64,000 nt of DNA from Bacteroidota bacterium (GCA_023475265.1 JAMCWE010000174.1:1-64000), one strand, 5' to 3'; shown: positions 1 through 64,000, numbered from the stretch's first letter. Made by a program: numbers and translations. Notes: a model not told the origin generated them from the letters alone.

Positions 1-1535
1 TCTAAACGAATATTTAAATGATTTTCACTTTTGATATGCTCAGACATTTTATTAGACAATTCTTCCTCAGCAAAAATGTATGGAACTTCAGAAGGAATTG
101 TCTCAAGCGTAGTGTTGAAATACATTGGTAAGCTCAAAAGAGGAATTTGATAGTCGTGTTCTATTGAAGGTTCATTCCTGATGTCGCGCTCAATTAAAGG
201 AGATTGATCAGCAATATTTTTATATATTCTCAAGAGCTGCTTATTGCACTCAAGAATAATTTCAGCTCCTATCTGTTTCAACATCGGGATAAACCGGATG
301 AACTGGATCGAATCACCAAGCCCTTGTTCATCGTAGACTAGAATTTTTTTCCCCTTCACTTCAATGCCGGTAATCAATTCAGGTTTCGAATAATTTCTAG
401 GATAAAATTCTTTCCTCTTCTTTCTCCATTCATACTCTTTCCAGCCTTCTTCAAAGTTTCCAGAAATCAGCAGAGCATGAGACTTATTGTAATGTATCTC
501 AGGATATTCTTGAGCACATTTCAAAGCGATATTAAAATACTCTATAGCTTCTTCCACAAATCCAAGCCCCATTCTCATCACACCTAGATTAGTAAATGCA
601 ATCGCCTTTGAATTTTTATCGCCGGATACTTTTTCAAAATATTTTTCAGCTTCTTTTTCATTCCCCAAATTTTTATAAATGTTACCGATATTGACCAATA
701 CACTTTCATAACCCGGATCAATCTTAATGACTTCATTATAATTTTCAATAGCAGCTTCCGGCTCTCCCATATCGCGGTAGCAGCTTGCAAGATTAAAATG
801 AGTCTGGGCATCTCCGTGGTTTCCTTCCAGCGCTTTTCTAAAATAAACTTCTGCTTCTTCATATCGATGAAGTTTATACAGCGATAGCCCGATATTATTA
901 TATGCAACTGTGTAGCCGGGATTAATTTCAATTGCTTTGCTAAAGTAATCTAATGCCTCCTCAAATTTTTTCTGCTGCATAAAACAGCTTCCTAAATTGA
1001 AAAGAAATTCGGGACTCTCCGGTTCATACTTCAATGCCGCTTGATAATCTCTTTTGGCTAAATCAAATCTTTCCTGATTAAAGTACAAATTACCGCGGTT
1101 GTTATACGCCTTACTGTTATCCGGTTGAAGCAAAATTGCAAGACTAAATTTCTTTTCAGCTTCATCATAATGTTTCAAGTTGATTAGAACGACACCAAGG
1201 TTATTTATTGCATCCGCATAATTCGGCTCAAGCTCGATTGCTCTTTCATAATGCTTACGGGCTGCACCATAATTTTTCAAAGATTGGTAACAAAGTCCAA
1301 GATTATAATGCGCAAAAAGATGAGGTTCAAAAAGACCAATAGTTTTTTCAAAATATTTAATCGCTTCGGCGAGTTCGCCCAAATTCAACTTAATAATTCC
1401 AAGCAAATGGAAAGCATCAAAATCTCGTTGATTATTATCAACGATATTCAATAATATTCCTTGAGCGGAAGAAAAATTTTTCCGCTCAAAAAACTCAACA
1501 GCTTGATTGTAAGCGTCTAAAACCTGGGTTTCCAT
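1..1535 (-). CDS. TPR protein with GT9/SPINDLY-like C-terminal region (partial)
   Basis: Open frame from ATG at 1535 to the left edge with no stop, so the C-terminus is missing. The visible 511 residues begin METQVLDAYNQAVEFF. About ten tandem tetratricopeptide repeats follow, with recurrent patterns such as YNNLG, A-x3-Y-x-A-I-E and NP-G/N-Y. After the repeats comes a stretch (EEGWKEYEWR, then VYDEQGLGDSIQFIRFIPML) typical of TPR proteins fused to heptosyltransferase-like (GT9/GT41-like) domains in bacterial glycosylation loci. The GLGD-x-I-QF motif is the usual start of that domain. It lies 25 bp downstream of another TPR gene and is the last visible gene of the glycan locus. Likely role: a glycosyltransferase, or a TPR scaffold for one. 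The domain class is fairly sure; the substrate is unknown. Confidence 0.8.
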   Translation of the reverse strand, partial: METQVLDAYNQAVEFFERKNFSSAQGILLNIVDNNQRDFDAFHLLGIIKLNLGELAEAIKYFEKTIGLFEPHLFAHYNLGLCYQSLKNYGAARKHYERAIELEPNYADAINNLGVVLINLKHYDEAEKKFSLAILLQPDNSKAYNNRGNLYFNQERFDLAKRDYQAALKYEPESPEFLFNLGSCFMQQKKFEEALDYFSKAIEINPGYTVAYNNIGLSLYKLHRYEEAEVYFRKALEGNHGDAQTHFNLASCYRDMGEPEAAIENYNEVIKIDPGYESVLVNIGNIYKNLGNEKEAEKYFEKVSGDKNSKAIAFTNLGVMRMGLGFVEEAIEYFNIALKCAQEYPEIHYNKSHALLISGNFEEGWKEYEWRKKRKEFYPRNYSKPELITGIEVKGKKILVYDEQGLGDSIQFIRFIPMLKQIGAEIILECNKQLLRIYKNIADQSPLIERDIRNEPSIEHDYQIPLLSLPMYFNTTLETIPSEVPYIFAEEELSNKMSEHIKSENHLNIRL

Positions 1536-1560
1536 TTTCTCATCATCAAAAAAAATTTCT

Positions 1561-2409
1561 TTAATAAGAATTTGAAAAGTGTAAGTTATGGGCTTTACCA
1601 TTCCCGCCTGTAATTCCCATTGCCTGCTCTACATTCTGCAAGCCTGTTCTTGCGAAATTGTTTTCAGGATTATGTTTCAGAGCTATCTCGAACATGGTTT
1701 TTGCAGCGGAATTATTTTTCTCCCGGAAGTAAATCTCACCGAGAGTAGCATACGCTTGAGATGAAAACGGATTCAGCTTCAGAGCCCGTTCAGCAGCTTC
1801 TTTTGTCTTTACATCGTCATTCAGTTCAAGGTAATTGAATGCGATAAAATTTTCTATACTGGCAAGAACTTCCTCGTGCTGCTTTCTTGTCTCGAACAAT
1901 TTGGTTAAAGCTTCCTTATATTTTTTCTGTGCGAACAGTTCCGCAGCTTCATCAAGAGGATCAGATTTTTCTTTCTTCGCAGGTTGGTTATTCCCGGCAG
2001 ACAAAGAATTATCTGCCATAGACAAATTCAATTTTGAATTTACATTTGCAAGCGCCTTTTGCGCACCGGGATGTTCGGGATTATTTTTTACCGCCCACTC
2101 GAACATCGTCTTTGCATTCTCGAACAAACCTTTTGCAATGAAATACTGACCAAGTCCGAGACAAGCTTCCGAAGAAGAATTATTTTCTTTCAGCGCTCTT
2201 TCAAAATCAGATTTAGCTTGTTCAAGATTGTTTGTGCTGAAATGAATGGTTCCTCTTAGGATGAATAAATCTTCAAGATTAAATCCGTCTGGTGAATCTT
2301 CCGGATCATACAATCTTTCAGCTTCATTCAGTTTATGAATAGCGAGTTCCGTTTCTCCTTTTGTATAGAGGTCATACGCCTGCAAAAAAAGATCTTTATA
2401 GTTTTCCAT
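1561..2409 (-). CDS. TPR repeat protein
   Basis: A 282-residue protein made almost entirely of tetratricopeptide repeats, with no signal peptide or membrane segment. The N-terminal block (residues ~1-130) and the C-terminal block (~150-265) are separated by a Ser/Asn/Lys-rich linker. Repeat signatures include AKSDFERALKEN, AKTMFEWAVKNNPEHPGAQKAL and AKTMFEIALKHNPENNFA. The start ATG at 2409 follows AAAGGTAA, a plausible ribosome-binding site. It sits between the 1243-aa glycosyltransferase and another TPR protein, both also TPR-tailed. A scaffold or chaperone role for the neighbouring glycosyltransferases is inferred from this context only; no enzymatic motif is visible. Confidence 0.85.
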   Translation of the reverse strand: MENYKDLFLQAYDLYTKGETELAIHKLNEAERLYDPEDSPDGFNLEDLFILRGTIHFSTNNLEQAKSDFERALKENNSSSEACLGLGQYFIAKGLFENAKTMFEWAVKNNPEHPGAQKALANVNSKLNLSMADNSLSAGNNQPAKKEKSDPLDEAAELFAQKKYKEALTKLFETRKQHEEVLASIENFIAFNYLELNDDVKTKEAAERALKLNPFSSQAYATLGEIYFREKNNSAAKTMFEIALKHNPENNFARTGLQNVEQAMGITGGNGKAHNLHFSNSY

Positions 2410-2432
2410 GTTATTACCTTTAGGTTTTTTTA

Positions 2433-5400
2433 TTAAATATTTATTAATTCCAATTTTTTTTTAATAGCATTTATCTTTTCCGAAACGATTACATTATCTG
2501 CAGAAATCTTCAATGATTTATTGAACATATCCATAGCGTCTTGATCTTGCCCCATCTCTGAATAGACATCTCCAAGTCCTTCGTAAGCTCTGGATGACTC
2601 CGGTTGCATTTCCAGTTCCATTCTAAAATATTTTTCGGCTTTGTCGTAATTCTTTTCCATCAGGCAAATCTTAGCGGCAAGATGGTAAAGAGTCGCCGAA
2701 CTCTGATGAAATTTTTCATCTGTTTTATTTGCCGGATCGTTAAAAATATTTTCAAGATAAGAAAGCGCCAATGAATATTCTTGATCTTTGATGCATGCTT
2801 GCGCTCTTTTAATCCGTTCGGCATTCACATCAATATCAAGCGGATATTCAACGCTTTTATTCGAGCAAGGTTTGCCATGCAGCCAAATTTCTTCCGGGTC
2901 GGCGCCCCACTTCTCAATAAAAATTTTCTTATTTATATCCAGCCGCTCTTGATACTTTTTCGTTCCCTCCGCTGTAAAACTTTTAGAACCAAAATGATGA
3001 ATGAAAACATCCTGAGCAATTAAAGTTTTATATCCGGCAATTTGAGCGCGCAGACAAAAGTCGTCGTCCTCAAAATTTCCGGGTGAAAATCTTTCGTCGA
3101 GCCCGCCTATTTTGTTAATAACTTCTCTTTTAATCAATGTGCAAAGGAATGCGATCCTTGGGAATTGAAAATATTTTCCAGAATTGAGTTTAGCATTACT
3201 TTCAGCATAGCGGTGCATTTCATCAATAGTTTTATATGCGGCATTTTTATCAAGTTGAACGCCGCTTACAATATTGCTGATTGGACCAACTAATCCAACC
3301 TGGTTATTAGATTCCGCAAGTTCAACCATCCGGTTAAGCCAGTACTTTGTTACAACGATATCGTTGTTGGCAATCAGAATATATTTTCCTGATGCCGCTT
3401 TAATTCCCTGGTTTACACCTTTAGGAAAACCTAAGTTTTCTTTATTGAAAATTATTTTAATCATGTAATCGGATTTTGAAACTTCAGTTAAATACTTAAC
3501 TGTTTCCTTACCGCTTGCGTTATCAATAATAATAAGTTCAAAAGGCACATCGGTATTTTGAATTACTGAATCTATAAAGCTCTTTGTGTATTCAACCTGG
3601 TTATACGACAAAGCGATGATCGAAACTAAAGGTATTGATGTCTTGCTGTCTTTCTGCCAAATTGAATTAAACTCTGTGATTATCTCGTCCCGGTTAGGAA
3701 TTTTTTTTATTTCGCTTTCATATTTTTTATAAATATAATTTCTTGTTTTACCAAAAGCTTCCTGCTTAGAGGAAGTCATCGTTGTTCCGTCATCAAACCA
3801 GTTAACCTGAACTGTGTTTTCTTTTATATGCTTAAAACTTGAAATTGAAGAAAGCCTTAGCCAGAACTCCCAATCTTCAAGCACCGGAAGATTTTCATCA
3901 AATAATCCGATTTTTTCTATCAATGATTTTTCAAAGACAAAGCAATTTACCGGAGCTATGTTTCCGATCAGAAGTTTGTTTCGCTTGTAATCAATTGAAT
4001 AAGGAACTGTTTTATTAATTACTTTTTGTTTGGATTTATCGTATGTAAATCTCACGGCATCTGTATATATAACTGTCGTTTTCCCGGAAAGGTGTTTCAA
4101 AGCGGTTTTCAAATGAGCCGGGTAAAAAATATCATCGTCGTCCAGCAAAGCAATAAATTTCCCTTTTGCAGCTTTAAGTCCGGTGTTTCTTGCAGCTGCC
4201 AGTCCTTTGTTTTCTTGATGCTCAATATACTTGATTCTAGGATCATTAAATTCCAGAACAGTACCGGATACATCTTTACCGGCATCATTAATTACGATTA
4301 TCTCGAATAAACATGAATCCTGTTCCAATATGCTTTGAATGGCTTTTCTTAAGAGGTCCGGTCTGTTATAAGTCGGCAGCAATACTGAGACAACCGGATT
4401 ATCCGCAATGATTTTTTTTGTATTTTCAATCACTTCGTCTGCATATAATGAACAGTGATTAAGCACCATCTGAGCTATAAGATGTTCATTATATTTTAAA
4501 GCGTTTGTAATCATGCTTTGATTTTTAAGCCGGTAGTTTAATAAAGGTAAGGCTAGATGTTTCGCTTTAAATCCGTTGGCAAGGCTTGAAAGCCAGAAGT
4601 CCCAGTCTTCAAATCCCCAGATCATATTTGAATTATAGCCTGAGTTTTTCGACCAAACTTCTTTTTTATATAAAGAGCAATAAGGAAGACCGTTATCACT
4701 TCTTAACGGATTGAGGAACTCATTCTCTGCTATGCAAGTAACATATTTTTGCTGTGTCCCGAACGTTTCGTAATCAGAATAAAATATATCGTATTCTTTG
4801 TTCTCTTTAACGACAGCCGCAAAAGTTTCGAGCGCATTATGTTTTAAAGTATCGTCAGCATCCAGCGGTAGAATATACTCTCCGGCTGCAGCTTCAATGC
4901 CGGTGTTTCTTGCCCCGGCAAGCCCGCCATTCGTTTTCTCTATCAATCTAATTTTAAAGTCTGAATATTGACTAATTAACTTTTGCGCCACTTCGGTTGT
5001 ATTATCAGGGCTTCCGTCGTTTACGATAATACATTCCCAGTCTTCGTAAGTCTGCTTTACTACGCTCTCAATAGCTTCACTCAAAAGATGCGCCTGGTTG
5101 TAGCATGGAATAACCACTGAGATAAGCAGACTGTTTTTGGTTTCTTTAGTTTTAGAATTAACGGGCTGTGCTTTTGGGGCATAAGTCTTACTTGAAACTG
5201 CATGATTAACAAAACTGAAAATTTCATTGTAACGATGATGCCAGGTATGTTCCGCAATAGTCCGTTTAAAGGCATTTTGCGCTATACTTTCTCTTTTAGC
5301 AGGATGGGACAAATAATATTTTGTCTTTGCAATAAGATCTTTTACTGAATCAAATATTACAATCTCTTTACCGTTCTCATAGTATTCTTCAAGGTTTTCG

Positions 5401-6164
5401 GCATTGCTGGTTAACAAGAAACTCTTAGTCCCGGGAATTTCAAAGTTGCGCCCTTTTATTTGCTGTCCTATCATTGTCGAAGAATTGGAAAGATTTAGAT
5501 TAATTTTACTTCTGGAAAAAACACGAACCATCTGGTGAAAAGGAATACGCGGATATTTTTCCCAATTGAATCCGAATATCTTGATATCGATACCGGCTTT
5601 GATAATCTTTTCAATCAATTCTTTGCGGTCGCCGTGCGGCTGTCCGATAAAGCTGATATCAATATCTTTTTCCACATTATAAGGAACATATAATTCATGA
5701 TTGCATGCCCACTGTGTTTTTATTACTCTTTCCGAAATTCCTAGTTTCTTATATTTCGGCAGAGCACTGTTTGCAGTTGTACAGATGAAATCAAAATTAG
5801 GTGCAACTACGGAACTGTATTTTTCAAACCTCCAATGGTCGTCGCAAAACCAGTGTATCGTCTTTACTCCCAGCTCCGAGATTCTTTTAAATACTTCGTG
5901 CCGGGGATCTCTGTTGAAATCGAAAAGCACTGCAAACAGGTAACCGGGTTTCTCTTTTTTCACAAGTTCGTACAATTCTTCGGTCATTAAATCAATTCCG
6001 AGCTTCTCGCCTCTTTCCATAAAATCATAATGAATAAAGTCCCGGTCATTAGCCTTACAGTAGCTCTTAAGCGGATGAAAAAAATTCCGGTGCTCGAAAG
6101 ACAAACCTCTCGATTTGTTACCGTAATCGTATTTCATTCCGATGTAGAGAAGTTTTTCTTTCAT
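2433..6164 (-). CDS. multidomain glycosyltransferase: CgeB/DUF3880-like + three GT2 + TPR
   Basis: A 1243-residue fusion. Residues ~1-320 resemble CgeB/DUF3880 proteins with a C-terminal Glyco_trans_1_2 part (RNFEIPGTKSFLLT, then EEYYENGKEIVIF). Three GT2 (GT-A fold) domains follow. The first is at ~346-570 (VVIPCYNQ, acidic motif LDADD near 434-438), the second at ~591-800 (VLLPTYNR, LDDDD at 674-678), the third at ~845-1085 (IIALSYNQ, with NND at 933-935 in place of DXD, as in GT2 rhamnosyltransferase-like enzymes). Residues ~1115-1240 are TPRs. The start overlaps the upstream stop as ATGA (6161-6164), so translation is probably coupled. Probable role: several sugar transfers in one chain during assembly of a surface glycan or glycoprotein. 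Individual sugars cannot be read from the sequence. Confidence 0.88.
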   Translation of the reverse strand: MKEKLLYIGMKYDYGNKSRGLSFEHRNFFHPLKSYCKANDRDFIHYDFMERGEKLGIDLMTEELYELVKKEKPGYLFAVLFDFNRDPRHEVFKRISELGVKTIHWFCDDHWRFEKYSSVVAPNFDFICTTANSALPKYKKLGISERVIKTQWACNHELYVPYNVEKDIDISFIGQPHGDRKELIEKIIKAGIDIKIFGFNWEKYPRIPFHQMVRVFSRSKINLNLSNSSTMIGQQIKGRNFEIPGTKSFLLTSNAENLEEYYENGKEIVIFDSVKDLIAKTKYYLSHPAKRESIAQNAFKRTIAEHTWHHRYNEIFSFVNHAVSSKTYAPKAQPVNSKTKETKNSLLISVVIPCYNQAHLLSEAIESVVKQTYEDWECIIVNDGSPDNTTEVAQKLISQYSDFKIRLIEKTNGGLAGARNTGIEAAAGEYILPLDADDTLKHNALETFAAVVKENKEYDIFYSDYETFGTQQKYVTCIAENEFLNPLRSDNGLPYCSLYKKEVWSKNSGYNSNMIWGFEDWDFWLSSLANGFKAKHLALPLLNYRLKNQSMITNALKYNEHLIAQMVLNHCSLYADEVIENTKKIIADNPVVSVLLPTYNRPDLLRKAIQSILEQDSCLFEIIVINDAGKDVSGTVLEFNDPRIKYIEHQENKGLAAARNTGLKAAKGKFIALLDDDDIFYPAHLKTALKHLSGKTTVIYTDAVRFTYDKSKQKVINKTVPYSIDYKRNKLLIGNIAPVNCFVFEKSLIEKIGLFDENLPVLEDWEFWLRLSSISSFKHIKENTVQVNWFDDGTTMTSSKQEAFGKTRNYIYKKYESEIKKIPNRDEIITEFNSIWQKDSKTSIPLVSIIALSYNQVEYTKSFIDSVIQNTDVPFELIIIDNASGKETVKYLTEVSKSDYMIKIIFNKENLGFPKGVNQGIKAASGKYILIANNDIVVTKYWLNRMVELAESNNQVGLVGPISNIVSGVQLDKNAAYKTIDEMHRYAESNAKLNSGKYFQFPRIAFLCTLIKREVINKIGGLDERFSPGNFEDDDFCLRAQIAGYKTLIAQDVFIHHFGSKSFTAEGTKKYQERLDINKKIFIEKWGADPEEIWLHGKPCSNKSVEYPLDIDVNAERIKRAQACIKDQEYSLALSYLENIFNDPANKTDEKFHQSSATLYHLAAKICLMEKNYDKAEKYFRMELEMQPESSRAYEGLGDVYSEMGQDQDAMDMFNKSLKISADNVIVSEKINAIKKKLELINI

Positions 6165-9100
6165 AATTCAGCCGGAATTAAGTTAAGTAGATTATTCGCT
6201 TCAATGTTTTCAAAATCCAACTCCAGCGCGTCTTCAAGATATTTTTTCGCTTCTTCCATTTCATTATTATTTATAAGCAGCCTTGCCGCCTGGAGATAAG
6301 AATAAATATCCCTGTAATTATTTTGGAGTTGGCTCTGGATTCCGTTAATTCTCGATCTCACTCCATTCACAAATTTTTTATGGTACAGCCTTAAATACAG
6401 CTCTTCATATTTATCGACGACCGATTCCCAGGTAAATTTTTCTTTCCATTCGGCATAACCTTCGGCAGCTAATTTCTTTCTGAGCGTCTCGTTGTCCAGA
6501 AGCTTATTTATTGTAACTGAAATTCCATTTTCTTCACAGATGATTCCGCCTTTTAACTTCCGTACATTACCGCAGCTGGTTGAAATAAACGGAGTCTTAG
6601 ATGCTTTGGCTTCAAGTATAACCAGCGGGAAAGCTTCTATGCGCGATCCGAACAGGAATAAATCGGCTTGATGGTAAGCAGCAACTGTGTCTTCACGGCT
6701 TATCTTCTGCAAAAAAATGATATCAAGATTTTCTGCCGCCTTTTTTAGATAACTTAATTCCTCGCCGTCTTTGCCGATGAAAACAACCGATATATCGCTT
6801 CTCTGTAATTCTTTAACCGCGTTAATGATTCTTTCGTGACCTTTGCTCTTATAATAATTCGCAACGCACAGAGCCATAAATCTTTTTTTAATTCCGTACT
6901 TTTGGCGGAAATTAATTCCCGGTCGCTTTTCAAATTCTTCTTCGCCTACGCCGTTGGGAATTATTACGCTGTTTGAAAATCCGTGGTTCATCGCAAACTC
7001 GTAATCCTGGTAACCTGACGAATGGTAAACCGCCGCATCGTACAACGGAATTATCTTCGGGATGAATTCATTATAGTATTGCGAGAACTGAGTCCATCTT
7101 ATCGTTCTGCTGTCTTGAAGCGCCGAATATCCGCACGGAGCTATAATATTAATCCGGCTTTTAATTAATCTATCCAATACTGTAAATACTATATCAGTAC
7201 CCCACTGCTGGGCCGCATAGTTCATCATAATATCGGCTGGACTTGAAGTTAAAAATTCCTGGTACTTTGCTAATCCGCTTCCCGAAATCCCGTTGCCGAT
7301 AGAACCGCTAAGATCGAATTCTTTAACGGTCACTCCATTTAACTTATTGAAGTTTCTTCCACTAATTTTTGAAGTAGCAACCGTTACAGAATGACCGCGC
7401 TTTACAAGCCTCTCGGATAATTCCTGCACTACTAGCTCGGCTCCTCCTACATGAGGGTGGTAATATTCCACTGTGTGAAGAATATCGAGATGTTTATCAG
7501 AATGCTTGAAAGTTTTTTTCGGAATTTGACCCGGCTTCTTTGCCATTATGTTTAAGCTGATGTACTCGTTAAAAGGTTCTTTAGCCATCGAAGCATCGAA
7601 CGGAATGCCGAGCCAATGCGGGCTATGCGGGTATTCTTTTACATCGATGAAACCAACCTCTTCAAGCATTGTCTTTAAATAAGTAAAATTGAATCCGGTT
7701 TTATGATAATCGTAAATGTCCGTCTGCCCGCCGTACAGAAGACCTATCCATGGAGTGTTACCGGGCTTTAGAAAATGTTTTTTATTTCTATTGTAAATGC
7801 TAACTATCCGGTCAATGTCAGGAACAGATATCCTCAACTCGGCGTTGTAATCTAAAACTTCGAACCACCTGGAAAGTATTGATTTGATCTCATCATTTGG
7901 AAAATGTTCCAGTACGTGGCATGCATAAATTAGCCCCACAGAATTTTTATCGAAGTTTCTTAGTTCTTTTATGTCGTCAACAATATCAACTTCGTTCAGA
8001 TAAGGATCGATATCGACGTTAATAAAATTTTCCAGCTTCACGTCGCCGCATCCGAGATGAAGCTTATATTTAGCGTCTGATTTTTTATTTATTGACCAAT
8101 TATAATAACTGGAAATCTTGCTCGCGAGTATTTTTTGAATCTGCGCTCTTTTGCTGCCGATGCTGTTGGAATGTAATCTTATTTTATGCAGAACTTCCTT
8201 CAGGTTAATAATTTTAAAGCCTGCGATTAATGCCCTGGCAAAAAAGTCGTAGTCATCTACGCTTTTAAATTCCTCTCTGTAATTCCCGATTTTGTCGAAT
8301 ACTTTTTTCCTAATTAACGCTGCACTGTTGATAACCGAATTTTTTCTGCCGAAAGTATTTTTAATAGCCGGGTAATCATACTCAATTGAAGGCTGCCCCA
8401 ATTGCTTTCCTTGATCGTTGAAATATTCCGCTGCACAGCCTGCAATGTCCACATCCGGTTCCGATTCAAGATATGTGACAAGCTTCTCAAGCTTCTGCGG
8501 CATAGATATATCGTCGCTGTCGTGATTCATTAAATATTTGGATGTACTACTGATTTTTGTTAATGCAAAATTCCTTGCAAATACTTCCCCCCGGTGCTCA
8601 ACAGAAAATACTTTAATCCTTTCGTCTCTTTTTGCATAGCCGGTAGCAATGTCCAAAGTTCGGTCTGTCGAACCGTCATCAACAATAATTATTTCAAAAC
8701 CTGAAAAAGTCTGCGACAATAATGAGTCCAGTGTTTCTGATAAATATTTTTCGCCGTTATATACCGGCATAAAGATCGAGACCAGAGGTATAATTTCTTT
8801 CCGGTAACTTTCGCTTGAATCTAAATGACTTATTACACTAAGTTTGCCTTCAAATTCAGCGCACCATATTTTCCAGAGCCTTTCTTCAGTCTCCGAATTA
8901 TTCACCATGCTGTCGCGGAGAATCTGCTTGCCGCTTTCTACAATTTCATTGAACTTAATACCAATTTTCTTTTGTGCAGTAATAACAATATTTCTAGTAA
9001 GCTCATATTCCGTGTGTTCGATGTTTGTTATTTCATATCCTAGCCTGGTTAAAATATACTTGTACTTTTCTTCATACCATCCGTCATAGTGGTATGCCCA

Positions 9101-10273
9101 CTTTGCTTCATGGGAACCGAAAACATGCCGCAGCACAGCTTGCTTCTGCTGGTAAGAAAGAGCCTTGTCTATCAGTAGTGAAATGCATCCCTCGAGATCA
9201 GGTGTTTCGATTATTAATTTTCCGGCAGCTTTTAACCACTTGTTCCATTTGCAAAGAAGAGCCAGAGCGGCTGGTCTGTCGAAGTGTTCGAATACATGAT
9301 GAAGTCTGATCTCATCTATTGAATTCTCCTGATAATCAAGCTTCGTTATATCAGCATATAAATCAACTTTTGTATTCCGCTGTACTGAATGCTCTGATGG
9401 AGGATAATCGATATTTATATATCCTTCCAGATATCTTTCACCGCATCCCAGATGCAGTTTAAATTTATTTTTTTCCTTTAACGCAAGATTGGAAGCTTCA
9501 ATTTTTTCTGACATTAATTTTAGCTCGTTTTCGTAATGATTAAAAAAAACATCAAGCATAATTCTGCGCGGGTTCGGTGTTGCTGTATTAAAATATGGCT
9601 GCCACTTCTTTTTATAATATGAAATATCCTTTTCTGCTTCGGTTAGATTTTCTTTTTTGTTTACATCGAGATCATTTTTATGAATTATTTTTGAATACGG
9701 CAGTGGTAAAATTTTATAGCCTTCTTTTAATAACTTCAGGCAAAGATCGCCATCTGCACAATAAAATTTATAGTCCTCGTCAAGGCCGTTTACTTTATGG
9801 AAAAGATCGATACGGATAAGCCCATAATTAATAAACACATTATTACCGTGTGTAAGATCGACACCATAATCTTTCCACTCACCTTCTGCTATTACATTTT
9901 TATAAAAAAAAGCGCCGCCACCAACACTTTCATTGGAGCTATTTAAAAATTCGATTGCATTATCAAGTGAGTTCTTGTCAAAAATAATATCATCGCTTGC
10001 ATACATTCCCCATCTGCCTGATGCATGCTTAAATCCGAAATTATATAACCGGGACCAAGAATGTCTACCTTCTCCAAATTGTTCCCTTTCACTAAATATT
10101 TTATTTACATTAAATTCTTTTAGAATTTCGGTCGTATTATCGGTCGAGTTCCCGTCAATTACGATTATTTCATAACTTATCCGTTCCGCAGCCTTTTGCA
10201 GACTACTAAGCATCTCGCCGAGCAGTTTACCCCGATTCTTCGTTGCCAGTATTATGCTGAGATCAAAACTCAT
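6161..10273 (-). CDS. multidomain glycosyltransferase/methyltransferase: GT2-MT-GT2-MT-GT4-TPR
   Basis: A 1370-residue fusion with five catalytic-looking modules. GT2 spans ~1-230 (IILATKNRG, DD at 94-95). A class I SAM methyltransferase spans ~270-435 (KLHLGCGERYLEGYINID). A second GT2 spans ~496-720 (FMPVYNGEKYL, HDSDD at 584-588). A second methyltransferase of the same subtype spans ~735-912 (KLHLGCGDVKLENFINVD). A GT4/GT-B glycosyltransferase spans ~929-1300 (YYHPHVGGAE near the N-terminus, EAFPLVILEAKA as the E-x7-E region). A short TPR tail occupies ~1320-1370. The two methyltransferases share the opening LHLGCG and are probably internal duplicates. The ATG at 10273 overlaps the upstream gene by 11 bp and is preceded by AGGAAAG. 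Likely role: sequential transfer and O-methylation of glycan sugars. Confidence 0.88.
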   Translation of the reverse strand: MSFDLSIILATKNRGKLLGEMLSSLQKAAERISYEIIVIDGNSTDNTTEILKEFNVNKIFSEREQFGEGRHSWSRLYNFGFKHASGRWGMYASDDIIFDKNSLDNAIEFLNSSNESVGGGAFFYKNVIAEGEWKDYGVDLTHGNNVFINYGLIRIDLFHKVNGLDEDYKFYCADGDLCLKLLKEGYKILPLPYSKIIHKNDLDVNKKENLTEAEKDISYYKKKWQPYFNTATPNPRRIMLDVFFNHYENELKLMSEKIEASNLALKEKNKFKLHLGCGERYLEGYINIDYPPSEHSVQRNTKVDLYADITKLDYQENSIDEIRLHHVFEHFDRPAALALLCKWNKWLKAAGKLIIETPDLEGCISLLIDKALSYQQKQAVLRHVFGSHEAKWAYHYDGWYEEKYKYILTRLGYEITNIEHTEYELTRNIVITAQKKIGIKFNEIVESGKQILRDSMVNNSETEERLWKIWCAEFEGKLSVISHLDSSESYRKEIIPLVSIFMPVYNGEKYLSETLDSLLSQTFSGFEIIIVDDGSTDRTLDIATGYAKRDERIKVFSVEHRGEVFARNFALTKISSTSKYLMNHDSDDISMPQKLEKLVTYLESEPDVDIAGCAAEYFNDQGKQLGQPSIEYDYPAIKNTFGRKNSVINSAALIRKKVFDKIGNYREEFKSVDDYDFFARALIAGFKIINLKEVLHKIRLHSNSIGSKRAQIQKILASKISSYYNWSINKKSDAKYKLHLGCGDVKLENFINVDIDPYLNEVDIVDDIKELRNFDKNSVGLIYACHVLEHFPNDEIKSILSRWFEVLDYNAELRISVPDIDRIVSIYNRNKKHFLKPGNTPWIGLLYGGQTDIYDYHKTGFNFTYLKTMLEEVGFIDVKEYPHSPHWLGIPFDASMAKEPFNEYISLNIMAKKPGQIPKKTFKHSDKHLDILHTVEYYHPHVGGAELVVQELSERLVKRGHSVTVATSKISGRNFNKLNGVTVKEFDLSGSIGNGISGSGLAKYQEFLTSSPADIMMNYAAQQWGTDIVFTVLDRLIKSRINIIAPCGYSALQDSRTIRWTQFSQYYNEFIPKIIPLYDAAVYHSSGYQDYEFAMNHGFSNSVIIPNGVGEEEFEKRPGINFRQKYGIKKRFMALCVANYYKSKGHERIINAVKELQRSDISVVFIGKDGEELSYLKKAAENLDIIFLQKISREDTVAAYHQADLFLFGSRIEAFPLVILEAKASKTPFISTSCGNVRKLKGGIICEENGISVTINKLLDNETLRKKLAAEGYAEWKEKFTWESVVDKYEELYLRLYHKKFVNGVRSRINGIQSQLQNNYRDIYSYLQAARLLINNNEMEEAKKYLEDALELDFENIEANNLLNLIPAEL

Positions 10274-13200
10274 TTACACTTTCCTGCATTTTATTCTTAG
10301 TAATTATCTCAAGGTTATTTTTTGCGATTTCATTGCCGGGATCTATATCAAGAATTGTTTTTAACAATTTAACAGCAGACTCATTATTTTCCTGCAAAGA
10401 ATTAACAACTGCCAGGTCGATTAACGCTTCTATATTGGCGGGATCTTTTTCAATTATGCGGGTTAATATTTCGTTTGCTTTTTGATAATCTTTATCTTCA
10501 ATTGCCTCTTCTGCTTTCCAGATCGAATTTTCTTCAGCCACTATTATTTCATAATTGTCTACGTCAAGAAATTTTGTAACTGTTTTTATATTGTTATTGT
10601 CTTGAACAAATATTCTTACATTTTCAGAATTACTCAGAAGACTTTGCTCAACGGCAACTTTTATTGTACCCGCAGAAATGTGGGTAATACATTTATACTC
10701 CGGAAATTTACATTTCCAGTTGCACCCGAAACAACCCATAGGATAGGCAACAAGAGAAGTAAGATTTGAGTAAGGCATAAACCTGCCCAAATGCCCGCCG
10801 CCTATAACAATAACATTGGGAGTTCCAACGGCGCAAGCTATATGTGCGTTACCAGTTTCAGCTCCTACCGCTAGTCTGCATTTTTTTATAATCGCAGCAG
10901 TCTGCAGTATTGTTGTCTTACCGGAAAGGTTAATTGTACTTGCATCAATGTCATTTAAATTAGATTGGTTGATTTCGTAATCTTTGTTAGAACCTACAGC
11001 AACAACACTGAATCCGTTTGAGCTGCAAATATCAGACAAAGCTTTGCCATAATTATAATACAGCCTGTGATCATTCTGAGCACCGGCAAACAATACTATC
11101 GTTTTTTGGGGATCTAATTTATTATCAGTAAAAAATTGCTCGGCAAATTTTTCATCATCTTCGCCTAGCCACATTTCCGGTTTTAATTTTCCAAGCCATG
11201 CACCAATTCCGGCTAAAAATATTTTATATCTTTTTAATTCACTTAACCAGCCTGCACCTGTCTTTACGGAATTCGATGATAATTTTCTTGCTTCGTTTAC
11301 CCATTCCTGAGTGCTGTTTACGGCATTACCGTCAATCCTTATAATTTTTTCCGCTCCGGCAGTGATTGCAAATAAATCGGTTATTTCCTCACTCGAAAAA
11401 ACCGAATTAATCACGAGATCAAATTTTCTATTTCTAATATTTACAATTACTTCTGTTTTATAATTTTCGTCAACATAAATTCTTTGTTTATCAATCGTAA
11501 TAATTTTTTTTACGTAAGGTGAGTGTTTATATAATTCGGCAATATGTTCCTGGCAAAGAACAGTAATATCGGAATTTGAAAATTTGTCTTTAATTTCTTC
11601 AAGCATTGAAGAAGCTAAAACATTATCTCCAATAGAATCTGTTCTTATAAATAAAATATTCTTCGGTTGGAATCCTTTTAGCGAAATAACGGAAAGAGCA
11701 TACTTGGAAGTAGGAGTAAATTTTGCAATGCAAAATCCGAATTTTTCATCCGACAAATTAATTATCTGGAAACGGCTGTCACTCTTCATTTGCATAAGAC
11801 TTTTTTTATGCTTTATATGATTAACATCATCAAGCGCAACAATACATTCTTTATTTAATCTCTCGATAACGTAATTAAATTCAAGATTACCTATATGACC
11901 ACCGCTGTCTAGCAAAACAAAGTCGGGTTCATAATTAAAAGTAATAAGGCATTGTTCAAGCAAAGCATCATCAACATTCGTAAAATTCGTTTCATTATAG
12001 TAAAGCTTTGCTCTTTCACTCTCTTTATGATCAACAAAAACATTATCGAATTCAATTTCTTTAACTGTACTTCTTTCTATTTCTTCAATTGAAGGAAGAA
12101 TTTCCCGAGGAAGCGAGAGACCGTTTAAAAGAGAAACAAAATCATTAAGACTGCTCATTTCGATATTCTTCTTAGCTTCATTGTAATTATCTTTATTTAC
12201 TTCAATCGAAAAGAATTTAGTATTAACCAATCCGTTTTCTTTAAGTGCTTCGGCAATTATTTTTGTTGTACCGGTGCCGTGAAAAGTTCCAGTCTCAATA
12301 ATTTTTGTTGGTTTTATTCTTTTTATTACTTTTTTAATTCCATTTGCAAATTCAGAAACAGAATCAATTTGAGTTAAGCTTTTATCTTTTTCAAATTCGC
12401 CGGCTACCTTAATTCCTTTTTTATTCATCATAAAAGGCTGCGATGTTTTGTGAGTATTAAAAATATTGTTTCCAATTTTATTACAGAAAAAGTTCCAATT
12501 ATGATATTGTTCAATAATATTTCTGTTCTTTTTTTGTAGTATCCTTAAATTTTCCTCATCCATATTTAAAGCATTATTAACGGTGAAGATATTATGCTCT
12601 TTATCAGATAGAGATAATAGAATAAATGAGGAATAATAATAACCGCATTGCGGAGTGGTAATCGGAATTAAGCCAATGGACATACTTTCTAATAATGTAG
12701 TGGGTGATGCATCACTTACTGACATATTTATAAAAAAGTCACATGTATTTATTATATTATTAACCACAGTTTGATCTCTCAAACTAATACTGCCAATATA
12801 TTTTGTATTCGTTCTGTCCTTAATGATGGAAATATCTTCGTCGGAATAATGGCCTGCAATAATTACAGGACACTCCAGTTTGAGTAGCAGCTTGAATAAT
12901 TCTTTTGTACCTTTCTCTTCACCGCTACGCCCAAATACGAAGAGACCGCGTTTACCCACCGGATTGAATTTATTTTTTTTAAATGAAAAAACTTTTGAAT
13001 CAACCGCATTATCAAGCCTTATAATTTTATCTTTTAAATAACGGAATTCCGTTTCATCAATTGTGTCCATCCAGTAGTGCCCGCTAATTACAAATAATTT
13101 ATCTGCACTTGCAGCGAGTTCTTTAACATATCTATTTATTTCAGGAATTCTGGTATGTAATGGCCATAGTAAATATTTACCGGCACATTCATGTTCAAAT

Positions 13201-15350
13201 AATCGTTTTAATATTGTACCTTCTTCGGGATGGGGATGCCCGATAATAATATCTTCATTGCTTACAGTAATTTTAGAAGTTTTATCAATTAAATCGTAAT
13301 ATTTAACCTCTCCGAATTTTTGCAAGTATCTGAATACACGGTTAGTAATAGTTCCGGGGGCAGTGATTACATCATCATTAAGAGGATCTCCTGAATAGAC
13401 AAAATGAATAACCTGAGCTTCTTTCTTTACCGGGAAGGATACTAATCGAGTTTTAAAATTTATATTCTTTTTATATTCACCTATAAAATAAAAATCATGT
13501 CTATAAGGTTGATTATAAAGCCCCAGATACTTCTTTTCGTAAATAGTGTTAAAATTATTAACTAAAAAATCTTTGAGATAATTTTCTTCAAGACGTATTG
13601 GATGGCCTGCATCGAATTGTTTCTCAACTATTGATTTAATTGTTTCAGCATTAAATGCAATATCAGCAAAAACAAAAATCCCATTTTCATTAAGAAGTGA
13701 AACCAAAACTTCAAAAATTTTAGGTATATTATAACAATGCTCTAACACATTATTCATAACTACCAAATCATATTTTTCTTTCGTTACAAAATCTTCAATT
13801 GTTGAATTAATAATCTGTACCGGAAACCCTAATAAATTACCATTTTTGTATGTGCAATTTGGATGCTTTAAATATTCTGAAATTAAAGGATCGAGAAGTG
13901 CAACACTTTTTACAGATTTAATTTCAGGTAAAATAACTCTTAAATTTGTAAATGGACCACATCCTAACTCTATTACTTTTTCAAATTTGAAATTTTTAAG
14001 TGATCCATAATTATTAAATCTTTTTTTGTGTTCATAATTCCTATCATCATTACTTCCCAGGCTTCGTTCCATCCAAGTCTTTTTTTCGTATTTCTGAGCG
14101 GTAAGCCAGCGATTCTTATCAACAGATATAATTCCTTTATCTGTCAGAAAATCCTTATCATTACTTTTAGTCAATAGATCTGAAGCGGTTTCACCATAAA
14201 AAACTTCTATATTTTCATTTACATATACAGACTTTATTCTTTTTGATTCCTCATCATTAATATATTCCATTATGTTATTATAGTTACATTTATCCTGAAC
14301 AAACTTTACAGGGAAGACTGTTGGCTCGTTTAATTTCAATAATTCAGCTAATTCTTCTTTTATGTTTAACAGTTCATTTTCAAATGCTTTTTTAAATGCG
14401 GAACTTTCTACAGATATATCGTTACCATTATTTCTTAGTATTTCTAATTCCTTGTAGCAGGTAAAGTAGTAATGAGATTTGGGGATTGGCTTATTTGTAA
14501 GATTACCTCCTAAAAGGGCTCGTGTATTATTATAGTCATTCCATATTGAATTGAATGATATCCATGAACATTTAATTGGAACAGAATTATAAAACACTTC
14601 TCCGTTACCATACTTTTTTATATAATCATTTTGAAAAGCTTTAGAGAGTTCGCTTCTTTTGAGTCCGCTGGCTCCAGTACCTAATTGTGGTGAGCCTAAA
14701 ACACCTAATGATCTGTCTATATGAACTACTGAATCAGCAAAAGCTAAAATAGAAAAACCAAGTCCATAATCCGGCGCAATTTGTGTAATTATTTTCCCGT
14801 TTGATTTTAAACTTATTTTTTCAATTATATTTTTTGAAACCAAAGCATTTATTGCTCTTGGAATGGGTAATTGTTTGTACACGAATGATTCAGTCATTAT
14901 CGTATCTAGAATCTTCTCTGTTTTTACGACTAATTCTTTACCACTGCCGTATGTCCTATTTATAAAATGTTCATGATCATGAAAACCATCAAATAACCAG
15001 GTTACAACTTCAGTATTGTAGTTTTGAATAACCGAATGTATTTCTTCTAGTGCATGTAATTTTAATGCTTGCTTGTCTTCCAATATCGTAATGAACAAAC
15101 CTTTTGATTCTAAAATACCTCTTTCCCAGTTGTCCGACATATTTAACTTACCGGTTCTAATGTATTTGATTTTATTACTGTTAAATTTAGACACAACTTC
15201 AAAAGTATCATTTGTGTCGTCATTGTCTACAACTATCAATTCATAATCTTTAAAAGTCTGGTGTAAGACACTTTCAATTGCGTAATTAACAAGAAAACTT
15301 CTGTTTTTTGTAGGAATTACAATTGTAAAAAAAGGATTATTCATAGGCAT
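10263..15350 (-). CDS. giant glycosyltransferase/methyltransferase: GT2-MT-GT1-like-MT-GT9-TPR
   Basis: A 1695-residue polypeptide, the largest in the window. GT2 lies at ~8-270 (TIVIPTKNR; the usual DXD is replaced by ILEDKQ near 89-94). A class I SAM methyltransferase is at ~455-625 (VIELGCGPFTNLR, NVLEHC). A GT-B/GT1-like domain is at ~645-960 (GRSGEEKGTKELF, SDASPTTLLESMSIG). A second SAM-type domain, similar to the CmcI/class I group, is at ~995-1210 (IIETGTFHGTGTT, VLLDSGGH). A GT9 heptosyltransferase-like domain is at ~1228-1575 (ILFIRTDSIGDNVL, GAETGNAHIA, a Cys cluster at ~1540-1554). TPRs occupy ~1612-1680. No clear ribosome-binding site precedes either early ATG (15350 or 15344). 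It is the first intact gene after the 15.7-kb palindrome. Confidence 0.87.
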   Translation of the reverse strand: MPMNNPFFTIVIPTKNRSFLVNYAIESVLHQTFKDYELIVVDNDDTNDTFEVVSKFNSNKIKYIRTGKLNMSDNWERGILESKGLFITILEDKQALKLHALEEIHSVIQNYNTEVVTWLFDGFHDHEHFINRTYGSGKELVVKTEKILDTIMTESFVYKQLPIPRAINALVSKNIIEKISLKSNGKIITQIAPDYGLGFSILAFADSVVHIDRSLGVLGSPQLGTGASGLKRSELSKAFQNDYIKKYGNGEVFYNSVPIKCSWISFNSIWNDYNNTRALLGGNLTNKPIPKSHYYFTCYKELEILRNNGNDISVESSAFKKAFENELLNIKEELAELLKLNEPTVFPVKFVQDKCNYNNIMEYINDEESKRIKSVYVNENIEVFYGETASDLLTKSNDKDFLTDKGIISVDKNRWLTAQKYEKKTWMERSLGSNDDRNYEHKKRFNNYGSLKNFKFEKVIELGCGPFTNLRVILPEIKSVKSVALLDPLISEYLKHPNCTYKNGNLLGFPVQIINSTIEDFVTKEKYDLVVMNNVLEHCYNIPKIFEVLVSLLNENGIFVFADIAFNAETIKSIVEKQFDAGHPIRLEENYLKDFLVNNFNTIYEKKYLGLYNQPYRHDFYFIGEYKKNINFKTRLVSFPVKKEAQVIHFVYSGDPLNDDVITAPGTITNRVFRYLQKFGEVKYYDLIDKTSKITVSNEDIIIGHPHPEEGTILKRLFEHECAGKYLLWPLHTRIPEINRYVKELAASADKLFVISGHYWMDTIDETEFRYLKDKIIRLDNAVDSKVFSFKKNKFNPVGKRGLFVFGRSGEEKGTKELFKLLLKLECPVIIAGHYSDEDISIIKDRTNTKYIGSISLRDQTVVNNIINTCDFFINMSVSDASPTTLLESMSIGLIPITTPQCGYYYSSFILLSLSDKEHNIFTVNNALNMDEENLRILQKKNRNIIEQYHNWNFFCNKIGNNIFNTHKTSQPFMMNKKGIKVAGEFEKDKSLTQIDSVSEFANGIKKVIKRIKPTKIIETGTFHGTGTTKIIAEALKENGLVNTKFFSIEVNKDNYNEAKKNIEMSSLNDFVSLLNGLSLPREILPSIEEIERSTVKEIEFDNVFVDHKESERAKLYYNETNFTNVDDALLEQCLITFNYEPDFVLLDSGGHIGNLEFNYVIERLNKECIVALDDVNHIKHKKSLMQMKSDSRFQIINLSDEKFGFCIAKFTPTSKYALSVISLKGFQPKNILFIRTDSIGDNVLASSMLEEIKDKFSNSDITVLCQEHIAELYKHSPYVKKIITIDKQRIYVDENYKTEVIVNIRNRKFDLVINSVFSSEEITDLFAITAGAEKIIRIDGNAVNSTQEWVNEARKLSSNSVKTGAGWLSELKRYKIFLAGIGAWLGKLKPEMWLGEDDEKFAEQFFTDNKLDPQKTIVLFAGAQNDHRLYYNYGKALSDICSSNGFSVVAVGSNKDYEINQSNLNDIDASTINLSGKTTILQTAAIIKKCRLAVGAETGNAHIACAVGTPNVIVIGGGHLGRFMPYSNLTSLVAYPMGCFGCNWKCKFPEYKCITHISAGTIKVAVEQSLLSNSENVRIFVQDNNNIKTVTKFLDVDNYEIIVAEENSIWKAEEAIEDKDYQKANEILTRIIEKDPANIEALIDLAVVNSLQENNESAVKLLKTILDIDPGNEIAKNNLEIITKNKMQESVNEF

Positions 15351-15386
15351 TAAATTTTTATTTTATCAACATGAATTTCGAATTAA

Positions 15387-15671
15387 TTACTTAAAAATTA
15401 GTAAGTCTTCTCTATTAGCAGTTGGATTATATCCTAAGTAGATAATAAAATTACTGAATCCGTGTAAGAATATATTTTTTAATATTCCTAAAATGTTTTC
15501 TTTAGATTTCAATCCTCTGTTTTGATTTAGATCGTGATTATTCGATAATCTATGAACCATAGCATCCATAAGAATTACTGCTTTCATTGCTACAAGTATT
15601 ATTTGATCATTATTTGTTTGATTCAAACTAAATCTATGCCATCTGGTTTTTAAGTTTTTTAATGATTTCAT
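15387..15671 (-). pseudogene. decayed fragment of a second rfbF-like nucleotidyltransferase
   Basis: The 94-codon frame has a middle part (residues ~28-82) that aligns without large gaps to the N-terminus of RfbF encoded at 24835-25611: MKAVIL vs MKVVIL, NILGILKNI vs PILWHIMKI, and GFSNFIIYLGY vs GFNDFIICLGY. The glycine-rich nucleotide-binding loop of the intact copy (LAGGFGTR) has become LMDAMVHR, and all sequence beyond ~60 residues of the domain is missing. It therefore cannot be an active cytidylyltransferase. Residues outside the match have no recognisable relative. The upstream 41 bp also resembles the leader of intact rfbF, which supports a duplication followed by decay. Residual coding of a small peptide cannot be excluded. 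Confidence 0.65.
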
Positions 15672-16050
15672 TATTTTATTATTGGCTTATTCCATATACT
15701 TGGCTATTTTTAGCCATTTCCCCCGGCATACGACTGAATAGAAATTGTTGGTTATTTTATTAATGGGATGTTATCCTTTAAACTAATTTTGAAGGAGAGT
15801 TTTATCAAAAAAATCAACTTATGCACAAAAAATGATTGATGTTATATTATCAAATTATACAAAGCTTAAAATAGATTTTAATTGTGAATACATATGAACA
15901 TCAAGGTGAGAAATAATAAACGCCGATATCAAATTTGGTTTCGTCTATATTTGATTGAGCAGAAGAGCTTTTCCGATTATAATTATGAAAAACATTTTTG
16001 TAAAATAAATTTATATTTAAAACTTACTTCGCATTTGTTTCAAACAAGAT
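15672..16050. other. 379-bp gap with one palindrome and no convincing gene
   Basis: Holds the 16-bp palindrome at 15701-15716, described separately. A GAAGGAG tract lies near 15791 on the plus strand but no ATG follows at a suitable distance. A 65-codon plus-strand frame from 15894 has no family signature and runs into the end of the minus-strand methyltransferase gene. No RNA gene or strong hairpin-plus-T-run was seen. Confidence 0.5.
15701..15716. promoter_or_regulatory. palindrome TGGCTATTTTTAGCCA (copy 1 of 3)
   Basis: Half-sites TGGCTA and TAGCCA separated by 4 bp. It lies 30 bp upstream of the rfbF remnant and about 350 bp upstream of the 1695-aa gene, on whose strand it reads TGGCTAAAAATAGCCA. 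It differs from the other two copies at one central base. The following 25 bp on the minus strand (AGTATATGGAATAAGCCAAT and on) match the flank of copy 2 at roughly 18 of 25 positions. A dimeric transcription-factor operator is the likeliest reading. Confidence 0.6.
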
Positions 16051-16806
16051 TTATCTTATTCTTTTCAAAAAACCATCCGGAGATCCTGTAAGAATTAATT
16101 TTGAATCTATAGTTTTATCGATATTAAAATTCTTGTTCTCCTTTAAGAATTCCCATACAGCAGTTTTGGGATTATTTCCTTTACCCCACGGGCGATTAAT
16201 AGTTGTTCCTACTGGCAGGTCTTCAACACCGGTATCTCCAACCATGAAATAACTGCCGACACTAACCATCGGTGCGTAAGCCCTAAGTTCATTTAAAACA
16301 TGGTTATGGGTATGATTACTATCCAGAAATACCATCACTCTTTTTTTGTCCTTTGCAAACTCTCTAACTTTTGTAATAATATTTTCATCAATACTGGAAC
16401 CTTCCAACATTGTAATTTTCTTATTTAACGGATGAGCAAGTATTGCTTCTTTATTGTGTTGGCGAATATCAATGTCAATTCCTACTACCTGACCGTTTTC
16501 TATCTGATCGCATACTTCTAAAATTGCTAACATGGAAGCACTGAATAATATTGATCCACCCCAGGCTATTCCGGTTTCTATGATCAAATCAGGTTTAACC
16601 TGCCATATAATTTCCTGCATTGCCTGAAGGTCTTGAGGTGCCTGAATAATTGGAACACCAAGCCAGAAGAAATTATATGCATATTTTGATTTAACAATTT
16701 GTTCATGAAATTTTTGCCAGGCTTCCTGGAGATTTTTATCGTCCTGGTACGATCTTGTTCTCTCAAGAGATTCTTTACGAAATTGTTCTAATGGATTTTC
16801 AGTCAT
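16051..16806 (-). CDS. CmcI-type (cephalosporin hydroxylase family) SAM methyltransferase
   Basis: A 251-residue protein of the CmcI/rhamnosyl O-methyltransferase family (PF04989 type), about the usual length. The SAM-binding loop is IETGIAWGGS at residues 76-85, an acidic strand end follows at GIDIDIR (~109-115), and FLDSNHTHNHV (~160-170) is the conserved metal/active-site segment. The conserved C-terminal part includes GDTGVEDLP and NRPWGKGNNP. Members O-methylate sugars in glycans and antibiotics; the 'hydroxylase' name is historical. It is the last gene of the rfbF operon, 22 bp downstream of a GT4 gene, so it probably methylates a hydroxyl on a sugar built by that operon. Confidence 0.85.
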   Translation of the reverse strand: MTENPLEQFRKESLERTRSYQDDKNLQEAWQKFHEQIVKSKYAYNFFWLGVPIIQAPQDLQAMQEIIWQVKPDLIIETGIAWGGSILFSASMLAILEVCDQIENGQVVGIDIDIRQHNKEAILAHPLNKKITMLEGSSIDENIITKVREFAKDKKRVMVFLDSNHTHNHVLNELRAYAPMVSVGSYFMVGDTGVEDLPVGTTINRPWGKGNNPKTAVWEFLKENKNFNIDKTIDSKLILTGSPDGFLKRIR

Positions 16807-16828
16807 TTGTATATTATTATTTCTTTAA

Positions 16829-18163
16829 CTAATTGGTTTTTCTCATTAGTTCGCTCCATTCGGAAAGATATACATCATCACTAAAAAAAGAATGATAATG
16901 ATGAACTGTTCCTTTTGAATCTGCCTGCCAGACAGCTGATTCAGCGAATTGTTTTATTTTATCTGAGTACTTCTTTTTTTCCTTCTTGCTTGATGAGTTA
17001 CAATATGAAATAAAACTTTCAGCATAGTTACCAAGCGATTCCAGGAAAATATCTTTAGCGGATATGTCCGTTCCTTGTAAGTTAATTTTCCATTTTTTTA
17101 TTGTCTTAGGAAAAGCTAATATCTCTTCAAATACTTTTTCCCATTCTTGTTTTATAGTATCAAGAGAAAAAGTTTTAACGGCATACTTTTTTGCATTAAT
17201 AGATAAATAGGTTCTTAACTCATTATTTAAATATAATTTTTCTATGGCATTGATATATTCTTTTTCATTTTGGGCAACCATGCCGGTTAATCCGTCTGTA
17301 ACCATGTGTCTTTCCATTTTATTGGATAAGACCACAGGAACTACACCGGATGCCATACTCTCAGCTAAGGCTTGATCGCAGGTACCGTAATGATAAGGTG
17401 CAAGCGGATAACCAAAAACATCAAACTCAGATAAAAAATTAGTGATATCATCTATTTGTCCTGTAAAAGTATATTGATTATCCATACCGTAAAATTTTGA
17501 TTCTTCCCGGATTTGTTTCTCACTAGGTCCACCGCATACAATAAATTTAGCATCAGGTATTTTTATCTTGCTGTTAATTTTTAAGAAATCACGATGCATT
17601 TTACAGTAGTCAACTGTGCCGATATATCCAATATTAAATCCAGTGTGTTCTTTGGGCTTTACAGATTTTACATGTTCAACTCCTCCTGTTGACCACACTA
17701 CACGTAAAGACTTGCGGCGTTCATCAGGAAGAGATCTTACTTCATTAGTTTCATAACTAATTGGGGTAGTAAATACGAACATATCAGGGTAGTTTAATGC
17801 CTTTTCAGTAAAAACATATGGGGAATGAAATCCGGATGTGTGGCTCCAAAAGATAATTCTTGCCGGCGGGAGAGTTTGTCTAACTAAAAAATCGTAAAGC
17901 AAAGGATGATTCCACCAATGAATAAGAACAATATCTGCTGCAGCAATCATTTTTAATAATTGCTGATGTTCTCCAGCCATCTTGTCATGTAAGTGCAGCC
18001 CGATATTTTTAACAGTATTAAATGCATTATCGTTTGCATAATCCAAGCAAGCCACTTCATGAGAAAAAAAAGTATCAGGTTTTACTTTAGAAAGATAATT
18101 TATGAGAACCCTACCAACGCCTCCGCCAAGATGTGGTGTAATATGTAAAATTTTTCTGTTCAT
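16829..18163 (-). CDS. GT4-family glycosyltransferase
   Basis: 444 residues with a GT-B architecture. The N-terminus ILHITPHLGGGVGRVLINYLS is the glycine-rich donor/acceptor loop typical of family 4 enzymes. The C-terminal half carries NIGYIGTVDYCKMH, FTGQIDDITNFLSEFDVFGYPL and the acidic region DQALAESMASGVVPVV, corresponding to the nucleotide-sugar binding E-x7-E area. Residues ~350-444 are a helical extension rich in Lys and Ser. There is no signal peptide, so it acts in the cytoplasm or on the inner face of the membrane. It lies 3 bp after an FkbM methyltransferase gene. Donor and acceptor are not deducible. Confidence 0.85.
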   Translation of the reverse strand: MNRKILHITPHLGGGVGRVLINYLSKVKPDTFFSHEVACLDYANDNAFNTVKNIGLHLHDKMAGEHQQLLKMIAAADIVLIHWWNHPLLYDFLVRQTLPPARIIFWSHTSGFHSPYVFTEKALNYPDMFVFTTPISYETNEVRSLPDERRKSLRVVWSTGGVEHVKSVKPKEHTGFNIGYIGTVDYCKMHRDFLKINSKIKIPDAKFIVCGGPSEKQIREESKFYGMDNQYTFTGQIDDITNFLSEFDVFGYPLAPYHYGTCDQALAESMASGVVPVVLSNKMERHMVTDGLTGMVAQNEKEYINAIEKLYLNNELRTYLSINAKKYAVKTFSLDTIKQEWEKVFEEILAFPKTIKKWKINLQGTDISAKDIFLESLGNYAESFISYCNSSSKKEKKKYSDKIKQFAESAVWQADSKGTVHHYHSFFSDDVYLSEWSELMRKTN

Positions 18164-18166
18164 TTA

Positions 18167-18910
18167 TTATAAACTTGCATGCAAATCAAGCCAGCCCAGT
18201 GCTAATTCCTGATTATCAATAATTTTCAATTCTTTATATTTGACGTACCGGGTCAGAGCCTCATCAAAGGATAACCATTTGTTTTCGATTAAATCCTTCC
18301 CAAAAAAACCAGACGAATATTTAGAAAACTGATAATCAATTTCTTTACCTTCGTACGAAGTTTGTGATTTTTCTTTTTTTCTATTTATGTTATTAAGTTG
18401 ATTAACAAGCTGAAACTTTTTATACCCTGAAACATATAACCATGAAAATATACCTGTATAATCTCGCTTTGATGTTTCAAATGAAATATATTGAGGTTTA
18501 TTGTCTATTCTAAAAAGCTGTTCTGCAACTTTTAAATCACAACCTTCAATGTCAACTTTAACATAAAGAGGAGTACCATATTCTTTACACAAATCAATAA
18601 GTGAAATAGCTTCAACAGTTATTACTTTAGATTTTGTGCCATCACTTTCAGCCATATTCACATCACAACTGCTCCAATCAGCTTTATAAGGGTGAATGTA
18701 AAAATTTAAAATTCCTTTTTTATCAGAAACGGCTTTATTGATCAATACAAGTTTATTGTTATTAATATAATCCCTAAACCTATCTAAGCTTTTATTTACC
18801 AACTCAGTATTGGCCTCAAGAGCAACTACGCAAAATCCTTTTTTAATGTAAAAATCAGTGTCATCACCATTATGAAATCCTAAATCAAATATTAAGTTTT
18901 CTTTTGTCAT
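18167..18910 (-). CDS. FkbM-family methyltransferase
   Basis: Class I SAM methyltransferase of the FkbM type: LIFDLGFHNGDDTDFY near the start (motif I), VVALEANTEL (motif II acidic residue), ISLIDLCKEYG and YVKVDIEGCDLKV (the hallmark K-x-D-I-E-G of FkbM proteins). The ATG at 18910 is preferred over one at 18946. It directly follows the stop of the upstream gene and is preceded by GGTAAGG, whereas the longer form would overlap the neighbour by 32 bp. This gives 247 residues. It probably O-methylates a sugar in the locus's glycan. It is one of two FkbM proteins in tandem, so two hydroxyls or two sugars may be modified. Confidence 0.85.
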   Translation of the reverse strand: MTKENLIFDLGFHNGDDTDFYIKKGFCVVALEANTELVNKSLDRFRDYINNNKLVLINKAVSDKKGILNFYIHPYKADWSSCDVNMAESDGTKSKVITVEAISLIDLCKEYGTPLYVKVDIEGCDLKVAEQLFRIDNKPQYISFETSKRDYTGIFSWLYVSGYKKFQLVNQLNNINRKKEKSQTSYEGKEIDYQFSKYSSGFFGKDLIENKWLSFDEALTRYVKYKELKIIDNQELALGWLDLHASL

Positions 18911-18914
18911 AACC

Positions 18915-20102
18915 TTACCATTTATTTCTTTCAATTGGAATTGCATAAAGTACAGCTCCGGTGCCAGCCCAGGAATGTAATCTAAAATGAAAGCAGTAGT
19001 TTTCTAATAAATTCATTAAAAATAAAATTATTCTCCAAACACCATCGCTATTATGATAAAGTGTAATAGCTATAATAGGTCTGTTTTCTTTAATTGTTTT
19101 TTGTGCGCCGGTAATCGCATTAAGTTCGCCGCCTTCTAAATGCATTTTAATAAATGTTGCTGCTATATTTAATCTGTCAAGTTTGGTAATATCAATAATG
19201 TCATTACCATTCTCACTCAACTTCGATGCGAAATTGAATCCTTGATAAAATTTTTCTTTACCGTTTTTATTACTCAGCGCATGATTGATGACATGGATAT
19301 TAGGTTTGTTTACTAATCGGGTTTTAAGTGCATCAATGTTTAACGGATCGGGTTCAATTGCCCAAATCTCTTTATAGTCTTTATTAACTAGTTTTAAATA
19401 TTTTTCTATAACAGATCCTTTATGCGCTCCGCAATCCAAAAATATTTCATCTCCTCTTAACACGTTGGTTATTTCCGGTATAAAAAAACGGTTGTCGTTA
19501 TTTATTTCAAGATCACTAAACAACAGTTCAGTTCTTAATTTTCTCCATGTAATAAATTGTACATAATACGACCGGGAAACATCATCGGCAAATAAAGAAA
19601 ATACTTTTCTAATCGATTCTTTATCATTATCATTTAACTTACCCAAAAACCAACCATTGTTTAAAGGATGTCGATCGCAATAAGCCTGGCTTATGTCATA
19701 GAAAAATGCGATATCTTCCCAACCGTTATTTTTTAACTCGTCGCGTAAGGGAATAAGCGGAGTGGTAACCACACAGATAACAAGCAAGTTATTTTTCTTA
19801 TGAGTTTCCCCGACTTCATCCGGATGAACAATGTCAATGTTTTTCCAACTTTCATCTTTTTTATTTTGATTGGCATTTTTATCCACTATATATAAAAATG
19901 GTATCTTCAAATAAGTAAAAAAGTCTCTAGCCATTTTGCCGAGACTTCCGGCCCCGTATAATATCACCGGTTTATCTATTATCCTTGGTTGAAGCTGAAA
20001 ATCCAACGACAACACATCTTCTAATAAATCGTCTACTTCTTTCAAAGAGGAAACAGTAACTGAAGTATATGGCTCTAAATCTATTTTGATACTGTTATAC
20101 AT
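18915..20102 (-). CDS. two-domain FkbM methyltransferase with N-terminal Rossmann-like domain
   Basis: 395 residues. The N-terminal part (~45-130) has VILYGAGSLGKMARDFF and IDIVHPDEV, a Rossmann-like nucleotide-binding fold often found before FkbM domains in glycan loci. The C-terminal FkbM domain (~215-375) has EIFLDCGAHKGSVIEKYL (SAM loop), IWAIEPDPLN and FIKMHLEGGELNAI, where H-L-E-G replaces the usual D-I/V-E-G. The start at 20102 overlaps the upstream radical SAM gene by 22 bp. Likely a sugar O-methyltransferase. The role of the N-terminal domain is not known; it may sense or bind a nucleotide sugar. Confidence 0.82.
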   Translation of the reverse strand: MYNSIKIDLEPYTSVTVSSLKEVDDLLEDVLSLDFQLQPRIIDKPVILYGAGSLGKMARDFFTYLKIPFLYIVDKNANQNKKDESWKNIDIVHPDEVGETHKKNNLLVICVVTTPLIPLRDELKNNGWEDIAFFYDISQAYCDRHPLNNGWFLGKLNDNDKESIRKVFSLFADDVSRSYYVQFITWRKLRTELLFSDLEINNDNRFFIPEITNVLRGDEIFLDCGAHKGSVIEKYLKLVNKDYKEIWAIEPDPLNIDALKTRLVNKPNIHVINHALSNKNGKEKFYQGFNFASKLSENGNDIIDITKLDRLNIAATFIKMHLEGGELNAITGAQKTIKENRPIIAITLYHNSDGVWRIILFLMNLLENYCFHFRLHSWAGTGAVLYAIPIERNKW

Positions 20103-21109
20103 TTTTCTTCTATTTTTTCCAATAATTCTTCCGCATATGGGTCTATATCGTCAGGCAGTCCATGAGTCATTTGACCGCAGCTACCGCAAATGGGATGCTT
20201 CTTTCTATTTTTCATTAAAAACATTTTTTGATAGTTACGGAGTTTTTTTCCGTTCCATATGTCTTTAACACTTTCTGTTTTAACATCGCCAATAATTAGT
20301 TTTCTGGACCAGTCAAGGAAGCACAAACTTGCCGTACCATCTGAGTTGATAGAAAAAGAATAAAAGACATAGGGACAAACTTCTACTTCTTTAATTTCTT
20401 GTCCATAGATTCCAACTTGTTGGTTTACTTCAACCCCATTAAGTTCAAATTCCGGCCAGCAAGCCATAATATGTTCAATGTATACGCCATCAGCTATGTC
20501 CCCGAATATTTCATAAAACTTATTCTGGTCTTCTTTGCTCAGTGTATCACCGTTAATTTTAATAATGACTTCACATTGTTTTCTATTTTCATAAAAATGA
20601 CGAATATTATCAACAAGTTTTTCAAAGTTAATTTTGTAACTTGCAAAATCTAAATATTGTTTTGCATTGACTCCTTCAATTGAAATATTTATTCTATCAA
20701 GCCCGGCATCTATTATTTCAAGATTTTTTTCTGGCGAAAGGCGCGACCCGTTTGTTGTTGTATCGATACGTTCAGAACACTTCTTCTCCTTAGCATACCT
20801 GATCATTTCAGCAAAATGAGGATTTATTGTCGGCTCTCCGTCTTTATAGAGACGCAACACTTTAATAGGCTTTTCAAACTCACAGATATCATCAACAAGT
20901 TTTTTAAAAAGATTAAAATCCATGCCTCCGCTATTTCTGCCCGGTGTGTTTTTCATGAGCTGTCTGTCGCCTGTCGGACAAAACTTGCACTGGAAATTGC
21001 ACATATCGGTAGGGTCAACATTAATAATGAATGGCACACTTAAAGGGATTACAGTTTCCAGCTTTGTTCTGTTTTCAAGATCTATTCTTGGTTTAATCTT
21101 TGCCTTCAT
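20081..21109 (-). CDS. radical SAM/SPASM-domain protein
   Basis: 342 residues. The radical SAM [4Fe-4S] motif is CNFQCKFC (Cys37, Cys41, Cys44), placed early in the chain after FIINVDPTDM. The glycine-rich strand LRLYKDGEPTINP follows. The C-terminal cysteines (EVCPYVFYSF, ASLCFLDW, ICGSCGQ) form a SPASM-type auxiliary cluster domain. Related proteins occur in many O-antigen and capsule loci, and their reactions are mostly unassigned. It overlaps the SDR gene upstream by 4 bp (ATGA) and the FkbM gene downstream by 22 bp, so it is translated within the sugar operon. It may carry out a radical modification of a sugar or a peptide; which one cannot be told from sequence. Confidence 0.88.
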   Translation of the reverse strand: MKAKIKPRIDLENRTKLETVIPLSVPFIINVDPTDMCNFQCKFCPTGDRQLMKNTPGRNSGGMDFNLFKKLVDDICEFEKPIKVLRLYKDGEPTINPHFAEMIRYAKEKKCSERIDTTTNGSRLSPEKNLEIIDAGLDRINISIEGVNAKQYLDFASYKINFEKLVDNIRHFYENRKQCEVIIKINGDTLSKEDQNKFYEIFGDIADGVYIEHIMACWPEFELNGVEVNQQVGIYGQEIKEVEVCPYVFYSFSINSDGTASLCFLDWSRKLIIGDVKTESVKDIWNGKKLRNYQKMFLMKNRKKHPICGSCGQMTHGLPDDIDPYAEELLEKIEEKCITVSK

Positions 21110-21957
21110 TTTGACTCTTTCAATATGGTTTCTAATTTTGAGTTATCACCCCAGAAAGCAAAAGGTTCATAATCATTATGCGGGTAATAACCGAGGTTCA
21201 GTTTAATCTGACTATTTTTATTTTTTAAATATTCTTCAACAAATTTTCTAACAGAAATCGGCTGACCGCTGCAGCAATTAATTATTCCATTTATTTTTTT
21301 TTGTAAAGCTATCCGCACAATATATTCGGAAGCTTTTTCAACAGGTAAATAATCTCGTAATTGTTCACCATCCGACATATTAAATAATTCTTCTTCATTC
21401 TCTATAGCAGTTTCTATCTGAGATACCAGCGAATTTTTATTTTGATGCTTGCCGTACACATAAAACAATCTTACCCATTTAAAATCAAAATCATATTTAG
21501 TCTTTAAATTTTCTACAAATCTTCTAAGTATATCCTTTGCCAAACCATATGGAACTGCCGGATTTGTTTCTGTTTTTTCTGACAGGCATCCTTCTTTCAT
21601 TCCATATTCTAAACAAGTGCCAATAATAACTAACTCGTTCAAACCACTAGTTATTAATTTTTTCAGGAAAAAATAATTAGTCATTAAATTTTTTTCATAA
21701 TGAAAGGATTCAGTATAATTTGGCAAACCATTCCATGCAAGATGAATGACCATATCTGGTGAGTCAAAAAATTGATAATAATCCAAATCGGAATCTAAAT
21801 TACATTCAATATATTTTACTTTTCCCCACCAGTCCATTTTTAATGCTTTATCTCTAGTACGGGAAGTAGCGATTATATTGTATCCATCATACTTCATTAA
21901 TTCATTAACCACGTATTGACCGATAAAGCCGGTAGCGCCAGTTACAAGTATCTTCAT
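21106..21957 (-). CDS. NAD(P)-dependent SDR epimerase/4-ketoreductase
   Basis: Extended short-chain dehydrogenase. The N-terminal Rossmann loop is MKILVTGATGFIGQYV and the catalytic Tyr/Lys pair is in VPYGLAKDIL. An ATG at 21957 is chosen: it shares a base with the stop of the preceding methyltransferase gene (TAATG) and puts the Rossmann loop at the N-terminus. An upstream ATG at 22053 would add 32 residues that belong to the neighbour's coding region. The product is then 283 residues, normal for the family. As the last nucleotide-sugar enzyme after RfbF-RfbG-RfbC-methyltransferase, it most likely reduces the 4-keto group of the branched CDP-sugar. An epimerase role is possible. Confidence 0.82.
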   Translation of the reverse strand: MKILVTGATGFIGQYVVNELMKYDGYNIIATSRTRDKALKMDWWGKVKYIECNLDSDLDYYQFFDSPDMVIHLAWNGLPNYTESFHYEKNLMTNYFFLKKLITSGLNELVIIGTCLEYGMKEGCLSEKTETNPAVPYGLAKDILRRFVENLKTKYDFDFKWVRLFYVYGKHQNKNSLVSQIETAIENEEELFNMSDGEQLRDYLPVEKASEYIVRIALQKKINGIINCCSGQPISVRKFVEEYLKNKNSQIKLNLGYYPHNDYEPFAFWGDNSKLETILKESK

Positions 21958-23183
21958 TATAAAATCTCTAATTGCGGAATTAGGATAATAAATTTGCCGT
22001 TCCATTTTTTTACATAACTTAATTGCGCCATTACTTCTTCTTTTATATTCCAAGGAAATATTATTATATAATCAGGTTTATCTTGTTTTAATACCTCTTC
22101 GGTATACACAGGTATATGGCTTCCGGGTAAGTACTTGCCTTGCTTGTAAATAGATGCATCAACCAGATAGCTTATAAAATCATTCTTTATTCCGCAGAAA
22201 TTTAGCAGCGTATTCCCCTTTGCAGCGGCGCCATACCCAGCTACTTTTTTATTTGATCTTTTTTGCTTTAACAGAAATTCAATTAAATTTATTTTTATTT
22301 CATCGACAACCTTCTGGAAAGATTGATAGAATTCCGGTGAATTCATTTTATAGTCATTCTCCATATCTATCAACTTAGAAACGTTACCGGAAATTTTGAG
22401 TTTTTTATTCCCGGCATGTTTAGCAAAAATCCTTAAAGATCCGCCGTGAGAAGGTATCTGTTCAACATCAAAAATATCCAGTTCATGTTTTTCGAATATC
22501 TTTTTTACAGTAGAAAAAGAGAAATAGAAAAAATGCTCATGATATATTGTATCGAATTGCTTTTGAAGAACTAATTGAAGAAGATGGGGAAACTCAACTG
22601 TTATAATTCCGTTTTCCTTTAAAACTGTTTTGAGACCGGAAACAAAATCATTTATATCCGGTACATGCGCTAGAACATTGTTGCCGATTAATAAGTCTGC
22701 TCTTATATTTTTCTCCGCAAGATTTTTCGCAGTCTCTTCACCAAAATATTCTATTCGGGTTTCAATCCCTTTTTTGATTGCTGCTTCTGCAGTTCCTTTT
22801 GATGGTTCGATACCGAGTACATGTATTTTTTCTTTTTGAAAATACTGAAGAAGATAGCCATCGTTTGAAGCTATCTCAATTACAAGTGAGTTTTGGTTGT
22901 ACTCGAATCTTTTCATCATCATTTTAACATATTCTTCTGCATGCTTCAGCCAGCTTTTTGAAAAGGAAGAATAATAAATGTAGTCTTCGTTAAATATTTC
23001 TTCAGGCTTTTTTTCTTCGCCGGTTTGCACTAAATAACATTTGCTGCATACAAAAACTTTTAAAGGATAATATTTCTCCGGACATTCTAATTCTTCCTTT
23101 CTTAAAAAAGAATTTGACAATGGCGAATGTCCCAAATCGACAAATACATTTTTTAATTCATTATTACAAAACCGGCATTTCAA
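21957..23183 (-). CDS. zinc-binding SAM C-methyltransferase (NDP-4-ketohexose 3-C-methyltransferase type)
   Basis: 408 residues in the three-part layout of TylCIII/NovU-like sugar C-methyltransferases. An N-terminal zinc-binding domain has Cys pairs CRFC (3, 6) and CSKC (46, 49). A central SAM domain (~90-250) has LVIEIASNDGYLLQYF and NNVLAHVPD. A C-terminal domain (~255-405) has VAGYGAAAKGNTLLNFCG. Family members methylate the carbon next to a 4-keto group of an activated deoxysugar, giving branched sugars such as mycarose, evalose or virenose. It lies between rfbC and the SDR reductase, exactly where a 3-C-methylation step would be expected. The methylated carbon (C3 or C5) is inferred, not proven. 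Confidence 0.87.
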   Translation of the reverse strand: MKCRFCNNELKNVFVDLGHSPLSNSFLRKEELECPEKYYPLKVFVCSKCYLVQTGEEKKPEEIFNEDYIYYSSFSKSWLKHAEEYVKMMMKRFEYNQNSLVIEIASNDGYLLQYFQKEKIHVLGIEPSKGTAEAAIKKGIETRIEYFGEETAKNLAEKNIRADLLIGNNVLAHVPDINDFVSGLKTVLKENGIITVEFPHLLQLVLQKQFDTIYHEHFFYFSFSTVKKIFEKHELDIFDVEQIPSHGGSLRIFAKHAGNKKLKISGNVSKLIDMENDYKMNSPEFYQSFQKVVDEIKINLIEFLLKQKRSNKKVAGYGAAAKGNTLLNFCGIKNDFISYLVDASIYKQGKYLPGSHIPVYTEEVLKQDKPDYIIIFPWNIKEEVMAQLSYVKKWNGKFIILIPQLEIL

Positions 23184-23188
23184 TTTGG

Positions 23189-23731
23189 TTAAACTCCTAA
23201 GTCTTCAAAAATTTCTCTTGCCTTAATATCTCTTTCTGATATTTCCGTTACGTCCAGCGGCCAATTGATATTTATCTGTTTATTATCAAAATAAATTGTT
23301 CTTTCATATTCAGGGCTGTAGAATTCGCTGTGAAAGTAGAGCATTTCGCAATTATCTTCCAATGTTTGAAATCCATGTGCACATCCTTCCGGGATGTAAA
23401 TCATCTTCATGTTTTCTTTAGATAATTCGGTAGGTATCCATTTTAAATAGGTCCGCGAGTTCTTTCTGATATCAACAACAACATCGAAAACTTTTCCGCT
23501 AATGCATTTTACAATCTTCGATTCCTGTTTGGGTGGGCTTTGAAAATGCAGTCCTCTTATTGTACCTTTCTTTAACGTGAACGAATAATTAACCTGAACA
23601 AAATCTTTATCAGCACTTATTGATTGAAACTCATTTTTACAATAAATCCTTGAGAACATTCCTCTTTCGTCCTTATGCGGCTCAAGCACTATAATAAAAA
23701 CCCCTTCGATATTTGTATTAATAAACTTCAT
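23189..23731 (-). CDS. rfbC: dTDP/CDP-4-dehydro-6-deoxyhexose 3,5-epimerase (RmlC/RfbC family)
   Basis: 180 residues, the usual RmlC length, cupin fold. Conserved segments are ERGMFSRIYCKNEF, VQVNYSFTLKKGTIRGLHFQ (with the catalytic His in RGLHFQ), VVDVRKN-like VVDIRKNSRTY, and IPEGCAHGFQTLED. It epimerises C3 and/or C5 of a 4-keto-6-deoxy nucleotide sugar. There is no rmlA or rmlB nearby; the partner genes are rfbF and rfbG, so the natural substrate is probably CDP-linked rather than dTDP-linked. ATG at 23731 directly follows the rfbG stop codon. The family call is sure; the nucleotide specificity is inferred. Confidence 0.88.
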   Translation of the reverse strand: MKFINTNIEGVFIIVLEPHKDERGMFSRIYCKNEFQSISADKDFVQVNYSFTLKKGTIRGLHFQSPPKQESKIVKCISGKVFDVVVDIRKNSRTYLKWIPTELSKENMKMIYIPEGCAHGFQTLEDNCEMLYFHSEFYSPEYERTIYFDNKQININWPLDVTEISERDIKAREIFEDLGV

Positions 23732-24838
23732 TTAAACTATAAAATTATTCATGTGCAAATTGTTTTCAGAAAATGCAGCTTGCGTATAATTATGAATTTG
23801 AAGCATACGTTGTTCTAATAAATCTCCTGCTTCTTCTTCCTGCATATATCCTTCAACTGTGAAATCAATGCTTTCTTTAATACTCAAAGAGGGATGCCAG
23901 CCCAGGAATTTTATAGCTTTTGAATTATCCAACATGAGTATCTTTTCTTCCTTATATGCCGTGTGTTTTTCAAGAATTTTTATTTTACCGGGTCCTAATC
24001 TTTTTATAAATAACTCTGCCAATTCTAATACTGTACATTGGCTGCTTAAATCAGGACCAAAGTTCCAAGCCCCTTCATAAAATTTACCTTCAAGAAATAA
24101 TTTTGCCGCAAGCAGCAAATATCCAAGTAACGGTTCTAATACAAATTGCCATGGTCTGATATAACCTGGATTTCTGATAATTATTTCTCTATTCGAATGA
24201 ATGTATCGGAATATATCCGGAACGATTCTATTTTCAGCCCAGTCTCCCCCGCCAATAACATTACCGGCTCTAGCAGTTGCAATATTAATGTTTCGATCTT
24301 TAAAAAATGCTTCTGCATATGAATTAACTACAAGTTCAGAACAAGCTTTTGAAGCACTATACGGGTCGCTGCCTCCAAGCTCGTCGGATTCCGTGTAGCC
24401 AGATTTTAATCCATAATTCTTATACACTTTATCTGTTGTAACTATAACAGCAGCTTTAGCTGAGGGTGTCGCTCTTATAGCTTCCAATAAATTTACCGTT
24501 CCAATGACATTCGTTTCATAAGTAGTTACGGGATCTTTATATGCTTCAAGAACCAGAGGTTGTGCTGCAAGATGAAAAACTATATCTGGTTGAACGAAAC
24601 CGGTATACTCTTTTATGGAATTAAAATCTCTTATATCGCCATTGATATGCTTTATTTTTTCATTCAGTTTGGTTCTTAAAAAATTATCTGAAACATTTAC
24701 GGGAGGTAATGCATAACCATATACGTCTGCGCCAAGCGATAATAACCAAATGGATAACCATGAACCCTTAAATCCTGTATCTCCAGTGACTAATATTCTT
24801 TTGTCTTTAAATGCAGATATTATTACGTCATTTATCAT
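23732..24838 (-). CDS. rfbG: CDP-glucose 4,6-dehydratase
   Basis: Extended SDR. The NAD-binding loop RILVTGDTGFKGSWLSIWL has the GDTGFKG form characteristic of CDP-glucose 4,6-dehydratases. The catalytic segment is DPYSASKACSELV (Y-x3-K), preceded by VTTDKVY. RPWQFVLEPLLGYLLLA is another family hallmark. It converts CDP-glucose to CDP-4-keto-6-deoxyglucose. The start at 24838 gives an ATGA overlap with the rfbF stop and 368 residues; ATGs at 24844 and 24853 would overlap rfbF further. Coupled to rfbF upstream and rfbC downstream. Confidence 0.92.
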   Translation of the reverse strand: MINDVIISAFKDKRILVTGDTGFKGSWLSIWLLSLGADVYGYALPPVNVSDNFLRTKLNEKIKHINGDIRDFNSIKEYTGFVQPDIVFHLAAQPLVLEAYKDPVTTYETNVIGTVNLLEAIRATPSAKAAVIVTTDKVYKNYGLKSGYTESDELGGSDPYSASKACSELVVNSYAEAFFKDRNINIATARAGNVIGGGDWAENRIVPDIFRYIHSNREIIIRNPGYIRPWQFVLEPLLGYLLLAAKLFLEGKFYEGAWNFGPDLSSQCTVLELAELFIKRLGPGKIKILEKHTAYKEEKILMLDNSKAIKFLGWHPSLSIKESIDFTVEGYMQEEEAGDLLEQRMLQIHNYTQAAFSENNLHMNNFIV

Positions 24839-25611
24839 TCCCATACTTTCCATGGCGCTTTACCTGATTTCCATAAATTCTCTAATAGGTTTCTGTCCCT
24901 CAAAGTATCCATTGACTGCCAAAACTTTTCATGCTTAAAAGCTATTAACTCATTTTTCAATGTTAATTTCTCCAATGGGCCATCTTCTAAATATGAGTCA
25001 TCTCCTTCAATGTAATCAAAAATTCCAGGCTCCATAACAAAGAATCCGGCATTTACCCAGATTCCATCTCCCTTTGGTTTTTCATGAAAACTATTTACCA
25101 AGTTCCCATCACCAAGGTTTATAGAACCATATCTGCCGGATGGTTGTATTGCTGAGACGGTTACTATTTTCCTGTGGTTTTTATGATATTCTACCAAGTC
25201 CTTAATATTTATATTAGAAACACCATCACCATACGTCATTAAAAATGTTTTATTATCCACATAAGGTTGAATTCTTTTTATTCTTCCACCTGTCATAGTT
25301 TCAACACCGGTATCAATTAGAGTAACTTTCCACGGTTCGTTATAATGATTGTGATATGTTATTTCATTTCCATGCCTGAAATCGAATGTAATATCGCTTG
25401 TATGAAGGAAGTAGTTTGCAAAATATTCTTTAATAACAATTCCTTTATAACCCAGGCAAATTATAAAATCATTAAATCCATAGAAGGAATAAATTTTCAT
25501 GATATGCCAAAGAATAGGCATACCGCCGATTTCAATCATTGGCTTTGGCTTCAGATGCGACTCTTCACTGATTCTAGTACCAAAGCCTCCGGCAAGAATA
25601 ACAACTTTCAT
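24835..25611 (-). CDS. rfbF: glucose-1-phosphate cytidylyltransferase
   Basis: Makes CDP-glucose from glucose-1-phosphate and CTP, the entry step of the CDP-deoxysugar branch. The N-terminus MKVVILAGGFGTRISEE holds the nucleotide-binding loop. KPKPMIEIGG, ICLGYKG, LIDTGVETMTGGRI and MTYGDGVSN are typical of the RfbF subfamily, and FWQSMDTLRDRN marks the C-terminus. The length of about 258 residues is normal. ATG at 25611 (directly before KVVIL) is chosen; ATGs at 25614 and 25623 are possible. It is the first gene of the sugar operon, about 115 bp downstream of a palindromic site. A decayed second copy lies near 15.5 kb. Confidence 0.92.
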   Translation of the reverse strand: MKVVILAGGFGTRISEESHLKPKPMIEIGGMPILWHIMKIYSFYGFNDFIICLGYKGIVIKEYFANYFLHTSDITFDFRHGNEITYHNHYNEPWKVTLIDTGVETMTGGRIKRIQPYVDNKTFLMTYGDGVSNINIKDLVEYHKNHRKIVTVSAIQPSGRYGSINLGDGNLVNSFHEKPKGDGIWVNAGFFVMEPGIFDYIEGDDSYLEDGPLEKLTLKNELIAFKHEKFWQSMDTLRDRNLLENLWKSGKAPWKVWE

Positions 25612-25726
25612 CATTAGCAACATTATTTTATAATTGTTTAATTAAATTATTCTAAATCCATACCACGGAGTTTTTAAGCTTTTTTAGATGTTTTAAGGAA
25701 ATTATTATTGGTCTTTTTTCTGTACT

Positions 25727-25742
25727 TGGCTAATTTTAGCCA
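25727..25742. promoter_or_regulatory. palindrome TGGCTAATTTTAGCCA (copy 2 of 3)
   Basis: Perfect inverted repeat with half-sites TGGCTA/TAGCCA in the 219-bp gap between the double-GT2 gene and rfbF. It lies 116 bp upstream of the chosen rfbF ATG and about 90 bp after the upstream stop, so it can control the rfbF operon separately. No T-run follows on either side, which speaks against a terminator. Confidence 0.62.
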
Positions 25743-25830
25743 TTCAGTCAATTCTAAATTTTGCTATCTGCTTTTGTTATCTTATACTTATCTTGTATAT
25801 ATCTTATACTCAAATACATAAGTGTTCGCA

Positions 25831-28059
25831 TCAATCTTTGTATAAAACAATATTTGAAGAACCAATTGTTAAAAGTGAATAAATCATTTCAGCTTTGACG
25901 AACTGGTTATTCAAAATAAACCGTTCAAGTATTTCTTCTGCTGTGTGATGCTCTAGCTGAATGTTGATTTTTGAAATTGCATCCGATAAGGTGCCGCTGT
26001 TGTCATGCTCAATTTGGTCCAATATCCTACCGGCATTTGCTCTATTCAAAATATCCACTAAAATTTTGAAGTGTTTTGCTTTATTTGAATCTCCTAATCT
26101 CAAGTAGGCAAGATGCAGAAATAAGATAGTTGCTATCTTTGACGGATGCTGGCTTAACGCGGTATGAAGATATGAAATTGTCCCAGGCAATGAATTTGGT
26201 TTATACAGCCACACAGCATTAGCCAGAAACAACTCCACTATCGAATCATATTCATGCTTATTCACCATCTTATAATCGACTGTGTTCTTTGTAGTCCGGA
26301 TAAATTCTTCGGTAAAATTATATTTTAAGTTTTGCGCGGCTTCGTGTGCCGGAAGAATTGTTTGCTTTGTAATATCAATCTCTCTTCCTTCGAAAGAAAA
26401 CTCTATTGATTTATCAAGGATTTCGTAAATGTTACTCCCCCACTTGCCGTATAGTTTATGCTGGTTTGCCTGCATATTGCTCAGCCCGGCATAAGAATTA
26501 TTTACCCCGCTATTAATTTTGTGAATAACACCAACATGCCCGTTGTAAATAATTTCGTAGCCTCTTGCCAGAACAGCTATTTGATGATCGGGATCGTCAA
26601 ACTGACTCGGGCTGAATCTTATATCGAAGAGTCCGCAGTTTATAAACACATCTCTTCTGTAAAGATTGCAGCAGCCCTTAATGTGAACCGTTCTGCTGAT
26701 GTAATCAGCTTGTCCGTTGTCAATTTCATTTTCGTGCGCGGAATAAGAAGGAAACATTCTGAAATCCGAACACTGTATTGTATTTGTTGAGTTGTCATTC
26801 AATATTTTCGGTCCCGTCATTCCGCAGTAAGGTCTCTTTGAAAATATTTTTACTAATTCCTTCAGCCAATTTGCCGGAAGAATTATATCGTCATCAAGTC
26901 GGGCGACAAGCTCCGCTTTACCTTTTATTACCGCAAGGTTCAATCCGTAGGCTACTCCGCTGTTAATAGGAAGGAACTCATTGTGAACTTCAAAAAAATA
27001 ACCGCCGCTCAACTGATTTAAATATTCAACCGTTCCGTCTTTGCTGCCATTGTCGGTTATATAAACTTTTATTTTTTCTTTCGGATAATCTGTATGAAAG
27101 AGGCTTTCCATCATCCTCTTTAGCAACGGCAGATTGTTGCAGGTAACGATGCAAATATCCACTGCCGGAAATTCTTCCTTCGATTTGAATCTTAGCGTGT
27201 CTCCTATGTTCCAGCAGATTTTTGTATTTCCGTAAAGTTCTCTAATTAAATTTAAGCCCGGGTATTTTAAGTCCCAGCCCCATTTAATTTTCCAGTATTT
27301 AAAATGTTCCGCTTGAATGAATTTTTGTCCATCAAAAAGAATGGATTCAAAATTCTTATTGTTTTCACCAAGCGGAATATCAGTCGGTGTTTTTATCGGT
27401 ATAAAATGATATGCTTGGATTGAAGAATTGGAAACAACAGAGGAATTATTTCTTCTTGCAGCAATACAGTAATCGTCGTCCTCAGAATAAAGAGGGAAAT
27501 AATTTTCATCGAACAATCCGGTCTTCTTTATCGTTTCATTTTTATAATAACAAAATGCGCTGCTTACCGAATCAACTTCAACAATTTGAGTTTTGCAGTC
27601 CTCATTTCTCATGAATGCATTAAGGCTGAGATGCCGTTCTTCATAACCTAAACCTGTTATAAAATTTCTTCCATCAGATTCTATTCTGTTATCGGCTAAT
27701 AAAAGCCTGGCGCCGACGATTCCAATTTCATTATTTGAATAAGCTGTGCTTTGAAATTGTTCCAGCCAGTCTTCAGATTTAATTACGACGTCAGCATTTA
27801 TTCTGACGAGGTCGTCGTCTCCGAGATAAGGCAAAAGCTGGTTTACGGATTTAGCAATCCCCAAGAATCCATGCTGGACAATTTCGATCTCGTTGTAATT
27901 TTTTATTAGATCATAGCTGCCGTCTGTAGATCCGTCATCAATTACAAATATTTTCAGCTTTGCTCTGTCTGCGGAATTCAAAATTGAATTAAGACAGGCT
28001 TCAACAGTTTCCCGGTTATTATGAAGATAAACTAAGATTGTAATATTTTTCCGGATCAT
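25831..28059 (-). CDS. tandem GT2 glycosyltransferase with helical C-terminal region
   Basis: 742 residues with two GT2 domains. The first is at ~3-250 (ITILVYLHNNRETVEACLNS, VIDDGSTDGS, and RINADVV in the DXD position). The second is at ~305-545 (DICIVTCNNLPLLKRMM, ITDNGSKDGT, RLDDDI as the acidic motif). Residues ~560-742 are helical and may be degenerate TPRs (LFLHLAYLRLGDSNKAKHF). The start ATG at 28059 has GAAGG six bases upstream and overlaps glf by 41 bp; a TTG at 28071 would extend it by four residues. It follows glf, so one of its domains may be the galactofuranosyltransferase using UDP-Galf. That link is positional only. Confidence 0.85.
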   Translation of the reverse strand: MIRKNITILVYLHNNRETVEACLNSILNSADRAKLKIFVIDDGSTDGSYDLIKNYNEIEIVQHGFLGIAKSVNQLLPYLGDDDLVRINADVVIKSEDWLEQFQSTAYSNNEIGIVGARLLLADNRIESDGRNFITGLGYEERHLSLNAFMRNEDCKTQIVEVDSVSSAFCYYKNETIKKTGLFDENYFPLYSEDDDYCIAARRNNSSVVSNSSIQAYHFIPIKTPTDIPLGENNKNFESILFDGQKFIQAEHFKYWKIKWGWDLKYPGLNLIRELYGNTKICWNIGDTLRFKSKEEFPAVDICIVTCNNLPLLKRMMESLFHTDYPKEKIKVYITDNGSKDGTVEYLNQLSGGYFFEVHNEFLPINSGVAYGLNLAVIKGKAELVARLDDDIILPANWLKELVKIFSKRPYCGMTGPKILNDNSTNTIQCSDFRMFPSYSAHENEIDNGQADYISRTVHIKGCCNLYRRDVFINCGLFDIRFSPSQFDDPDHQIAVLARGYEIIYNGHVGVIHKINSGVNNSYAGLSNMQANQHKLYGKWGSNIYEILDKSIEFSFEGREIDITKQTILPAHEAAQNLKYNFTEEFIRTTKNTVDYKMVNKHEYDSIVELFLANAVWLYKPNSLPGTISYLHTALSQHPSKIATILFLHLAYLRLGDSNKAKHFKILVDILNRANAGRILDQIEHDNSGTLSDAISKINIQLEHHTAEEILERFILNNQFVKAEMIYSLLTIGSSNIVLYKD

Positions 28060-29152
28060 AAACGCCTTCAATTATTTTATTTGCAATGCTGATGGCTCTG
28101 GCAATAGCCTGATCCATATCGTAATATTTATATTCGCCAAGCCTGCCACAGATAATCAGTTTGTCATCTGCCTGCGCTCTCTGTACGTACTTCTTAAAAA
28201 GAGTTTGGTTCCTGCTGCTCGGGAATGGATACTCGTAATCGTTCGGGTTTTGAGGTGAGAATGGAATCTCTTTGGTTATCACGGTTCCCTTTATTCTTTT
28301 TGAATATTCTGTTGGAAGTATATGTTTCCATTCGAGTATTCTGATAAAGTTTCCTTGTTCGGGAGAAGGATAATTTACCTGCCCGCAAGGCTGGTAGAAA
28401 TCTTTGTCTTCAAAATATGAATGGATTCTTTTTTGTCCGCGGTATTCCAGCTTTCCTAATTCGAAATTATAGTACTCATCTATCGGGCCCGTAAAAATCA
28501 ACTTCTTTCTTACATCGAACATTTCCTGGTTCTGTAAGAAATCAAAATTCAGAATAACCGGTATTCCATCAATTAAATTTTTAGTAAACTCAGCATAGCC
28601 ATTTGCCGGAATGCCCTGATATTTATGCCGCATCAGCCTCGGTTCGTCGTCTTCCATTACGTCGAATCTTTTTGCAAGGTCTGCCGAAAGCTCACTTGCT
28701 TTTATGCCCCACTGTTTTTCGGTATATCCTTTTACAAATTTTTTATAGATAAGCTCCGGCATAATCTTTAGCGAAGCTTCTTCAAAATTTTCAGGATTCC
28801 CTTCAAATGATGGTTTCCAATTTTCTCCAATTTCTTTTTTGATGTAGCTTCCGGCAATAGGCCAGTTTTCAAAATTTCCGTCGACAAAAGATTTTAGAGA
28901 AGCTTCATATTTATAAAATGAAGAAAATCGGTTTACGAATTCCCACAGCCTGTCCGAATTGGTTCTAAAGTAATGCGGTCCGTAGGTATGAACTCTAATT
29001 CCGGAAGGATGGAAATGATCATGAACATTCCCGCCGATATGATTCCGTCTTTCCAAAACAAGTACTTCGCGTCCGCTGTCTTGAAGCATACGCGCAATAG
29101 TCCCGCCGGTTAGACCGGAACCGACAATTAAATAATCTATTTTTATCGACAT
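28019..29152 (-). CDS. glf: UDP-galactopyranose mutase
   Basis: 377 residues, the normal bacterial length. The FAD-binding N-terminus DYLIVGSGLTGGTIARML and ERRNHIGGNVHDH are diagnostic, as are THTYGPHYFRT-like VHTYGPHYFRTN, YTEKQWG, YQGIPANGY, FTGPIDEYYN and, near the C-terminus, GRLGEYKYYDMDQAI. The enzyme interconverts UDP-galactopyranose and UDP-galactofuranose, so the glycan built here probably contains Galf. It heads the first transcription unit of the locus, about 90 bp downstream of palindrome copy 3, and overlaps the next glycosyltransferase gene by 41 bp. Confidence 0.95.
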   Translation of the reverse strand: MSIKIDYLIVGSGLTGGTIARMLQDSGREVLVLERRNHIGGNVHDHFHPSGIRVHTYGPHYFRTNSDRLWEFVNRFSSFYKYEASLKSFVDGNFENWPIAGSYIKKEIGENWKPSFEGNPENFEEASLKIMPELIYKKFVKGYTEKQWGIKASELSADLAKRFDVMEDDEPRLMRHKYQGIPANGYAEFTKNLIDGIPVILNFDFLQNQEMFDVRKKLIFTGPIDEYYNFELGKLEYRGQKRIHSYFEDKDFYQPCGQVNYPSPEQGNFIRILEWKHILPTEYSKRIKGTVITKEIPFSPQNPNDYEYPFPSSRNQTLFKKYVQRAQADDKLIICGRLGEYKYYDMDQAIARAISIANKIIEGVYDPEKYYNLSLSS

Positions 29153-29239
29153 AGATTATTATCTTGCGAATATTATACCAATGAGATTTGTTGAAGAAAG
29201 GAATATTTAGGATTTGACTTTGAGTTTTTATTTCTGAAC

Positions 29240-29255
29240 ATGGCTAATTTTAGCC
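29240..29255. promoter_or_regulatory. palindrome TGGCTAATTTTAGCCA (copy 3 of 3)
   Basis: Identical in all 16 bases to copy 2. It lies about 88 bp upstream of glf and about 15 bp after the stop of the 621-aa gene. On the minus strand the flank TGTTCAGAAATAAAAA resembles the copy 2 flank AGTACAGAAAAAAGAC. It is placed to control the glf unit. Confidence 0.62.
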
Positions 29256-29270
29256 AGTAAGTTTAACAGG

Positions 29271-31136
29271 TTAGGTTTGTAATAACTCGAATATTTTACA
29301 ACTCTCTTCTTGAAATTTTTTTTCAGCATCATTTTTATAAATTTTTTCCTGAGTTTCTCTCTCTAATTTTATATCATTTAAATGTTTCTTTTTATCTTCA
29401 ATTAATTTATTAAACTTTTCTTCCAAATCTTTTTCATTTCTTTCATGTTCTTTTTTAAGATAGTCTGCCTGATAATTCTTTTCATCTTTGATGGCGCTTA
29501 TTGCGCGTATCAATCTCTGTTTCTGATTTGAACTTTCCAATAATGCCATCCCAGCCGAAACAAAAGAAATTAATAAACCGACAGTAAACGCAATTATTCC
29601 CCATTTCATACCCGTCATTACAATTATGGGTAAAATATTATTTATTTTTTCAGGGTCGCTGGTAATGTTGTTAGAATATCCGGCACATCCGCCCATAAGA
29701 AAAACCGTAATAGACAAAATGAAATTATAAGTCATCGCATTGCGAAATGCAGTTTTCGGATTTAAGCTTTGAATAAGTTGAAGATTTTTTATTCTATCTT
29801 CAAGCACCGTAACATTATCCTCGGCGCGTTTAACTATTATTTTAATTGTATTATCCAAGCGATCTTTTAATTTTTTCTTATGCTCTTCATATTCTTTAGA
29901 AAGATCTTGAATTTCGCTAAATCGGTCTTGTATTTGTTTATCAAATATTAAGAGCCGCTCATTGGCTTGGTTGTAATATTTTATCTTTATTGTGTCAATT
30001 ACTGTGTCAGCAATTTGTTTATATTTTTGAAAGAATTTATTCAAGCTTCCAAAAATCAAAACATTATTATTTGAAGAATAATCTTGAATTATCTTATCAA
30101 TAAAGGAAATATCCTTTATAATCTTTTCACTAAAATATTCGGTTAAATTTAAGGCTTTAAAAGAATTCAACTTTAATTTTATGGTTTTGATATCATTAGT
30201 GTTTTCCGACTTCACGTCTTTAAGAAAATCCGAAATTATTAAATTCGATAACGAAAATTCAGGGTAATAAAATAAGTTACTCATTACCGAATTCTTTAAT
30301 AGATAATCAAACAAAGTAACATCATTTACATCAATGGAATATTCTATCCTGGATAAATCATAATTGTAAAGTTCGCTTAGCATTTCATATTTAATAATGC
30401 TCTGACTTAATTGAATTTCACAAAGCGTAAGATAAAATTTGGCGCTTATACCCATTGGTTTTATGGATAAGGCTTCCAGAAAACTATTTTTTGCTTTTGG
30501 GTTATCCTTTTGATTTAGAAATACAAAACCTTCATATAAATTTATCAGATATTGCAGCTCATTTTTTAAATTATCGTTTAGTTTATTTTCATTTAACACA
30601 TCTTTTGATTGTTCTAAAAGTTCCAAAGATTTTAAAGGATTAAATAAAAGTTTATCATTAGCTAAAATAACTGCCTGGATAATCAAACTAAGAAAATTGT
30701 TTCTACTCGATTTTTTCTCGGCATAGCTTAATGCAGAAGCAGCAAAATATCTTTTTTCATTTTCTGATTTAATTATAATCCATTTAGTATAAAATTCTTT
30801 TATAGATTTATAAGCACTATTTCCAGTTGAGTGAACTGACGATGTTTTGTAAACATCTTCAAGCTGTAAAATAATTGGAGATCTACTTATCCAGAATAAA
30901 GGCGCTTCTTCGTACCTTATAAATGCTTCACTAATTTCTTCAGGAAGTTTAAAACTAAAAAAACGGGAACTTTCTTTTATATTCTTTAAAATATCTATAG
31001 TTTCATCCACATCGAGTTGAAAAAACTCTTTCCCTAAATTTCTAAATTTATAGATATTCACTTCAGAGAAAGCATTATCCTCAAATCCCTCAATAGAGTC
31101 AGAATTTTCATCAAAAATTATTTTATCTTTTTCCAT
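29271..31136 (-). CDS. unrecognised membrane protein with TPR-like and coiled-coil regions
   Basis: 621 residues, no family recognised. The N-terminal ~120 residues are acidic and soluble. Residues ~130-260 are helical with TPR-like features (YEGFVFLNQKDNPKAKNSFLEALSI). Residues ~395-455 form a charged coiled coil. Two membrane helices follow at ~470-486 (FILSITVFLMGG) and ~501-530 (ILPIIVMTGMKWGIIAFTVGLL), and a highly charged coiled coil runs from ~540 to 615. There is no signal peptide. The two-helix hairpin with long coiled coils on both sides suggests a cytoplasmic, membrane-anchored scaffold. It lies directly upstream of glf but is separated from it by palindrome copy 3, so cotranscription is uncertain. 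Confidence 0.7.
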   Translation of the reverse strand: MEKDKIIFDENSDSIEGFEDNAFSEVNIYKFRNLGKEFFQLDVDETIDILKNIKESSRFFSFKLPEEISEAFIRYEEAPLFWISRSPIILQLEDVYKTSSVHSTGNSAYKSIKEFYTKWIIIKSENEKRYFAASALSYAEKKSSRNNFLSLIIQAVILANDKLLFNPLKSLELLEQSKDVLNENKLNDNLKNELQYLINLYEGFVFLNQKDNPKAKNSFLEALSIKPMGISAKFYLTLCEIQLSQSIIKYEMLSELYNYDLSRIEYSIDVNDVTLFDYLLKNSVMSNLFYYPEFSLSNLIISDFLKDVKSENTNDIKTIKLKLNSFKALNLTEYFSEKIIKDISFIDKIIQDYSSNNNVLIFGSLNKFFQKYKQIADTVIDTIKIKYYNQANERLLIFDKQIQDRFSEIQDLSKEYEEHKKKLKDRLDNTIKIIVKRAEDNVTVLEDRIKNLQLIQSLNPKTAFRNAMTYNFILSITVFLMGGCAGYSNNITSDPEKINNILPIIVMTGMKWGIIAFTVGLLISFVSAGMALLESSNQKQRLIRAISAIKDEKNYQADYLKKEHERNEKDLEEKFNKLIEDKKKHLNDIKLERETQEKIYKNDAEKKFQEESCKIFELLQT

Positions 31137-31895
31137 TAAAATTCTTTTGATTTAATTCTTGCATAAGTGAAATTTTTTCTCATCTTTTTACTCGAATACA
31201 ATAATCCTATTCCATTATCGAATAATATTACTAAAATTTTACTTCCCTTTAATAACAATATTCAATAATAAAATATTGATGGCTAAAATTGATCACACTT
31301 AAATCTCAAATAATTATTGAAAAAAATACCTGCTGTTTATGTAAAATTTATAAGATCATCTTAATAAAAATGAAGAATAAAATTATTATTTTGTAAAAAG
31401 TTCCAGTTATATTCTTAATTTTAAATTTGAAACCAAAATTTGGTAAAAGTTACCGTTTAATAAGAAATTTTTTCAGATCAACAGACAACCTTAATTTTAG
31501 AAATCATTTGGAAAGACTTAAAAGTAATTGTTAATGAAGTGATATGCTTATTTTTTGTAATGCGAAAAAATTTTAAACTATTTTGTATGAGTAATAATTT
31601 CCGAAAATGAATTTTATTATTTTCTAAATTATTTATTTAATGAGTTAAAGAATTGAAATCAATAACATTATTGCAATAAATGAATTGTTTTGTATTCTGG
31701 CATAAAATTGGTAAAATAGAAAACAAAAATATAATTGATTGTGTCAGTAGATTTACAGTCCCTAAATAAAATGTACAAAATATTTTTGCTAAAGAATAAA
31801 ATAAGTTGCTTAAATAATATTTCAGATTTGATATTTAAATAAATAGATTGAGCTTAATAAATCATTGCTATTATTAATACACTTAGGGTAAGACT
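31137..31895. other. 759-bp AT-rich gene-poor gap
   Basis: No coding frame with family features was seen on either strand. It contains a single half-palindrome TGGCTA at 31280-31285 followed by AAATTGATCA, a possible decayed relative of the 16-bp site, and a short inverted repeat GGTAAAAGTTACC at 31442-31454. Promoters for the divergent minus-strand 621-aa gene and the plus-strand pilin-like gene should lie here. The large size is unusual for this compact stretch of genome and leaves room for an unseen small RNA. Confidence 0.45.
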
Positions 31896-32279
31896 ATGGG
31901 TCAACAGCAACTGTTATTAATATTGATCGGGGTTATTGCAGTAGGATTGGCAATAGTTGTAGGAATTAATATATTTAACAATTACAAATCAACGACTAAT
32001 AGAGATGCAATTGTAGGAGATTTAAATAATTTAGGCTCGCATGCAAGGAAATATTTTATAGAAACAAGATCATTGGGCGGAGGTGATCAATCATTTACCG
32101 GATGGACTATACCGACTGGATTAACTTCGAATGACAATGGGGGCTATTCTGCTTCAGTTACATCCAATTTAGTAACTATTGTTGGTACCGGTACTCAACC
32201 CGGAAATGACGGAACAAATCCAGTTAAAATTACAGACTATGTTACTTCTACTAAAGATAGTATTGTTATAAACAATTAA
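31896..32279 (+). CDS. small pilin-like membrane-anchored protein
   Basis: 127 residues. It begins MGQQQLLLILIGVIAVGLAIVVG, a short leader ending in Gly2, a polar QQQ and then one long hydrophobic helix (~5-28), followed by a small Gly/Ser/Thr-rich globular region with no cysteines. This is the plan of type IV pilins or pseudopilins with a very short class III leader. The usual F1 and E5 of type IVa pilins are absent, so processing by a prepilin peptidase is a guess. ATG at 31896 follows AGGGTAAG. Its stop is 1 bp from the convergent DUF5916 gene. It might be a surface filament subunit, or a target of the neighbouring glycosylation genes. Confidence 0.72.
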   Translation: MGQQQLLLILIGVIAVGLAIVVGINIFNNYKSTTNRDAIVGDLNNLGSHARKYFIETRSLGGGDQSFTGWTIPTGLTSNDNGGYSASVTSNLVTIVGTGTQPGNDGTNPVKITDYVTSTKDSIVINN

Positions 32280-32280
32280 A

Positions 32281-34488
32281 TTAAAAATAGTAAAGATATT
32301 TTATTTTGAATACTCCGGCTCTTGCAGCAACATGCATTCTTTGAGGAAGAAGATTTCCAATATCATCATATTGATCGCTTCGATTATCAACTTCATTATA
32401 AGCAAAATAAATCCAACTCTTTGGCAAAAAGTTATATGCGAAAAGTAATCCGCCAATTATTTGTTCCATATGCCGCGAGGACTTGTCAAATAAATTATCA
32501 ACATAAACTCTAATGTTAAGATCATTCACTGGAGTTAATGAAAAATATGGACGAGCATTATAAACAATGTCTTCAATGCCGCCCGCAGGATTTCCTTCGA
32601 CATACATATTAAAAGTTGTACCTAACCATAAAATATCCGATACATTCCAATCGAAATTTACGCCATGCCACGTATAGAAAGCTAAATAATCTCTATCGAA
32701 GTTATAAGTTTTGGCATAGCCGCCGTTAATACTTGCATCCCAAGCGGGAGTAATATTGAATGATGCATTATAATCAATTTCATAAGAATTATATTTTATA
32801 CCCTGATCTTTGGACTTACCTAAAATAAATGTAAACTCATAACGCCAGTTATCTCTAAATGACATGTTAAAATCTACTATTGCTGAGCGGTCGGTATAAT
32901 TTTCAACATGTTTATAATTTGTATAAAATCCTCCGAGGATTAATATCTGACTAACATATCCTTCATCAAAATACCAATTTGGTCCGGCAAGCCAAGTTAC
33001 TTCCGCTGTACCAATCCAGGGGACATAGCCAACTTCATTTATATCAAAATTATTTCCGATGTATCTGTTTCTTCCAAGTACCCACCAATTATTTCCGGAA
33101 GAAACGAATCCAACTGAAGCGGCATAATCTCCTTGAGAATTTTTTATTGATCTAGCCAATTGATATGATAGCTGCCAACCGGAAGTTCTTAACGCACCAT
33201 CAACATCAACTACACCATAAGTATCATTCTGTGCTTGCTTGCCGACGAATAAAGTTCCAATGGATGAATTTTCACCGATTTGTTTTTTTAATCTGACAGA
33301 TCCGAAAATAGCCTTTGGCTCTATCACTTCACTGTCATTATCCAAATAAGATTTTTGATCCGTCAACGCAAGAAATCCGCCGTACTCCCAATCATTAATT
33401 CTTCCAAAAGCTTTTGTTCCAAGAATTAAAGGAACATCACTTCCATCGGAAAGTTTCTTTCCAATTCGTCTTGAATAAAATAATTCCAGCGGGCTATAAA
33501 AGCCGGTGTTATTCTGTTTACCGGCAGGCATAAAAATTTCATTACCTTCCGTAAAGAACGGTCGTCGCTCAGAAAAATAAGTTTCATATCTGGAAATATT
33601 AAATTGATATGGGTCGGCTTCAATTTGTGCAAAATCCGGATTAGCGGTTAATTGAAATTTCAATTCCGGAGATGGATTATACATAACATCCAAACCCAAA
33701 TTTGGAGAAATTTTATATTTGGCATCTTTAGAAAAGATAGAACCGTTTAAGCCATTACCAATATAATCCGCTTTGGAAATTCCAACTGGATAAATTTCTA
33801 AATTTAATCCGGTAACAGTTGGTTTAAAATTATCAAATTCAAGTTTACCAAATTTGGAAATGCGCAAACCTTCGTTTTGTTCATACTTATTCCAATAAAG
33901 ATCTTCTGTTAAATATGGAATCCATCTGTCAAAATCGATTCCCCAATAAGTTAAATTTTTGTTATACTGAATTGACTTGTAAGGGATTTTCATTTCAACA
34001 ACAAATCCCCAATCATAAACTTTTGAAGCAGCAAACCAAATCCCATCCCAGCTATAATCACGGTTTCTCGCATCGTCCAGAAGCCGCGCGTCGGCTCTTA
34101 CGCCGCCGGCGGTAACAGCAAATTTATAGGCGGTTTTTTTATCATCAAAAGTATCAAGCATCATCGAAACAATTTCTCCAGTTGTATTATCAAGTGTCCC
34201 GGTATTCGCTTGAATATATTTTTTATCTTCATAGCAAATCATCAAGCAATAAATTGCGTCATCTGTTGTAAGAACTTTAGCAACCGTTGGCCACACAGGA
34301 TTTTTGTCATAATAAGGTGCAAGCTGAAAAAAATTTGTTGCAGAATCCGCGGTGCTCCAAATTGGATCGATGATTCCATCAATTTTAATCTCAGTATCAA
34401 TTTTTTTTAGATGTAATACTTTGACATGATTTTGTGCTGATAATAAGACTGTTGAAACAATTATAAAGCTCAGTAAAATTTTTATCAT
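32281..34488 (-). CDS. DUF5916-family outer-membrane protein with CBM9-like N-terminal domain
   Basis: 735 residues. A signal peptide covers ~1-18 (ILLSFIIVSTVLLSAQ). A carbohydrate-binding-module-9-like domain at ~25-215 starts KIDTEIKIDGIIDPIWSTAD and contains WGFVVEMKIPYKSI. Residues ~230-735 are rich in alternating aromatic residues and carry YFSERRPFFTEGNEIF, the DUF5916 hallmark, then a probable beta-barrel ending in F. Family members are common in Bacteroidota-like bacteria and probably sit in the outer membrane; their function is not established. Binding or import of a glycan or peptide is a fair guess from the CBM9-like part. It is monocistronic and convergent with the pilin-like gene. 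Confidence 0.85.
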   Translation of the reverse strand: MIKILLSFIIVSTVLLSAQNHVKVLHLKKIDTEIKIDGIIDPIWSTADSATNFFQLAPYYDKNPVWPTVAKVLTTDDAIYCLMICYEDKKYIQANTGTLDNTTGEIVSMMLDTFDDKKTAYKFAVTAGGVRADARLLDDARNRDYSWDGIWFAASKVYDWGFVVEMKIPYKSIQYNKNLTYWGIDFDRWIPYLTEDLYWNKYEQNEGLRISKFGKLEFDNFKPTVTGLNLEIYPVGISKADYIGNGLNGSIFSKDAKYKISPNLGLDVMYNPSPELKFQLTANPDFAQIEADPYQFNISRYETYFSERRPFFTEGNEIFMPAGKQNNTGFYSPLELFYSRRIGKKLSDGSDVPLILGTKAFGRINDWEYGGFLALTDQKSYLDNDSEVIEPKAIFGSVRLKKQIGENSSIGTLFVGKQAQNDTYGVVDVDGALRTSGWQLSYQLARSIKNSQGDYAASVGFVSSGNNWWVLGRNRYIGNNFDINEVGYVPWIGTAEVTWLAGPNWYFDEGYVSQILILGGFYTNYKHVENYTDRSAIVDFNMSFRDNWRYEFTFILGKSKDQGIKYNSYEIDYNASFNITPAWDASINGGYAKTYNFDRDYLAFYTWHGVNFDWNVSDILWLGTTFNMYVEGNPAGGIEDIVYNARPYFSLTPVNDLNIRVYVDNLFDKSSRHMEQIIGGLLFAYNFLPKSWIYFAYNEVDNRSDQYDDIGNLLPQRMHVAARAGVFKIKYLYYF

Positions 34489-34801
34489 ATATTAGTCCGG
34501 TTTTACAGATTAAGCTTAATGTTATGACTAAATAAATCTTATCTAAGTTACTATGAAGAAATTCCTCTGCATTAGTTTTTCCGCGTAACTGTAACAAATA
34601 TGGAAAGAAGAATTTTTTCTTATTTACTTTTTTTGATAAAAGGATTATTCGAGTTTTCCAACGGTTTTAAAATCTGATTGGATTAAAATGAAATAATCAA
34701 ACATTTCATAAAATTAAATTTGTATATGAATCTTCGTTTTAATTTTATAAATAATTCTTTATGTTTTAATAGATTGGTTTTAAAAATATACTGGATCATC
34801 T
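34489..34801. other. 313-bp divergent promoter region
   Basis: Separates the minus-strand DUF5916 gene from the plus-strand corrinoid methyltransferase module. It is AT-rich with long T-runs. No cobalamin or SAM riboswitch core could be recognised by eye. No small gene was seen. Confidence 0.4.
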
Positions 34802-35980
34802 ATGACATCTCGCGAAAGAATGAATATAGCTATGCATTTACAAAGTGCAGATAGGGTTCCGGTTATGTGTCAGCTTTCCATTGGCCATTATTTTTTAAAC
34901 TCTGGAATTGACCCGCTTGATATTTGGTTTACTTCAGAAGGTTTTGCTGAAGCATTGGTTCGCATGAAAAACAAATATTCATTTGACGGAGTTTTGGTTA
35001 ATCTTCCCGGCAGAGATCCCGATTATAAAAACTATATTGATAAAATTGAAAAGAACGATGACGGATCAATCGTCCGCTGGAAAAATGGAAATTATACCGT
35101 TATTCCAAAAGATGATAATCCACACTATTACCAAAATGACGGCAGCCGGTACTTCCCAACTTTTGATCAACTAAATCCTGATGAACTGTTATACATTGAG
35201 CCGTGGGATTTAACTGATATTACTTATCCGTTCACTTGGGGATTTGATAAAGAGCCTCGTTCTGTAAATAAATATTTTCCGGATTATCATTTAGACACGA
35301 TTAAAAAAGTTTTAGAGAAATCGAACGGTGAATTTTCTGTTCATTCAGAGATATTTTCTCCGTGGTCGCAATTTCTTGAGCTGTTAAATTATGAATCTGC
35401 TTTAATGGCAATTATGGATGATCCGGAAAAATCCAAAGCATGTTTAGAAAGATTAACCGAAGGTGCAATTGCTCTCGGTAAAGAACAAGCTAAATGCGGT
35501 GTAGATGCCATATTAATTTCATCGGCATTTGCCGGAGCTGGATTAATTTCGAGAGAGCATTATCAAGAATTTATTTTGCCATATGAAAAAAGAATTGTTG
35601 AAGAAATTCAAAAAGATTTTGAAATACCGGTTTACACACACACTTGCGGAAGCATCGGTGACAGGCTAGATCTGATGATCGAAACCGGAACAAAAGGAAT
35701 TGATACTCTTGATCCACCTCCATTAGGAACAGTTGAACTTGAAGAGGCTAAAAAAATTTTAACCGGAAAAGTATTTATAAAAGGGAATATAGATCCGGTG
35801 AATACTTTGCTTCAATCAAATGAAGAAAATATTCGCAAAGATGTTGAATGGAGATTGAAAACTGGAAAACCAAACGGCGGATATATTTTAAGTTCCGCAT
35901 GCTCAGTTGCGCCTTATACTCCGCCAAAAAACATTGAGCTTCTAATTGAACTTTCTGAAAAGTTTGGGAAATACGAATAA
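34802..35980 (+). CDS. MtaA/URO-D-type corrinoid-linked methyltransferase
   Basis: 392 residues of the uroporphyrinogen decarboxylase (URO-D) superfamily, in the methyltransferase rather than the HemE branch. It carries the zinc-ligand pattern H-x-C in YTHTCGSIGD, with a third Cys in LSSACSVAPYTPP near the C-terminus, the sites used by MtaA/MtbA/CmuA-type enzymes. The HemE start motif (RQAGR) is absent. Such enzymes move a methyl group between a corrinoid protein and a thiol, or between a methoxylated or methylated substrate and a corrinoid. The next gene is a corrinoid protein whose start overlaps this stop by 1 bp. The exact methyl donor is unknown. Confidence 0.85.
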   Translation: MTSRERMNIAMHLQSADRVPVMCQLSIGHYFLNSGIDPLDIWFTSEGFAEALVRMKNKYSFDGVLVNLPGRDPDYKNYIDKIEKNDDGSIVRWKNGNYTVIPKDDNPHYYQNDGSRYFPTFDQLNPDELLYIEPWDLTDITYPFTWGFDKEPRSVNKYFPDYHLDTIKKVLEKSNGEFSVHSEIFSPWSQFLELLNYESALMAIMDDPEKSKACLERLTEGAIALGKEQAKCGVDAILISSAFAGAGLISREHYQEFILPYEKRIVEEIQKDFEIPVYTHTCGSIGDRLDLMIETGTKGIDTLDPPPLGTVELEEAKKILTGKVFIKGNIDPVNTLLQSNEENIRKDVEWRLKTGKPNGGYILSSACSVAPYTPPKNIELLIELSEKFGKYE

Positions 35981-36648
35981 TGAAAGAAGAATTATTTAAA
36001 GAACTATCACAAGCAGTTATTGAAGGCAATAAAGATAGAAGCATCGAACTAACAAATAAGCTTTTAGAATTAGGCATTGACGCAAAAATTATTCTTGATC
36101 ATGGATTACTGCCGGGGATGGAGGTTGTTGGTATTAGGTTTCGTGACAATATAATTTTTGTTCCGCAAGTTCTTATTTCGGCAAGAGCAATGAAATCTTC
36201 TTTAGCTATTTTAGAACCGCTGCTTTCAAAAGCTGATCTTAAAGGAAGCGGAACAATAATTATGGGAACAGTTAAAGGAGATATTCATGATATCGGAAAA
36301 AATATTGTTTCGATGATGTTAAGAAGCAGCGGATTTACGGTTATCGATCTTGGTATTGATACAAAGGTTGAAAAATTTTTAGATGCGATAAAAAATGAAA
36401 ACGCCGATATCGTCGGAATGTCTGCTTTGTTAACCACAACTATGGGCTACATGAAAGTTGTAGTCGACAGAATTAAAGAAGAAGAAATTAATGTAAAAAC
36501 TATGGTAGGCGGAGCTCCAATTTCAAAGGCATTTGCAATGGAAGTTGGCGCAGATGGATATGCAAAGAACGCAACTGACGCAGTAAAATTAGCAAAACAA
36601 TTAATTGGACTTGAATCAAAGGAGACAAAAATTGAACAAATTTCTTGA
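35980..36648 (+). CDS. corrinoid (B12-binding) methyl-carrier protein
   Basis: 222 residues with the two-part layout of MtaC/MtbC/MetH cobalamin modules. A helical cap occupies ~1-85 (LDHGLLPGMEVVGIRF). A Rossmann-like B12 domain occupies ~90-215 with the cobalt-ligand motif GDIHDIG (D-x-H-x-x-G), then VGMSALLTTTM (S-x-L) and VGGAPIS (GG). It carries methylcobalamin between the URO-D-type enzyme before it and the homocysteine methyltransferase after it. ATG at 35980 overlaps the upstream stop by one base. No corrinoid reductive activase gene is seen in the window. Confidence 0.9.
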   Translation: MKEELFKELSQAVIEGNKDRSIELTNKLLELGIDAKIILDHGLLPGMEVVGIRFRDNIIFVPQVLISARAMKSSLAILEPLLSKADLKGSGTIIMGTVKGDIHDIGKNIVSMMLRSSGFTVIDLGIDTKVEKFLDAIKNENADIVGMSALLTTTMGYMKVVVDRIKEEEINVKTMVGGAPISKAFAMEVGADGYAKNATDAVKLAKQLIGLESKETKIEQIS

Positions 36649-37528
36649 AGCATTAAACTCTGGTAAAATTCTTTTGTGCGACGGCGCTATGGGAACCGAG
36701 CTTCAAAAACGCGGCCTGCCAACCGGAGCTTGTCCCGAAGAATTTAATATCTCAAATCCCGAAGTAATTAAAAATATTCATCGAGATTATTTCATTGCTG
36801 GCTCTGACATTGTAGAAACAAATTCGTTTGGAGCTAATCGTGCACGATTAAAACTTCATGGCTTTGAAGATCGCGTAAAGGAATTTTGTTTCGCCGCAGC
36901 GCATTTAGCAAATTCTGTTCGCCCAAATGGGAAATTTATTGCCGGTTCAATGGGACCTACCGGAGAACTTCTTGAACCGCTAGGAACCCTTTCTGAAAAA
37001 GATGCTTATAATATTTTTTCTGAACAAGCAATCGCACTTGAACAAGGCGGAGTAGATGTCCTTTTTATTGAAACAATGATGGCGCCGGAAGAAGCAACTA
37101 TTGCTGTTAAAGCTGCTAAAGAAAATACAAAACTTCCTGTTGTTGCTAGTATGACTTTTGAATTGGGCAACGCCGGATTAAGAACAATGTGGGGAATTGA
37201 TGTTAAAACTGCTGCTCAAAAATATACGGAAGCCGGCGCTGATGTAATCGGTGCAAATTGCGGAAAAGGTTTTGATGAAATGATTGCAATAATAAAAGAG
37301 CTTCGTCCATTAACTGATAAACCAATAATTGCGCAAGCCAATGCCGGAATCCCGGAATGGATTCACGGAATGTCTGTCTATACAGAAACCCCGGAAGTGA
37401 TTGCATCGAAGGCCCATGAAATAATAAATGCCGGAGTAAATATAATTGGCGGCTGCTGCGGAACCGGTCCAGAACATATAAGAAAAATAAAAGAAATTTT
37501 GGATCGATATTTTGAATCACGCATCTAA
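36632..37528 (+). CDS. stand-alone homocysteine S-methyltransferase domain (MetH N-terminal type)
   Basis: Product starts NKFLEALNSGKILLCDGAMGTEL, matching the N-terminus of MetH and BhmT homocysteine-binding domains. The zinc cysteines are visible in GANCGKG and GGCCGTGPEH. A TTG at 36632 is the best start: AAAGGAGA lies about 7 bases upstream, the strongest ribosome-binding site in this cluster, giving 298 residues and a 17-bp overlap with the corrinoid gene. A TTG at 36605 would add nine residues. It transfers the methyl group from the methyl-corrinoid to homocysteine, giving methionine. With the two genes before it, it forms a split MetH-like unit lacking the folate and activation domains. 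Confidence 0.88.
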   Translation: MNKFLEALNSGKILLCDGAMGTELQKRGLPTGACPEEFNISNPEVIKNIHRDYFIAGSDIVETNSFGANRARLKLHGFEDRVKEFCFAAAHLANSVRPNGKFIAGSMGPTGELLEPLGTLSEKDAYNIFSEQAIALEQGGVDVLFIETMMAPEEATIAVKAAKENTKLPVVASMTFELGNAGLRTMWGIDVKTAAQKYTEAGADVIGANCGKGFDEMIAIIKELRPLTDKPIIAQANAGIPEWIHGMSVYTETPEVIASKAHEIINAGVNIIGGCCGTGPEHIRKIKEILDRYFESRI

Positions 37529-37628
37529 TATCTTGGAAAAAATATCTTAATATCATTTCTTTAAAATGATGAAACAATTTTTCTTAAAAATATTTCTACT
37601 TTAATTTTTATTTAGTAAGGAAGTTATA

Positions 37629-38444
37629 ATGAGTTTCGAAATGAATGATTTCGCTGAAGATGTAATAAAGAAAAGTTTTGACATTCCGGTTCTTGTGGAT
37701 TTCTGGGCAGAGTGGTGCGGGCCGTGCAGAACTTTGAGCCCGGTTCTTGAAAAGTTAGCAAATGAGTTTAACGGCAACTGGAAGTTAGTAAAGATTAATT
37801 CTGACGAACACCCGGAATTGGCTGAAGAATTTGGAATTCGCAGTATTCCAAATGTAAAATTATTTTCCGGCGGTAAAGTTGTTAATGAATTTGTAGGAGC
37901 TTTACCGGAAAATAAAATTCGCGATTGGTTGAAGAAAGCTATTCCCGGTAAAAATGAAAAAAAGATCACAACGGTTGAGGATTTAATTTCTTCCGGTGAA
38001 TTTGAGAAAGCTGAAAAAGTTTTAGAAAATATTTTGCATGAAGAACCAGAGAACCAGAAAGCAATTGTTACACTTGCTAAGCTTATCTTCTTTAATGATT
38101 ATGAAAAAAGTATTAAGCTGATCGATCAAATTGATGAAGGATCGGAATATTCTGAAATTACAGAATCGCTAAAAACATTCGCGTATCTTTTTTCATTGAA
38201 GAACAATCCAAATCAATTAACCGATAGCGCAGCGAAAAAGCTATATGTTGAAGCTATTTCAGATCTTCAAAAACAAGATTTCGATTCTGCCTTGCTTAAA
38301 TTTATTGAAGTGATTAGAGAAGACAGATATTTTGCCGACGATGGCGCTAGGAAAGCTTGTATCGCTATCTTCAAATATTTAGGTGAAGAAAATGAATTAA
38401 CATTAAAACACAGAAAAGATTTTGGCAGAGCATTATATGTTTAG
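37629..38444 (+). CDS. thioredoxin-TPR protein, CnoX/YbbN-like
   Basis: 271 residues. An N-terminal thioredoxin domain (~1-108) has the redox motif WAEWCGPCR and the cis-proline segment IRSIPNVKLF. The C-terminal half (~115-270) is made of TPR-like helices (FEKAEKVLENILHEEPENQKAIVTLAKL, FDSALLKFIEVIREDRYF). This is the layout of CnoX/YbbN, a chaperedoxin that protects proteins from over-oxidation and hands them to GroEL. Unlike the E. coli protein it keeps a full WCGPC site, so it should be able to reduce disulfides. ATG at 37629 follows AAGGAAG. Its stop is one base from the convergent mnmA gene. Confidence 0.87.
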   Translation: MSFEMNDFAEDVIKKSFDIPVLVDFWAEWCGPCRTLSPVLEKLANEFNGNWKLVKINSDEHPELAEEFGIRSIPNVKLFSGGKVVNEFVGALPENKIRDWLKKAIPGKNEKKITTVEDLISSGEFEKAEKVLENILHEEPENQKAIVTLAKLIFFNDYEKSIKLIDQIDEGSEYSEITESLKTFAYLFSLKNNPNQLTDSAAKKLYVEAISDLQKQDFDSALLKFIEVIREDRYFADDGARKACIAIFKYLGEENELTLKHRKDFGRALYV

Positions 38445-38445
38445 T

Positions 38446-39498
38446 TTATTGAAGTATAACTCCGCCGCCTAAACAAAGATCATCTTTATAAAATACAGCA
38501 AATTGTCCGGGTGCAATTCCTTGATCTTTCTTATCTAATTTAACTTCAGCAGTTTTATCATCAACAAAATTTAAATTACAATTAAACAGATGAGCGCCAT
38601 GTCTAATTTTTACTTCTAAATTTTTTACCGTTGGCTGTTCTCTAGAAATCCAATTGAATTTTCCAACAGTAAAAGTATCTCTCGCTCTTTCAGATAAATT
38701 TTCGCGAGATATGAAAATAATATTGTTATCAATATCTTTTTTAACAACATACCAAGGGCCGCCGGATAAGCCTAAACCGGACCTTTGACCAATTGTGTAG
38801 AAATAATATCCGTTGTGCTCACCAATTTTTTTTTCAGTATCAATATCAATGATATCACCTTTTTTGTCACCAAGATGATGTTTAATAAATTCATTAAATT
38901 TTATTTGTCCGAGGAAACAAATTCCCTGGCTGTCCCTACGATCCATATTTGGTAGATTAAATTCGTGTGCCAATTTCCTAACATCTTTTTTATTATATAA
39001 TCCGAGAGGAAAACACGCACGCGAAAGTTGATCCTGAGTTAGATAAGCCAAAAAATATGTTTGATCTTTTACAGGATCCGGAGATCTCTTCAGCAAATAA
39101 TTTTTATGATCAAATTCCAATTTTGCATAATGACCGCTTGCAACTTTTTCAAATGATTTATCAATCTTTTCGTAGAACTGACCAAACTTAATTAAGCTGT
39201 TGCAAAACATATCAGGGTTTGGTGTTCGCCCTTCTTTAATTTCAGAAATTGTATAAGTTACAACTGTTTCCCAATATTCAGTTTGAAGCGGAAGAACTTC
39301 CAAAGGAACTCCAGCTTGTTCGCAAACATTGCGTGCATAATTTAAATCTTCTTCCCAGGGACAATCGCCAAGAAAAGAAAATTCATCTTGCAGCCAAATC
39401 TTCAAATAAAATGCAGTTAGATCATGCCCTTCTTTTTTCAATAAATTCAAGGCAACTGAACTATCAACTCCGCCAGATAATAATACGGCTATTTTCAT
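38446..39498 (-). CDS. mnmA: tRNA-specific 2-thiouridylase MnmA
   Basis: 350 residues. The PP-loop LLSGGVDSSVALNLL at the N-terminus binds ATP. NPDMFCNSLIKFG and SQGICFLGQI carry the two catalytic cysteines, and YYTIGQRSGLGLSGGPWYVV is a family signature. It puts sulfur on C2 of the wobble uridine of tRNA-Lys, -Glu and -Gln. Length is close to the usual ~360. It is monocistronic in appearance and convergent with the thioredoxin gene. No clear ribosome-binding site is seen upstream of the ATG. Confidence 0.95.
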   Translation of the reverse strand: MKIAVLLSGGVDSSVALNLLKKEGHDLTAFYLKIWLQDEFSFLGDCPWEEDLNYARNVCEQAGVPLEVLPLQTEYWETVVTYTISEIKEGRTPNPDMFCNSLIKFGQFYEKIDKSFEKVASGHYAKLEFDHKNYLLKRSPDPVKDQTYFLAYLTQDQLSRACFPLGLYNKKDVRKLAHEFNLPNMDRRDSQGICFLGQIKFNEFIKHHLGDKKGDIIDIDTEKKIGEHNGYYFYTIGQRSGLGLSGGPWYVVKKDIDNNIIFISRENLSERARDTFTVGKFNWISREQPTVKNLEVKIRHGAHLFNCNLNFVDDKTAEVKLDKKDQGIAPGQFAVFYKDDLCLGGGVILQ

Positions 39499-39594
39499 AA
39501 TTCTTAAAATTTAATTTCTTTAAAATAAGTAAAGACTCGATGAAATTTAAGTCAAAGATAGGTAGAAAGAGCTTTGGCAAAGGTTAGAAATCCG

Positions 39595-40137
39595 CTAAGA
39601 GTTTTTATTTTCATTTTTTTTATCAACTTGTGGCTTTGTTGAAAAAACATTTGAGGTTTTCATCCCTTTTATTTTTTCAGCAGCTTTATCATAAATTTTT
39701 CGATCAACTTTATTTAAAATCAATTTTTGTAACGCACGGACATTTTGTAAGCTATGAAAGAATCCAATACAAATATTATTTCCACCATCACACACTTTCA
39801 TAAAGCCGGACAATTTGCCGTCAAAAATTCCTCCTGATAAAGATTTAACATCCGAATAATAAATCGTTATTTCTTTTTTTGAAAAGAAAAATTTACTGCA
39901 TTTCATTTTTTCAGAATCTGCTTCAATCTTATACGGCATAAGTTTATATAAATTCAGATAATGTTTGTTCAGGTAATAAATCAATAATGCAGTGATGATA
40001 AAAGGAATTAAATTGATCAATGAAGTGTCTAAATTGCTTCCGGCAGTATATAGTATTATCAACAAGAAAAAAGTTATTAGAATATTTGCAAATCTATATA
40101 TGATTTTTGAAAAAAATGAATAAGAAAATATTTGCAT
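39595..40137 (-). CDS. small two-helix membrane protein with PH-like domain
   Basis: 180 residues, no firm family. Two membrane helices lie at ~12-32 (FANILITFFLLIILY) and ~40-58 (LINLIPFIITALLIYYL). The region from ~65 to 150 has the strand pattern of bacterial PH-like (YcxB/bPH) domains, including FFSKKEITIYYSDVKSLSGG, and is cytoplasmic. A charged Lys/Asn-rich tail follows. It lies 24 bp after the lipoprotein gene and is probably cotranscribed with it. Function unknown. Confidence 0.6.
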   Translation of the reverse strand: MQIFSYSFFSKIIYRFANILITFFLLIILYTAGSNLDTSLINLIPFIITALLIYYLNKHYLNLYKLMPYKIEADSEKMKCSKFFFSKKEITIYYSDVKSLSGGIFDGKLSGFMKVCDGGNNICIGFFHSLQNVRALQKLILNKVDRKIYDKAAEKIKGMKTSNVFSTKPQVDKKNENKNS

Positions 40138-40161
40138 ATGATAAAAACCGCTAAAGGAATT

Positions 40162-40980
40162 TCAATCAAATTTTACGTTAACTGATTCATTTAATTCTAT
40201 TTTAATTCCAGGAACTTTTTCTAATAATTTTTTCATCTCATCAATATTTTTACTCTTTAAATTATTTAATTTTTCCACCTCATCCTTATTTTCCAAAAGC
40301 TTATCAATGGCAACATCTAATAGAATTATATTTGAACCATTAACATAAGTAGCATTTGTACTTTTTATGTTCCCGTTTACATGAAGCTGAAGAGCAAAGC
40401 GGAAATCTTTCATCAAATTCATAAATTCTTTTTGCATAGGATTTTCTGAATTTACAGTATCTTTACTTTCAATTGAAGCTTGTGAAGTATCATCAAATTT
40501 TGCTTTTGGCATTTTAATAGTAAGTTCGGATGGATTGCTGCCAGAAAAAGCAAAAGTTATAAATTCTTTGGGCTTTTTATTTTGATCATCAGCATTAGAG
40601 AGAGAAAGCTTATTGCCGGGGTCGCTGTCAATTTTTAATTGGTTAATATTCTGAAATTTGTAAACTACTTCATAACCTTCTCTGCCTTTTTCTACGATTT
40701 CCTTTCCCGAAATGTATTGAACATTCTCGCCATATTTCGCTGCATCAGCTTTTAATTCATCAGGATTGAATAATGTAAATCTGCTTGATTTGGTTGTGTC
40801 ATTTTCGCTTTTCAAATTAAAACCTGACATCATATCGACAAATTCTTTTTTCATTAAAACTTTTTCTTCGATGGTTCCGGAGCCATCTTTATTCAGATTT
40901 ATTGTTGTTTCTACTTCCAGACATCCGCAAAAAAGAATTGATATTAATGAAAACAAACTTAACTTGTATAATAAATTCAT
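40162..40980 (-). CDS. predicted lipoprotein
   Basis: 272 residues. A signal peptide ends in the lipobox LFCGC with Cys20 as the lipidation site. The mature part begins LEVETTINLNKDGSGTIEEKVLMKKEF, a pattern seen in bacterial lipoproteins of unknown function (LppM-like, DUF-type). The last ~60 residues are a Lys/Leu/Asn-rich helix. AAAGGAGA directly upstream of ATG 40980 is a strong ribosome-binding site. It pairs with the small membrane protein downstream. Envelope location is sure; function is not known. Confidence 0.75.
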   Translation of the reverse strand: MNLLYKLSLFSLISILFCGCLEVETTINLNKDGSGTIEEKVLMKKEFVDMMSGFNLKSENDTTKSSRFTLFNPDELKADAAKYGENVQYISGKEIVEKGREGYEVVYKFQNINQLKIDSDPGNKLSLSNADDQNKKPKEFITFAFSGSNPSELTIKMPKAKFDDTSQASIESKDTVNSENPMQKEFMNLMKDFRFALQLHVNGNIKSTNATYVNGSNIILLDVAIDKLLENKDEVEKLNNLKSKNIDEMKKLLEKVPGIKIELNESVNVKFD

Positions 40981-41077
40981 TCTCTATCTCCTTTTTTTTA
41001 CTTAATGGGGCATTCAAATATAAAGCTTAGAATAATTTATACAAATGTTAAGAAAAATTTATTTGAACAAAGTAAAA

Positions 41078-42448
41078 TCAGAGCAAATTGCTTGCTAACT
41101 CCGCAAGTTCAGATCTTTCACCTTTTTCAAGATTAACATGTGCATAAAGTTTTTGCCCTTTAAAATGATCAATCAAATATGATAAGCCGTTTGATTGCGC
41201 ATCAAGATAAGGATGATCTATTTGATAAATGTCTCCGGTAAATACAACCTTTGATCCTTCACCGGCGCGAGTAATAATTGTTTTTATTTCATGCGGCGTT
41301 AGATTTTGTGCTTCATCAACGATGAAGAAAATCCTCTGCAAACTTCTTCCTCTAATATAAGAAAGCGGCTCGATGACAAGCTTTTCATCTTTAATCATAT
41401 TTGAAATTAATTGGCTTTGTTTATCCGTTTCCGAAAATTGATCTTGAATTACACGAAGATTATCCCAAAGCGGCTGCATGTATGGTTCTATTTTACTTTG
41501 AACATCGCCAGGAAGAAATCCAATATCTTTATTGCTTAATGGAACGATTGGACGAGCGACAAAAATTTGCCTATAAAATTTTCTAACATGAAGTGCGCTT
41601 GCTAAAGCTAATAATGTTTTACCGGTTCCAGCTTTCCCCGTCATTGTTACTAACTGAATATTATTATTTGTCAATGCATCGACGGCAAAAGTCTGCTCGG
41701 CGTTTCTCGGTTTAATTCCGTAAATAATATTTTTATCAACTTTGTGAAGGTTTTCCATTTCCTGATCGAGATACGCCAGAACTGATCGGTTGGTGTTTCG
41801 AAGTATATAAAATTTATTTGGAACTGCATCTCTATCTATTTTCTTTAAGATTTGTTTTGCAGGCAGTTCAAACGGTGATTGAAATAATTTTACAATTAAT
41901 TCATCATCAAAATTTTCAAAAATTTCTTTGCCGCTATAAAGTTCTTCAATGCTGTTAATTCTATCCGTAGTATAATCTTCAGCAAGAATTCCGAGCGCTT
42001 TTGCTTTCATTCTAAGATTTACATCTTTACTAACAAGAATAACTGAAGATTCATTTTTAATTTTTTTATTAATATCCAATGCAACAGAAAGTATTCGATG
42101 ATCCGGAGTGTCTTCTTTGAATATTTCTTTTATCTCGCTTGATATGCCGCGGGAAATCCCAATCCTAACTCTTCCTCTGCCTTTTCCCATCGAAACTCCG
42201 CCATTAAATAGCGCTGTTCCGGTCATGGAATCAAGCGTCCTAGCAAATTCGCGAGCGTTGAGATTTATTACTTGACTGCCGCGCTTGAAATGATCGAGTT
42301 CTTCAATTACCGTTAATGGAATTATTATATCATTTTCCTGAAATTGATTAATGCAAGTAGCATCATGAAGGATTACATTTGTATCCAGAATAAATGATTT
42401 CGGTTTTTTTAGTTCTTTAACTTCTTTTAAACTTTTTCTTTGTTTCAT
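41078..42448 (-). CDS. PIN-PhoH ATPase (PhoH2/YlaK family)
   Basis: 456 residues. The N-terminal PIN nuclease domain (~15-150) has FILDTNVILHD, VIEELDHFKRG and, further on, DHRILSVAL, supplying the acidic metal ligands. The C-terminal PhoH domain (~230-456) has the Walker A GKAGTGKTLLALA, the Walker B-like FIVDEAQNLTPHEIKTIITRAG and VFTGDIYQID. PIN-PhoH proteins act as RNA-unwinding ribonucleases. It stands alone on the minus strand upstream of the divergent carAB operon. Confidence 0.92.
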   Translation of the reverse strand: MKQRKSLKEVKELKKPKSFILDTNVILHDATCINQFQENDIIIPLTVIEELDHFKRGSQVINLNAREFARTLDSMTGTALFNGGVSMGKGRGRVRIGISRGISSEIKEIFKEDTPDHRILSVALDINKKIKNESSVILVSKDVNLRMKAKALGILAEDYTTDRINSIEELYSGKEIFENFDDELIVKLFQSPFELPAKQILKKIDRDAVPNKFYILRNTNRSVLAYLDQEMENLHKVDKNIIYGIKPRNAEQTFAVDALTNNNIQLVTMTGKAGTGKTLLALASALHVRKFYRQIFVARPIVPLSNKDIGFLPGDVQSKIEPYMQPLWDNLRVIQDQFSETDKQSQLISNMIKDEKLVIEPLSYIRGRSLQRIFFIVDEAQNLTPHEIKTIITRAGEGSKVVFTGDIYQIDHPYLDAQSNGLSYLIDHFKGQKLYAHVNLEKGERSELAELASNLL

Positions 42449-42837
42449 TTAATTTCCTAAAATAATGAGATCGGCATATGATGGTTCAAATAAACTATCA
42501 TTAAAATAGTAAAAATTTAATGGATCGAAATTGATATGACGTATACAATTTTGAATCTTCTGCAATTTTATTATAATCCCCCACGACTGATGGAAATTTA
42601 ATTTTTTTAATTTCACTTTAAGTGAATTTAATCACTAAAATTATCATTTCATAAATTGAATCTAAAATCTCTATACAATATATTTGAAAAACAAATTAAA
42701 GAAATACTTGCGAAAGAAATTAAAAAAATCGAAATTAAAAATCACTTGCATAATAGAGTCTACTATTGATAGCCACTCCAAGAGTGGCTATTTTTTTGCC
42801 GGCATGATGAAATTAATTTCATAAATTTGATAGAGAC
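42449..42837. other. 389-bp divergent leader region upstream of carA
   Basis: Separates phoH2-type (minus) from carA (plus). It holds an intrinsic terminator at 42769-42797, listed separately. A 37-codon plus-strand frame (42656-42769, TTG start, no ribosome-binding site seen) ends in NRVYY-stop exactly where the terminator stem begins. It could be a leader peptide, or chance. No other gene was recognised. Confidence 0.45.
42769..42797 (+). terminator. intrinsic terminator / candidate carAB attenuator
   Basis: Perfect 10-bp stem ATAGCCACTC / GAGTGGCTAT with a 3-nt CAA loop, followed by seven T on the plus strand only. It lies 41 bp upstream of the carA ATG, and no plus-strand gene is present in the preceding 1.6 kb. 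It must end either a carAB leader transcript (attenuation) or an unseen small RNA. Confidence 0.8.
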
Positions 42838-43914
42838 ATGAACAGCAAACAAAAAACAGCAAAACTAATTTTAGAAGATGATTCGGAGTTCGTTGGAATT
42901 CCTTTTGGATTCAACGCGAATACCAACGGTGAAGTTGTTTTTAACACCGGAATGGTTGGCTATCCGGAAACAATGACTGATCCATCTTACCGCGGTCAAA
43001 TTCTTGTAATGACTTTTCCGTTAATCGGGAATTACGGAGTGCCGGATTACGAACGAGAAAACGGATTATTAAAATATTTTGAATCAGAAAAAATTCATTG
43101 CCGCGCACTGATCATTTCAAATTATTCGGATGAATATTCTCATTGGAATGGAAAAAGATCACTAGATGATTGGATGAAAGAACAAAAAATTCCAGGCATC
43201 CATGGAATTGATACACGAATGTTGACAAGAAAACTTCGCGAAAGCGGAACTATGCTTGGAAAGATAGTGGTAAATGAAAATGAAAAAATAGATTTTGAAG
43301 ATATAAATAAATTAGATCTTGCCGGTGAAGTTTGTGTAAAGGAACCAGTCGAATATGCTCGTAACAAGAAAAAAATTATTCTTGTTGATTGCGGAACAAA
43401 GAATAATATTATTCAAGCATTTCTGAGAAGAAATATTACCGTTATTCGAGTTCCTTATGATTATGATTTTTCAAAAGAAAAAGCTAACGGAATTTTAATT
43501 TCCAATGGCCCAGGCGATCCTAAAATGTGCTCAGCAACTATTGAGAACACCCGCAAAGCAATGAAAACCGGAACACCAACACTTGGAGTTTGTCTTGGAA
43601 GTCAGATAATGGCGCTTGCCGCCGGCGCTGATACTTATAAATTAAAGTACGGCCACAGAGGCCATAATCAGCCTTGCAACGAAACCGGTACAAAAAGATG
43701 TTACATCACTTCGCAAAATCATGGCTATGCAGTTAATTCTGAAACGATGCCGGAAGATTGGCGCGAATGGTTTGTTAATGACAACGATGGAACAAACGAA
43801 GGAATTATTCACATTGCAAAACCATTTTTTGCAGCGCAGTTTCATCCGGAAGCTTCGCCGGGACCTGACGATACTGAATTTATTTTTGATATGTTTTTGA
43901 GGGCTTTAAAATGA
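42838..43914 (+). CDS. carA: carbamoyl-phosphate synthase small (glutaminase) subunit
   Basis: 358 residues. The N-terminal CarA domain has FNTGMVGYPETMTDPSYRGQ and GNYGVPDYE. The class I glutamine amidotransferase domain (~175-355) has LISNGPGDP, the nucleophile Cys in GVCLGSQIMALA, and the His/Glu pair in QFHPEASPGP. It supplies ammonia from glutamine to CarB for carbamoyl phosphate, used in pyrimidine and arginine synthesis. Slightly shorter than the E. coli protein. It overlaps carB by 4 bp. Confidence 0.95.
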   Translation: MNSKQKTAKLILEDDSEFVGIPFGFNANTNGEVVFNTGMVGYPETMTDPSYRGQILVMTFPLIGNYGVPDYERENGLLKYFESEKIHCRALIISNYSDEYSHWNGKRSLDDWMKEQKIPGIHGIDTRMLTRKLRESGTMLGKIVVNENEKIDFEDINKLDLAGEVCVKEPVEYARNKKKIILVDCGTKNNIIQAFLRRNITVIRVPYDYDFSKEKANGILISNGPGDPKMCSATIENTRKAMKTGTPTLGVCLGSQIMALAAGADTYKLKYGHRGHNQPCNETGTKRCYITSQNHGYAVNSETMPEDWREWFVNDNDGTNEGIIHIAKPFFAAQFHPEASPGPDDTEFIFDMFLRALK

Positions 43915-46900
43915 TTAAACGCGGAAAACCAAAAAAAGTTTTAATATTAGGATCAGGCGCACTTCAAATCGGACAAGCAGGCGAGTTCGATTATTCCGGC
44001 AGCCAGGCAATTAAAGCATTAAAGGAAGATGGAATTACTTCAGTTTTAATTAATCCAAATATCGCAACCATCCAAACTTCTGAAAATTTTGCCGACAAAG
44101 TTTACTTCATGCCGATTAAAGCAGAGTTTGTTGAAAAGATAATTGAGAAAGAAGAACCGGACAGCATTCTTCTTCAATTTGGCGGACAAACCGCACTTAA
44201 TGTTGGAGTTGAACTTTATGAAAATGGAATTCTTGCAAAACATAATGTTAAAGTTCTTGGAACTCCGGTGGAAGCGATTGAAGCAACTGAAGACAGGCTT
44301 TTATTTGGAAACAAAGTTACTGAAATAGGATTGAAAGTTGCATTAAGCAAAACAGCAAATAATGTTGATGAAGCAATTGCTGCTGCAGAAAAAATCGGTT
44401 TCCCGGTAATGGTTCGAATTGCTTATGCACTCGGCGGATTGGGCTCAGGAATTGTAAATAATAAAGATGAATTACTAGAGAAAGCTCGAAGAGCGTTTAC
44501 CTTCACCAATCAAATTTTAATTGAAGAATCTCTCTACGGCTGGAAAGAAGTTGAATACGAAATTGTCCGCGACAGATTTAATAATTGCATTACAATTTGT
44601 TCGATGGAAAATATTGATCCGATGGGAATCCACACCGGCGACAGCATTGTAATTGCGCCGGTTCAAACTCTATCGGCTGCAGAAAATTTCAAGCTTCGTT
44701 CAATTGGAATAAAATTGATTCGCCATCTTGGCGTAATCGGTGAATGCAATATTCAATATGCACTTGATCCAAATTCTGATGATTACCGAATCATAGAAGT
44801 TAATGCAAGACTAAGCCGCAGCTCTGCACTTGCATCTAAAGCCACCGGTTATCCGCTTGCATTCATCGCAACAAAGCTCGCTCTTGGTTACGCGTTGAAC
44901 GAAGTTGTAAATATTATTACTCAAGAAACATCAGCTTGTTTTGAACCGGCACTTGATTATGTCGCATTAAAATTCCCAAGATGGGATCTTCAAAAGTTTA
45001 GACAAGTCAGCACTCAGCTTGGTTCTGAAATGAAATCCGTTGGCGAAGTAATGTCACTTGGCAGAAGCTTTGAAGAAGTTTTTCAAAAAGCAATAAGAAT
45101 GCTCGACATAGGAATGAAAGGATTCGTCGGTAATGATCTTGTGTTTAATGATCTTGATGATGAATTATCCAAACCGACAGATAAAAGAATTTATGCTATT
45201 GCCCAGGCGTTAAAAGAAGGTTATTCGATTGACAAAATCCATGAGCTGACAAAAATTACAAAATGGTTCCTTTACAAGATGAAGAACATCATCTCGACAG
45301 AAAATAAATTAAAAGGAATTAAGCTTAACAAAATTTCTGTCGATCTTTTGCGAGAAGCTAAGATGAACGGCTTTTCAGATGTTCAACTTGGTAAACTTGC
45401 AGGCGCTACTGAATTTGAAATTAGAAATTATAGAAAAAGTATGGGCGTCATTCCTGTTGTTAAACAAATTGATACCTTAGCTGCTGAATATCCGGCTCAA
45501 ACAAATTATCTTTATCTCACTTATCATGGCAAAGAAGATGATATTCAGTTCGGGCAGAGTAATCAAATTATAGTTCTTGGAAGCGGTGCTTATAGAATTG
45601 GCTCTTCAGTTGAGTTTGATTGGTGCTGTGTTAATGCAGTGATGTCGTTGAACAAGCTTGAGTACAACACAATCATGATTAATTGCAATCCGGAAACAGT
45701 CAGTACTGATTATGACATTTGCGATAAACTTTACTTCGAGCAATTAACTTTTGAAAGAGTGCTCGACATTTACGATAAAGAAAATCCCGAAGGCGTAATC
45801 ATTTCGATGGGCGGACAAATTCCCAATAACCTTGCTGTAAAACTTTATAATGCAGGAGTAAAAATTTTAGGAACATCTCCGGCACAAATTGACAACGCAG
45901 AGAACCGGCATAAGTTTTCTCAGATTCTTGATAGATTAGAAGTTGATCAACCTGAATGGGAAGAACTTACAAGTTTGAAAGATGCGAAACAATTTGCAAA
46001 AAAAGTTGGCTATCCGGTTTTAATCAGGCCAAGCTACGTACTTAGCGGAGCGGCAATGAGCATTGTTCTTTCAGATGATGAGCTTGAAGAATATTTAAAG
46101 AAGGCTTCTGAAATTAGCCGGGAACATCCGGTTGTAATAAGCAAATTCATAACTGATGCGAGAGAAATAGAAGCCGATGCCGTTGCAGAAAATGGAAATC
46201 TTTTTTGCTACGCAATTTCAGAGCACGTTGAAAATGCTGGTGTTCATTCAGGCGATGCAACAATCGTTCTGCCGCCGCAAAGAACTTACCTTGAAACAAT
46301 GAGACGGGTCAAAATCATAACAAAACAAATTGCTAAAGAGTTAAAGATAACTGGTCCGTTCAACATTCAATTTATTGCAAAGGATAATGAAGTAAAAGTT
46401 ATTGAATGCAATCTCCGCGCTTCCAGAAGTTTCCCGTTTGTATCAAAGGTTTTAAAAATTAATTTTATCGAAATCGCAACCAAGCTGATGATGGGAGAAA
46501 AAATTCCGAAGCTCGACAAATCATCCTTCGATGTTGATTACGTTGGTGTTAAAGCTCCTCAATTTTCGTTTACAAGATTGAAAGGTTCCGATCCAATTCT
46601 TGGAGTTGAAATGGCATCCACCGGAGAAGTTGCTTGTCTCGGTGATGATTTTAACGAAGCATTCTTAAAAAGTTTCTTATCGACCGGCTACAGAATTCCT
46701 AAAAAAGCTGTTATGCTTTCAACCGGCACTGCAAAGGATAAAGCTGATTTCTTAAATGAAACAAAAAAACTTTATGATATGGGACTAAAGTTGTACGCAA
46801 CAAACGGGACTTCAAGATTTCTCAAAGAACATGGAATTGAAGCCGAGGTTTTAAATTGGCCTCTCGAAAAAGAAGAACCAAATATTATAACTTATCTTAA

Positions 46901-47099
46901 TGAAGGGAAAATTGATCTTGTAATTAATATCCCGAAGAACGAAGAAAAATATGAACTTGATAATGATTATCTGATTCGAAGGAAAGCCGTTGATATGAAT
47001 GTTAATCTTATTACGAACATTCAAGTGGCGAAAAGATTTGTGAAGTCTTTATCCAAGATGCAAGATTTATCCGTTAAAAGTTGGGATGAATATAACTAA
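43911..47099 (+). CDS. carB: carbamoyl-phosphate synthase large subunit
   Basis: 1062 residues, normal length. It has two homologous ATP-grasp halves: first [23 protein letters not shown], second [20 protein letters not shown], each followed by a biotin-carboxylase-like ATP-grasp region ([26 protein letters not shown]). The C-terminal MGS-like allosteric domain (~930-1060) includes [15 protein letters not shown] and [10 protein letters not shown]. It makes carbamoyl phosphate from ammonia, bicarbonate and 2 ATP together with CarA. The ATGA overlap with carA indicates coupled translation. Confidence 0.96.
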   Translation: [1062 protein letters not shown]

Positions 47100-47123
47100 A
47101 CAAAACAATAACCGTAAACATGC

Positions 47124-47181
47124 TCTTGAACTTGAACTTAATCTTGAACTTCTAATTTGCAAATATTGGTCTAAGTTCAAG
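47124..47181 (+). repeat. CTTGAACTT direct and inverted repeats after carB
   Basis: Plus strand reads CTTGAACTTGAACTTAATCT and continues with another CTTGAACTT (47143-47151), then the inverse AAGTTCAAG at 47173-47181. The outer pair can form a 9-bp stem with a ~21-nt loop, followed by only a short T4. It may be a weak terminator for carAB. Confidence 0.4.
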
Positions 47182-47218
47182 AAGTTTTAGAATACAAGAA
47201 TTAATTTTTCAATTTAAA

Positions 47219-48361
47219 ATGGTATTATTTTTTTCTATTTTTTTTACTGTATATGCGGCGCTCAACTCTTACATCTTAATAAGAGGCTGGCAAGCTTTGG
47301 AAGGAAGTCCTCAACTTAGAATTCCTTATTTAATTTTATTTCTTATTTCTTCCCTTTCCTATATCGCGGCAAAACTCATGGAAAAAATTTTAGCGCCGCT
47401 GCTCTATGATATTCTACTCGGCATCGGCTCTTTCTGGTTTGCATTCATGGTTTATTTTTTATTATCAGTTTTATTAATTGATTTCGCCCGGCTTATTTTT
47501 TTGATTTTTCATTTTATGCCTGCGGTTATAAACCAAAATTATATTTTAGCAAAACAGATTACAGCTCTAATTGTTGTTGTCGTTGTTTCGATCGTTGTTC
47601 TTGCCGGCTACATCAATACGCAAATACTTTCGGTAAAAACTCTGAATCTGGATTTACGAAAAGGATCAAACAATTTAAATGAATTAAATGCTGTTATGAT
47701 TTCGGATATTCATCTCTCTCCGATAAACAACGGTCGTCATTTAAGAAAAATTGTCCAAAAAATTAATGAGTTAAATCCGGACATCATTTTAATCGCCGGA
47801 GATTTAGTAGACGATAAGGCAGAGACTTTAAGAAATAGAGACATCGGTTCATCTCTGCTTGATCTAAAATCAAAATTCGGTACTTATGCTATTATCGGCA
47901 ATCATGAATTTATTAATGGAGTAGAAGGCTGCGAAAAATATATTAGAGATTTTGGCATAACTCTTTTGCGAGATTCTTCGATTAAAATTGATAATTCATT
48001 TTTCTTAGTCGGAAGGGACGACCGAGCTATAAAACAATTTACCAAACAGGATAGAAAACCTTTAGAAGAATTGATGAAAGATGTGGATAAATCTCTTCCA
48101 ATTATTTTAATGGATCATACTCCTTTTGGTTTGGATGAAGCTGAAAAAAATAATATTGATCTTCAATTATCCGGACATACACATCACGGACAAATGTTTC
48201 CGGCTAATCTTATTACTAAAATGGTGTATGAATTAAGCTGGGGCTATTTGAAAAAAGGAAACACACAATATTATGTTTCATGCGGCGCCGGAACTTGGGG
48301 GCCACCGGTTAAGATTGGAAGCCCATCTGAAATTGTGAATTTGAAGATAAAATTCATTTAA
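47219..48361 (+). CDS. membrane-anchored metallophosphoesterase
   Basis: 380 residues. The N-terminal ~140 residues hold about four membrane helices. The C-terminal calcineurin-like domain (~150-375) shows all metal motifs in order: MISDIHLSP, IAGDLVDD, IGNHEF, and SGHTHHGQMFP. The layout matches YkuE/YaeI-type phosphoesterases, of which some cleave UDP-2,3-diacylglucosamine or related lipids; the substrate here is unknown. A bidirectional terminator follows the stop codon. Confidence 0.9.
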   Translation: MVLFFSIFFTVYAALNSYILIRGWQALEGSPQLRIPYLILFLISSLSYIAAKLMEKILAPLLYDILLGIGSFWFAFMVYFLLSVLLIDFARLIFLIFHFMPAVINQNYILAKQITALIVVVVVSIVVLAGYINTQILSVKTLNLDLRKGSNNLNELNAVMISDIHLSPINNGRHLRKIVQKINELNPDIILIAGDLVDDKAETLRNRDIGSSLLDLKSKFGTYAIIGNHEFINGVEGCEKYIRDFGITLLRDSSIKIDNSFFLVGRDDRAIKQFTKQDRKPLEELMKDVDKSLPIILMDHTPFGLDEAEKNNIDLQLSGHTHHGQMFPANLITKMVYELSWGYLKKGNTQYYVSCGAGTWGPPVKIGSPSEIVNLKIKFI

Positions 48362-48400
48362 AAAACAAACTCGATTTATTTTAAAATCGAGTTTGTTTTT
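48361..48400. terminator. bidirectional intrinsic terminator
   Basis: Perfect 17-nt arms AAAAACAAACTCGATTT and AAATCGAGTTTGTTTTT with a 6-nt ATTTTA loop. The A-run on the left and T-run on the right provide a U-tract for transcripts from either side. It lies between the convergent phosphoesterase (ending 48361) and the outer-membrane protein gene (ending 48423). Confidence 0.9.
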
Positions 48401-48422
48401 TCCAATTATTATTTACCTCTAA

Positions 48423-49316
48423 TTAAAATACGAACGTCAATCCAAATTTAAATTGATCATAAGAAAGCGGTGCAACAGTATCAAAAGGCCAATTCATTTT
48501 TTCTTGCCGCAGTTCGTAAATTCCATAAGAGAGAGCATTCTTCAAAACAAAATTCACAACCGGAACAGCATAAGGTGATGAATCAAGAATTTCGTTAACA
48601 AAACCATCGATTCCCCATTGCCCCGCGGCTTCTATCAGAGAACTTCCTACCCATTTCCAGAAAATATGTCTCGGGAAAATTATCGAACGTTGATACCCAG
48701 CTTCTAAAATTAAATTTGGAATTACCTTAAACCTTATTCCAGCTTCGCTGCTTGTTCCAAACCGGAATGAATCATTATAAAGATTTGTAGTTCCCTGGTC
48801 GTTCGCCGTCAATGGATTGTCTTTCATCCTCAATCTCGACCATTCAAAAGAATAAGTATGATAAGGAATAATTGCTGCCGACCCTAATTCATATCCATAA
48901 CCTGAAGCTCTGCCGAATCCAAATCTCCACAAATCAGTTTTAAGGTCAGAACTGTTTGATGAACCGCCGGACAAATTAGTTGAGATATTACTTATATAAA
49001 AATATTTGTAATTATAATCGAGAATGTTCTCTTCAACATCATTATTATTTTCGTGAGTGTAACCTAATTTTAATTCAAGCAAATTTGGTTTTGCAAAATT
49101 TTCATCAAAATTTTTCGTACTTAATTTTGAAAGTCCGTAGTTTAAAGAAATTGTTGGCTTACCTTTAAACTCATCATGGAACATCATAAATCTAAAACGA
49201 TGATGATGCTTCCAACCATTATTGTTGTTATTGGTCGAATCATCTTCTTGTGCAAAGTTATAAGCAACACTTACCAAACTAAGAATTATTATGAACAATA
49301 TTTTTTTGTTAAACAT
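48423..49316 (-). CDS. predicted outer-membrane beta-barrel protein
   Basis: 297 residues. A signal peptide is clear (KKILFIIILSLVSVAYNFAQ, cleavage after about residue 22). The mature chain starts with an acidic, Asn/His-rich stretch and then has alternating aromatic strands, ending in QFKFGLTFVF, a typical barrel C-terminus with terminal Phe. No family is recognised. ATG at 49316 is preceded by AGGAGG, the best ribosome-binding site in the window, so it is probably well expressed. Confidence 0.75.
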   Translation of the reverse strand: MFNKKILFIIILSLVSVAYNFAQEDDSTNNNNNGWKHHHRFRFMMFHDEFKGKPTISLNYGLSKLSTKNFDENFAKPNLLELKLGYTHENNNDVEENILDYNYKYFYISNISTNLSGGSSNSSDLKTDLWRFGFGRASGYGYELGSAAIIPYHTYSFEWSRLRMKDNPLTANDQGTTNLYNDSFRFGTSSEAGIRFKVIPNLILEAGYQRSIIFPRHIFWKWVGSSLIEAAGQWGIDGFVNEILDSSPYAVPVVNFVLKNALSYGIYELRQEKMNWPFDTVAPLSYDQFKFGLTFVF

Positions 49317-49658
49317 TTGATCCTCCTATTAAATATAAAAGACAATTATTAGAATGTGAAAACCTAACTACAATCATTGTGCCGAATTGATTATAACAAT
49401 TATGAATGATAAACTAAACTTGAATAATATTGATGAACAATTTCTTATACACACCATTTATTTTTGTAAACATTGTTTGGAATATTACCTTTAAGCTTTT
49501 CATTTTTGACTTATTATTTTTCTAAAAAGTTACTTCAAATGTAATTTATCCTTCAAATCATGATAACTAATTTTGGTTGAACAGTAAAAAATGCTGAAGT
49601 GCGGCTAGGGAGAATGATTTTCGAACTAACTTTTGGCTAAATTATTAGGAAGATATTA
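49317..49658. other. 342-bp gap, promoter of the outer-membrane protein gene
   Basis: AT-rich, with no coding frame of note. It includes the AGGAGG site for the downstream gene and a single TGGCTA half-site at 49634-49639. No hairpin with T-run was seen after the CHASE2-AAA+ gene, so readthrough from that operon is possible. Confidence 0.4.
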
Positions 49659-52121
49659 TTAACTGATTTGTCGTTGAATAATTTCGTCAAGATAATAATG
49701 AAATTTATGCGGGAGGTTTTTGTACTTAGATGCAAATTTGATTTTTATATTTTCAAAATCTTTTAGTTGAAGCTCGTTTAAATCATTCTCAATATTTTTT
49801 AGAAATGTTTGAAGTTTAATTCTTACGCGTTCATTAACTTCTTCATCAGCAGTCAATGAAATTACATTCACCGATTTTTCAAAATCATAATTGTTCTCAA
49901 CAAAAACCTTGAGCGAATAACCGCGGAAATTTTCTGAAATAACTGTCCGGTTTAAATTGCCAAGCTCTTTTGCAGTCTCTATAATTGATGATCTTGTGAA
50001 TTTTTTATTTCGTAAAGATTCGATTACAATATCTTCAAAATTAAATTTACTATCCTTTACAATTTCTTCCGGCAAATCAGAAAGCTGAATTAATTTTCTT
50101 TCAACAGACTGCGCAAAAATAACAGAACGTTTAATAACAGCTTCCAGTTCCCTTACATTTCCTTTCCATTCGTATTTTAACAATGCTTCCAGAACTGCTT
50201 TTGACAATTTAATTTCCCCGCCTTCTTTAGTTAAAAATTTCCGCGCCAAAATTTCAATATCTTCTTTCCTTTCTTTTAAAGGCGGCAATTCAATTTTTAT
50301 TACGTTCAACCGGTAATAAAGATCTTCACGAAATTTTTTCTCTTTCACAAAAGCTTCCAGCTGTCGATTTGTCGCGGCAACAATTCTAACATCAGCATGA
50401 AAAGTTTTTGATGAGCCAACTTTTTCATAATCACCGGTTTGAATAACTCGTAATAACTTCACCTGAAAATTTTCAGACGTTTCAGCAATTTCATCGAGAA
50501 AAATAGTGCCTTTATTTGCTGCTTCAAACCTGCCTATCTTATCAGTTACAGCGCCGGTGAAAGCGCCTTTCACATGTCCGAATAATTCACTTTCTAATAA
50601 CGTATCTGATAGAGCGCCGCAATTGACCGCAACAAAATTATTTTTGTTTCTTTCGCTTTGTGTATGAATTGCTTTTGCAACTAATTCTTTACCCGTTCCG
50701 CTTTCGCCCAAGATTAAAATGTTAGCATTACCTTTGGAAACTTTTTTAATTGTATCTACAATATTTGTCATTGCTTTAGAACGATAAGTAATACCCTCAA
50801 ATTCTTTTTCTTCGCCATCAAACAAAACAATTGCTTCTTTTTTATCAGCTTCGTTTTCCCTGAGCTTTTCAATGTCTGCTTTCAAGGATTTTATTTTATC
50901 AACTATAGAATACGATCCATCTTCGCCTGATAAATTTAATTCTTTCTGAAGCCTTTCAAGTTCGTATTCTTTTTTTGCCAGCAAATTCTTTAAAAGAATC
51001 GCCTCATCTTTTACTCCTTTCAATTGAATTTTATCTTCAGTGAGAGCAAAGATCAAGTCAGCTACGGCGGTTAACAGAAATGGAATTAAAAAGAATGAAT
51101 ATGAAAGTTCAATATTTAAAATCGAATATAGACTGAATGTAAAAATTAAAAACAGAATGAAAGTGGAAATATTAAAATTTAAAGCTTTTATTTTTAATTT
51201 CTTTTCCTGAACAAACAATAAGATAAGAATTAAGATGACAAAAATTATTTTTGAAATGGCTATAAAATTATCGTTCAACCACCGATGATGGAGTATATTA
51301 TCAAGTGCAAAAGCGTGAATAGCAAATCCCGGCATGTTATTATCAAAAGTAGTATTAAATTCGGAAGAAATCTGCGGATCGCTAATACCGATAATTACTA
51401 TTTTATCTTTTAATGATTGAAGGCTTTCGGAATTATTATTTACTGCTTGGAAAAAATTTAGGAGAGAATATCTTTGGAACTTATTCCATGATGATATAAA
51501 ATTAATTTTAAGTTCCTGGTCATCTTTAACAAAATAATTTTCTCCGGCAAGTTGAAGCGAAAAAGCTTTAATAACAGATTTACCATCATGAATAATCAGC
51601 GGGATCTGAATTCCGTTTTCATCAAAATAATTTAGATGACCGGTTTTAATATTGTCGTCTAATAATTTTGGACTTGGATAACTTAAAGAATCAGTTGAAA
51701 ATTTCCCGTCCAGATAAGTAACATTCCCGGCAACGGAGCTCAAAACCACATTGCCTGAATTTTCAATCACTTTAGTAACGAGATTATCATAAAGAGTTTG
51801 AGTTACAAATTTTGCGCTTAAAAAAACTTCAAGCCCAATGGATTTAACTTTATAATCTGATAGGTTTTTAATTAGGAGAGCATAATAACTTCTTTTTAAC
51901 GGCCAATAGCCGAGGTTGTCTATGTCCGAAGCTGAAATGTCAATTAGAACTATATTTGTATCAGGCTGCTGCTGGCCATGCAATAAAGTAAAACTAGTTT
52001 CAATATTTTTATCAACAAATTTTTCGGGTTCCAGGAAAAAAGATAAAATTAAAATAGATAAAACCGCCAGAAATAATTTGACAAAAAACTTGTTTCTAAC
52101 CAGAGATTGAAAGTTTGTCAT
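49659..52121 (-). CDS. CHASE2 membrane sensor fused to sigma-54-activating AAA+ domain
   Basis: 820 residues. A membrane helix at ~12-30 leads into an extracytoplasmic CHASE2 sensor (~40-285; IVLIDISASDIDNLGYWPLKR, IVIIGISDPQ). About three more helices lie at ~287-303, ~318-336 and ~342-362, then a coiled coil at ~370-425. The NtrC-type AAA+ domain (~445-680) has Walker A GESGTGKE (472-479), the sigma-54-contacting loop GAFTGA (519-524), Walker B TIFLDEIAE and R-finger segment LYYRLNVI. The C-terminus (~690-820) may contain an HTH (TRSSIIETAKELGNLNRTVI) but is not a standard Fis domain. A membrane-tethered enhancer-binding protein responding to an envelope signal is the direct reading. Confidence 0.9.
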   Translation of the reverse strand: MTNFQSLVRNKFFVKLFLAVLSILILSFFLEPEKFVDKNIETSFTLLHGQQQPDTNIVLIDISASDIDNLGYWPLKRSYYALLIKNLSDYKVKSIGLEVFLSAKFVTQTLYDNLVTKVIENSGNVVLSSVAGNVTYLDGKFSTDSLSYPSPKLLDDNIKTGHLNYFDENGIQIPLIIHDGKSVIKAFSLQLAGENYFVKDDQELKINFISSWNKFQRYSLLNFFQAVNNNSESLQSLKDKIVIIGISDPQISSEFNTTFDNNMPGFAIHAFALDNILHHRWLNDNFIAISKIIFVILILILLFVQEKKLKIKALNFNISTFILFLIFTFSLYSILNIELSYSFFLIPFLLTAVADLIFALTEDKIQLKGVKDEAILLKNLLAKKEYELERLQKELNLSGEDGSYSIVDKIKSLKADIEKLRENEADKKEAIVLFDGEEKEFEGITYRSKAMTNIVDTIKKVSKGNANILILGESGTGKELVAKAIHTQSERNKNNFVAVNCGALSDTLLESELFGHVKGAFTGAVTDKIGRFEAANKGTIFLDEIAETSENFQVKLLRVIQTGDYEKVGSSKTFHADVRIVAATNRQLEAFVKEKKFREDLYYRLNVIKIELPPLKERKEDIEILARKFLTKEGGEIKLSKAVLEALLKYEWKGNVRELEAVIKRSVIFAQSVERKLIQLSDLPEEIVKDSKFNFEDIVIESLRNKKFTRSSIIETAKELGNLNRTVISENFRGYSLKVFVENNYDFEKSVNVISLTADEEVNERVRIKLQTFLKNIENDLNELQLKDFENIKIKFASKYKNLPHKFHYYLDEIIQRQIS

Positions 52122-52148
52122 AAGTTCTTCGAATTATGCTAAGGTTTT

Positions 52149-53525
52149 TTAAAGGATGAACTTACTCAAGTCCCTGTTCTTAACAATGCTATCTAATTTC
52201 TGCTTAACAAACTTTGCGGTGATCTTTACTTTTTCGCTCGGAATTTTATCAGGTGCATCAAAAAGAATTTCGTCAAGCAAAGTTGTTAAAATTGTGTGCA
52301 GTCTTCTGGCTCCGATATTTTCTACCTGCTCGTTTACTTCAGATGCTATCCGTGCAATTTCTCTTATTGCATCGGGAGTAAATTCTAATTTCATTCCTTC
52401 AGTTTCGAGAAGAGCGTTGTACTGTTTGAGCAACGCATTTTCCGGCATGGTTAAGATTTTAACAAAATCTTCTTGGCTGAGACTTTTTAATTCAACACGA
52501 ATCGGGAAACGGCCTTGAAGTTCCGGAATTAAATCAGAAGGTTTAGAAACATGAAAAGCGCCGGAAGCAATGAACAATACATGATCGGTTTTTACAACGC
52601 CATATTTAGTATTAACATTTGATCCTTCAACAATCGGCAGCAAATCTCTTTGAACACCTTCACGGGAAACATCCGGCCCTTGTCCTTTTCCTCCGCCTGC
52701 AACTTTATCAATTTCATCTATAAAAATAATTCCGGAATCTTGAACTCTATCGATAGCTTCTTTCTGAACAGCTTCCATATCAATTAATTTTTGCGCTTCA
52801 TCCTGTGCAATTATTTTTCTTGCTTCAGAGATTGATGTTTTTCTCTTCTTTTTTTTCTTCGGCATTATGTTGCCCATAATTTCCTGGAAATTAATTCCAA
52901 GATCATCCAAGCCAAATGGTCCTAATACCTGCATACCTATTGAGTTTTGTGAGTTGGCATCAAACTCAACCATCTTATCATTCATCTCTCCGCTTTTTAA
53001 TTTCTGCTTCATCCACTCGCGAGTTTTCTGATTCTGAAACGATTCTCCATTTGTTTCACCTTCAGTATTTTCTGTTAAACCTACAGATTTTTTTACAGGC
53101 GGAATTAATAGATCAAGAATTTTTTCATCAGCAAGTTCTTCGGCGTGAGATTGAATTTGCGCAGTCTTTTCAGACTTTACCATATTCACAGCGTAATCAG
53201 CAAGATCTCGAATCATAGATTCTACATCTCTGCCGACATAACCAACTTCTGTAAACTTGGAAGCTTCAACTTTAATAAACGGTGCTTCTGCTAGCTTTGC
53301 AAGTCTTCTGGCAATTTCTGTTTTACCAACACCTGTGGGACCAATTAAAATTATATTATTTGGTAAAATTTCTTCCCGTAATTCCGGCGGTACCTGTTGC
53401 CTTCGCCATCTATTTCGTAAAGCAATTGCCACAGCACGTTTTGCTTCAGTTTGACCGATTATATATTTATCAAGTTCATTTACTATTTGAGAAGGTGTAA
53501 ATGCCTTCATCGATTTATTTTTCAT
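52149..53525 (-). CDS. hslU: ATP-dependent protease ATPase subunit HslU
   Basis: About 458 residues, typical. It starts [25 protein letters not shown]. Walker A is [14 protein letters not shown] and Walker [11 protein letters not shown]. The intermediate (I) domain spans roughly 110-240, and the C-terminal end is [19 protein letters not shown], whose last residues insert into HslV. ATG at 53525 is preferred over a TTG five codons earlier. It unfolds substrates for HslV. It lies 17 bp after the hslV stop and 27 bp before the CHASE2-AAA+ gene. Confidence 0.96.
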
Positions 53526-53542
53526 ATTCTTCTTCAGCAATT

Positions 53543-54079
53543 TTATAAGACTTCAACATTTATTTTATCATTTGTATAAATACAAATTTCCGAGGCCGTT
53601 TTCAAAGATTCTTCTACAATTTCTTTTGCAGAAAGCTTGCTATATTTTTTCAGCATTCTTGCTGCTGAAAGCGCATACATTCCTCCGGATCCAATAGCAA
53701 CTATTTGATCATCGGGTTCAATTACATCACCATTACCTGAAATGATTAGTGCTTTGTCGTTAGTTACAACGGCTAACATTGCTTCAAGCTTCCGTAAATA
53801 TTTATCAGTTCGCCAATCCTTTGCCAATTCTACCGCAGCTCTGTTTACATTACCGCGATACTGTTCAAGTTTGTCTTCAAATCTTTCCATCAGTGTAAAA
53901 GCATCCGCAGAAGCGCCGGCAAATCCGCATAATGCTTTTCCGTTATTTAGCTTTCTAATTTTACTTGCATTATGCTTCATTATTGTATTTCCGAGTGTAA
54001 CCTGGCCATCGCCGCCAATTGCTGATTCTCCGTTATGCACAACTCCCAAAATAGTTGTTGCGTGAATTGTATTTTCCAT
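53543..54079 (-). CDS. hslV: ATP-dependent protease proteolytic subunit HslV
   Basis: 178 residues from ATG 54079. It begins [23 protein letters not shown]. The catalytic Thr is the first T of the TTILG motif, so a seven-residue propeptide must be removed, as in the HATTI-type HslV/ClpQ relatives rather than in E. coli, where Thr follows Met. [22 protein letters not shown] and [16 protein letters not shown] are family signatures. GGAG upstream supports this start; a start at 54148 would add 23 unrelated residues. It forms the double-ring protease with HslU, whose gene follows. Confidence 0.95.
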
Positions 54080-54168
54080 CTTTCTACTCCGAGGTTCAAA
54101 CAGATTAATAAAATTATAAGCTTCTATAATCTTAATATAATATTTCAAAAATATTTTAAATTAACTCT

Positions 54169-55995
54169 TTAAGGTACAACTTTTTTTTCATCTATCCACG
54201 GTTTATACCATTCAACAAAAGGAAGCGTGACGGGTACAGCCGTAATTCTTCCGCCAAATCCCATGTACCGGTATGCATACATATTAAAATCATTAACTTG
54301 GATTGAAGATAAATAATTTTGATTTATCGAAACACCATATTTGTTTGCAAGATTTACTGTATAATTAATAAAAAATTCACTTCGCTTTTTGCCTAAAAGT
54401 TCTTTCGTTAATTCACTTCTCATTTCTTCAAAAGGTTTGCTGGGTTTTTCATCTTTTTCTTTTTTCCCAATTAATTTGAACAACGAATAACCGTTCGGAG
54501 TTTTCAATGGTCCATAAATTTCACCTATTTTCATTTTAGCGGCAATCTTTCCTATCTCATCATACATAGTTGATGGGAAAAAGCCAAACTCACCGCCTTT
54601 GCTGCGAGTCCATAATCTTTTTGTATGAATTGAAGCAAGCTTTCCGAAGTCTGCGCCATTGCTAAGTTCATTCAAAACTTGATGAATAACTTCCAAACTA
54701 TCCGTTAGAATTTCCTGAATATTAACCTGGATATCATTTGGATTTTTTTCTTTCCCGATTCCATTATAATAATTTCGGACCTCAACATTTGTGACTTTGA
54801 TTGAATCTATAAATTTATCTTTTAGCAGCTGAGCTAGATAATTATCGCGCCACATATTTATTGATGATTGAACTTCAGGTAAGTTTTCCAAACCTCGTCT
54901 ATAACCTTCTCTTGCCAATAATTCATCTTCTACTATTTGTTTTATCCGCGCATTTAATTTTGCATTTATAATTTCCGGACTTACTTCTCTTGAGTAGAAG
55001 CCTTCAAAAGCAAAGTATCTTAAAAAATCTTTAACTGTGAATGGGTTATTTTCAAACTTTATAAAAATTTTATTAAGCGTATCAGGACCAAAATCTTTTT
55101 CAACTTGTAAAAAGTCTTCAGGTTTAAGATACACATTTACGCTATCCGGGATCTTTTCTCTAATTTTTTTTTCTTGAAGAATCGATGTAAATTTTTCTGA
55201 AATCCTCCGGGAAATTTCCGGATCTATCGGGGCTTGTTTGCCTGTAAAAAATCTTCTTAAAAATTCTTCCCCCAACTTTGCAGCTTTTTCATTTTCTAAT
55301 TCTTGCTTTGCTGATTTCACTTCACTAGCTAGATTCTCAGAAGTAAATGAAGTTTCATTTATGTTATTAACATGAAAAATAAACCAGCCTGCTTTTGATT
55401 TTACCGGAGGTGTGTATTGTCCTTTTGATAAATTAAACAAAGTATCTTCAATAGCTTTTTGGAATTCTCCATGCTCAACTTCAATTGATTTTTCTTTTTC
55501 ATCATTTTGCATTTGAAGAGAATTAAATTGTAATCCATTTTTTAATTTTGCATACGACTTAAATATTTCTGTTGAATCAGTTGAGTACAAAGTTTTTACT
55601 TCAAGCTTTGAAAAATGCTTTTTTAATTCATGAATAATTTCCTGATCTGTAATTTCAATTTTATTCATTACCTCAATTTTATAAAGCGCATCTCTAACAA
55701 ACATATCTTCTAAAGCTTTGAAAGTAGTTTTCATTATTTCCGTGGTATCTAAGCCTAGCTTAGATGCATCGAGCGACCAAAGCTTTTCTGCAATTAATGA
55801 GTATAGAAGATCTTCTTTTTTTGAATAGTGGTTATCTTCGTTTTTATAGACTTGAGGTGTTAATTCAAATCGTTCTTTAAAAATATTTCCGGTCATATTA
55901 TCAGGGCCAATTTTTGCAAGGATAGTATCTTGCTGCGCAAAAAGGATGGAATTGATAAACAGGAAAAAGATCAAACAACTAAATAATTTTTTCAT
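54169..55995 (-). CDS. parvulin-type peptidyl-prolyl isomerase (SurA/PpiD-like)
   Basis: 608 residues. A signal peptide covers ~1-20 (LFSCLIFFLFINSILFAQ). Helical SurA-like regions lie on both sides of a parvulin domain at ~415-520 (VNIQEILTDSLEVIHQVLNEL, SKGGEFGFFPSTMYDEIG, GPLKTPNGYSLFKLIG). A second, less conserved rotamase-like segment appears at ~115-215 (IKKHFSKLEVKTLYST-like region). It probably assists folding of outer-membrane proteins in the periplasm. It lies 8 bp after the ICMT-like gene and about 90 bp before hslV, joining periplasmic folding to cytoplasmic proteolysis in one gene row. Confidence 0.85.
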   Translation of the reverse strand: MKKLFSCLIFFLFINSILFAQQDTILAKIGPDNMTGNIFKERFELTPQVYKNEDNHYSKKEDLLYSLIAEKLWSLDASKLGLDTTEIMKTTFKALEDMFVRDALYKIEVMNKIEITDQEIIHELKKHFSKLEVKTLYSTDSTEIFKSYAKLKNGLQFNSLQMQNDEKEKSIEVEHGEFQKAIEDTLFNLSKGQYTPPVKSKAGWFIFHVNNINETSFTSENLASEVKSAKQELENEKAAKLGEEFLRRFFTGKQAPIDPEISRRISEKFTSILQEKKIREKIPDSVNVYLKPEDFLQVEKDFGPDTLNKIFIKFENNPFTVKDFLRYFAFEGFYSREVSPEIINAKLNARIKQIVEDELLAREGYRRGLENLPEVQSSINMWRDNYLAQLLKDKFIDSIKVTNVEVRNYYNGIGKEKNPNDIQVNIQEILTDSLEVIHQVLNELSNGADFGKLASIHTKRLWTRSKGGEFGFFPSTMYDEIGKIAAKMKIGEIYGPLKTPNGYSLFKLIGKKEKDEKPSKPFEEMRSELTKELLGKKRSEFFINYTVNLANKYGVSINQNYLSSIQVNDFNMYAYRYMGFGGRITAVPVTLPFVEWYKPWIDEKKVVP

Positions 55996-56003
55996 AAAAT
56001 ATT

Positions 56004-56654
56004 CTATTCTAAAATTTTTTTCTTTTCAAAAATTGAAAGTTTAATTGGCAAAATTCTTGGGACGTTTTTTTGATATTCAATATAATTACTGCCGAACTTT
56101 TCAATTAACTTCTTCTCTTCATAATATGAACCAACAATAAAATAAGCTGTTATACAAATCAGCATAACTAAATAGAATAAGTCCATTTCAGGTCTGAAAA
56201 TTAAAAACATAATTGTAAAGAAATAAGCCGGATGTCTGCAAAATTTATATGGCCCATCGACATGAAGTGTTAGCTTTTCGTCTAGCTCATTTACATTATA
56301 CTCTTTGTTAAACCACCGAATGATTTGATTGATTCCTAAAAATTCTTTGACACTAAAATATTTTAACGTCCAAATTATTACTGCTAAACTTAAAAATTGC
56401 GGAATCAGAATTAAGAAGTCGAATGGATAAGGTAAATCATAAATAATTAAATTCGGATGAGGAACTGCTATATAAATTACATAAAATGAAATTAGTGAAA
56501 ACAAAACATAAGCAAATCTGTAGAATGCAATTAAATTACCATATCGCCGAATGATGATTCGTTTAGCAAAGTTAGAAGCGAAATAAGAATGAAGAAATCC
56601 GAATAAAGAAAAAAAAAGGAATATCAAAAGAACATCGACAACAAACACGATCAT
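56004..56654 (-). CDS. ICMT/PEMT-like integral membrane methyltransferase
   Basis: 216 residues with about five membrane helices. The C-terminal signature YKFCRHPAYFFTIMFL, followed by YYEEKKLIEKFGSNYIEYQKNVPRILP, is that of isoprenylcysteine carboxyl methyltransferase/phospholipid methyltransferase-type proteins (NnrU and PEMT relatives), in which the R-H-P-x-Y motif and the final Glu-Glu bind SAM. The substrate is unknown in bacteria of this group. ATGA overlap with the rpoN stop. Confidence 0.82.
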   Translation of the reverse strand: MIVFVVDVLLIFLFFSLFGFLHSYFASNFAKRIIIRRYGNLIAFYRFAYVLFSLISFYVIYIAVPHPNLIIYDLPYPFDFLILIPQFLSLAVIIWTLKYFSVKEFLGINQIIRWFNKEYNVNELDEKLTLHVDGPYKFCRHPAYFFTIMFLIFRPEMDLFYLVMLICITAYFIVGSYYEEKKLIEKFGSNYIEYQKNVPRILPIKLSIFEKKKILE

Positions 56655-58111
56655 AATTCTCTGCGCAATCTTGCGATTGGAATTCGAAGCTGTTCTCTAT
56701 ATTTTGCCACAGTTCTTCTTGCAATGTGGATGCCTTCATCGTTTAACATTTCGGCAAGTTTATCATCGCTGTGCGGTGAGTTTTTATTTTCCGATTCAAT
56801 AATTTCTTTTAGGCGTTCTTTAATATGTTTGTTAGAAACTTCTTCGCCTGAATCCGTGCTTAAACCTTCGCTGAAAAAATATTTCAATTCGTGTATTCCC
56901 ATCGGGCTCTGAACATATTTACCGTTTACAACTCTGCTTATCGTCGAAATATCCATACGAATTTCGTCAGCGATATCTTTGTAAATCATCGGTTTTAATA
57001 ATTTGGGACCTTTATCAAAAAATTCATATTGCTTTTCGACAATTGCCTGCATAATCTTCATCAAAGTTTCGCGTCTCTGCTGAATACAAGCGATAAACCA
57101 TTTTGCCGATTCAAATTTTTCTCTTAAAAATTTATAAGTATTTTTATCACGAGGTGAATTTTTTTTAGTTTTTCTATTTTGATCAATCATCTCGAGATAT
57201 GTCTTGCTTAATGTTACTGAAGGTACGCTTCGATCATTCAATGTTATTACAAAATTATCATCAACTTTTTCTATAATAAAATCCGGAGTAATCTGATTCA
57301 TTTCCACTGAATCGATATTTCCTTCTCCGGGCTTTGGATTCAAACTTTGTACAAGACCGATAGTTGCTTTTAAGCCTTCATCGGTAAGATTCATTTTTTG
57401 TTTAATAACATCATATCGCTTTTGAGTGAAATCGTTAAAATAATTTACCAGAAGTTCTTCAGCTAAAAATGCGTAATAAGGATCGAAGGAAGAATTTTTT
57501 AATTGAACAAGCAAACATTCCTGCAGGCTTCTTGATGCAATTCCAATTGGATCAAAGGATTGAATTTTTTTTAGGAGCGCTTCAGCGTCCTCAGCAGAAA
57601 TTTGTACGTGCTCAAACATTTCAAGCTCGTTCAAAATTTCGGGAAGATCGCTTTTTAAATATCCATCTGAATCAAGATTACCGATAATTTCTTCGCCAAG
57701 CATGTACAAATTATCATCAAGGTTAAGCATGCTCAACTGTTCTTTTAAATGTTCGCTTAAACTTTCTTTTGCCGGAGCTAATGGCTGATATATCTCATCA
57801 TCTTTGCTTCTATTTATTTTATCACCATCAAAATCTAAGTCATTCATGAAGTCTTCAAGTTCAAATTCATCTTTAGAACTGCTCTCAAATTCTTCTTCGC
57901 CATCAATTTCATCAGACTTATTTTTTTCATCAGCATCTATAGAAAGTTCAATTTCATCTTCCATTATTTCTTCAAGAATTGGATTTAGCTCCAGCTCGGT
58001 TTTAATCCTTTGTTCCAATGCAAGTGTATTTAATTGAAGCAGTTTTTGATATTGAATCTGCTGTGGAGAAAGTTTTTGCTGCTGCGAAAGTTTTTGACTA
58101 AGAGATAACAT
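56651..58111 (-). CDS. rpoN: RNA polymerase sigma-54 factor
   Basis: 486 residues. The Gln/Leu-rich region I (LSQKLSQQQKLSPQQIQYQKLLQL) is at the N-terminus. An acidic region II follows (~50-110). The core-binding region III contains LQECLLVQL and VSRVVNGKYVQSP (the HTH). The C-terminal RpoN box reads ARRTVAKYREQLRIP. It directs polymerase to -24/-12 promoters and needs an AAA+ activator; one is encoded seven genes on in the same row. It overlaps the DUF3109 gene by 14 bp. Confidence 0.96.
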   Translation of the reverse strand: MLSLSQKLSQQQKLSPQQIQYQKLLQLNTLALEQRIKTELELNPILEEIMEDEIELSIDADEKNKSDEIDGEEEFESSSKDEFELEDFMNDLDFDGDKINRSKDDEIYQPLAPAKESLSEHLKEQLSMLNLDDNLYMLGEEIIGNLDSDGYLKSDLPEILNELEMFEHVQISAEDAEALLKKIQSFDPIGIASRSLQECLLVQLKNSSFDPYYAFLAEELLVNYFNDFTQKRYDVIKQKMNLTDEGLKATIGLVQSLNPKPGEGNIDSVEMNQITPDFIIEKVDDNFVITLNDRSVPSVTLSKTYLEMIDQNRKTKKNSPRDKNTYKFLREKFESAKWFIACIQQRRETLMKIMQAIVEKQYEFFDKGPKLLKPMIYKDIADEIRMDISTISRVVNGKYVQSPMGIHELKYFFSEGLSTDSGEEVSNKHIKERLKEIIESENKNSPHSDDKLAEMLNDEGIHIARRTVAKYREQLRIPIARLRREL

Positions 58112-58682
58112 AAAGCTTACCGATGATTTCTTTTAAAGTTAAATACCATTTTTTACCATACAATCTTTCCAATGCATCTTTGCAAAAGTCAACGAGCTTA
58201 ATATTATTCTTCGCACCGTTTTCCAAAGCAAATGAACACTCGGAAAATTTTTCAAATCTTAAAATATCTCCACCAAATTTAGAAACTCTAATTGGAAACA
58301 AATGACACGAAATTGGTTTTCTAAGTTTTATTTTTCCATCTAAGAATGCCCGTTCAATTCCGCATTTAGCAATTCCATTTTCATAATATACAAAGACGCA
58401 AGCTTTATTGTTCACACTTGCAGTCATTAACTCGCCATGTTTTAATTCGTAAAATCCAAATTCATCAATTTCTTCTTTGTGTTTTGCAGGTAGATAATCT
58501 TTTACAACTTCCAAAACACTTTTTATTTGATCAACTTCTTCTTTAAGAAGCGGTGCACCGAATTCACTTTCAAGAGTGCAGCACGCGCCTTTACATTTAT
58601 TTAAATCACATGCAAATTTGATTTCCGCAATTTCGGAACGAATTAAAACATCCTTAACAGGAATTACATTACTATCAAACAT
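58098..58682 (-). CDS. DUF3109 family cysteine-rich protein
   Basis: 194 residues. It shows the DUF3109/YkgJ-like cysteine arrangement: CDLNKCKGACC near residues 25-36, ACVFVYYENGIAKCGIERAF, and PISCHLFPIRV, which suggests a metal or Fe-S site. Its function is not established. It is the first gene of the rpoN row, with ATG at 58682, and overlaps rpoN by 14 bp. Confidence 0.87.
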   Translation of the reverse strand: MFDSNVIPVKDVLIRSEIAEIKFACDLNKCKGACCTLESEFGAPLLKEEVDQIKSVLEVVKDYLPAKHKEEIDEFGFYELKHGELMTASVNNKACVFVYYENGIAKCGIERAFLDGKIKLRKPISCHLFPIRVSKFGGDILRFEKFSECSFALENGAKNNIKLVDFCKDALERLYGKKWYLTLKEIIGKLYVIS

Positions 58683-58715
58683 TGGAATAATTTTTGATGA
58701 AAAGATACTAATTTG

Positions 58716-58746
58716 TTACTTAATAGAAAAGTTTAAAGAACGTCAA
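58716..58746 (-). promoter_or_regulatory. candidate sigma-70-type promoter for the DUF3109-rpoN row
   Basis: On the minus strand TTGACG (58741-58746) is followed after about 17 bases by TTAAGT. The -35 match is good and the -10 match is poor. It lies roughly 40-60 bp upstream of the DUF3109 ATG. A guess by eye. Confidence 0.3.
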
Positions 58747-58861
58747 CAATTTTTTTTATTGAACTTTAGCTGCATTAATTAAAAATATATTAAAATTTGG
58801 TAATTATTTCAAAAGTAAATTCGGTGGAATTTAACAAATCTATGAAAATTGTTAAAGAAAC

Positions 58862-58990
58862 CGATTTGGATTGTCAATTGTAAAAGAATTGTTAGATATT
58901 TATAATGGTAATTTTGATATCAAAAGTGAACCTTCAAAGCAAACAGCCGTGAATATAAAGATCCCTATTTCAGAAATTCAGTATTCTTGA
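58862..58990 (+). pseudogene. histidine kinase HATPase_c C-terminal remnant
   Basis: The plus-strand frame from 58862 to the TGA at 58988-58990 reads RFGLSIVKELLDIYNG, continues NFDIKSEPSKQTAV and ends NIKIPISEIQYS. GLSIVKELL and the following IKSEPSKQT-x-V-x-I-K-I-P match the G2 box and last strand of histidine-kinase ATPase domains. An in-frame stop lies a few codons upstream, and no kinase core, H box or receiver is present, so this is the tail of a lost gene. Confidence 0.7.
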
Positions 58991-59037
58991 TCGAAAAGAA
59001 AAATTCATTTTTAATAACAAAAAAATTTATAGAATAA

Positions 59038-59793
59038 TTGGAATTAACTGATAAAGTTATATTAATTACTGGAGCCTCCAGCGGAATTGGATTTGAACTG
59101 GCAAAAGTTCTAGCAAAAGAAAAATGCAAGCTTGCTCTTTTAAATAGAAGAGTAAACATTACAAATAATTTGGCTGAAGAACTTAGTAAACTTAATCTTG
59201 ATGTTCTATCAATTAAATGCGATGTAACCAATAAAGAAGAAGTGCAAATCGCTGTCGATCAAATAGTAAACCATTTTGGGAAAATTGATATTGCAATTTT
59301 AAATTCCGGAATAAGCGGAAGATCATCAATTGAAAAATTTGCACATGAATCTGCTAAAGAAATATTTGATGTTAACGTTTGGGGAGTTTTCAATTGTGTG
59401 AAAGCAATTCTCCCGGTATTAAAAAAACAAGATTCGGGAATTATAGTCGGTGTTTCAAGTTTAGCCGAGAAAAGAGGATTTCCTAAAAGCGGAATTTATT
59501 GCGCCAGCAAAGCCGCTGTTTCAATTTTGTTAGAAAGTTTAAGAGTTGAATTAAAAAAATCTAACATTAAAGTTTTAACAGTAAAGCCCGGCTTTATAAA
59601 AACTCCAATGACAGATAAAAACAATTTTAAAATGCCGTTCCTAATTGATGTTCATAAAGCTGCAAACATTATTGTTAATGGAATAAAAAAAGAAAAACGA
59701 ATAATTCAATTCCCATTTCCAACAGTATTTTTTTCAAGCCTACTTCGCATTTTACCGGATCGAATTTTTGAACTGATTGCCAGCCGGACTTAA
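59038..59793 (+). CDS. SDR-family oxidoreductase
   Basis: 251 residues, classical short-chain dehydrogenase. The cofactor loop is VILITGASSGIGFELAKVLA, the structural motif LNSGISG stands where NNAG is usual, catalytic Ser lies in VGVSSLAEKRG, and Tyr/Lys in YCASKAAVS. The C-terminal ~40 residues are hydrophobic with Arg (FFSSLLRILPDRIF), as in membrane-associated DHRS7/11beta-HSD-like SDRs. Translation must begin at TTG 59038, directly after an in-frame stop, and no good ribosome-binding site is visible. It is monocistronic; substrate unknown. Confidence 0.85.
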   Translation: MELTDKVILITGASSGIGFELAKVLAKEKCKLALLNRRVNITNNLAEELSKLNLDVLSIKCDVTNKEEVQIAVDQIVNHFGKIDIAILNSGISGRSSIEKFAHESAKEIFDVNVWGVFNCVKAILPVLKKQDSGIIVGVSSLAEKRGFPKSGIYCASKAAVSILLESLRVELKKSNIKVLTVKPGFIKTPMTDKNNFKMPFLIDVHKAANIIVNGIKKEKRIIQFPFPTVFFSSLLRILPDRIFELIASRT

Positions 59794-59874
59794 GATGATG
59801 CTTCTTCATTCAATTAAGATAATAGATTTATTAAAAATATTTTTTTATTATTGTTATTATAAATGGGGCTCTGA

Positions 59875-62800
59875 ATGAAGAAACTAATTTTATTTTTTAT
59901 TACTCTTTCAACATATTTCATTTTTCCGCAATCAGATACTTCGCTGACATTAACCGAAATAATGTTTAATCCTTTAAGCGGCAATAACGAATTCATAGAA
60001 GTATTTAATACATCATTTACAAACAGCATTGATCTTAAAAATTTTAAGATTAAATATTACACTTCAACTCCGGATACATTTAAGTCAGCGGGCTTTGGAA
60101 CAATTCTTCCGCCACAATCCTATGCTATAATTTTTGAATTAGATTATAATATTGATTCCGGAATTTATAAAAATTTAGTTCCGATAAGCACGTTAATATT
60201 AAAGATATCGGATGGCTCTTTCGGCTCTTCAGGAATGTCTAATACCACTTCACGCCCGATTTTACTTTTAAATGCTCAAGGCGATATGCTTGAATCCTAC
60301 ACTTATTCTGCAAATAACAGCACAGGTTTCTCCGATGAAAAAATTCATCCTACAAAAAATAATTCAATAGAAAATTGGGGAAACAGTATAATTCAAAATG
60401 GAACTCCGGGATTTAAAAATTCAATTTCTCCGGCAAATTTTGATCTTATGTTGTCCTCAATAAATATTTCTTCAACCAAGCCGAAGCCGGGCGATGAAAT
60501 ATTAATTTCAGCAAAGGTAAAAAACATTGGCGAAACCGCTGCCGATAATTGTAGAGTTGAGATTTATAATGATGAAAATTTTGATTCAACAGTGTCTTCT
60601 TCAGAATTATTATATGCAAATGAATTTTCAAATCTGCAACCGGGAGATTCATTAAATATTCCAGTTAATTTTATTGTGCCGCAGCAAAAAGAATTTTCAA
60701 TTATTGCAAAAGTGATATTTGATAAAGACGAATTCCCTTCCAACAATCAAATGACAAAAATATATCCAATCGCATTGGCAGCCGCTAAATATAATGACAT
60801 CGTGATCAACGAAATAATGTATGCACCAACTTCCGGTGAACCGGAATGGATAGAAATTTTTAATACAACAACATTTCCGATAAATTTAAATGGCTGGAGG
60901 ATTGGAGATAATTCAACTTCCACCTCCATAACTTCGAAAGATATTATTGTCCAGCCGTTTTCCTATTTTATAATCAGTAAAGATTCAACTCTGCTAAAAT
61001 ATTTTTCAGTGCGTTCTCAAATTGTTGTCACAAATTTTCCCTCATTAAATAATTCAGGAGATGCCGTTGTATTGAAAGATCCTTCGGAGAATATTGTTGA
61101 TAGTTTGGAATATCGCCCAGCATGGGGCGGAAATTCAAACGGGAAATCATTAGAGAGAATTAATTTTCAAATTTCTTCAACCGATTCATCAAATTGGAAA
61201 ACTTCCTCAAGCAAACAAAAAGCAACCCCTGGATATATTAATTCTGTTTCACCCAAAGATTCTGATATTGAAATTACCGATATAATATTTTCTCCTTCAA
61301 CTCCTTTTCTAAATGACACAGTTTTGGTTTTTATAAAAATTAAAAACAACGGAAAAAATTCAACTGATTTTTCTTTGCGTTTATTTGAAGATAAGAATCT
61401 CGATTCTGTTTATGATTCTTATTTATCTACAACCGGAGCTTTTACAATCTCACCTTTTGATTCTTTAATAATTAATTTGAATTACTCCATTAAGAATTTT
61501 AATTCAACAAAAGCATTTTATGTTGAAGCAGCTTCCGATAATGATCAGGATACAAGCAACAATTATTTTTATAAAACTATTTCTCCCGGATATCATCCAG
61601 GTTCAGTTCTTATAAATGAAATAATGTATTACCCGTCCAGCGGCGAACCTGAATGGATTGAAATATATAACACTGCTTCTGATTCAATTAATTTAAAATC
61701 ATGGAGTATTACAGATGTTTTAACAACTCCGGTTACAGTTCAAATAAAAAATAATTTTAATCTTTCTCCCAAAAGTTACTTGGTGATTTCCAGAGATTCT
61801 TCGATTGTGAATTTTCACAGAATTATTCCTTCAAATATTTTAACGTTAAACTTGCCTGTCTTAAATAACGATGCTGACGGCGTCGTAATTAAAGATAACC
61901 ACGGTATTACAATTGATTCTGTATTTTATAGAAAAGATGAAGGCGGCATAGGTGGGAATTCTCTTGAAAGAAAATCTTTAAATGTATCTTCGCTTTTGTC
62001 GGCAAATTGGAATTCATCTAACGATTTGGAGCTCAGTACTCCGGGAAGAATTAACAGTATAACTCCAAAACAATTTGATCTAATACTGGCAGAAATTTCC
62101 TCCGATCCGAAGTTTCCGGTATCCGGCGAAAATGTTTTTCCAAATGTAAAAGTAAAAAATTTAGGTTCATCTCAAGTTTCAAATTTTGAAATAGAATTTT
62201 ATATTGATACTGACTCTAACGGAACAGCAGATAAATTATTAAACCGGCAATCCGGTGTGTCAATAAATTCAGGTGATTCAATAATCATAACTTCTTCAGT
62301 TCCCATCTTAAATTTGAATTCAAGAATTTTAGCTGCGGCTAAAATAATTTTACCGAACGATGAAGATCAATTCAACAATTATGATGAAAAAATTTTAGAA
62401 ACCGGATTTGCTCAAAATTCTCTATTGATAAACGAAGTAATGTTTTCTCCTATCGATAATGAGCCGGAATGGATTGAGTTGGTTAATGTTTCTAATGAAA
62501 ACTTGAAATTAAAAAACTGGTTCGTTAGCGATATGCTGCCAACACCGACAAAGAATTTTATTTCGAATGAAGATTTGTTTTTAGCGCCGGGAGAATATTT
62601 TGTAATAACCAAAGATTCATCAATCTACAGTTTTCATCCAGAATTAAAATCGAGTGTAAGAGTTGTAAATTTTGGCTCTCTAAGCAACTCGGAAGACGGA
62701 ATTATTATTTACGATTTTAGAAATGGAATTATTGACAGCTTACATTACAAATCGACTTGGGGCGGTTTGAACGGATATTCACTTGAAAGATTTTCTCTTT

Positions 62801-63732
62801 CAGCTTTTACAAATGACAGCTCAAATTGGACAACATCACTAAGCGAATTAAGAAGCACACCCGGAGAAATTAATTCTGTATTAACAGTTCCGTCTTATAA
62901 AAGAAATGATTTAATTATAAATGAATTAATGTTTGACCCGGATATTGATAACAATGAGTTTATTGAGTTTGTAAATTTGAAAGGAACACCGGTTAATATC
63001 GGCGGATGGAGTATTGCTGATGAATCCGGCAATTCAATCAAATTATCTGATGTTAGCTTTAATGTTCCGGGTAATTCTTTTTTCTTATTAGCTGCGGATT
63101 CTTCGGTAATAAAAAAATATAATCTATATAACTTTCCCATTAAAAATGTTTTAAACATTTCTAATCTTGGATTATCAAATGAAGGCGAATTATTGCTGCT
63201 TAAAGATTTAAAAGGAAACATAATTGATTCGTTGAATTATTCGGCCAAATGGCATAACAAAAATTTTACTTCAACAAAAAATATTTCGCTTGAGAAAATT
63301 AATCCTCAGATCAACGGAAATTTACCCGGCAACTGGAGCAGTTCGGCAAGCTCATTTGGCGCTACTCCCGGAAAACAAAACAGCATTTATGCAGTGAATC
63401 TAAATAACGAATCAAAAATTTCTGTTTCGCCAAATCCATTTTCGCCAGACAATGATGGGTTCGAGGACTTCACTATTATTAATTACATCTTAACACAAGC
63501 AACTTCTCAAGTTAGAATAAAAATTTTTGATAGCCGCGGAAGATTGGTCAGAACATTGATCAACAATCAAGCAAGCGGACGAAACGGTTCAATTATTTTC
63601 AATGGGCTTGACGATGGCGGTAATGCATTAAGGATTGGAATGTATATAATCTTTCTTGAAGCATTAAACGATAACAATGGCTCGGTAGAAAATTTAAAAA
63701 CGATTATCGTCGTTGCAAGAAAACTGAATTAA
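59875..63732 (+). CDS. secreted lamin-tail/CARDB repeat protein with FlgD-like C-terminus
   Basis: 1285 residues. A signal peptide covers ~1-19 (LILFFITLSTYFIFPQ). Five lamin-tail (LTD) domains lie at ~21-185, ~307-455, ~577-730, ~849-1000 and ~1010-1172, each opening with (I/L)NE(I/L/V)M(F/Y)xP and E-x-I/W-I-E. Three CARDB-like immunoglobulin domains lie between them at ~187-300, ~462-570 and ~735-845, with patterns like KVKNIG and GDS. The end (~1183-1285; VSPNPFSPDNDGFEDFTIINY, IKIFDSRGRLVRTL, FNGLDDGGNALRIGMYI) is a FlgD-like/CHU_C-type domain that in this phylum can carry the sorting signal for surface export. It is probably a cell-surface adhesin or matrix protein. No catalytic motif is seen. 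Confidence 0.88.
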   Translation: MKKLILFFITLSTYFIFPQSDTSLTLTEIMFNPLSGNNEFIEVFNTSFTNSIDLKNFKIKYYTSTPDTFKSAGFGTILPPQSYAIIFELDYNIDSGIYKNLVPISTLILKISDGSFGSSGMSNTTSRPILLLNAQGDMLESYTYSANNSTGFSDEKIHPTKNNSIENWGNSIIQNGTPGFKNSISPANFDLMLSSINISSTKPKPGDEILISAKVKNIGETAADNCRVEIYNDENFDSTVSSSELLYANEFSNLQPGDSLNIPVNFIVPQQKEFSIIAKVIFDKDEFPSNNQMTKIYPIALAAAKYNDIVINEIMYAPTSGEPEWIEIFNTTTFPINLNGWRIGDNSTSTSITSKDIIVQPFSYFIISKDSTLLKYFSVRSQIVVTNFPSLNNSGDAVVLKDPSENIVDSLEYRPAWGGNSNGKSLERINFQISSTDSSNWKTSSSKQKATPGYINSVSPKDSDIEITDIIFSPSTPFLNDTVLVFIKIKNNGKNSTDFSLRLFEDKNLDSVYDSYLSTTGAFTISPFDSLIINLNYSIKNFNSTKAFYVEAASDNDQDTSNNYFYKTISPGYHPGSVLINEIMYYPSSGEPEWIEIYNTASDSINLKSWSITDVLTTPVTVQIKNNFNLSPKSYLVISRDSSIVNFHRIIPSNILTLNLPVLNNDADGVVIKDNHGITIDSVFYRKDEGGIGGNSLERKSLNVSSLLSANWNSSNDLELSTPGRINSITPKQFDLILAEISSDPKFPVSGENVFPNVKVKNLGSSQVSNFEIEFYIDTDSNGTADKLLNRQSGVSINSGDSIIITSSVPILNLNSRILAAAKIILPNDEDQFNNYDEKILETGFAQNSLLINEVMFSPIDNEPEWIELVNVSNENLKLKNWFVSDMLPTPTKNFISNEDLFLAPGEYFVITKDSSIYSFHPELKSSVRVVNFGSLSNSEDGIIIYDFRNGIIDSLHYKSTWGGLNGYSLERFSLSAFTNDSSNWTTSLSELRSTPGEINSVLTVPSYKRNDLIINELMFDPDIDNNEFIEFVNLKGTPVNIGGWSIADESGNSIKLSDVSFNVPGNSFFLLAADSSVIKKYNLYNFPIKNVLNISNLGLSNEGELLLLKDLKGNIIDSLNYSAKWHNKNFTSTKNISLEKINPQINGNLPGNWSSSASSFGATPGKQNSIYAVNLNNESKISVSPNPFSPDNDGFEDFTIINYILTQATSQVRIKIFDSRGRLVRTLINNQASGRNGSIIFNGLDDGGNALRIGMYIIFLEALNDNNGSVENLKTIIVVARKLN

Positions 63733-63838
63733 CCTACAAGTTTATTTCTAAGCACAGGCCCGAAAGGAATTATTGATTATAAAAATTATTCGACATAAGT
63801 TGTTCAATAATTTTTTTAATCACATTCGCCAACCATTT

Positions 63839-64000
63839 ATGAAACCAATTCAAAGCTGGTTTGATGAATATGCGGAAAGCCATCAGAACCACACAAATAA
63901 AATGTTTCATTTCTTTTGTGTACCGCTAATTTTTTTCAGCGTAATAGGATTGCTTGTTTCAATCCCAACAAATTTTCTTAACGCGCTTTTCCAGAATAGT
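63839..64000 (+). CDS. DUF962/Mpo1-like membrane protein (partial)
   Basis: 54 codons to the right edge, no stop. It begins MKPIQSWFDEYAESHQNHTNKM and continues FHFFCVPLIFFSVIGLL. The WFDEYAESHQNxTN segment, with a His in the first helix, followed by a membrane helix, is characteristic of DUF962/YGL010w (Mpo1-like) proteins, which in yeast act as Fe-dependent dioxygenases on 2-hydroxy fatty acids. ATG at 63839 has no obvious ribosome-binding site. The rest lies outside the window. Confidence 0.8.
   Translation, partial: MKPIQSWFDEYAESHQNHTNKMFHFFCVPLIFFSVIGLLVSIPTNFLNALFQNS

Follow-up and report, generated by a model that had tools for sequence, protein, structure and literature searches.

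Islands for the glycosylation of flagellin are already known, and those found in the literature consulted consist of small enzymes with one glycosyltransferase (GT) domain each. FlmG, the flagellin O-glycosyltransferase of Caulobacter, acts on flagellin in the cytoplasm, binds it through its TPR part and adds pseudaminic acid with a single GT domain (PMC7591256). GmaR of Listeria, both a flagellin O-GlcNAc transferase and an antirepressor, attaches GlcNAc to flagellin and is a 637-aa protein in which one GT2 domain is followed by TPRs (PMC9638930). The accessible part of a report on Aeromonas (PMC7874193) describes polymorphic polar-flagellin islands (fgi, heptasaccharide) whose several GTs, predicted to act in the cytoplasm, extend a variably methylated flagellin glycan; in that part Fgi-1 is a single GT2 enzyme of 313-327 aa acting on the pseudaminic acid linker, and giant TPR-tailed fusions are not described. 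GT and methyltransferase (MT) modules do share one soluble chain in WsaE, which acts on the S-layer glycan of Geobacillus, and the cluster, with its tight gene overlap, also holds a TPR protein, WsaA. WsaE, however, has three active domains (two GTs and a 2-O-methyltransferase), no TPR tail is mentioned for it, and its product is a lipid-linked polymer whose export depends on an ABC transporter (PMC2943079). K4CP and heparosan synthase, finally, are tandem GT2 enzymes of two domains that make a repeating polymer.

In the locus considered here, a pathway of this kind appears to have been condensed into giant TPR-tailed fusions, whose modules seem to have been exchanged between phyla and species while their order was kept. 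The window, by which is meant the whole stretch of DNA analysed, comprises 64,000 nucleotides (bases 1-64000 of a 68121-base contig) from a metagenome-assembled genome (MAG) of the Bacteroidota that consists of 270 contigs with 3.7% contamination. Its first quarter is occupied by the following proteins (G033 is a genome of the same genus):

10263-15350, minus strand: Protein C, 1695 aa, GT2 (C1)-MT23 (C2)-GT1-like (C3)-CmcI-type MT (C4)-GT9 (C5)-TPR (ORF and Pfam)
6161-10273, minus strand: Protein B, 1370 aa, GT2 (B1)-MT (B2)-GT2 (B3)-MT (B4)-GT4 (B5)-weak TPR (ORF and Pfam)
2433-6164, minus strand: Protein A, 1243 aa, CgeB-type GT (A1)-GT2 (A2)-GT2 (A3)-GT2 (A4)-TPR (ORF and Pfam)
1561-2409, minus strand: Protein D, TPR only, 67% to G033 (Pfam)
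3-1601, minus strand: Protein E, cut by the contig start, TPR plus GT-B (OGT/SPINDLY/GT9-like), with a layout like that of FlmG

Neighbouring ORFs overlap, A and B by 4 bases, B and C by 11. Since all three lie on the minus strand, they would be transcribed in the order C, B, A, with C first. The initial annotation had placed three consecutive overlapping genes in exactly this span, 2433-15350, and with exactly these lengths, and a Pfam profile search bore out the domain orders it had proposed. Its count of 11 transferases and four MT domains held for the MTs; the profile search finds ten GT domains in A, B and C, which is also what its own lists add to, and an eleventh GT is the C-terminal part of Protein E, outside the three fusions. 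That each fusion ends in TPRs is solid for A and C but weak for B, where the one repeat scores 23.8 bits, below the Pfam cut-off of 25.7, and of the two further TPR proteins said to follow, D is indeed TPR only, E carrying a GT-B domain as well. Between Protein C and the CmcI gene that precedes it is a gap of about 700 bases, in which there is one short ORF (about 90 aa; about 15387-15671, minus strand). The domains are as follows:

14631-15350, minus strand: C1, GT2, orphan, EDK replacing DxD, probably atypical or inactive (Pfam and alignment)
13431-14153, minus strand: C2, Methyltransf_23-type methyltransferase, 56-82% identical per 50-aa tile to G042 (Pfam)
12411-13430, minus strand: C3, GT1/GT4-like GT-B domain, the weakest assignment (Pfam, 27.8 bits)
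11706-12383, minus strand: C4, RMNT_CmcI-type (rhamnosyl O-methyltransferase-like), 68% identical to a same-genus module (Pfam)
10581-11705, minus strand: C5, GT9 (heptosyltransferase-type) (Pfam)
10266-10580, minus strand: TPR tail of C (TPR_19, 36 bits)
9554-10273, minus strand: B1, GT2, 54% to Brocadia (comparison)
8924-9511, minus strand: B2, methyltransferase (Pfam)
8084-8806, minus strand: B3, GT2, 63% to Brocadia, DxD and base motif present (comparison)
7499-8071, minus strand: B4, methyltransferase, 65% to Thermodesulfovibrionia (comparison)
6374-7498, minus strand: B5, GT4, EX7E present, 59-60% to Nitrospirota (comparison)
6164-6373, minus strand: TPR tail of B, weak, one repeat below the cut-off (Pfam)
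5160-6164, minus strand: A1, CgeB-type GT (PF13524), 69% to Brocadia, 31% to the best same-genus module
4425-5147, minus strand: A2, GT2, closer to other phyla (50% vs 32%) (comparison)
3660-4424, minus strand: A3, GT2, closer to genus and family (52-54% vs 45%) (comparison)
2805-3659, minus strand: A4, GT2, conserved terminal module, 64% within the genus (vs 41%) (comparison)
2436-2804, minus strand: TPR tail of A, helix pairs in the AlphaFold2 model (Pfam and model)

The GT1-like assignment of C3 lies just above its cut-off (27.8 vs 26.4 bits); its homologue in G042, a genome of the window's own GTDB family, reaches 37.1 bits, and that genome encodes a 3301-aa fusion, one part of which is 67% identical to C2-C4 as a whole. 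In an AlphaFold2 model of residues 340-1243 of A (mean pLDDT 77, pTM 0.42), three GT-A domains precede a tail of helical repeats; its structural neighbours are chondroitin polymerase, heparosan synthase and SpsA. K4CP and heparosan synthase are the best GT matches of Protein A among solved structures, and the tandem GT2 arrangement is common to both; here, however, ten unlike GT domains are spread over three proteins, and the glycan they make is probably non-repeating.

Catalytic motifs could be checked in the eight GT domains with enough homologues (A1-A4, B1, B3, B5 and C5), C3 having one homologue for this purpose and C1 none. In all eight, the motif residues invariant among homologues are retained, and the few departures all fall outside the motifs: A2, A3, A4, B1 and B3 keep DxD or NND together with the acidic base motif, B5 keeps EX7E, and A1 and C5 keep their conserved residue sets. 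A careful alignment might have found most domains stripped of catalytic residues, as the initial annotation had allowed; instead, at least two GT domains with conserved catalytic motifs share one chain, judging by the eight that could be tested. The sole GT2 domain without DxD is C1, which carries EDK at that site, has no close relative in the loci fetched and, from its sequence, probably lacks canonical catalysis. Since C1 may be inactive, a strict reading of one domain for one sugar would break at this point.

Upstream of C, in the direction of transcription, lies a series of sugar genes that ends in a conserved flank:

16051-16806, minus strand: RMNT_CmcI O-methyltransferase
16829-18163, minus strand: GT4 glycosyltransferase
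18167-18946, minus strand: FkbM methyltransferase
18915-20102, minus strand: second FkbM methyltransferase
20081-21109, minus strand: radical SAM/SPASM protein
21106-22053, minus strand: SDR sugar-nucleotide epimerase/reductase
21957-23183, minus strand: C-methyltransferase (Methyltransf_13/23/14), TylCIII type
23189-23731, minus strand: RmlC-type 3,5-epimerase
23732-24853, minus strand: CDP-glucose 4,6-dehydratase (RfbG)
24835-25623, minus strand: glucose-1-phosphate cytidylyltransferase (RfbF)
25831-28071, minus strand: GT2-GT2 protein, 62% to G033 in the same place
28019-29152, minus strand: UDP-galactopyranose mutase (Glf), 75% to G033 in the same place
29271-31136, minus strand: U621, membrane/coiled-coil flank gene of the island, 78% to G033

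Going by known pathways, the likely product of RfbF, RfbG, the RmlC-type epimerase, the TylCIII-type C-methyltransferase and the SDR is a CDP-linked C-methylated 6-deoxyhexose. The earlier expectation of a methylated glycan containing deoxyhexose and Galf gains from this: besides the four MT domains of the fusions, the operon encodes CmcI, two FkbM proteins and the TylCIII-type C-methyltransferase, and both the CDP-glucose pathway and the UDP-galactopyranose mutase needed for supply are present. Within the 64-kb window no gene was recognised for a flippase, Wzy, an O-antigen ABC transporter or a phosphoglycosyltransferase, and this agrees with a glycan built on a cytoplasmic protein. U621 (621 aa) matches no Pfam or NCBIfam family and adjoins the island across the GTDB family at identities from 78% down to about 30%. 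Beside the island, at 31896-32279, is a short pilin-like protein (127 aa) with a hydrophobic N-terminal helix and no Pfam match, also present in G033, and close by the island, at 34802-37528, is a methylcobalamin-dependent methyltransferase cluster (MtaA/CmuA-like, a corrinoid protein and a homocysteine methyltransferase-like protein).

The connection to flagellin emerges from the same locus in sister genomes. In G033, one side of the island carries phoH, carAB, mnmA and others, then U621 (78%), Glf (75%) and the GT2-GT2 protein (62%), while the other side carries A3 (52%), A4 (61%), the TPR tail (48%), D (67%) and E (55%), followed by a gene here called GT501 and by fliC, fliS and fliD, the flagellar genes being confirmed by Pfam. 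Both flanks thus match those of the window, but the interior differs. A like arrangement upstream of fliC, with other giant proteins, the longest of 4708 aa, is found in G031, G032, G027, G034, G037 and G035, and a variable interior between conserved flanks is seen when the window is compared with G033, G032, G031, G027 and G034. In another genome of the genus, G029 (locus L092), fliC-fliS-fliD and U621 lie about 9 kb apart, and upstream of fliC the stretch fetched is free of any GT array; this may be a natural loss of the island.

A survey of 80 genomes of the window's GTDB family, 39 with a flagellin-family gene and 41 without, found A4 in 25 of the 39 and in none of the 41 (Fisher p 4e-11), and GT501 in 33 of the 39 and again in none of the 41 (p 1e-16), p-values that are inflated by the phylogenetic non-independence of the genomes. 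Where A4 and GT501 occur on one contig they are never more than about 6 kb apart (19 of 19 genomes), and GT501 is within 10 kb of flagellin in 25 of 27 same-contig cases. The association extends to other phyla: in Brocadia (L010) a GT array adjoins flgK-flgL-fliW-csrA, in a member of the Verrucomicrobia (L012) one comes straight after fliC, and in a planctomycete (L015) one is next to fliD.

GT501 is a 501-aa GT2-TPR gene of the sister genomes, outside the window, and in G033 the order is D-E-GT501-fliC. Its GT domain matches GmaR at 4.8e-36 and SunS, a peptide S-glycosyltransferase, at 1e-22. It thus shares with GmaR a homologous GT2 domain followed by TPRs, in a chain of 501 rather than 637 aa, and lies near flagellin in sister genomes; the one GT domain of GmaR, however, sets it apart from the fusions of the window. 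Protein E, for its part, resembles FlmG in joining TPR and GT-B on one chain. A model of its sister copy (mean pLDDT 79) has an N-terminal TPR and a C-terminal GT-B, which matches the GT9 structure 3tov (Z 18.5, 255 residues, rmsd 3.0) and also OGT and SPINDLY. Since E carries both parts, it is probably a transferase itself. By analogy, the first sugar of the chain may be set either by GT501, in the manner of GmaR, or by E, in the manner of FlmG or OGT. Unlike FlmG, which adds pseudaminic acid, the present set has many GTs and MTs and would draw on CDP- and UDP-sugar donors; no pseudaminic acid pathway genes were recognised in the window, and genes assigned to the NeuB family (to family level) occur elsewhere in the genome.

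Because of the synteny of the sister loci, the co-occurrence of A4 with flagellin and the GmaR-like gene close to fliC, the locus is very likely a flagellin-glycosylation island, worked by a modular set of TPR-tailed enzymes. The protein acceptor is very probably flagellin, to judge by context and analogy. The initial annotation had suggested that the TPR tails dock onto a protein acceptor, and the context, together with the flagellin-binding TPR part of FlmG (PMC7591256), speaks for it: the tails likely dock on flagellin. Several observations stand against this reading, however. The window's contig stops inside E, so the placement next to fliC rests on synteny, and in the organism's own genome a profile search for fliC (PF00669) matched only FlgL, while neither a FliD of the genus type nor GT501 was found. 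The TPR of B is weak and C1 is probably without canonical catalysis; GT2, CgeB, CmcI and Glf domains are common in O-antigen loci too; and the mosaic described below could in principle reflect a chimeric contig, although A, B and C show host-like codon usage.

Two further contigs of the same genome carry related genes. On C193 (L050, 1-6102), the end of a FliD gene, FliS and a FliT-like gene are followed by a GT2-MT-TPR protein of 729 aa, whose GT2 is 44% identical to A4, and by a multi-GT2 protein. This contig was considered as the missing piece of the window's locus and dropped, its FliD and FliS having no BLAST match to the genus type; the fragment is either contamination or a replaced filament locus. 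A 3.2-kb contig, C44 (L053), with TPR, GT9 and TPR-GT2 genes, probably stems from a modular GT island as well.

In the model proposed, A, B and C would carry, as modules, most of the enzymes that extend and methylate the chain of a single O-glycan. Synteny would place them in an operon running from the sugar-nucleotide genes through C, B, A, D, E and the GmaR-like GT2-TPR gene to fliC, fliS and fliD. A TPR-bearing glycosyltransferase (the GmaR-like protein, or the FlmG/OGT-like E) would start the glycan by linking a sugar to Ser/Thr of flagellin while it is still in the cytoplasm. With their TPR tails, A, B and C would then keep flagellin, or the growing glycoflagellin, near the catalytic domains, where the GT domains would attach several sugars (the CDP-derived C-methylated 6-deoxyhexose and perhaps also Galf among them) for methylation by the MT domains. 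Flagellin would be exported after glycosylation.

Such fusions are not confined to this genome. In G042 a single 3301-aa protein runs from C2-C3-C4-C5 into GT2 modules and on through A4-TPR, and the 4708-aa protein of G031 is likewise a single chain; the sister-species giants hold up to about 12 catalytic domains on one chain. Relatives of B occur in Brocadia, Thermodesulfovibrionia, Nitrospira, Verrucomicrobia, Planctomycetota and others, though the similarity of these loci to B is a matter of selection, because B was the query with which they were retrieved. With gene boundaries unlike those of A, B and C, Brocadia has fusions of 2723 aa (GT9-TPR-GT2-MT-GT2-GT4) and 1549 aa (CgeB-GT2-GT2-GT2-GT2-TPR), and Nitrospira has fusions of 1775 and 2325 aa. 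The same kinds of modules are separate genes in MAGs of Gemmatimonadetes, Planctomycetota and Kapabacteria, among others. A survey of related genomes, as the initial annotation had advised, thus turned up both fused and split versions in several phyla. Through all of these, fused and split, the module order C4-C5-B2-B4-B5-A1-A2-A3-A4 is held in 76 of 76 pairs from 22 loci; since the loci share ancestry, the 76 pairs are not independent observations.

The modules differ in their nearest relatives. By 50-residue tiles, residues 1-600 of A are nearest Brocadia and Nitrospirota, and from about residue 700 onward A is nearest the genus and family, the affinity switching at residues ~600-700. The close relatives of B all belong to other phyla (Brocadia, Nitrospirota, Verrucomicrobia etc.), and B is absent from the other 79 genomes of the family at E 1e-60. 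In C, residues 400-1230 are nearest the family, C4-C5 nearest the genus, and C1 is an orphan. The likeness of A1 and A2 to other phyla and the absence of B from the family are observations separate from the selection imposed by the query. The codon usage of all three proteins is host-like, close to that of core genes. Our reading of these comparisons is that modules were swapped at or near domain borders, partly from other phyla, while the end nearest fliC (A3-A4-TPR, D and E) and the distal flank stayed in place.

Might the fusions or their mosaic be artefacts of assembling a metagenome bin? The fragmentation and contamination of the MAG invite the question, as do the joining within A of segments with different nearest relatives and the isolation of B within its family. 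Fused orders recur, however, in independent genomes and with other gene boundaries (3301 aa in G042, 4708 aa in G031, 2723 plus 1549 aa in Brocadia), and for this reason the fusions are taken as real; the frames are open without stops, codon usage is host-like and both flanks match G033. We regard assembly error as extremely unlikely. Perhaps, instead, the fused GTs lengthen a glycan linked to undecaprenyl, which is then flipped to the cell surface as O-antigen, capsule or EPS, and the flagellar neighbourhood is incidental. O-antigen loci typically contain GT2, GT4, CgeB, CmcI, Glf and CDP-sugar genes, and multi-module polymerases are described for K. pneumoniae O4/O7 (PMC11231755). An O-antigen role is nonetheless disfavoured, because the export genes listed above were not recognised in the window and because of the flagellar link, A4 being found within the family only in flagellin-positive genomes, close to GT501 and fliC; the genome has, moreover, separate candidate polysaccharide loci on contigs C30 and C113. 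A lipid-linked polysaccharide is therefore very unlikely, and the failure to recognise export or polymerase genes in the window argues also against a repeating polymer primed by lipid or oligosaccharide, of the K4CP or WsaE type. A protein other than flagellin could be the acceptor, for instance an S-layer protein (S-layer glycan loci likewise include the TPR protein WsaA and the GT-GT-MT fusion WsaE) or the pilin-like protein at 31896-32279, whose gene adjoins the island and is kept in G033. But no orthologue of that gene was seen beside the other sister islands examined, where fliC is constant, and GT501 resembles GmaR, a flagellin glycosyltransferase, so that another acceptor seems very unlikely.

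If flagellin is indeed the acceptor, there is still the question of whether the order of domains means anything. The initial annotation had likened the gene order to that of a modular synthase. In such a colinear assembly line, flagellin held by the TPRs would be processed by the GT and MT modules in the order C-B-A or its reverse. Conserved module order is a prerequisite of this idea, and the order found is compatible with it, but common descent alone would suffice to conserve it; we think colinearity doubtful. The fusions may well be only a metabolon or a device for co-expression, with domains that act independently and an order that says nothing of sugar order, an explanation somewhat better than evenly probable. 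The low confidence with which the GT-A domains of the modelled part of A are placed suggests beads on a string, cross-phylum relatives exist as single genes, and C1 looks degenerate. Against it, the module order has held in every pair despite changing gene boundaries and neighbouring modules, and modules have been swapped into the same relative place.

What is unusual in the flagellin-glycosylation island proposed here, relative to the fgi islands, FlmG, GmaR, WsaE and the two-domain polymerases, is that so many unlike modules share a chain and that they are exchanged. No prior description of such modular exchange was found in the literature searched, nor anything relevant on flagellar proteins with multiple GT domains, on the shuffling of flagellin-GT domains or on flagellin glycosylation in Ignavibacteria, a search whose reach took in few of the subscription journals. 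Polyketide synthases evolve by module swapping. If the colinear idea were true, the flagellar glycan would be readable from the genome, and new glycans would evolve as modules are swapped into a fixed scaffold, the end of which is a constant A4-TPR. In either case the swapped modules offer a natural series for asking whether domain order sets sugar order, and the system bears on how a protein-bound glycan may be built without a lipid carrier and how an exposed surface glycan may be diversified.
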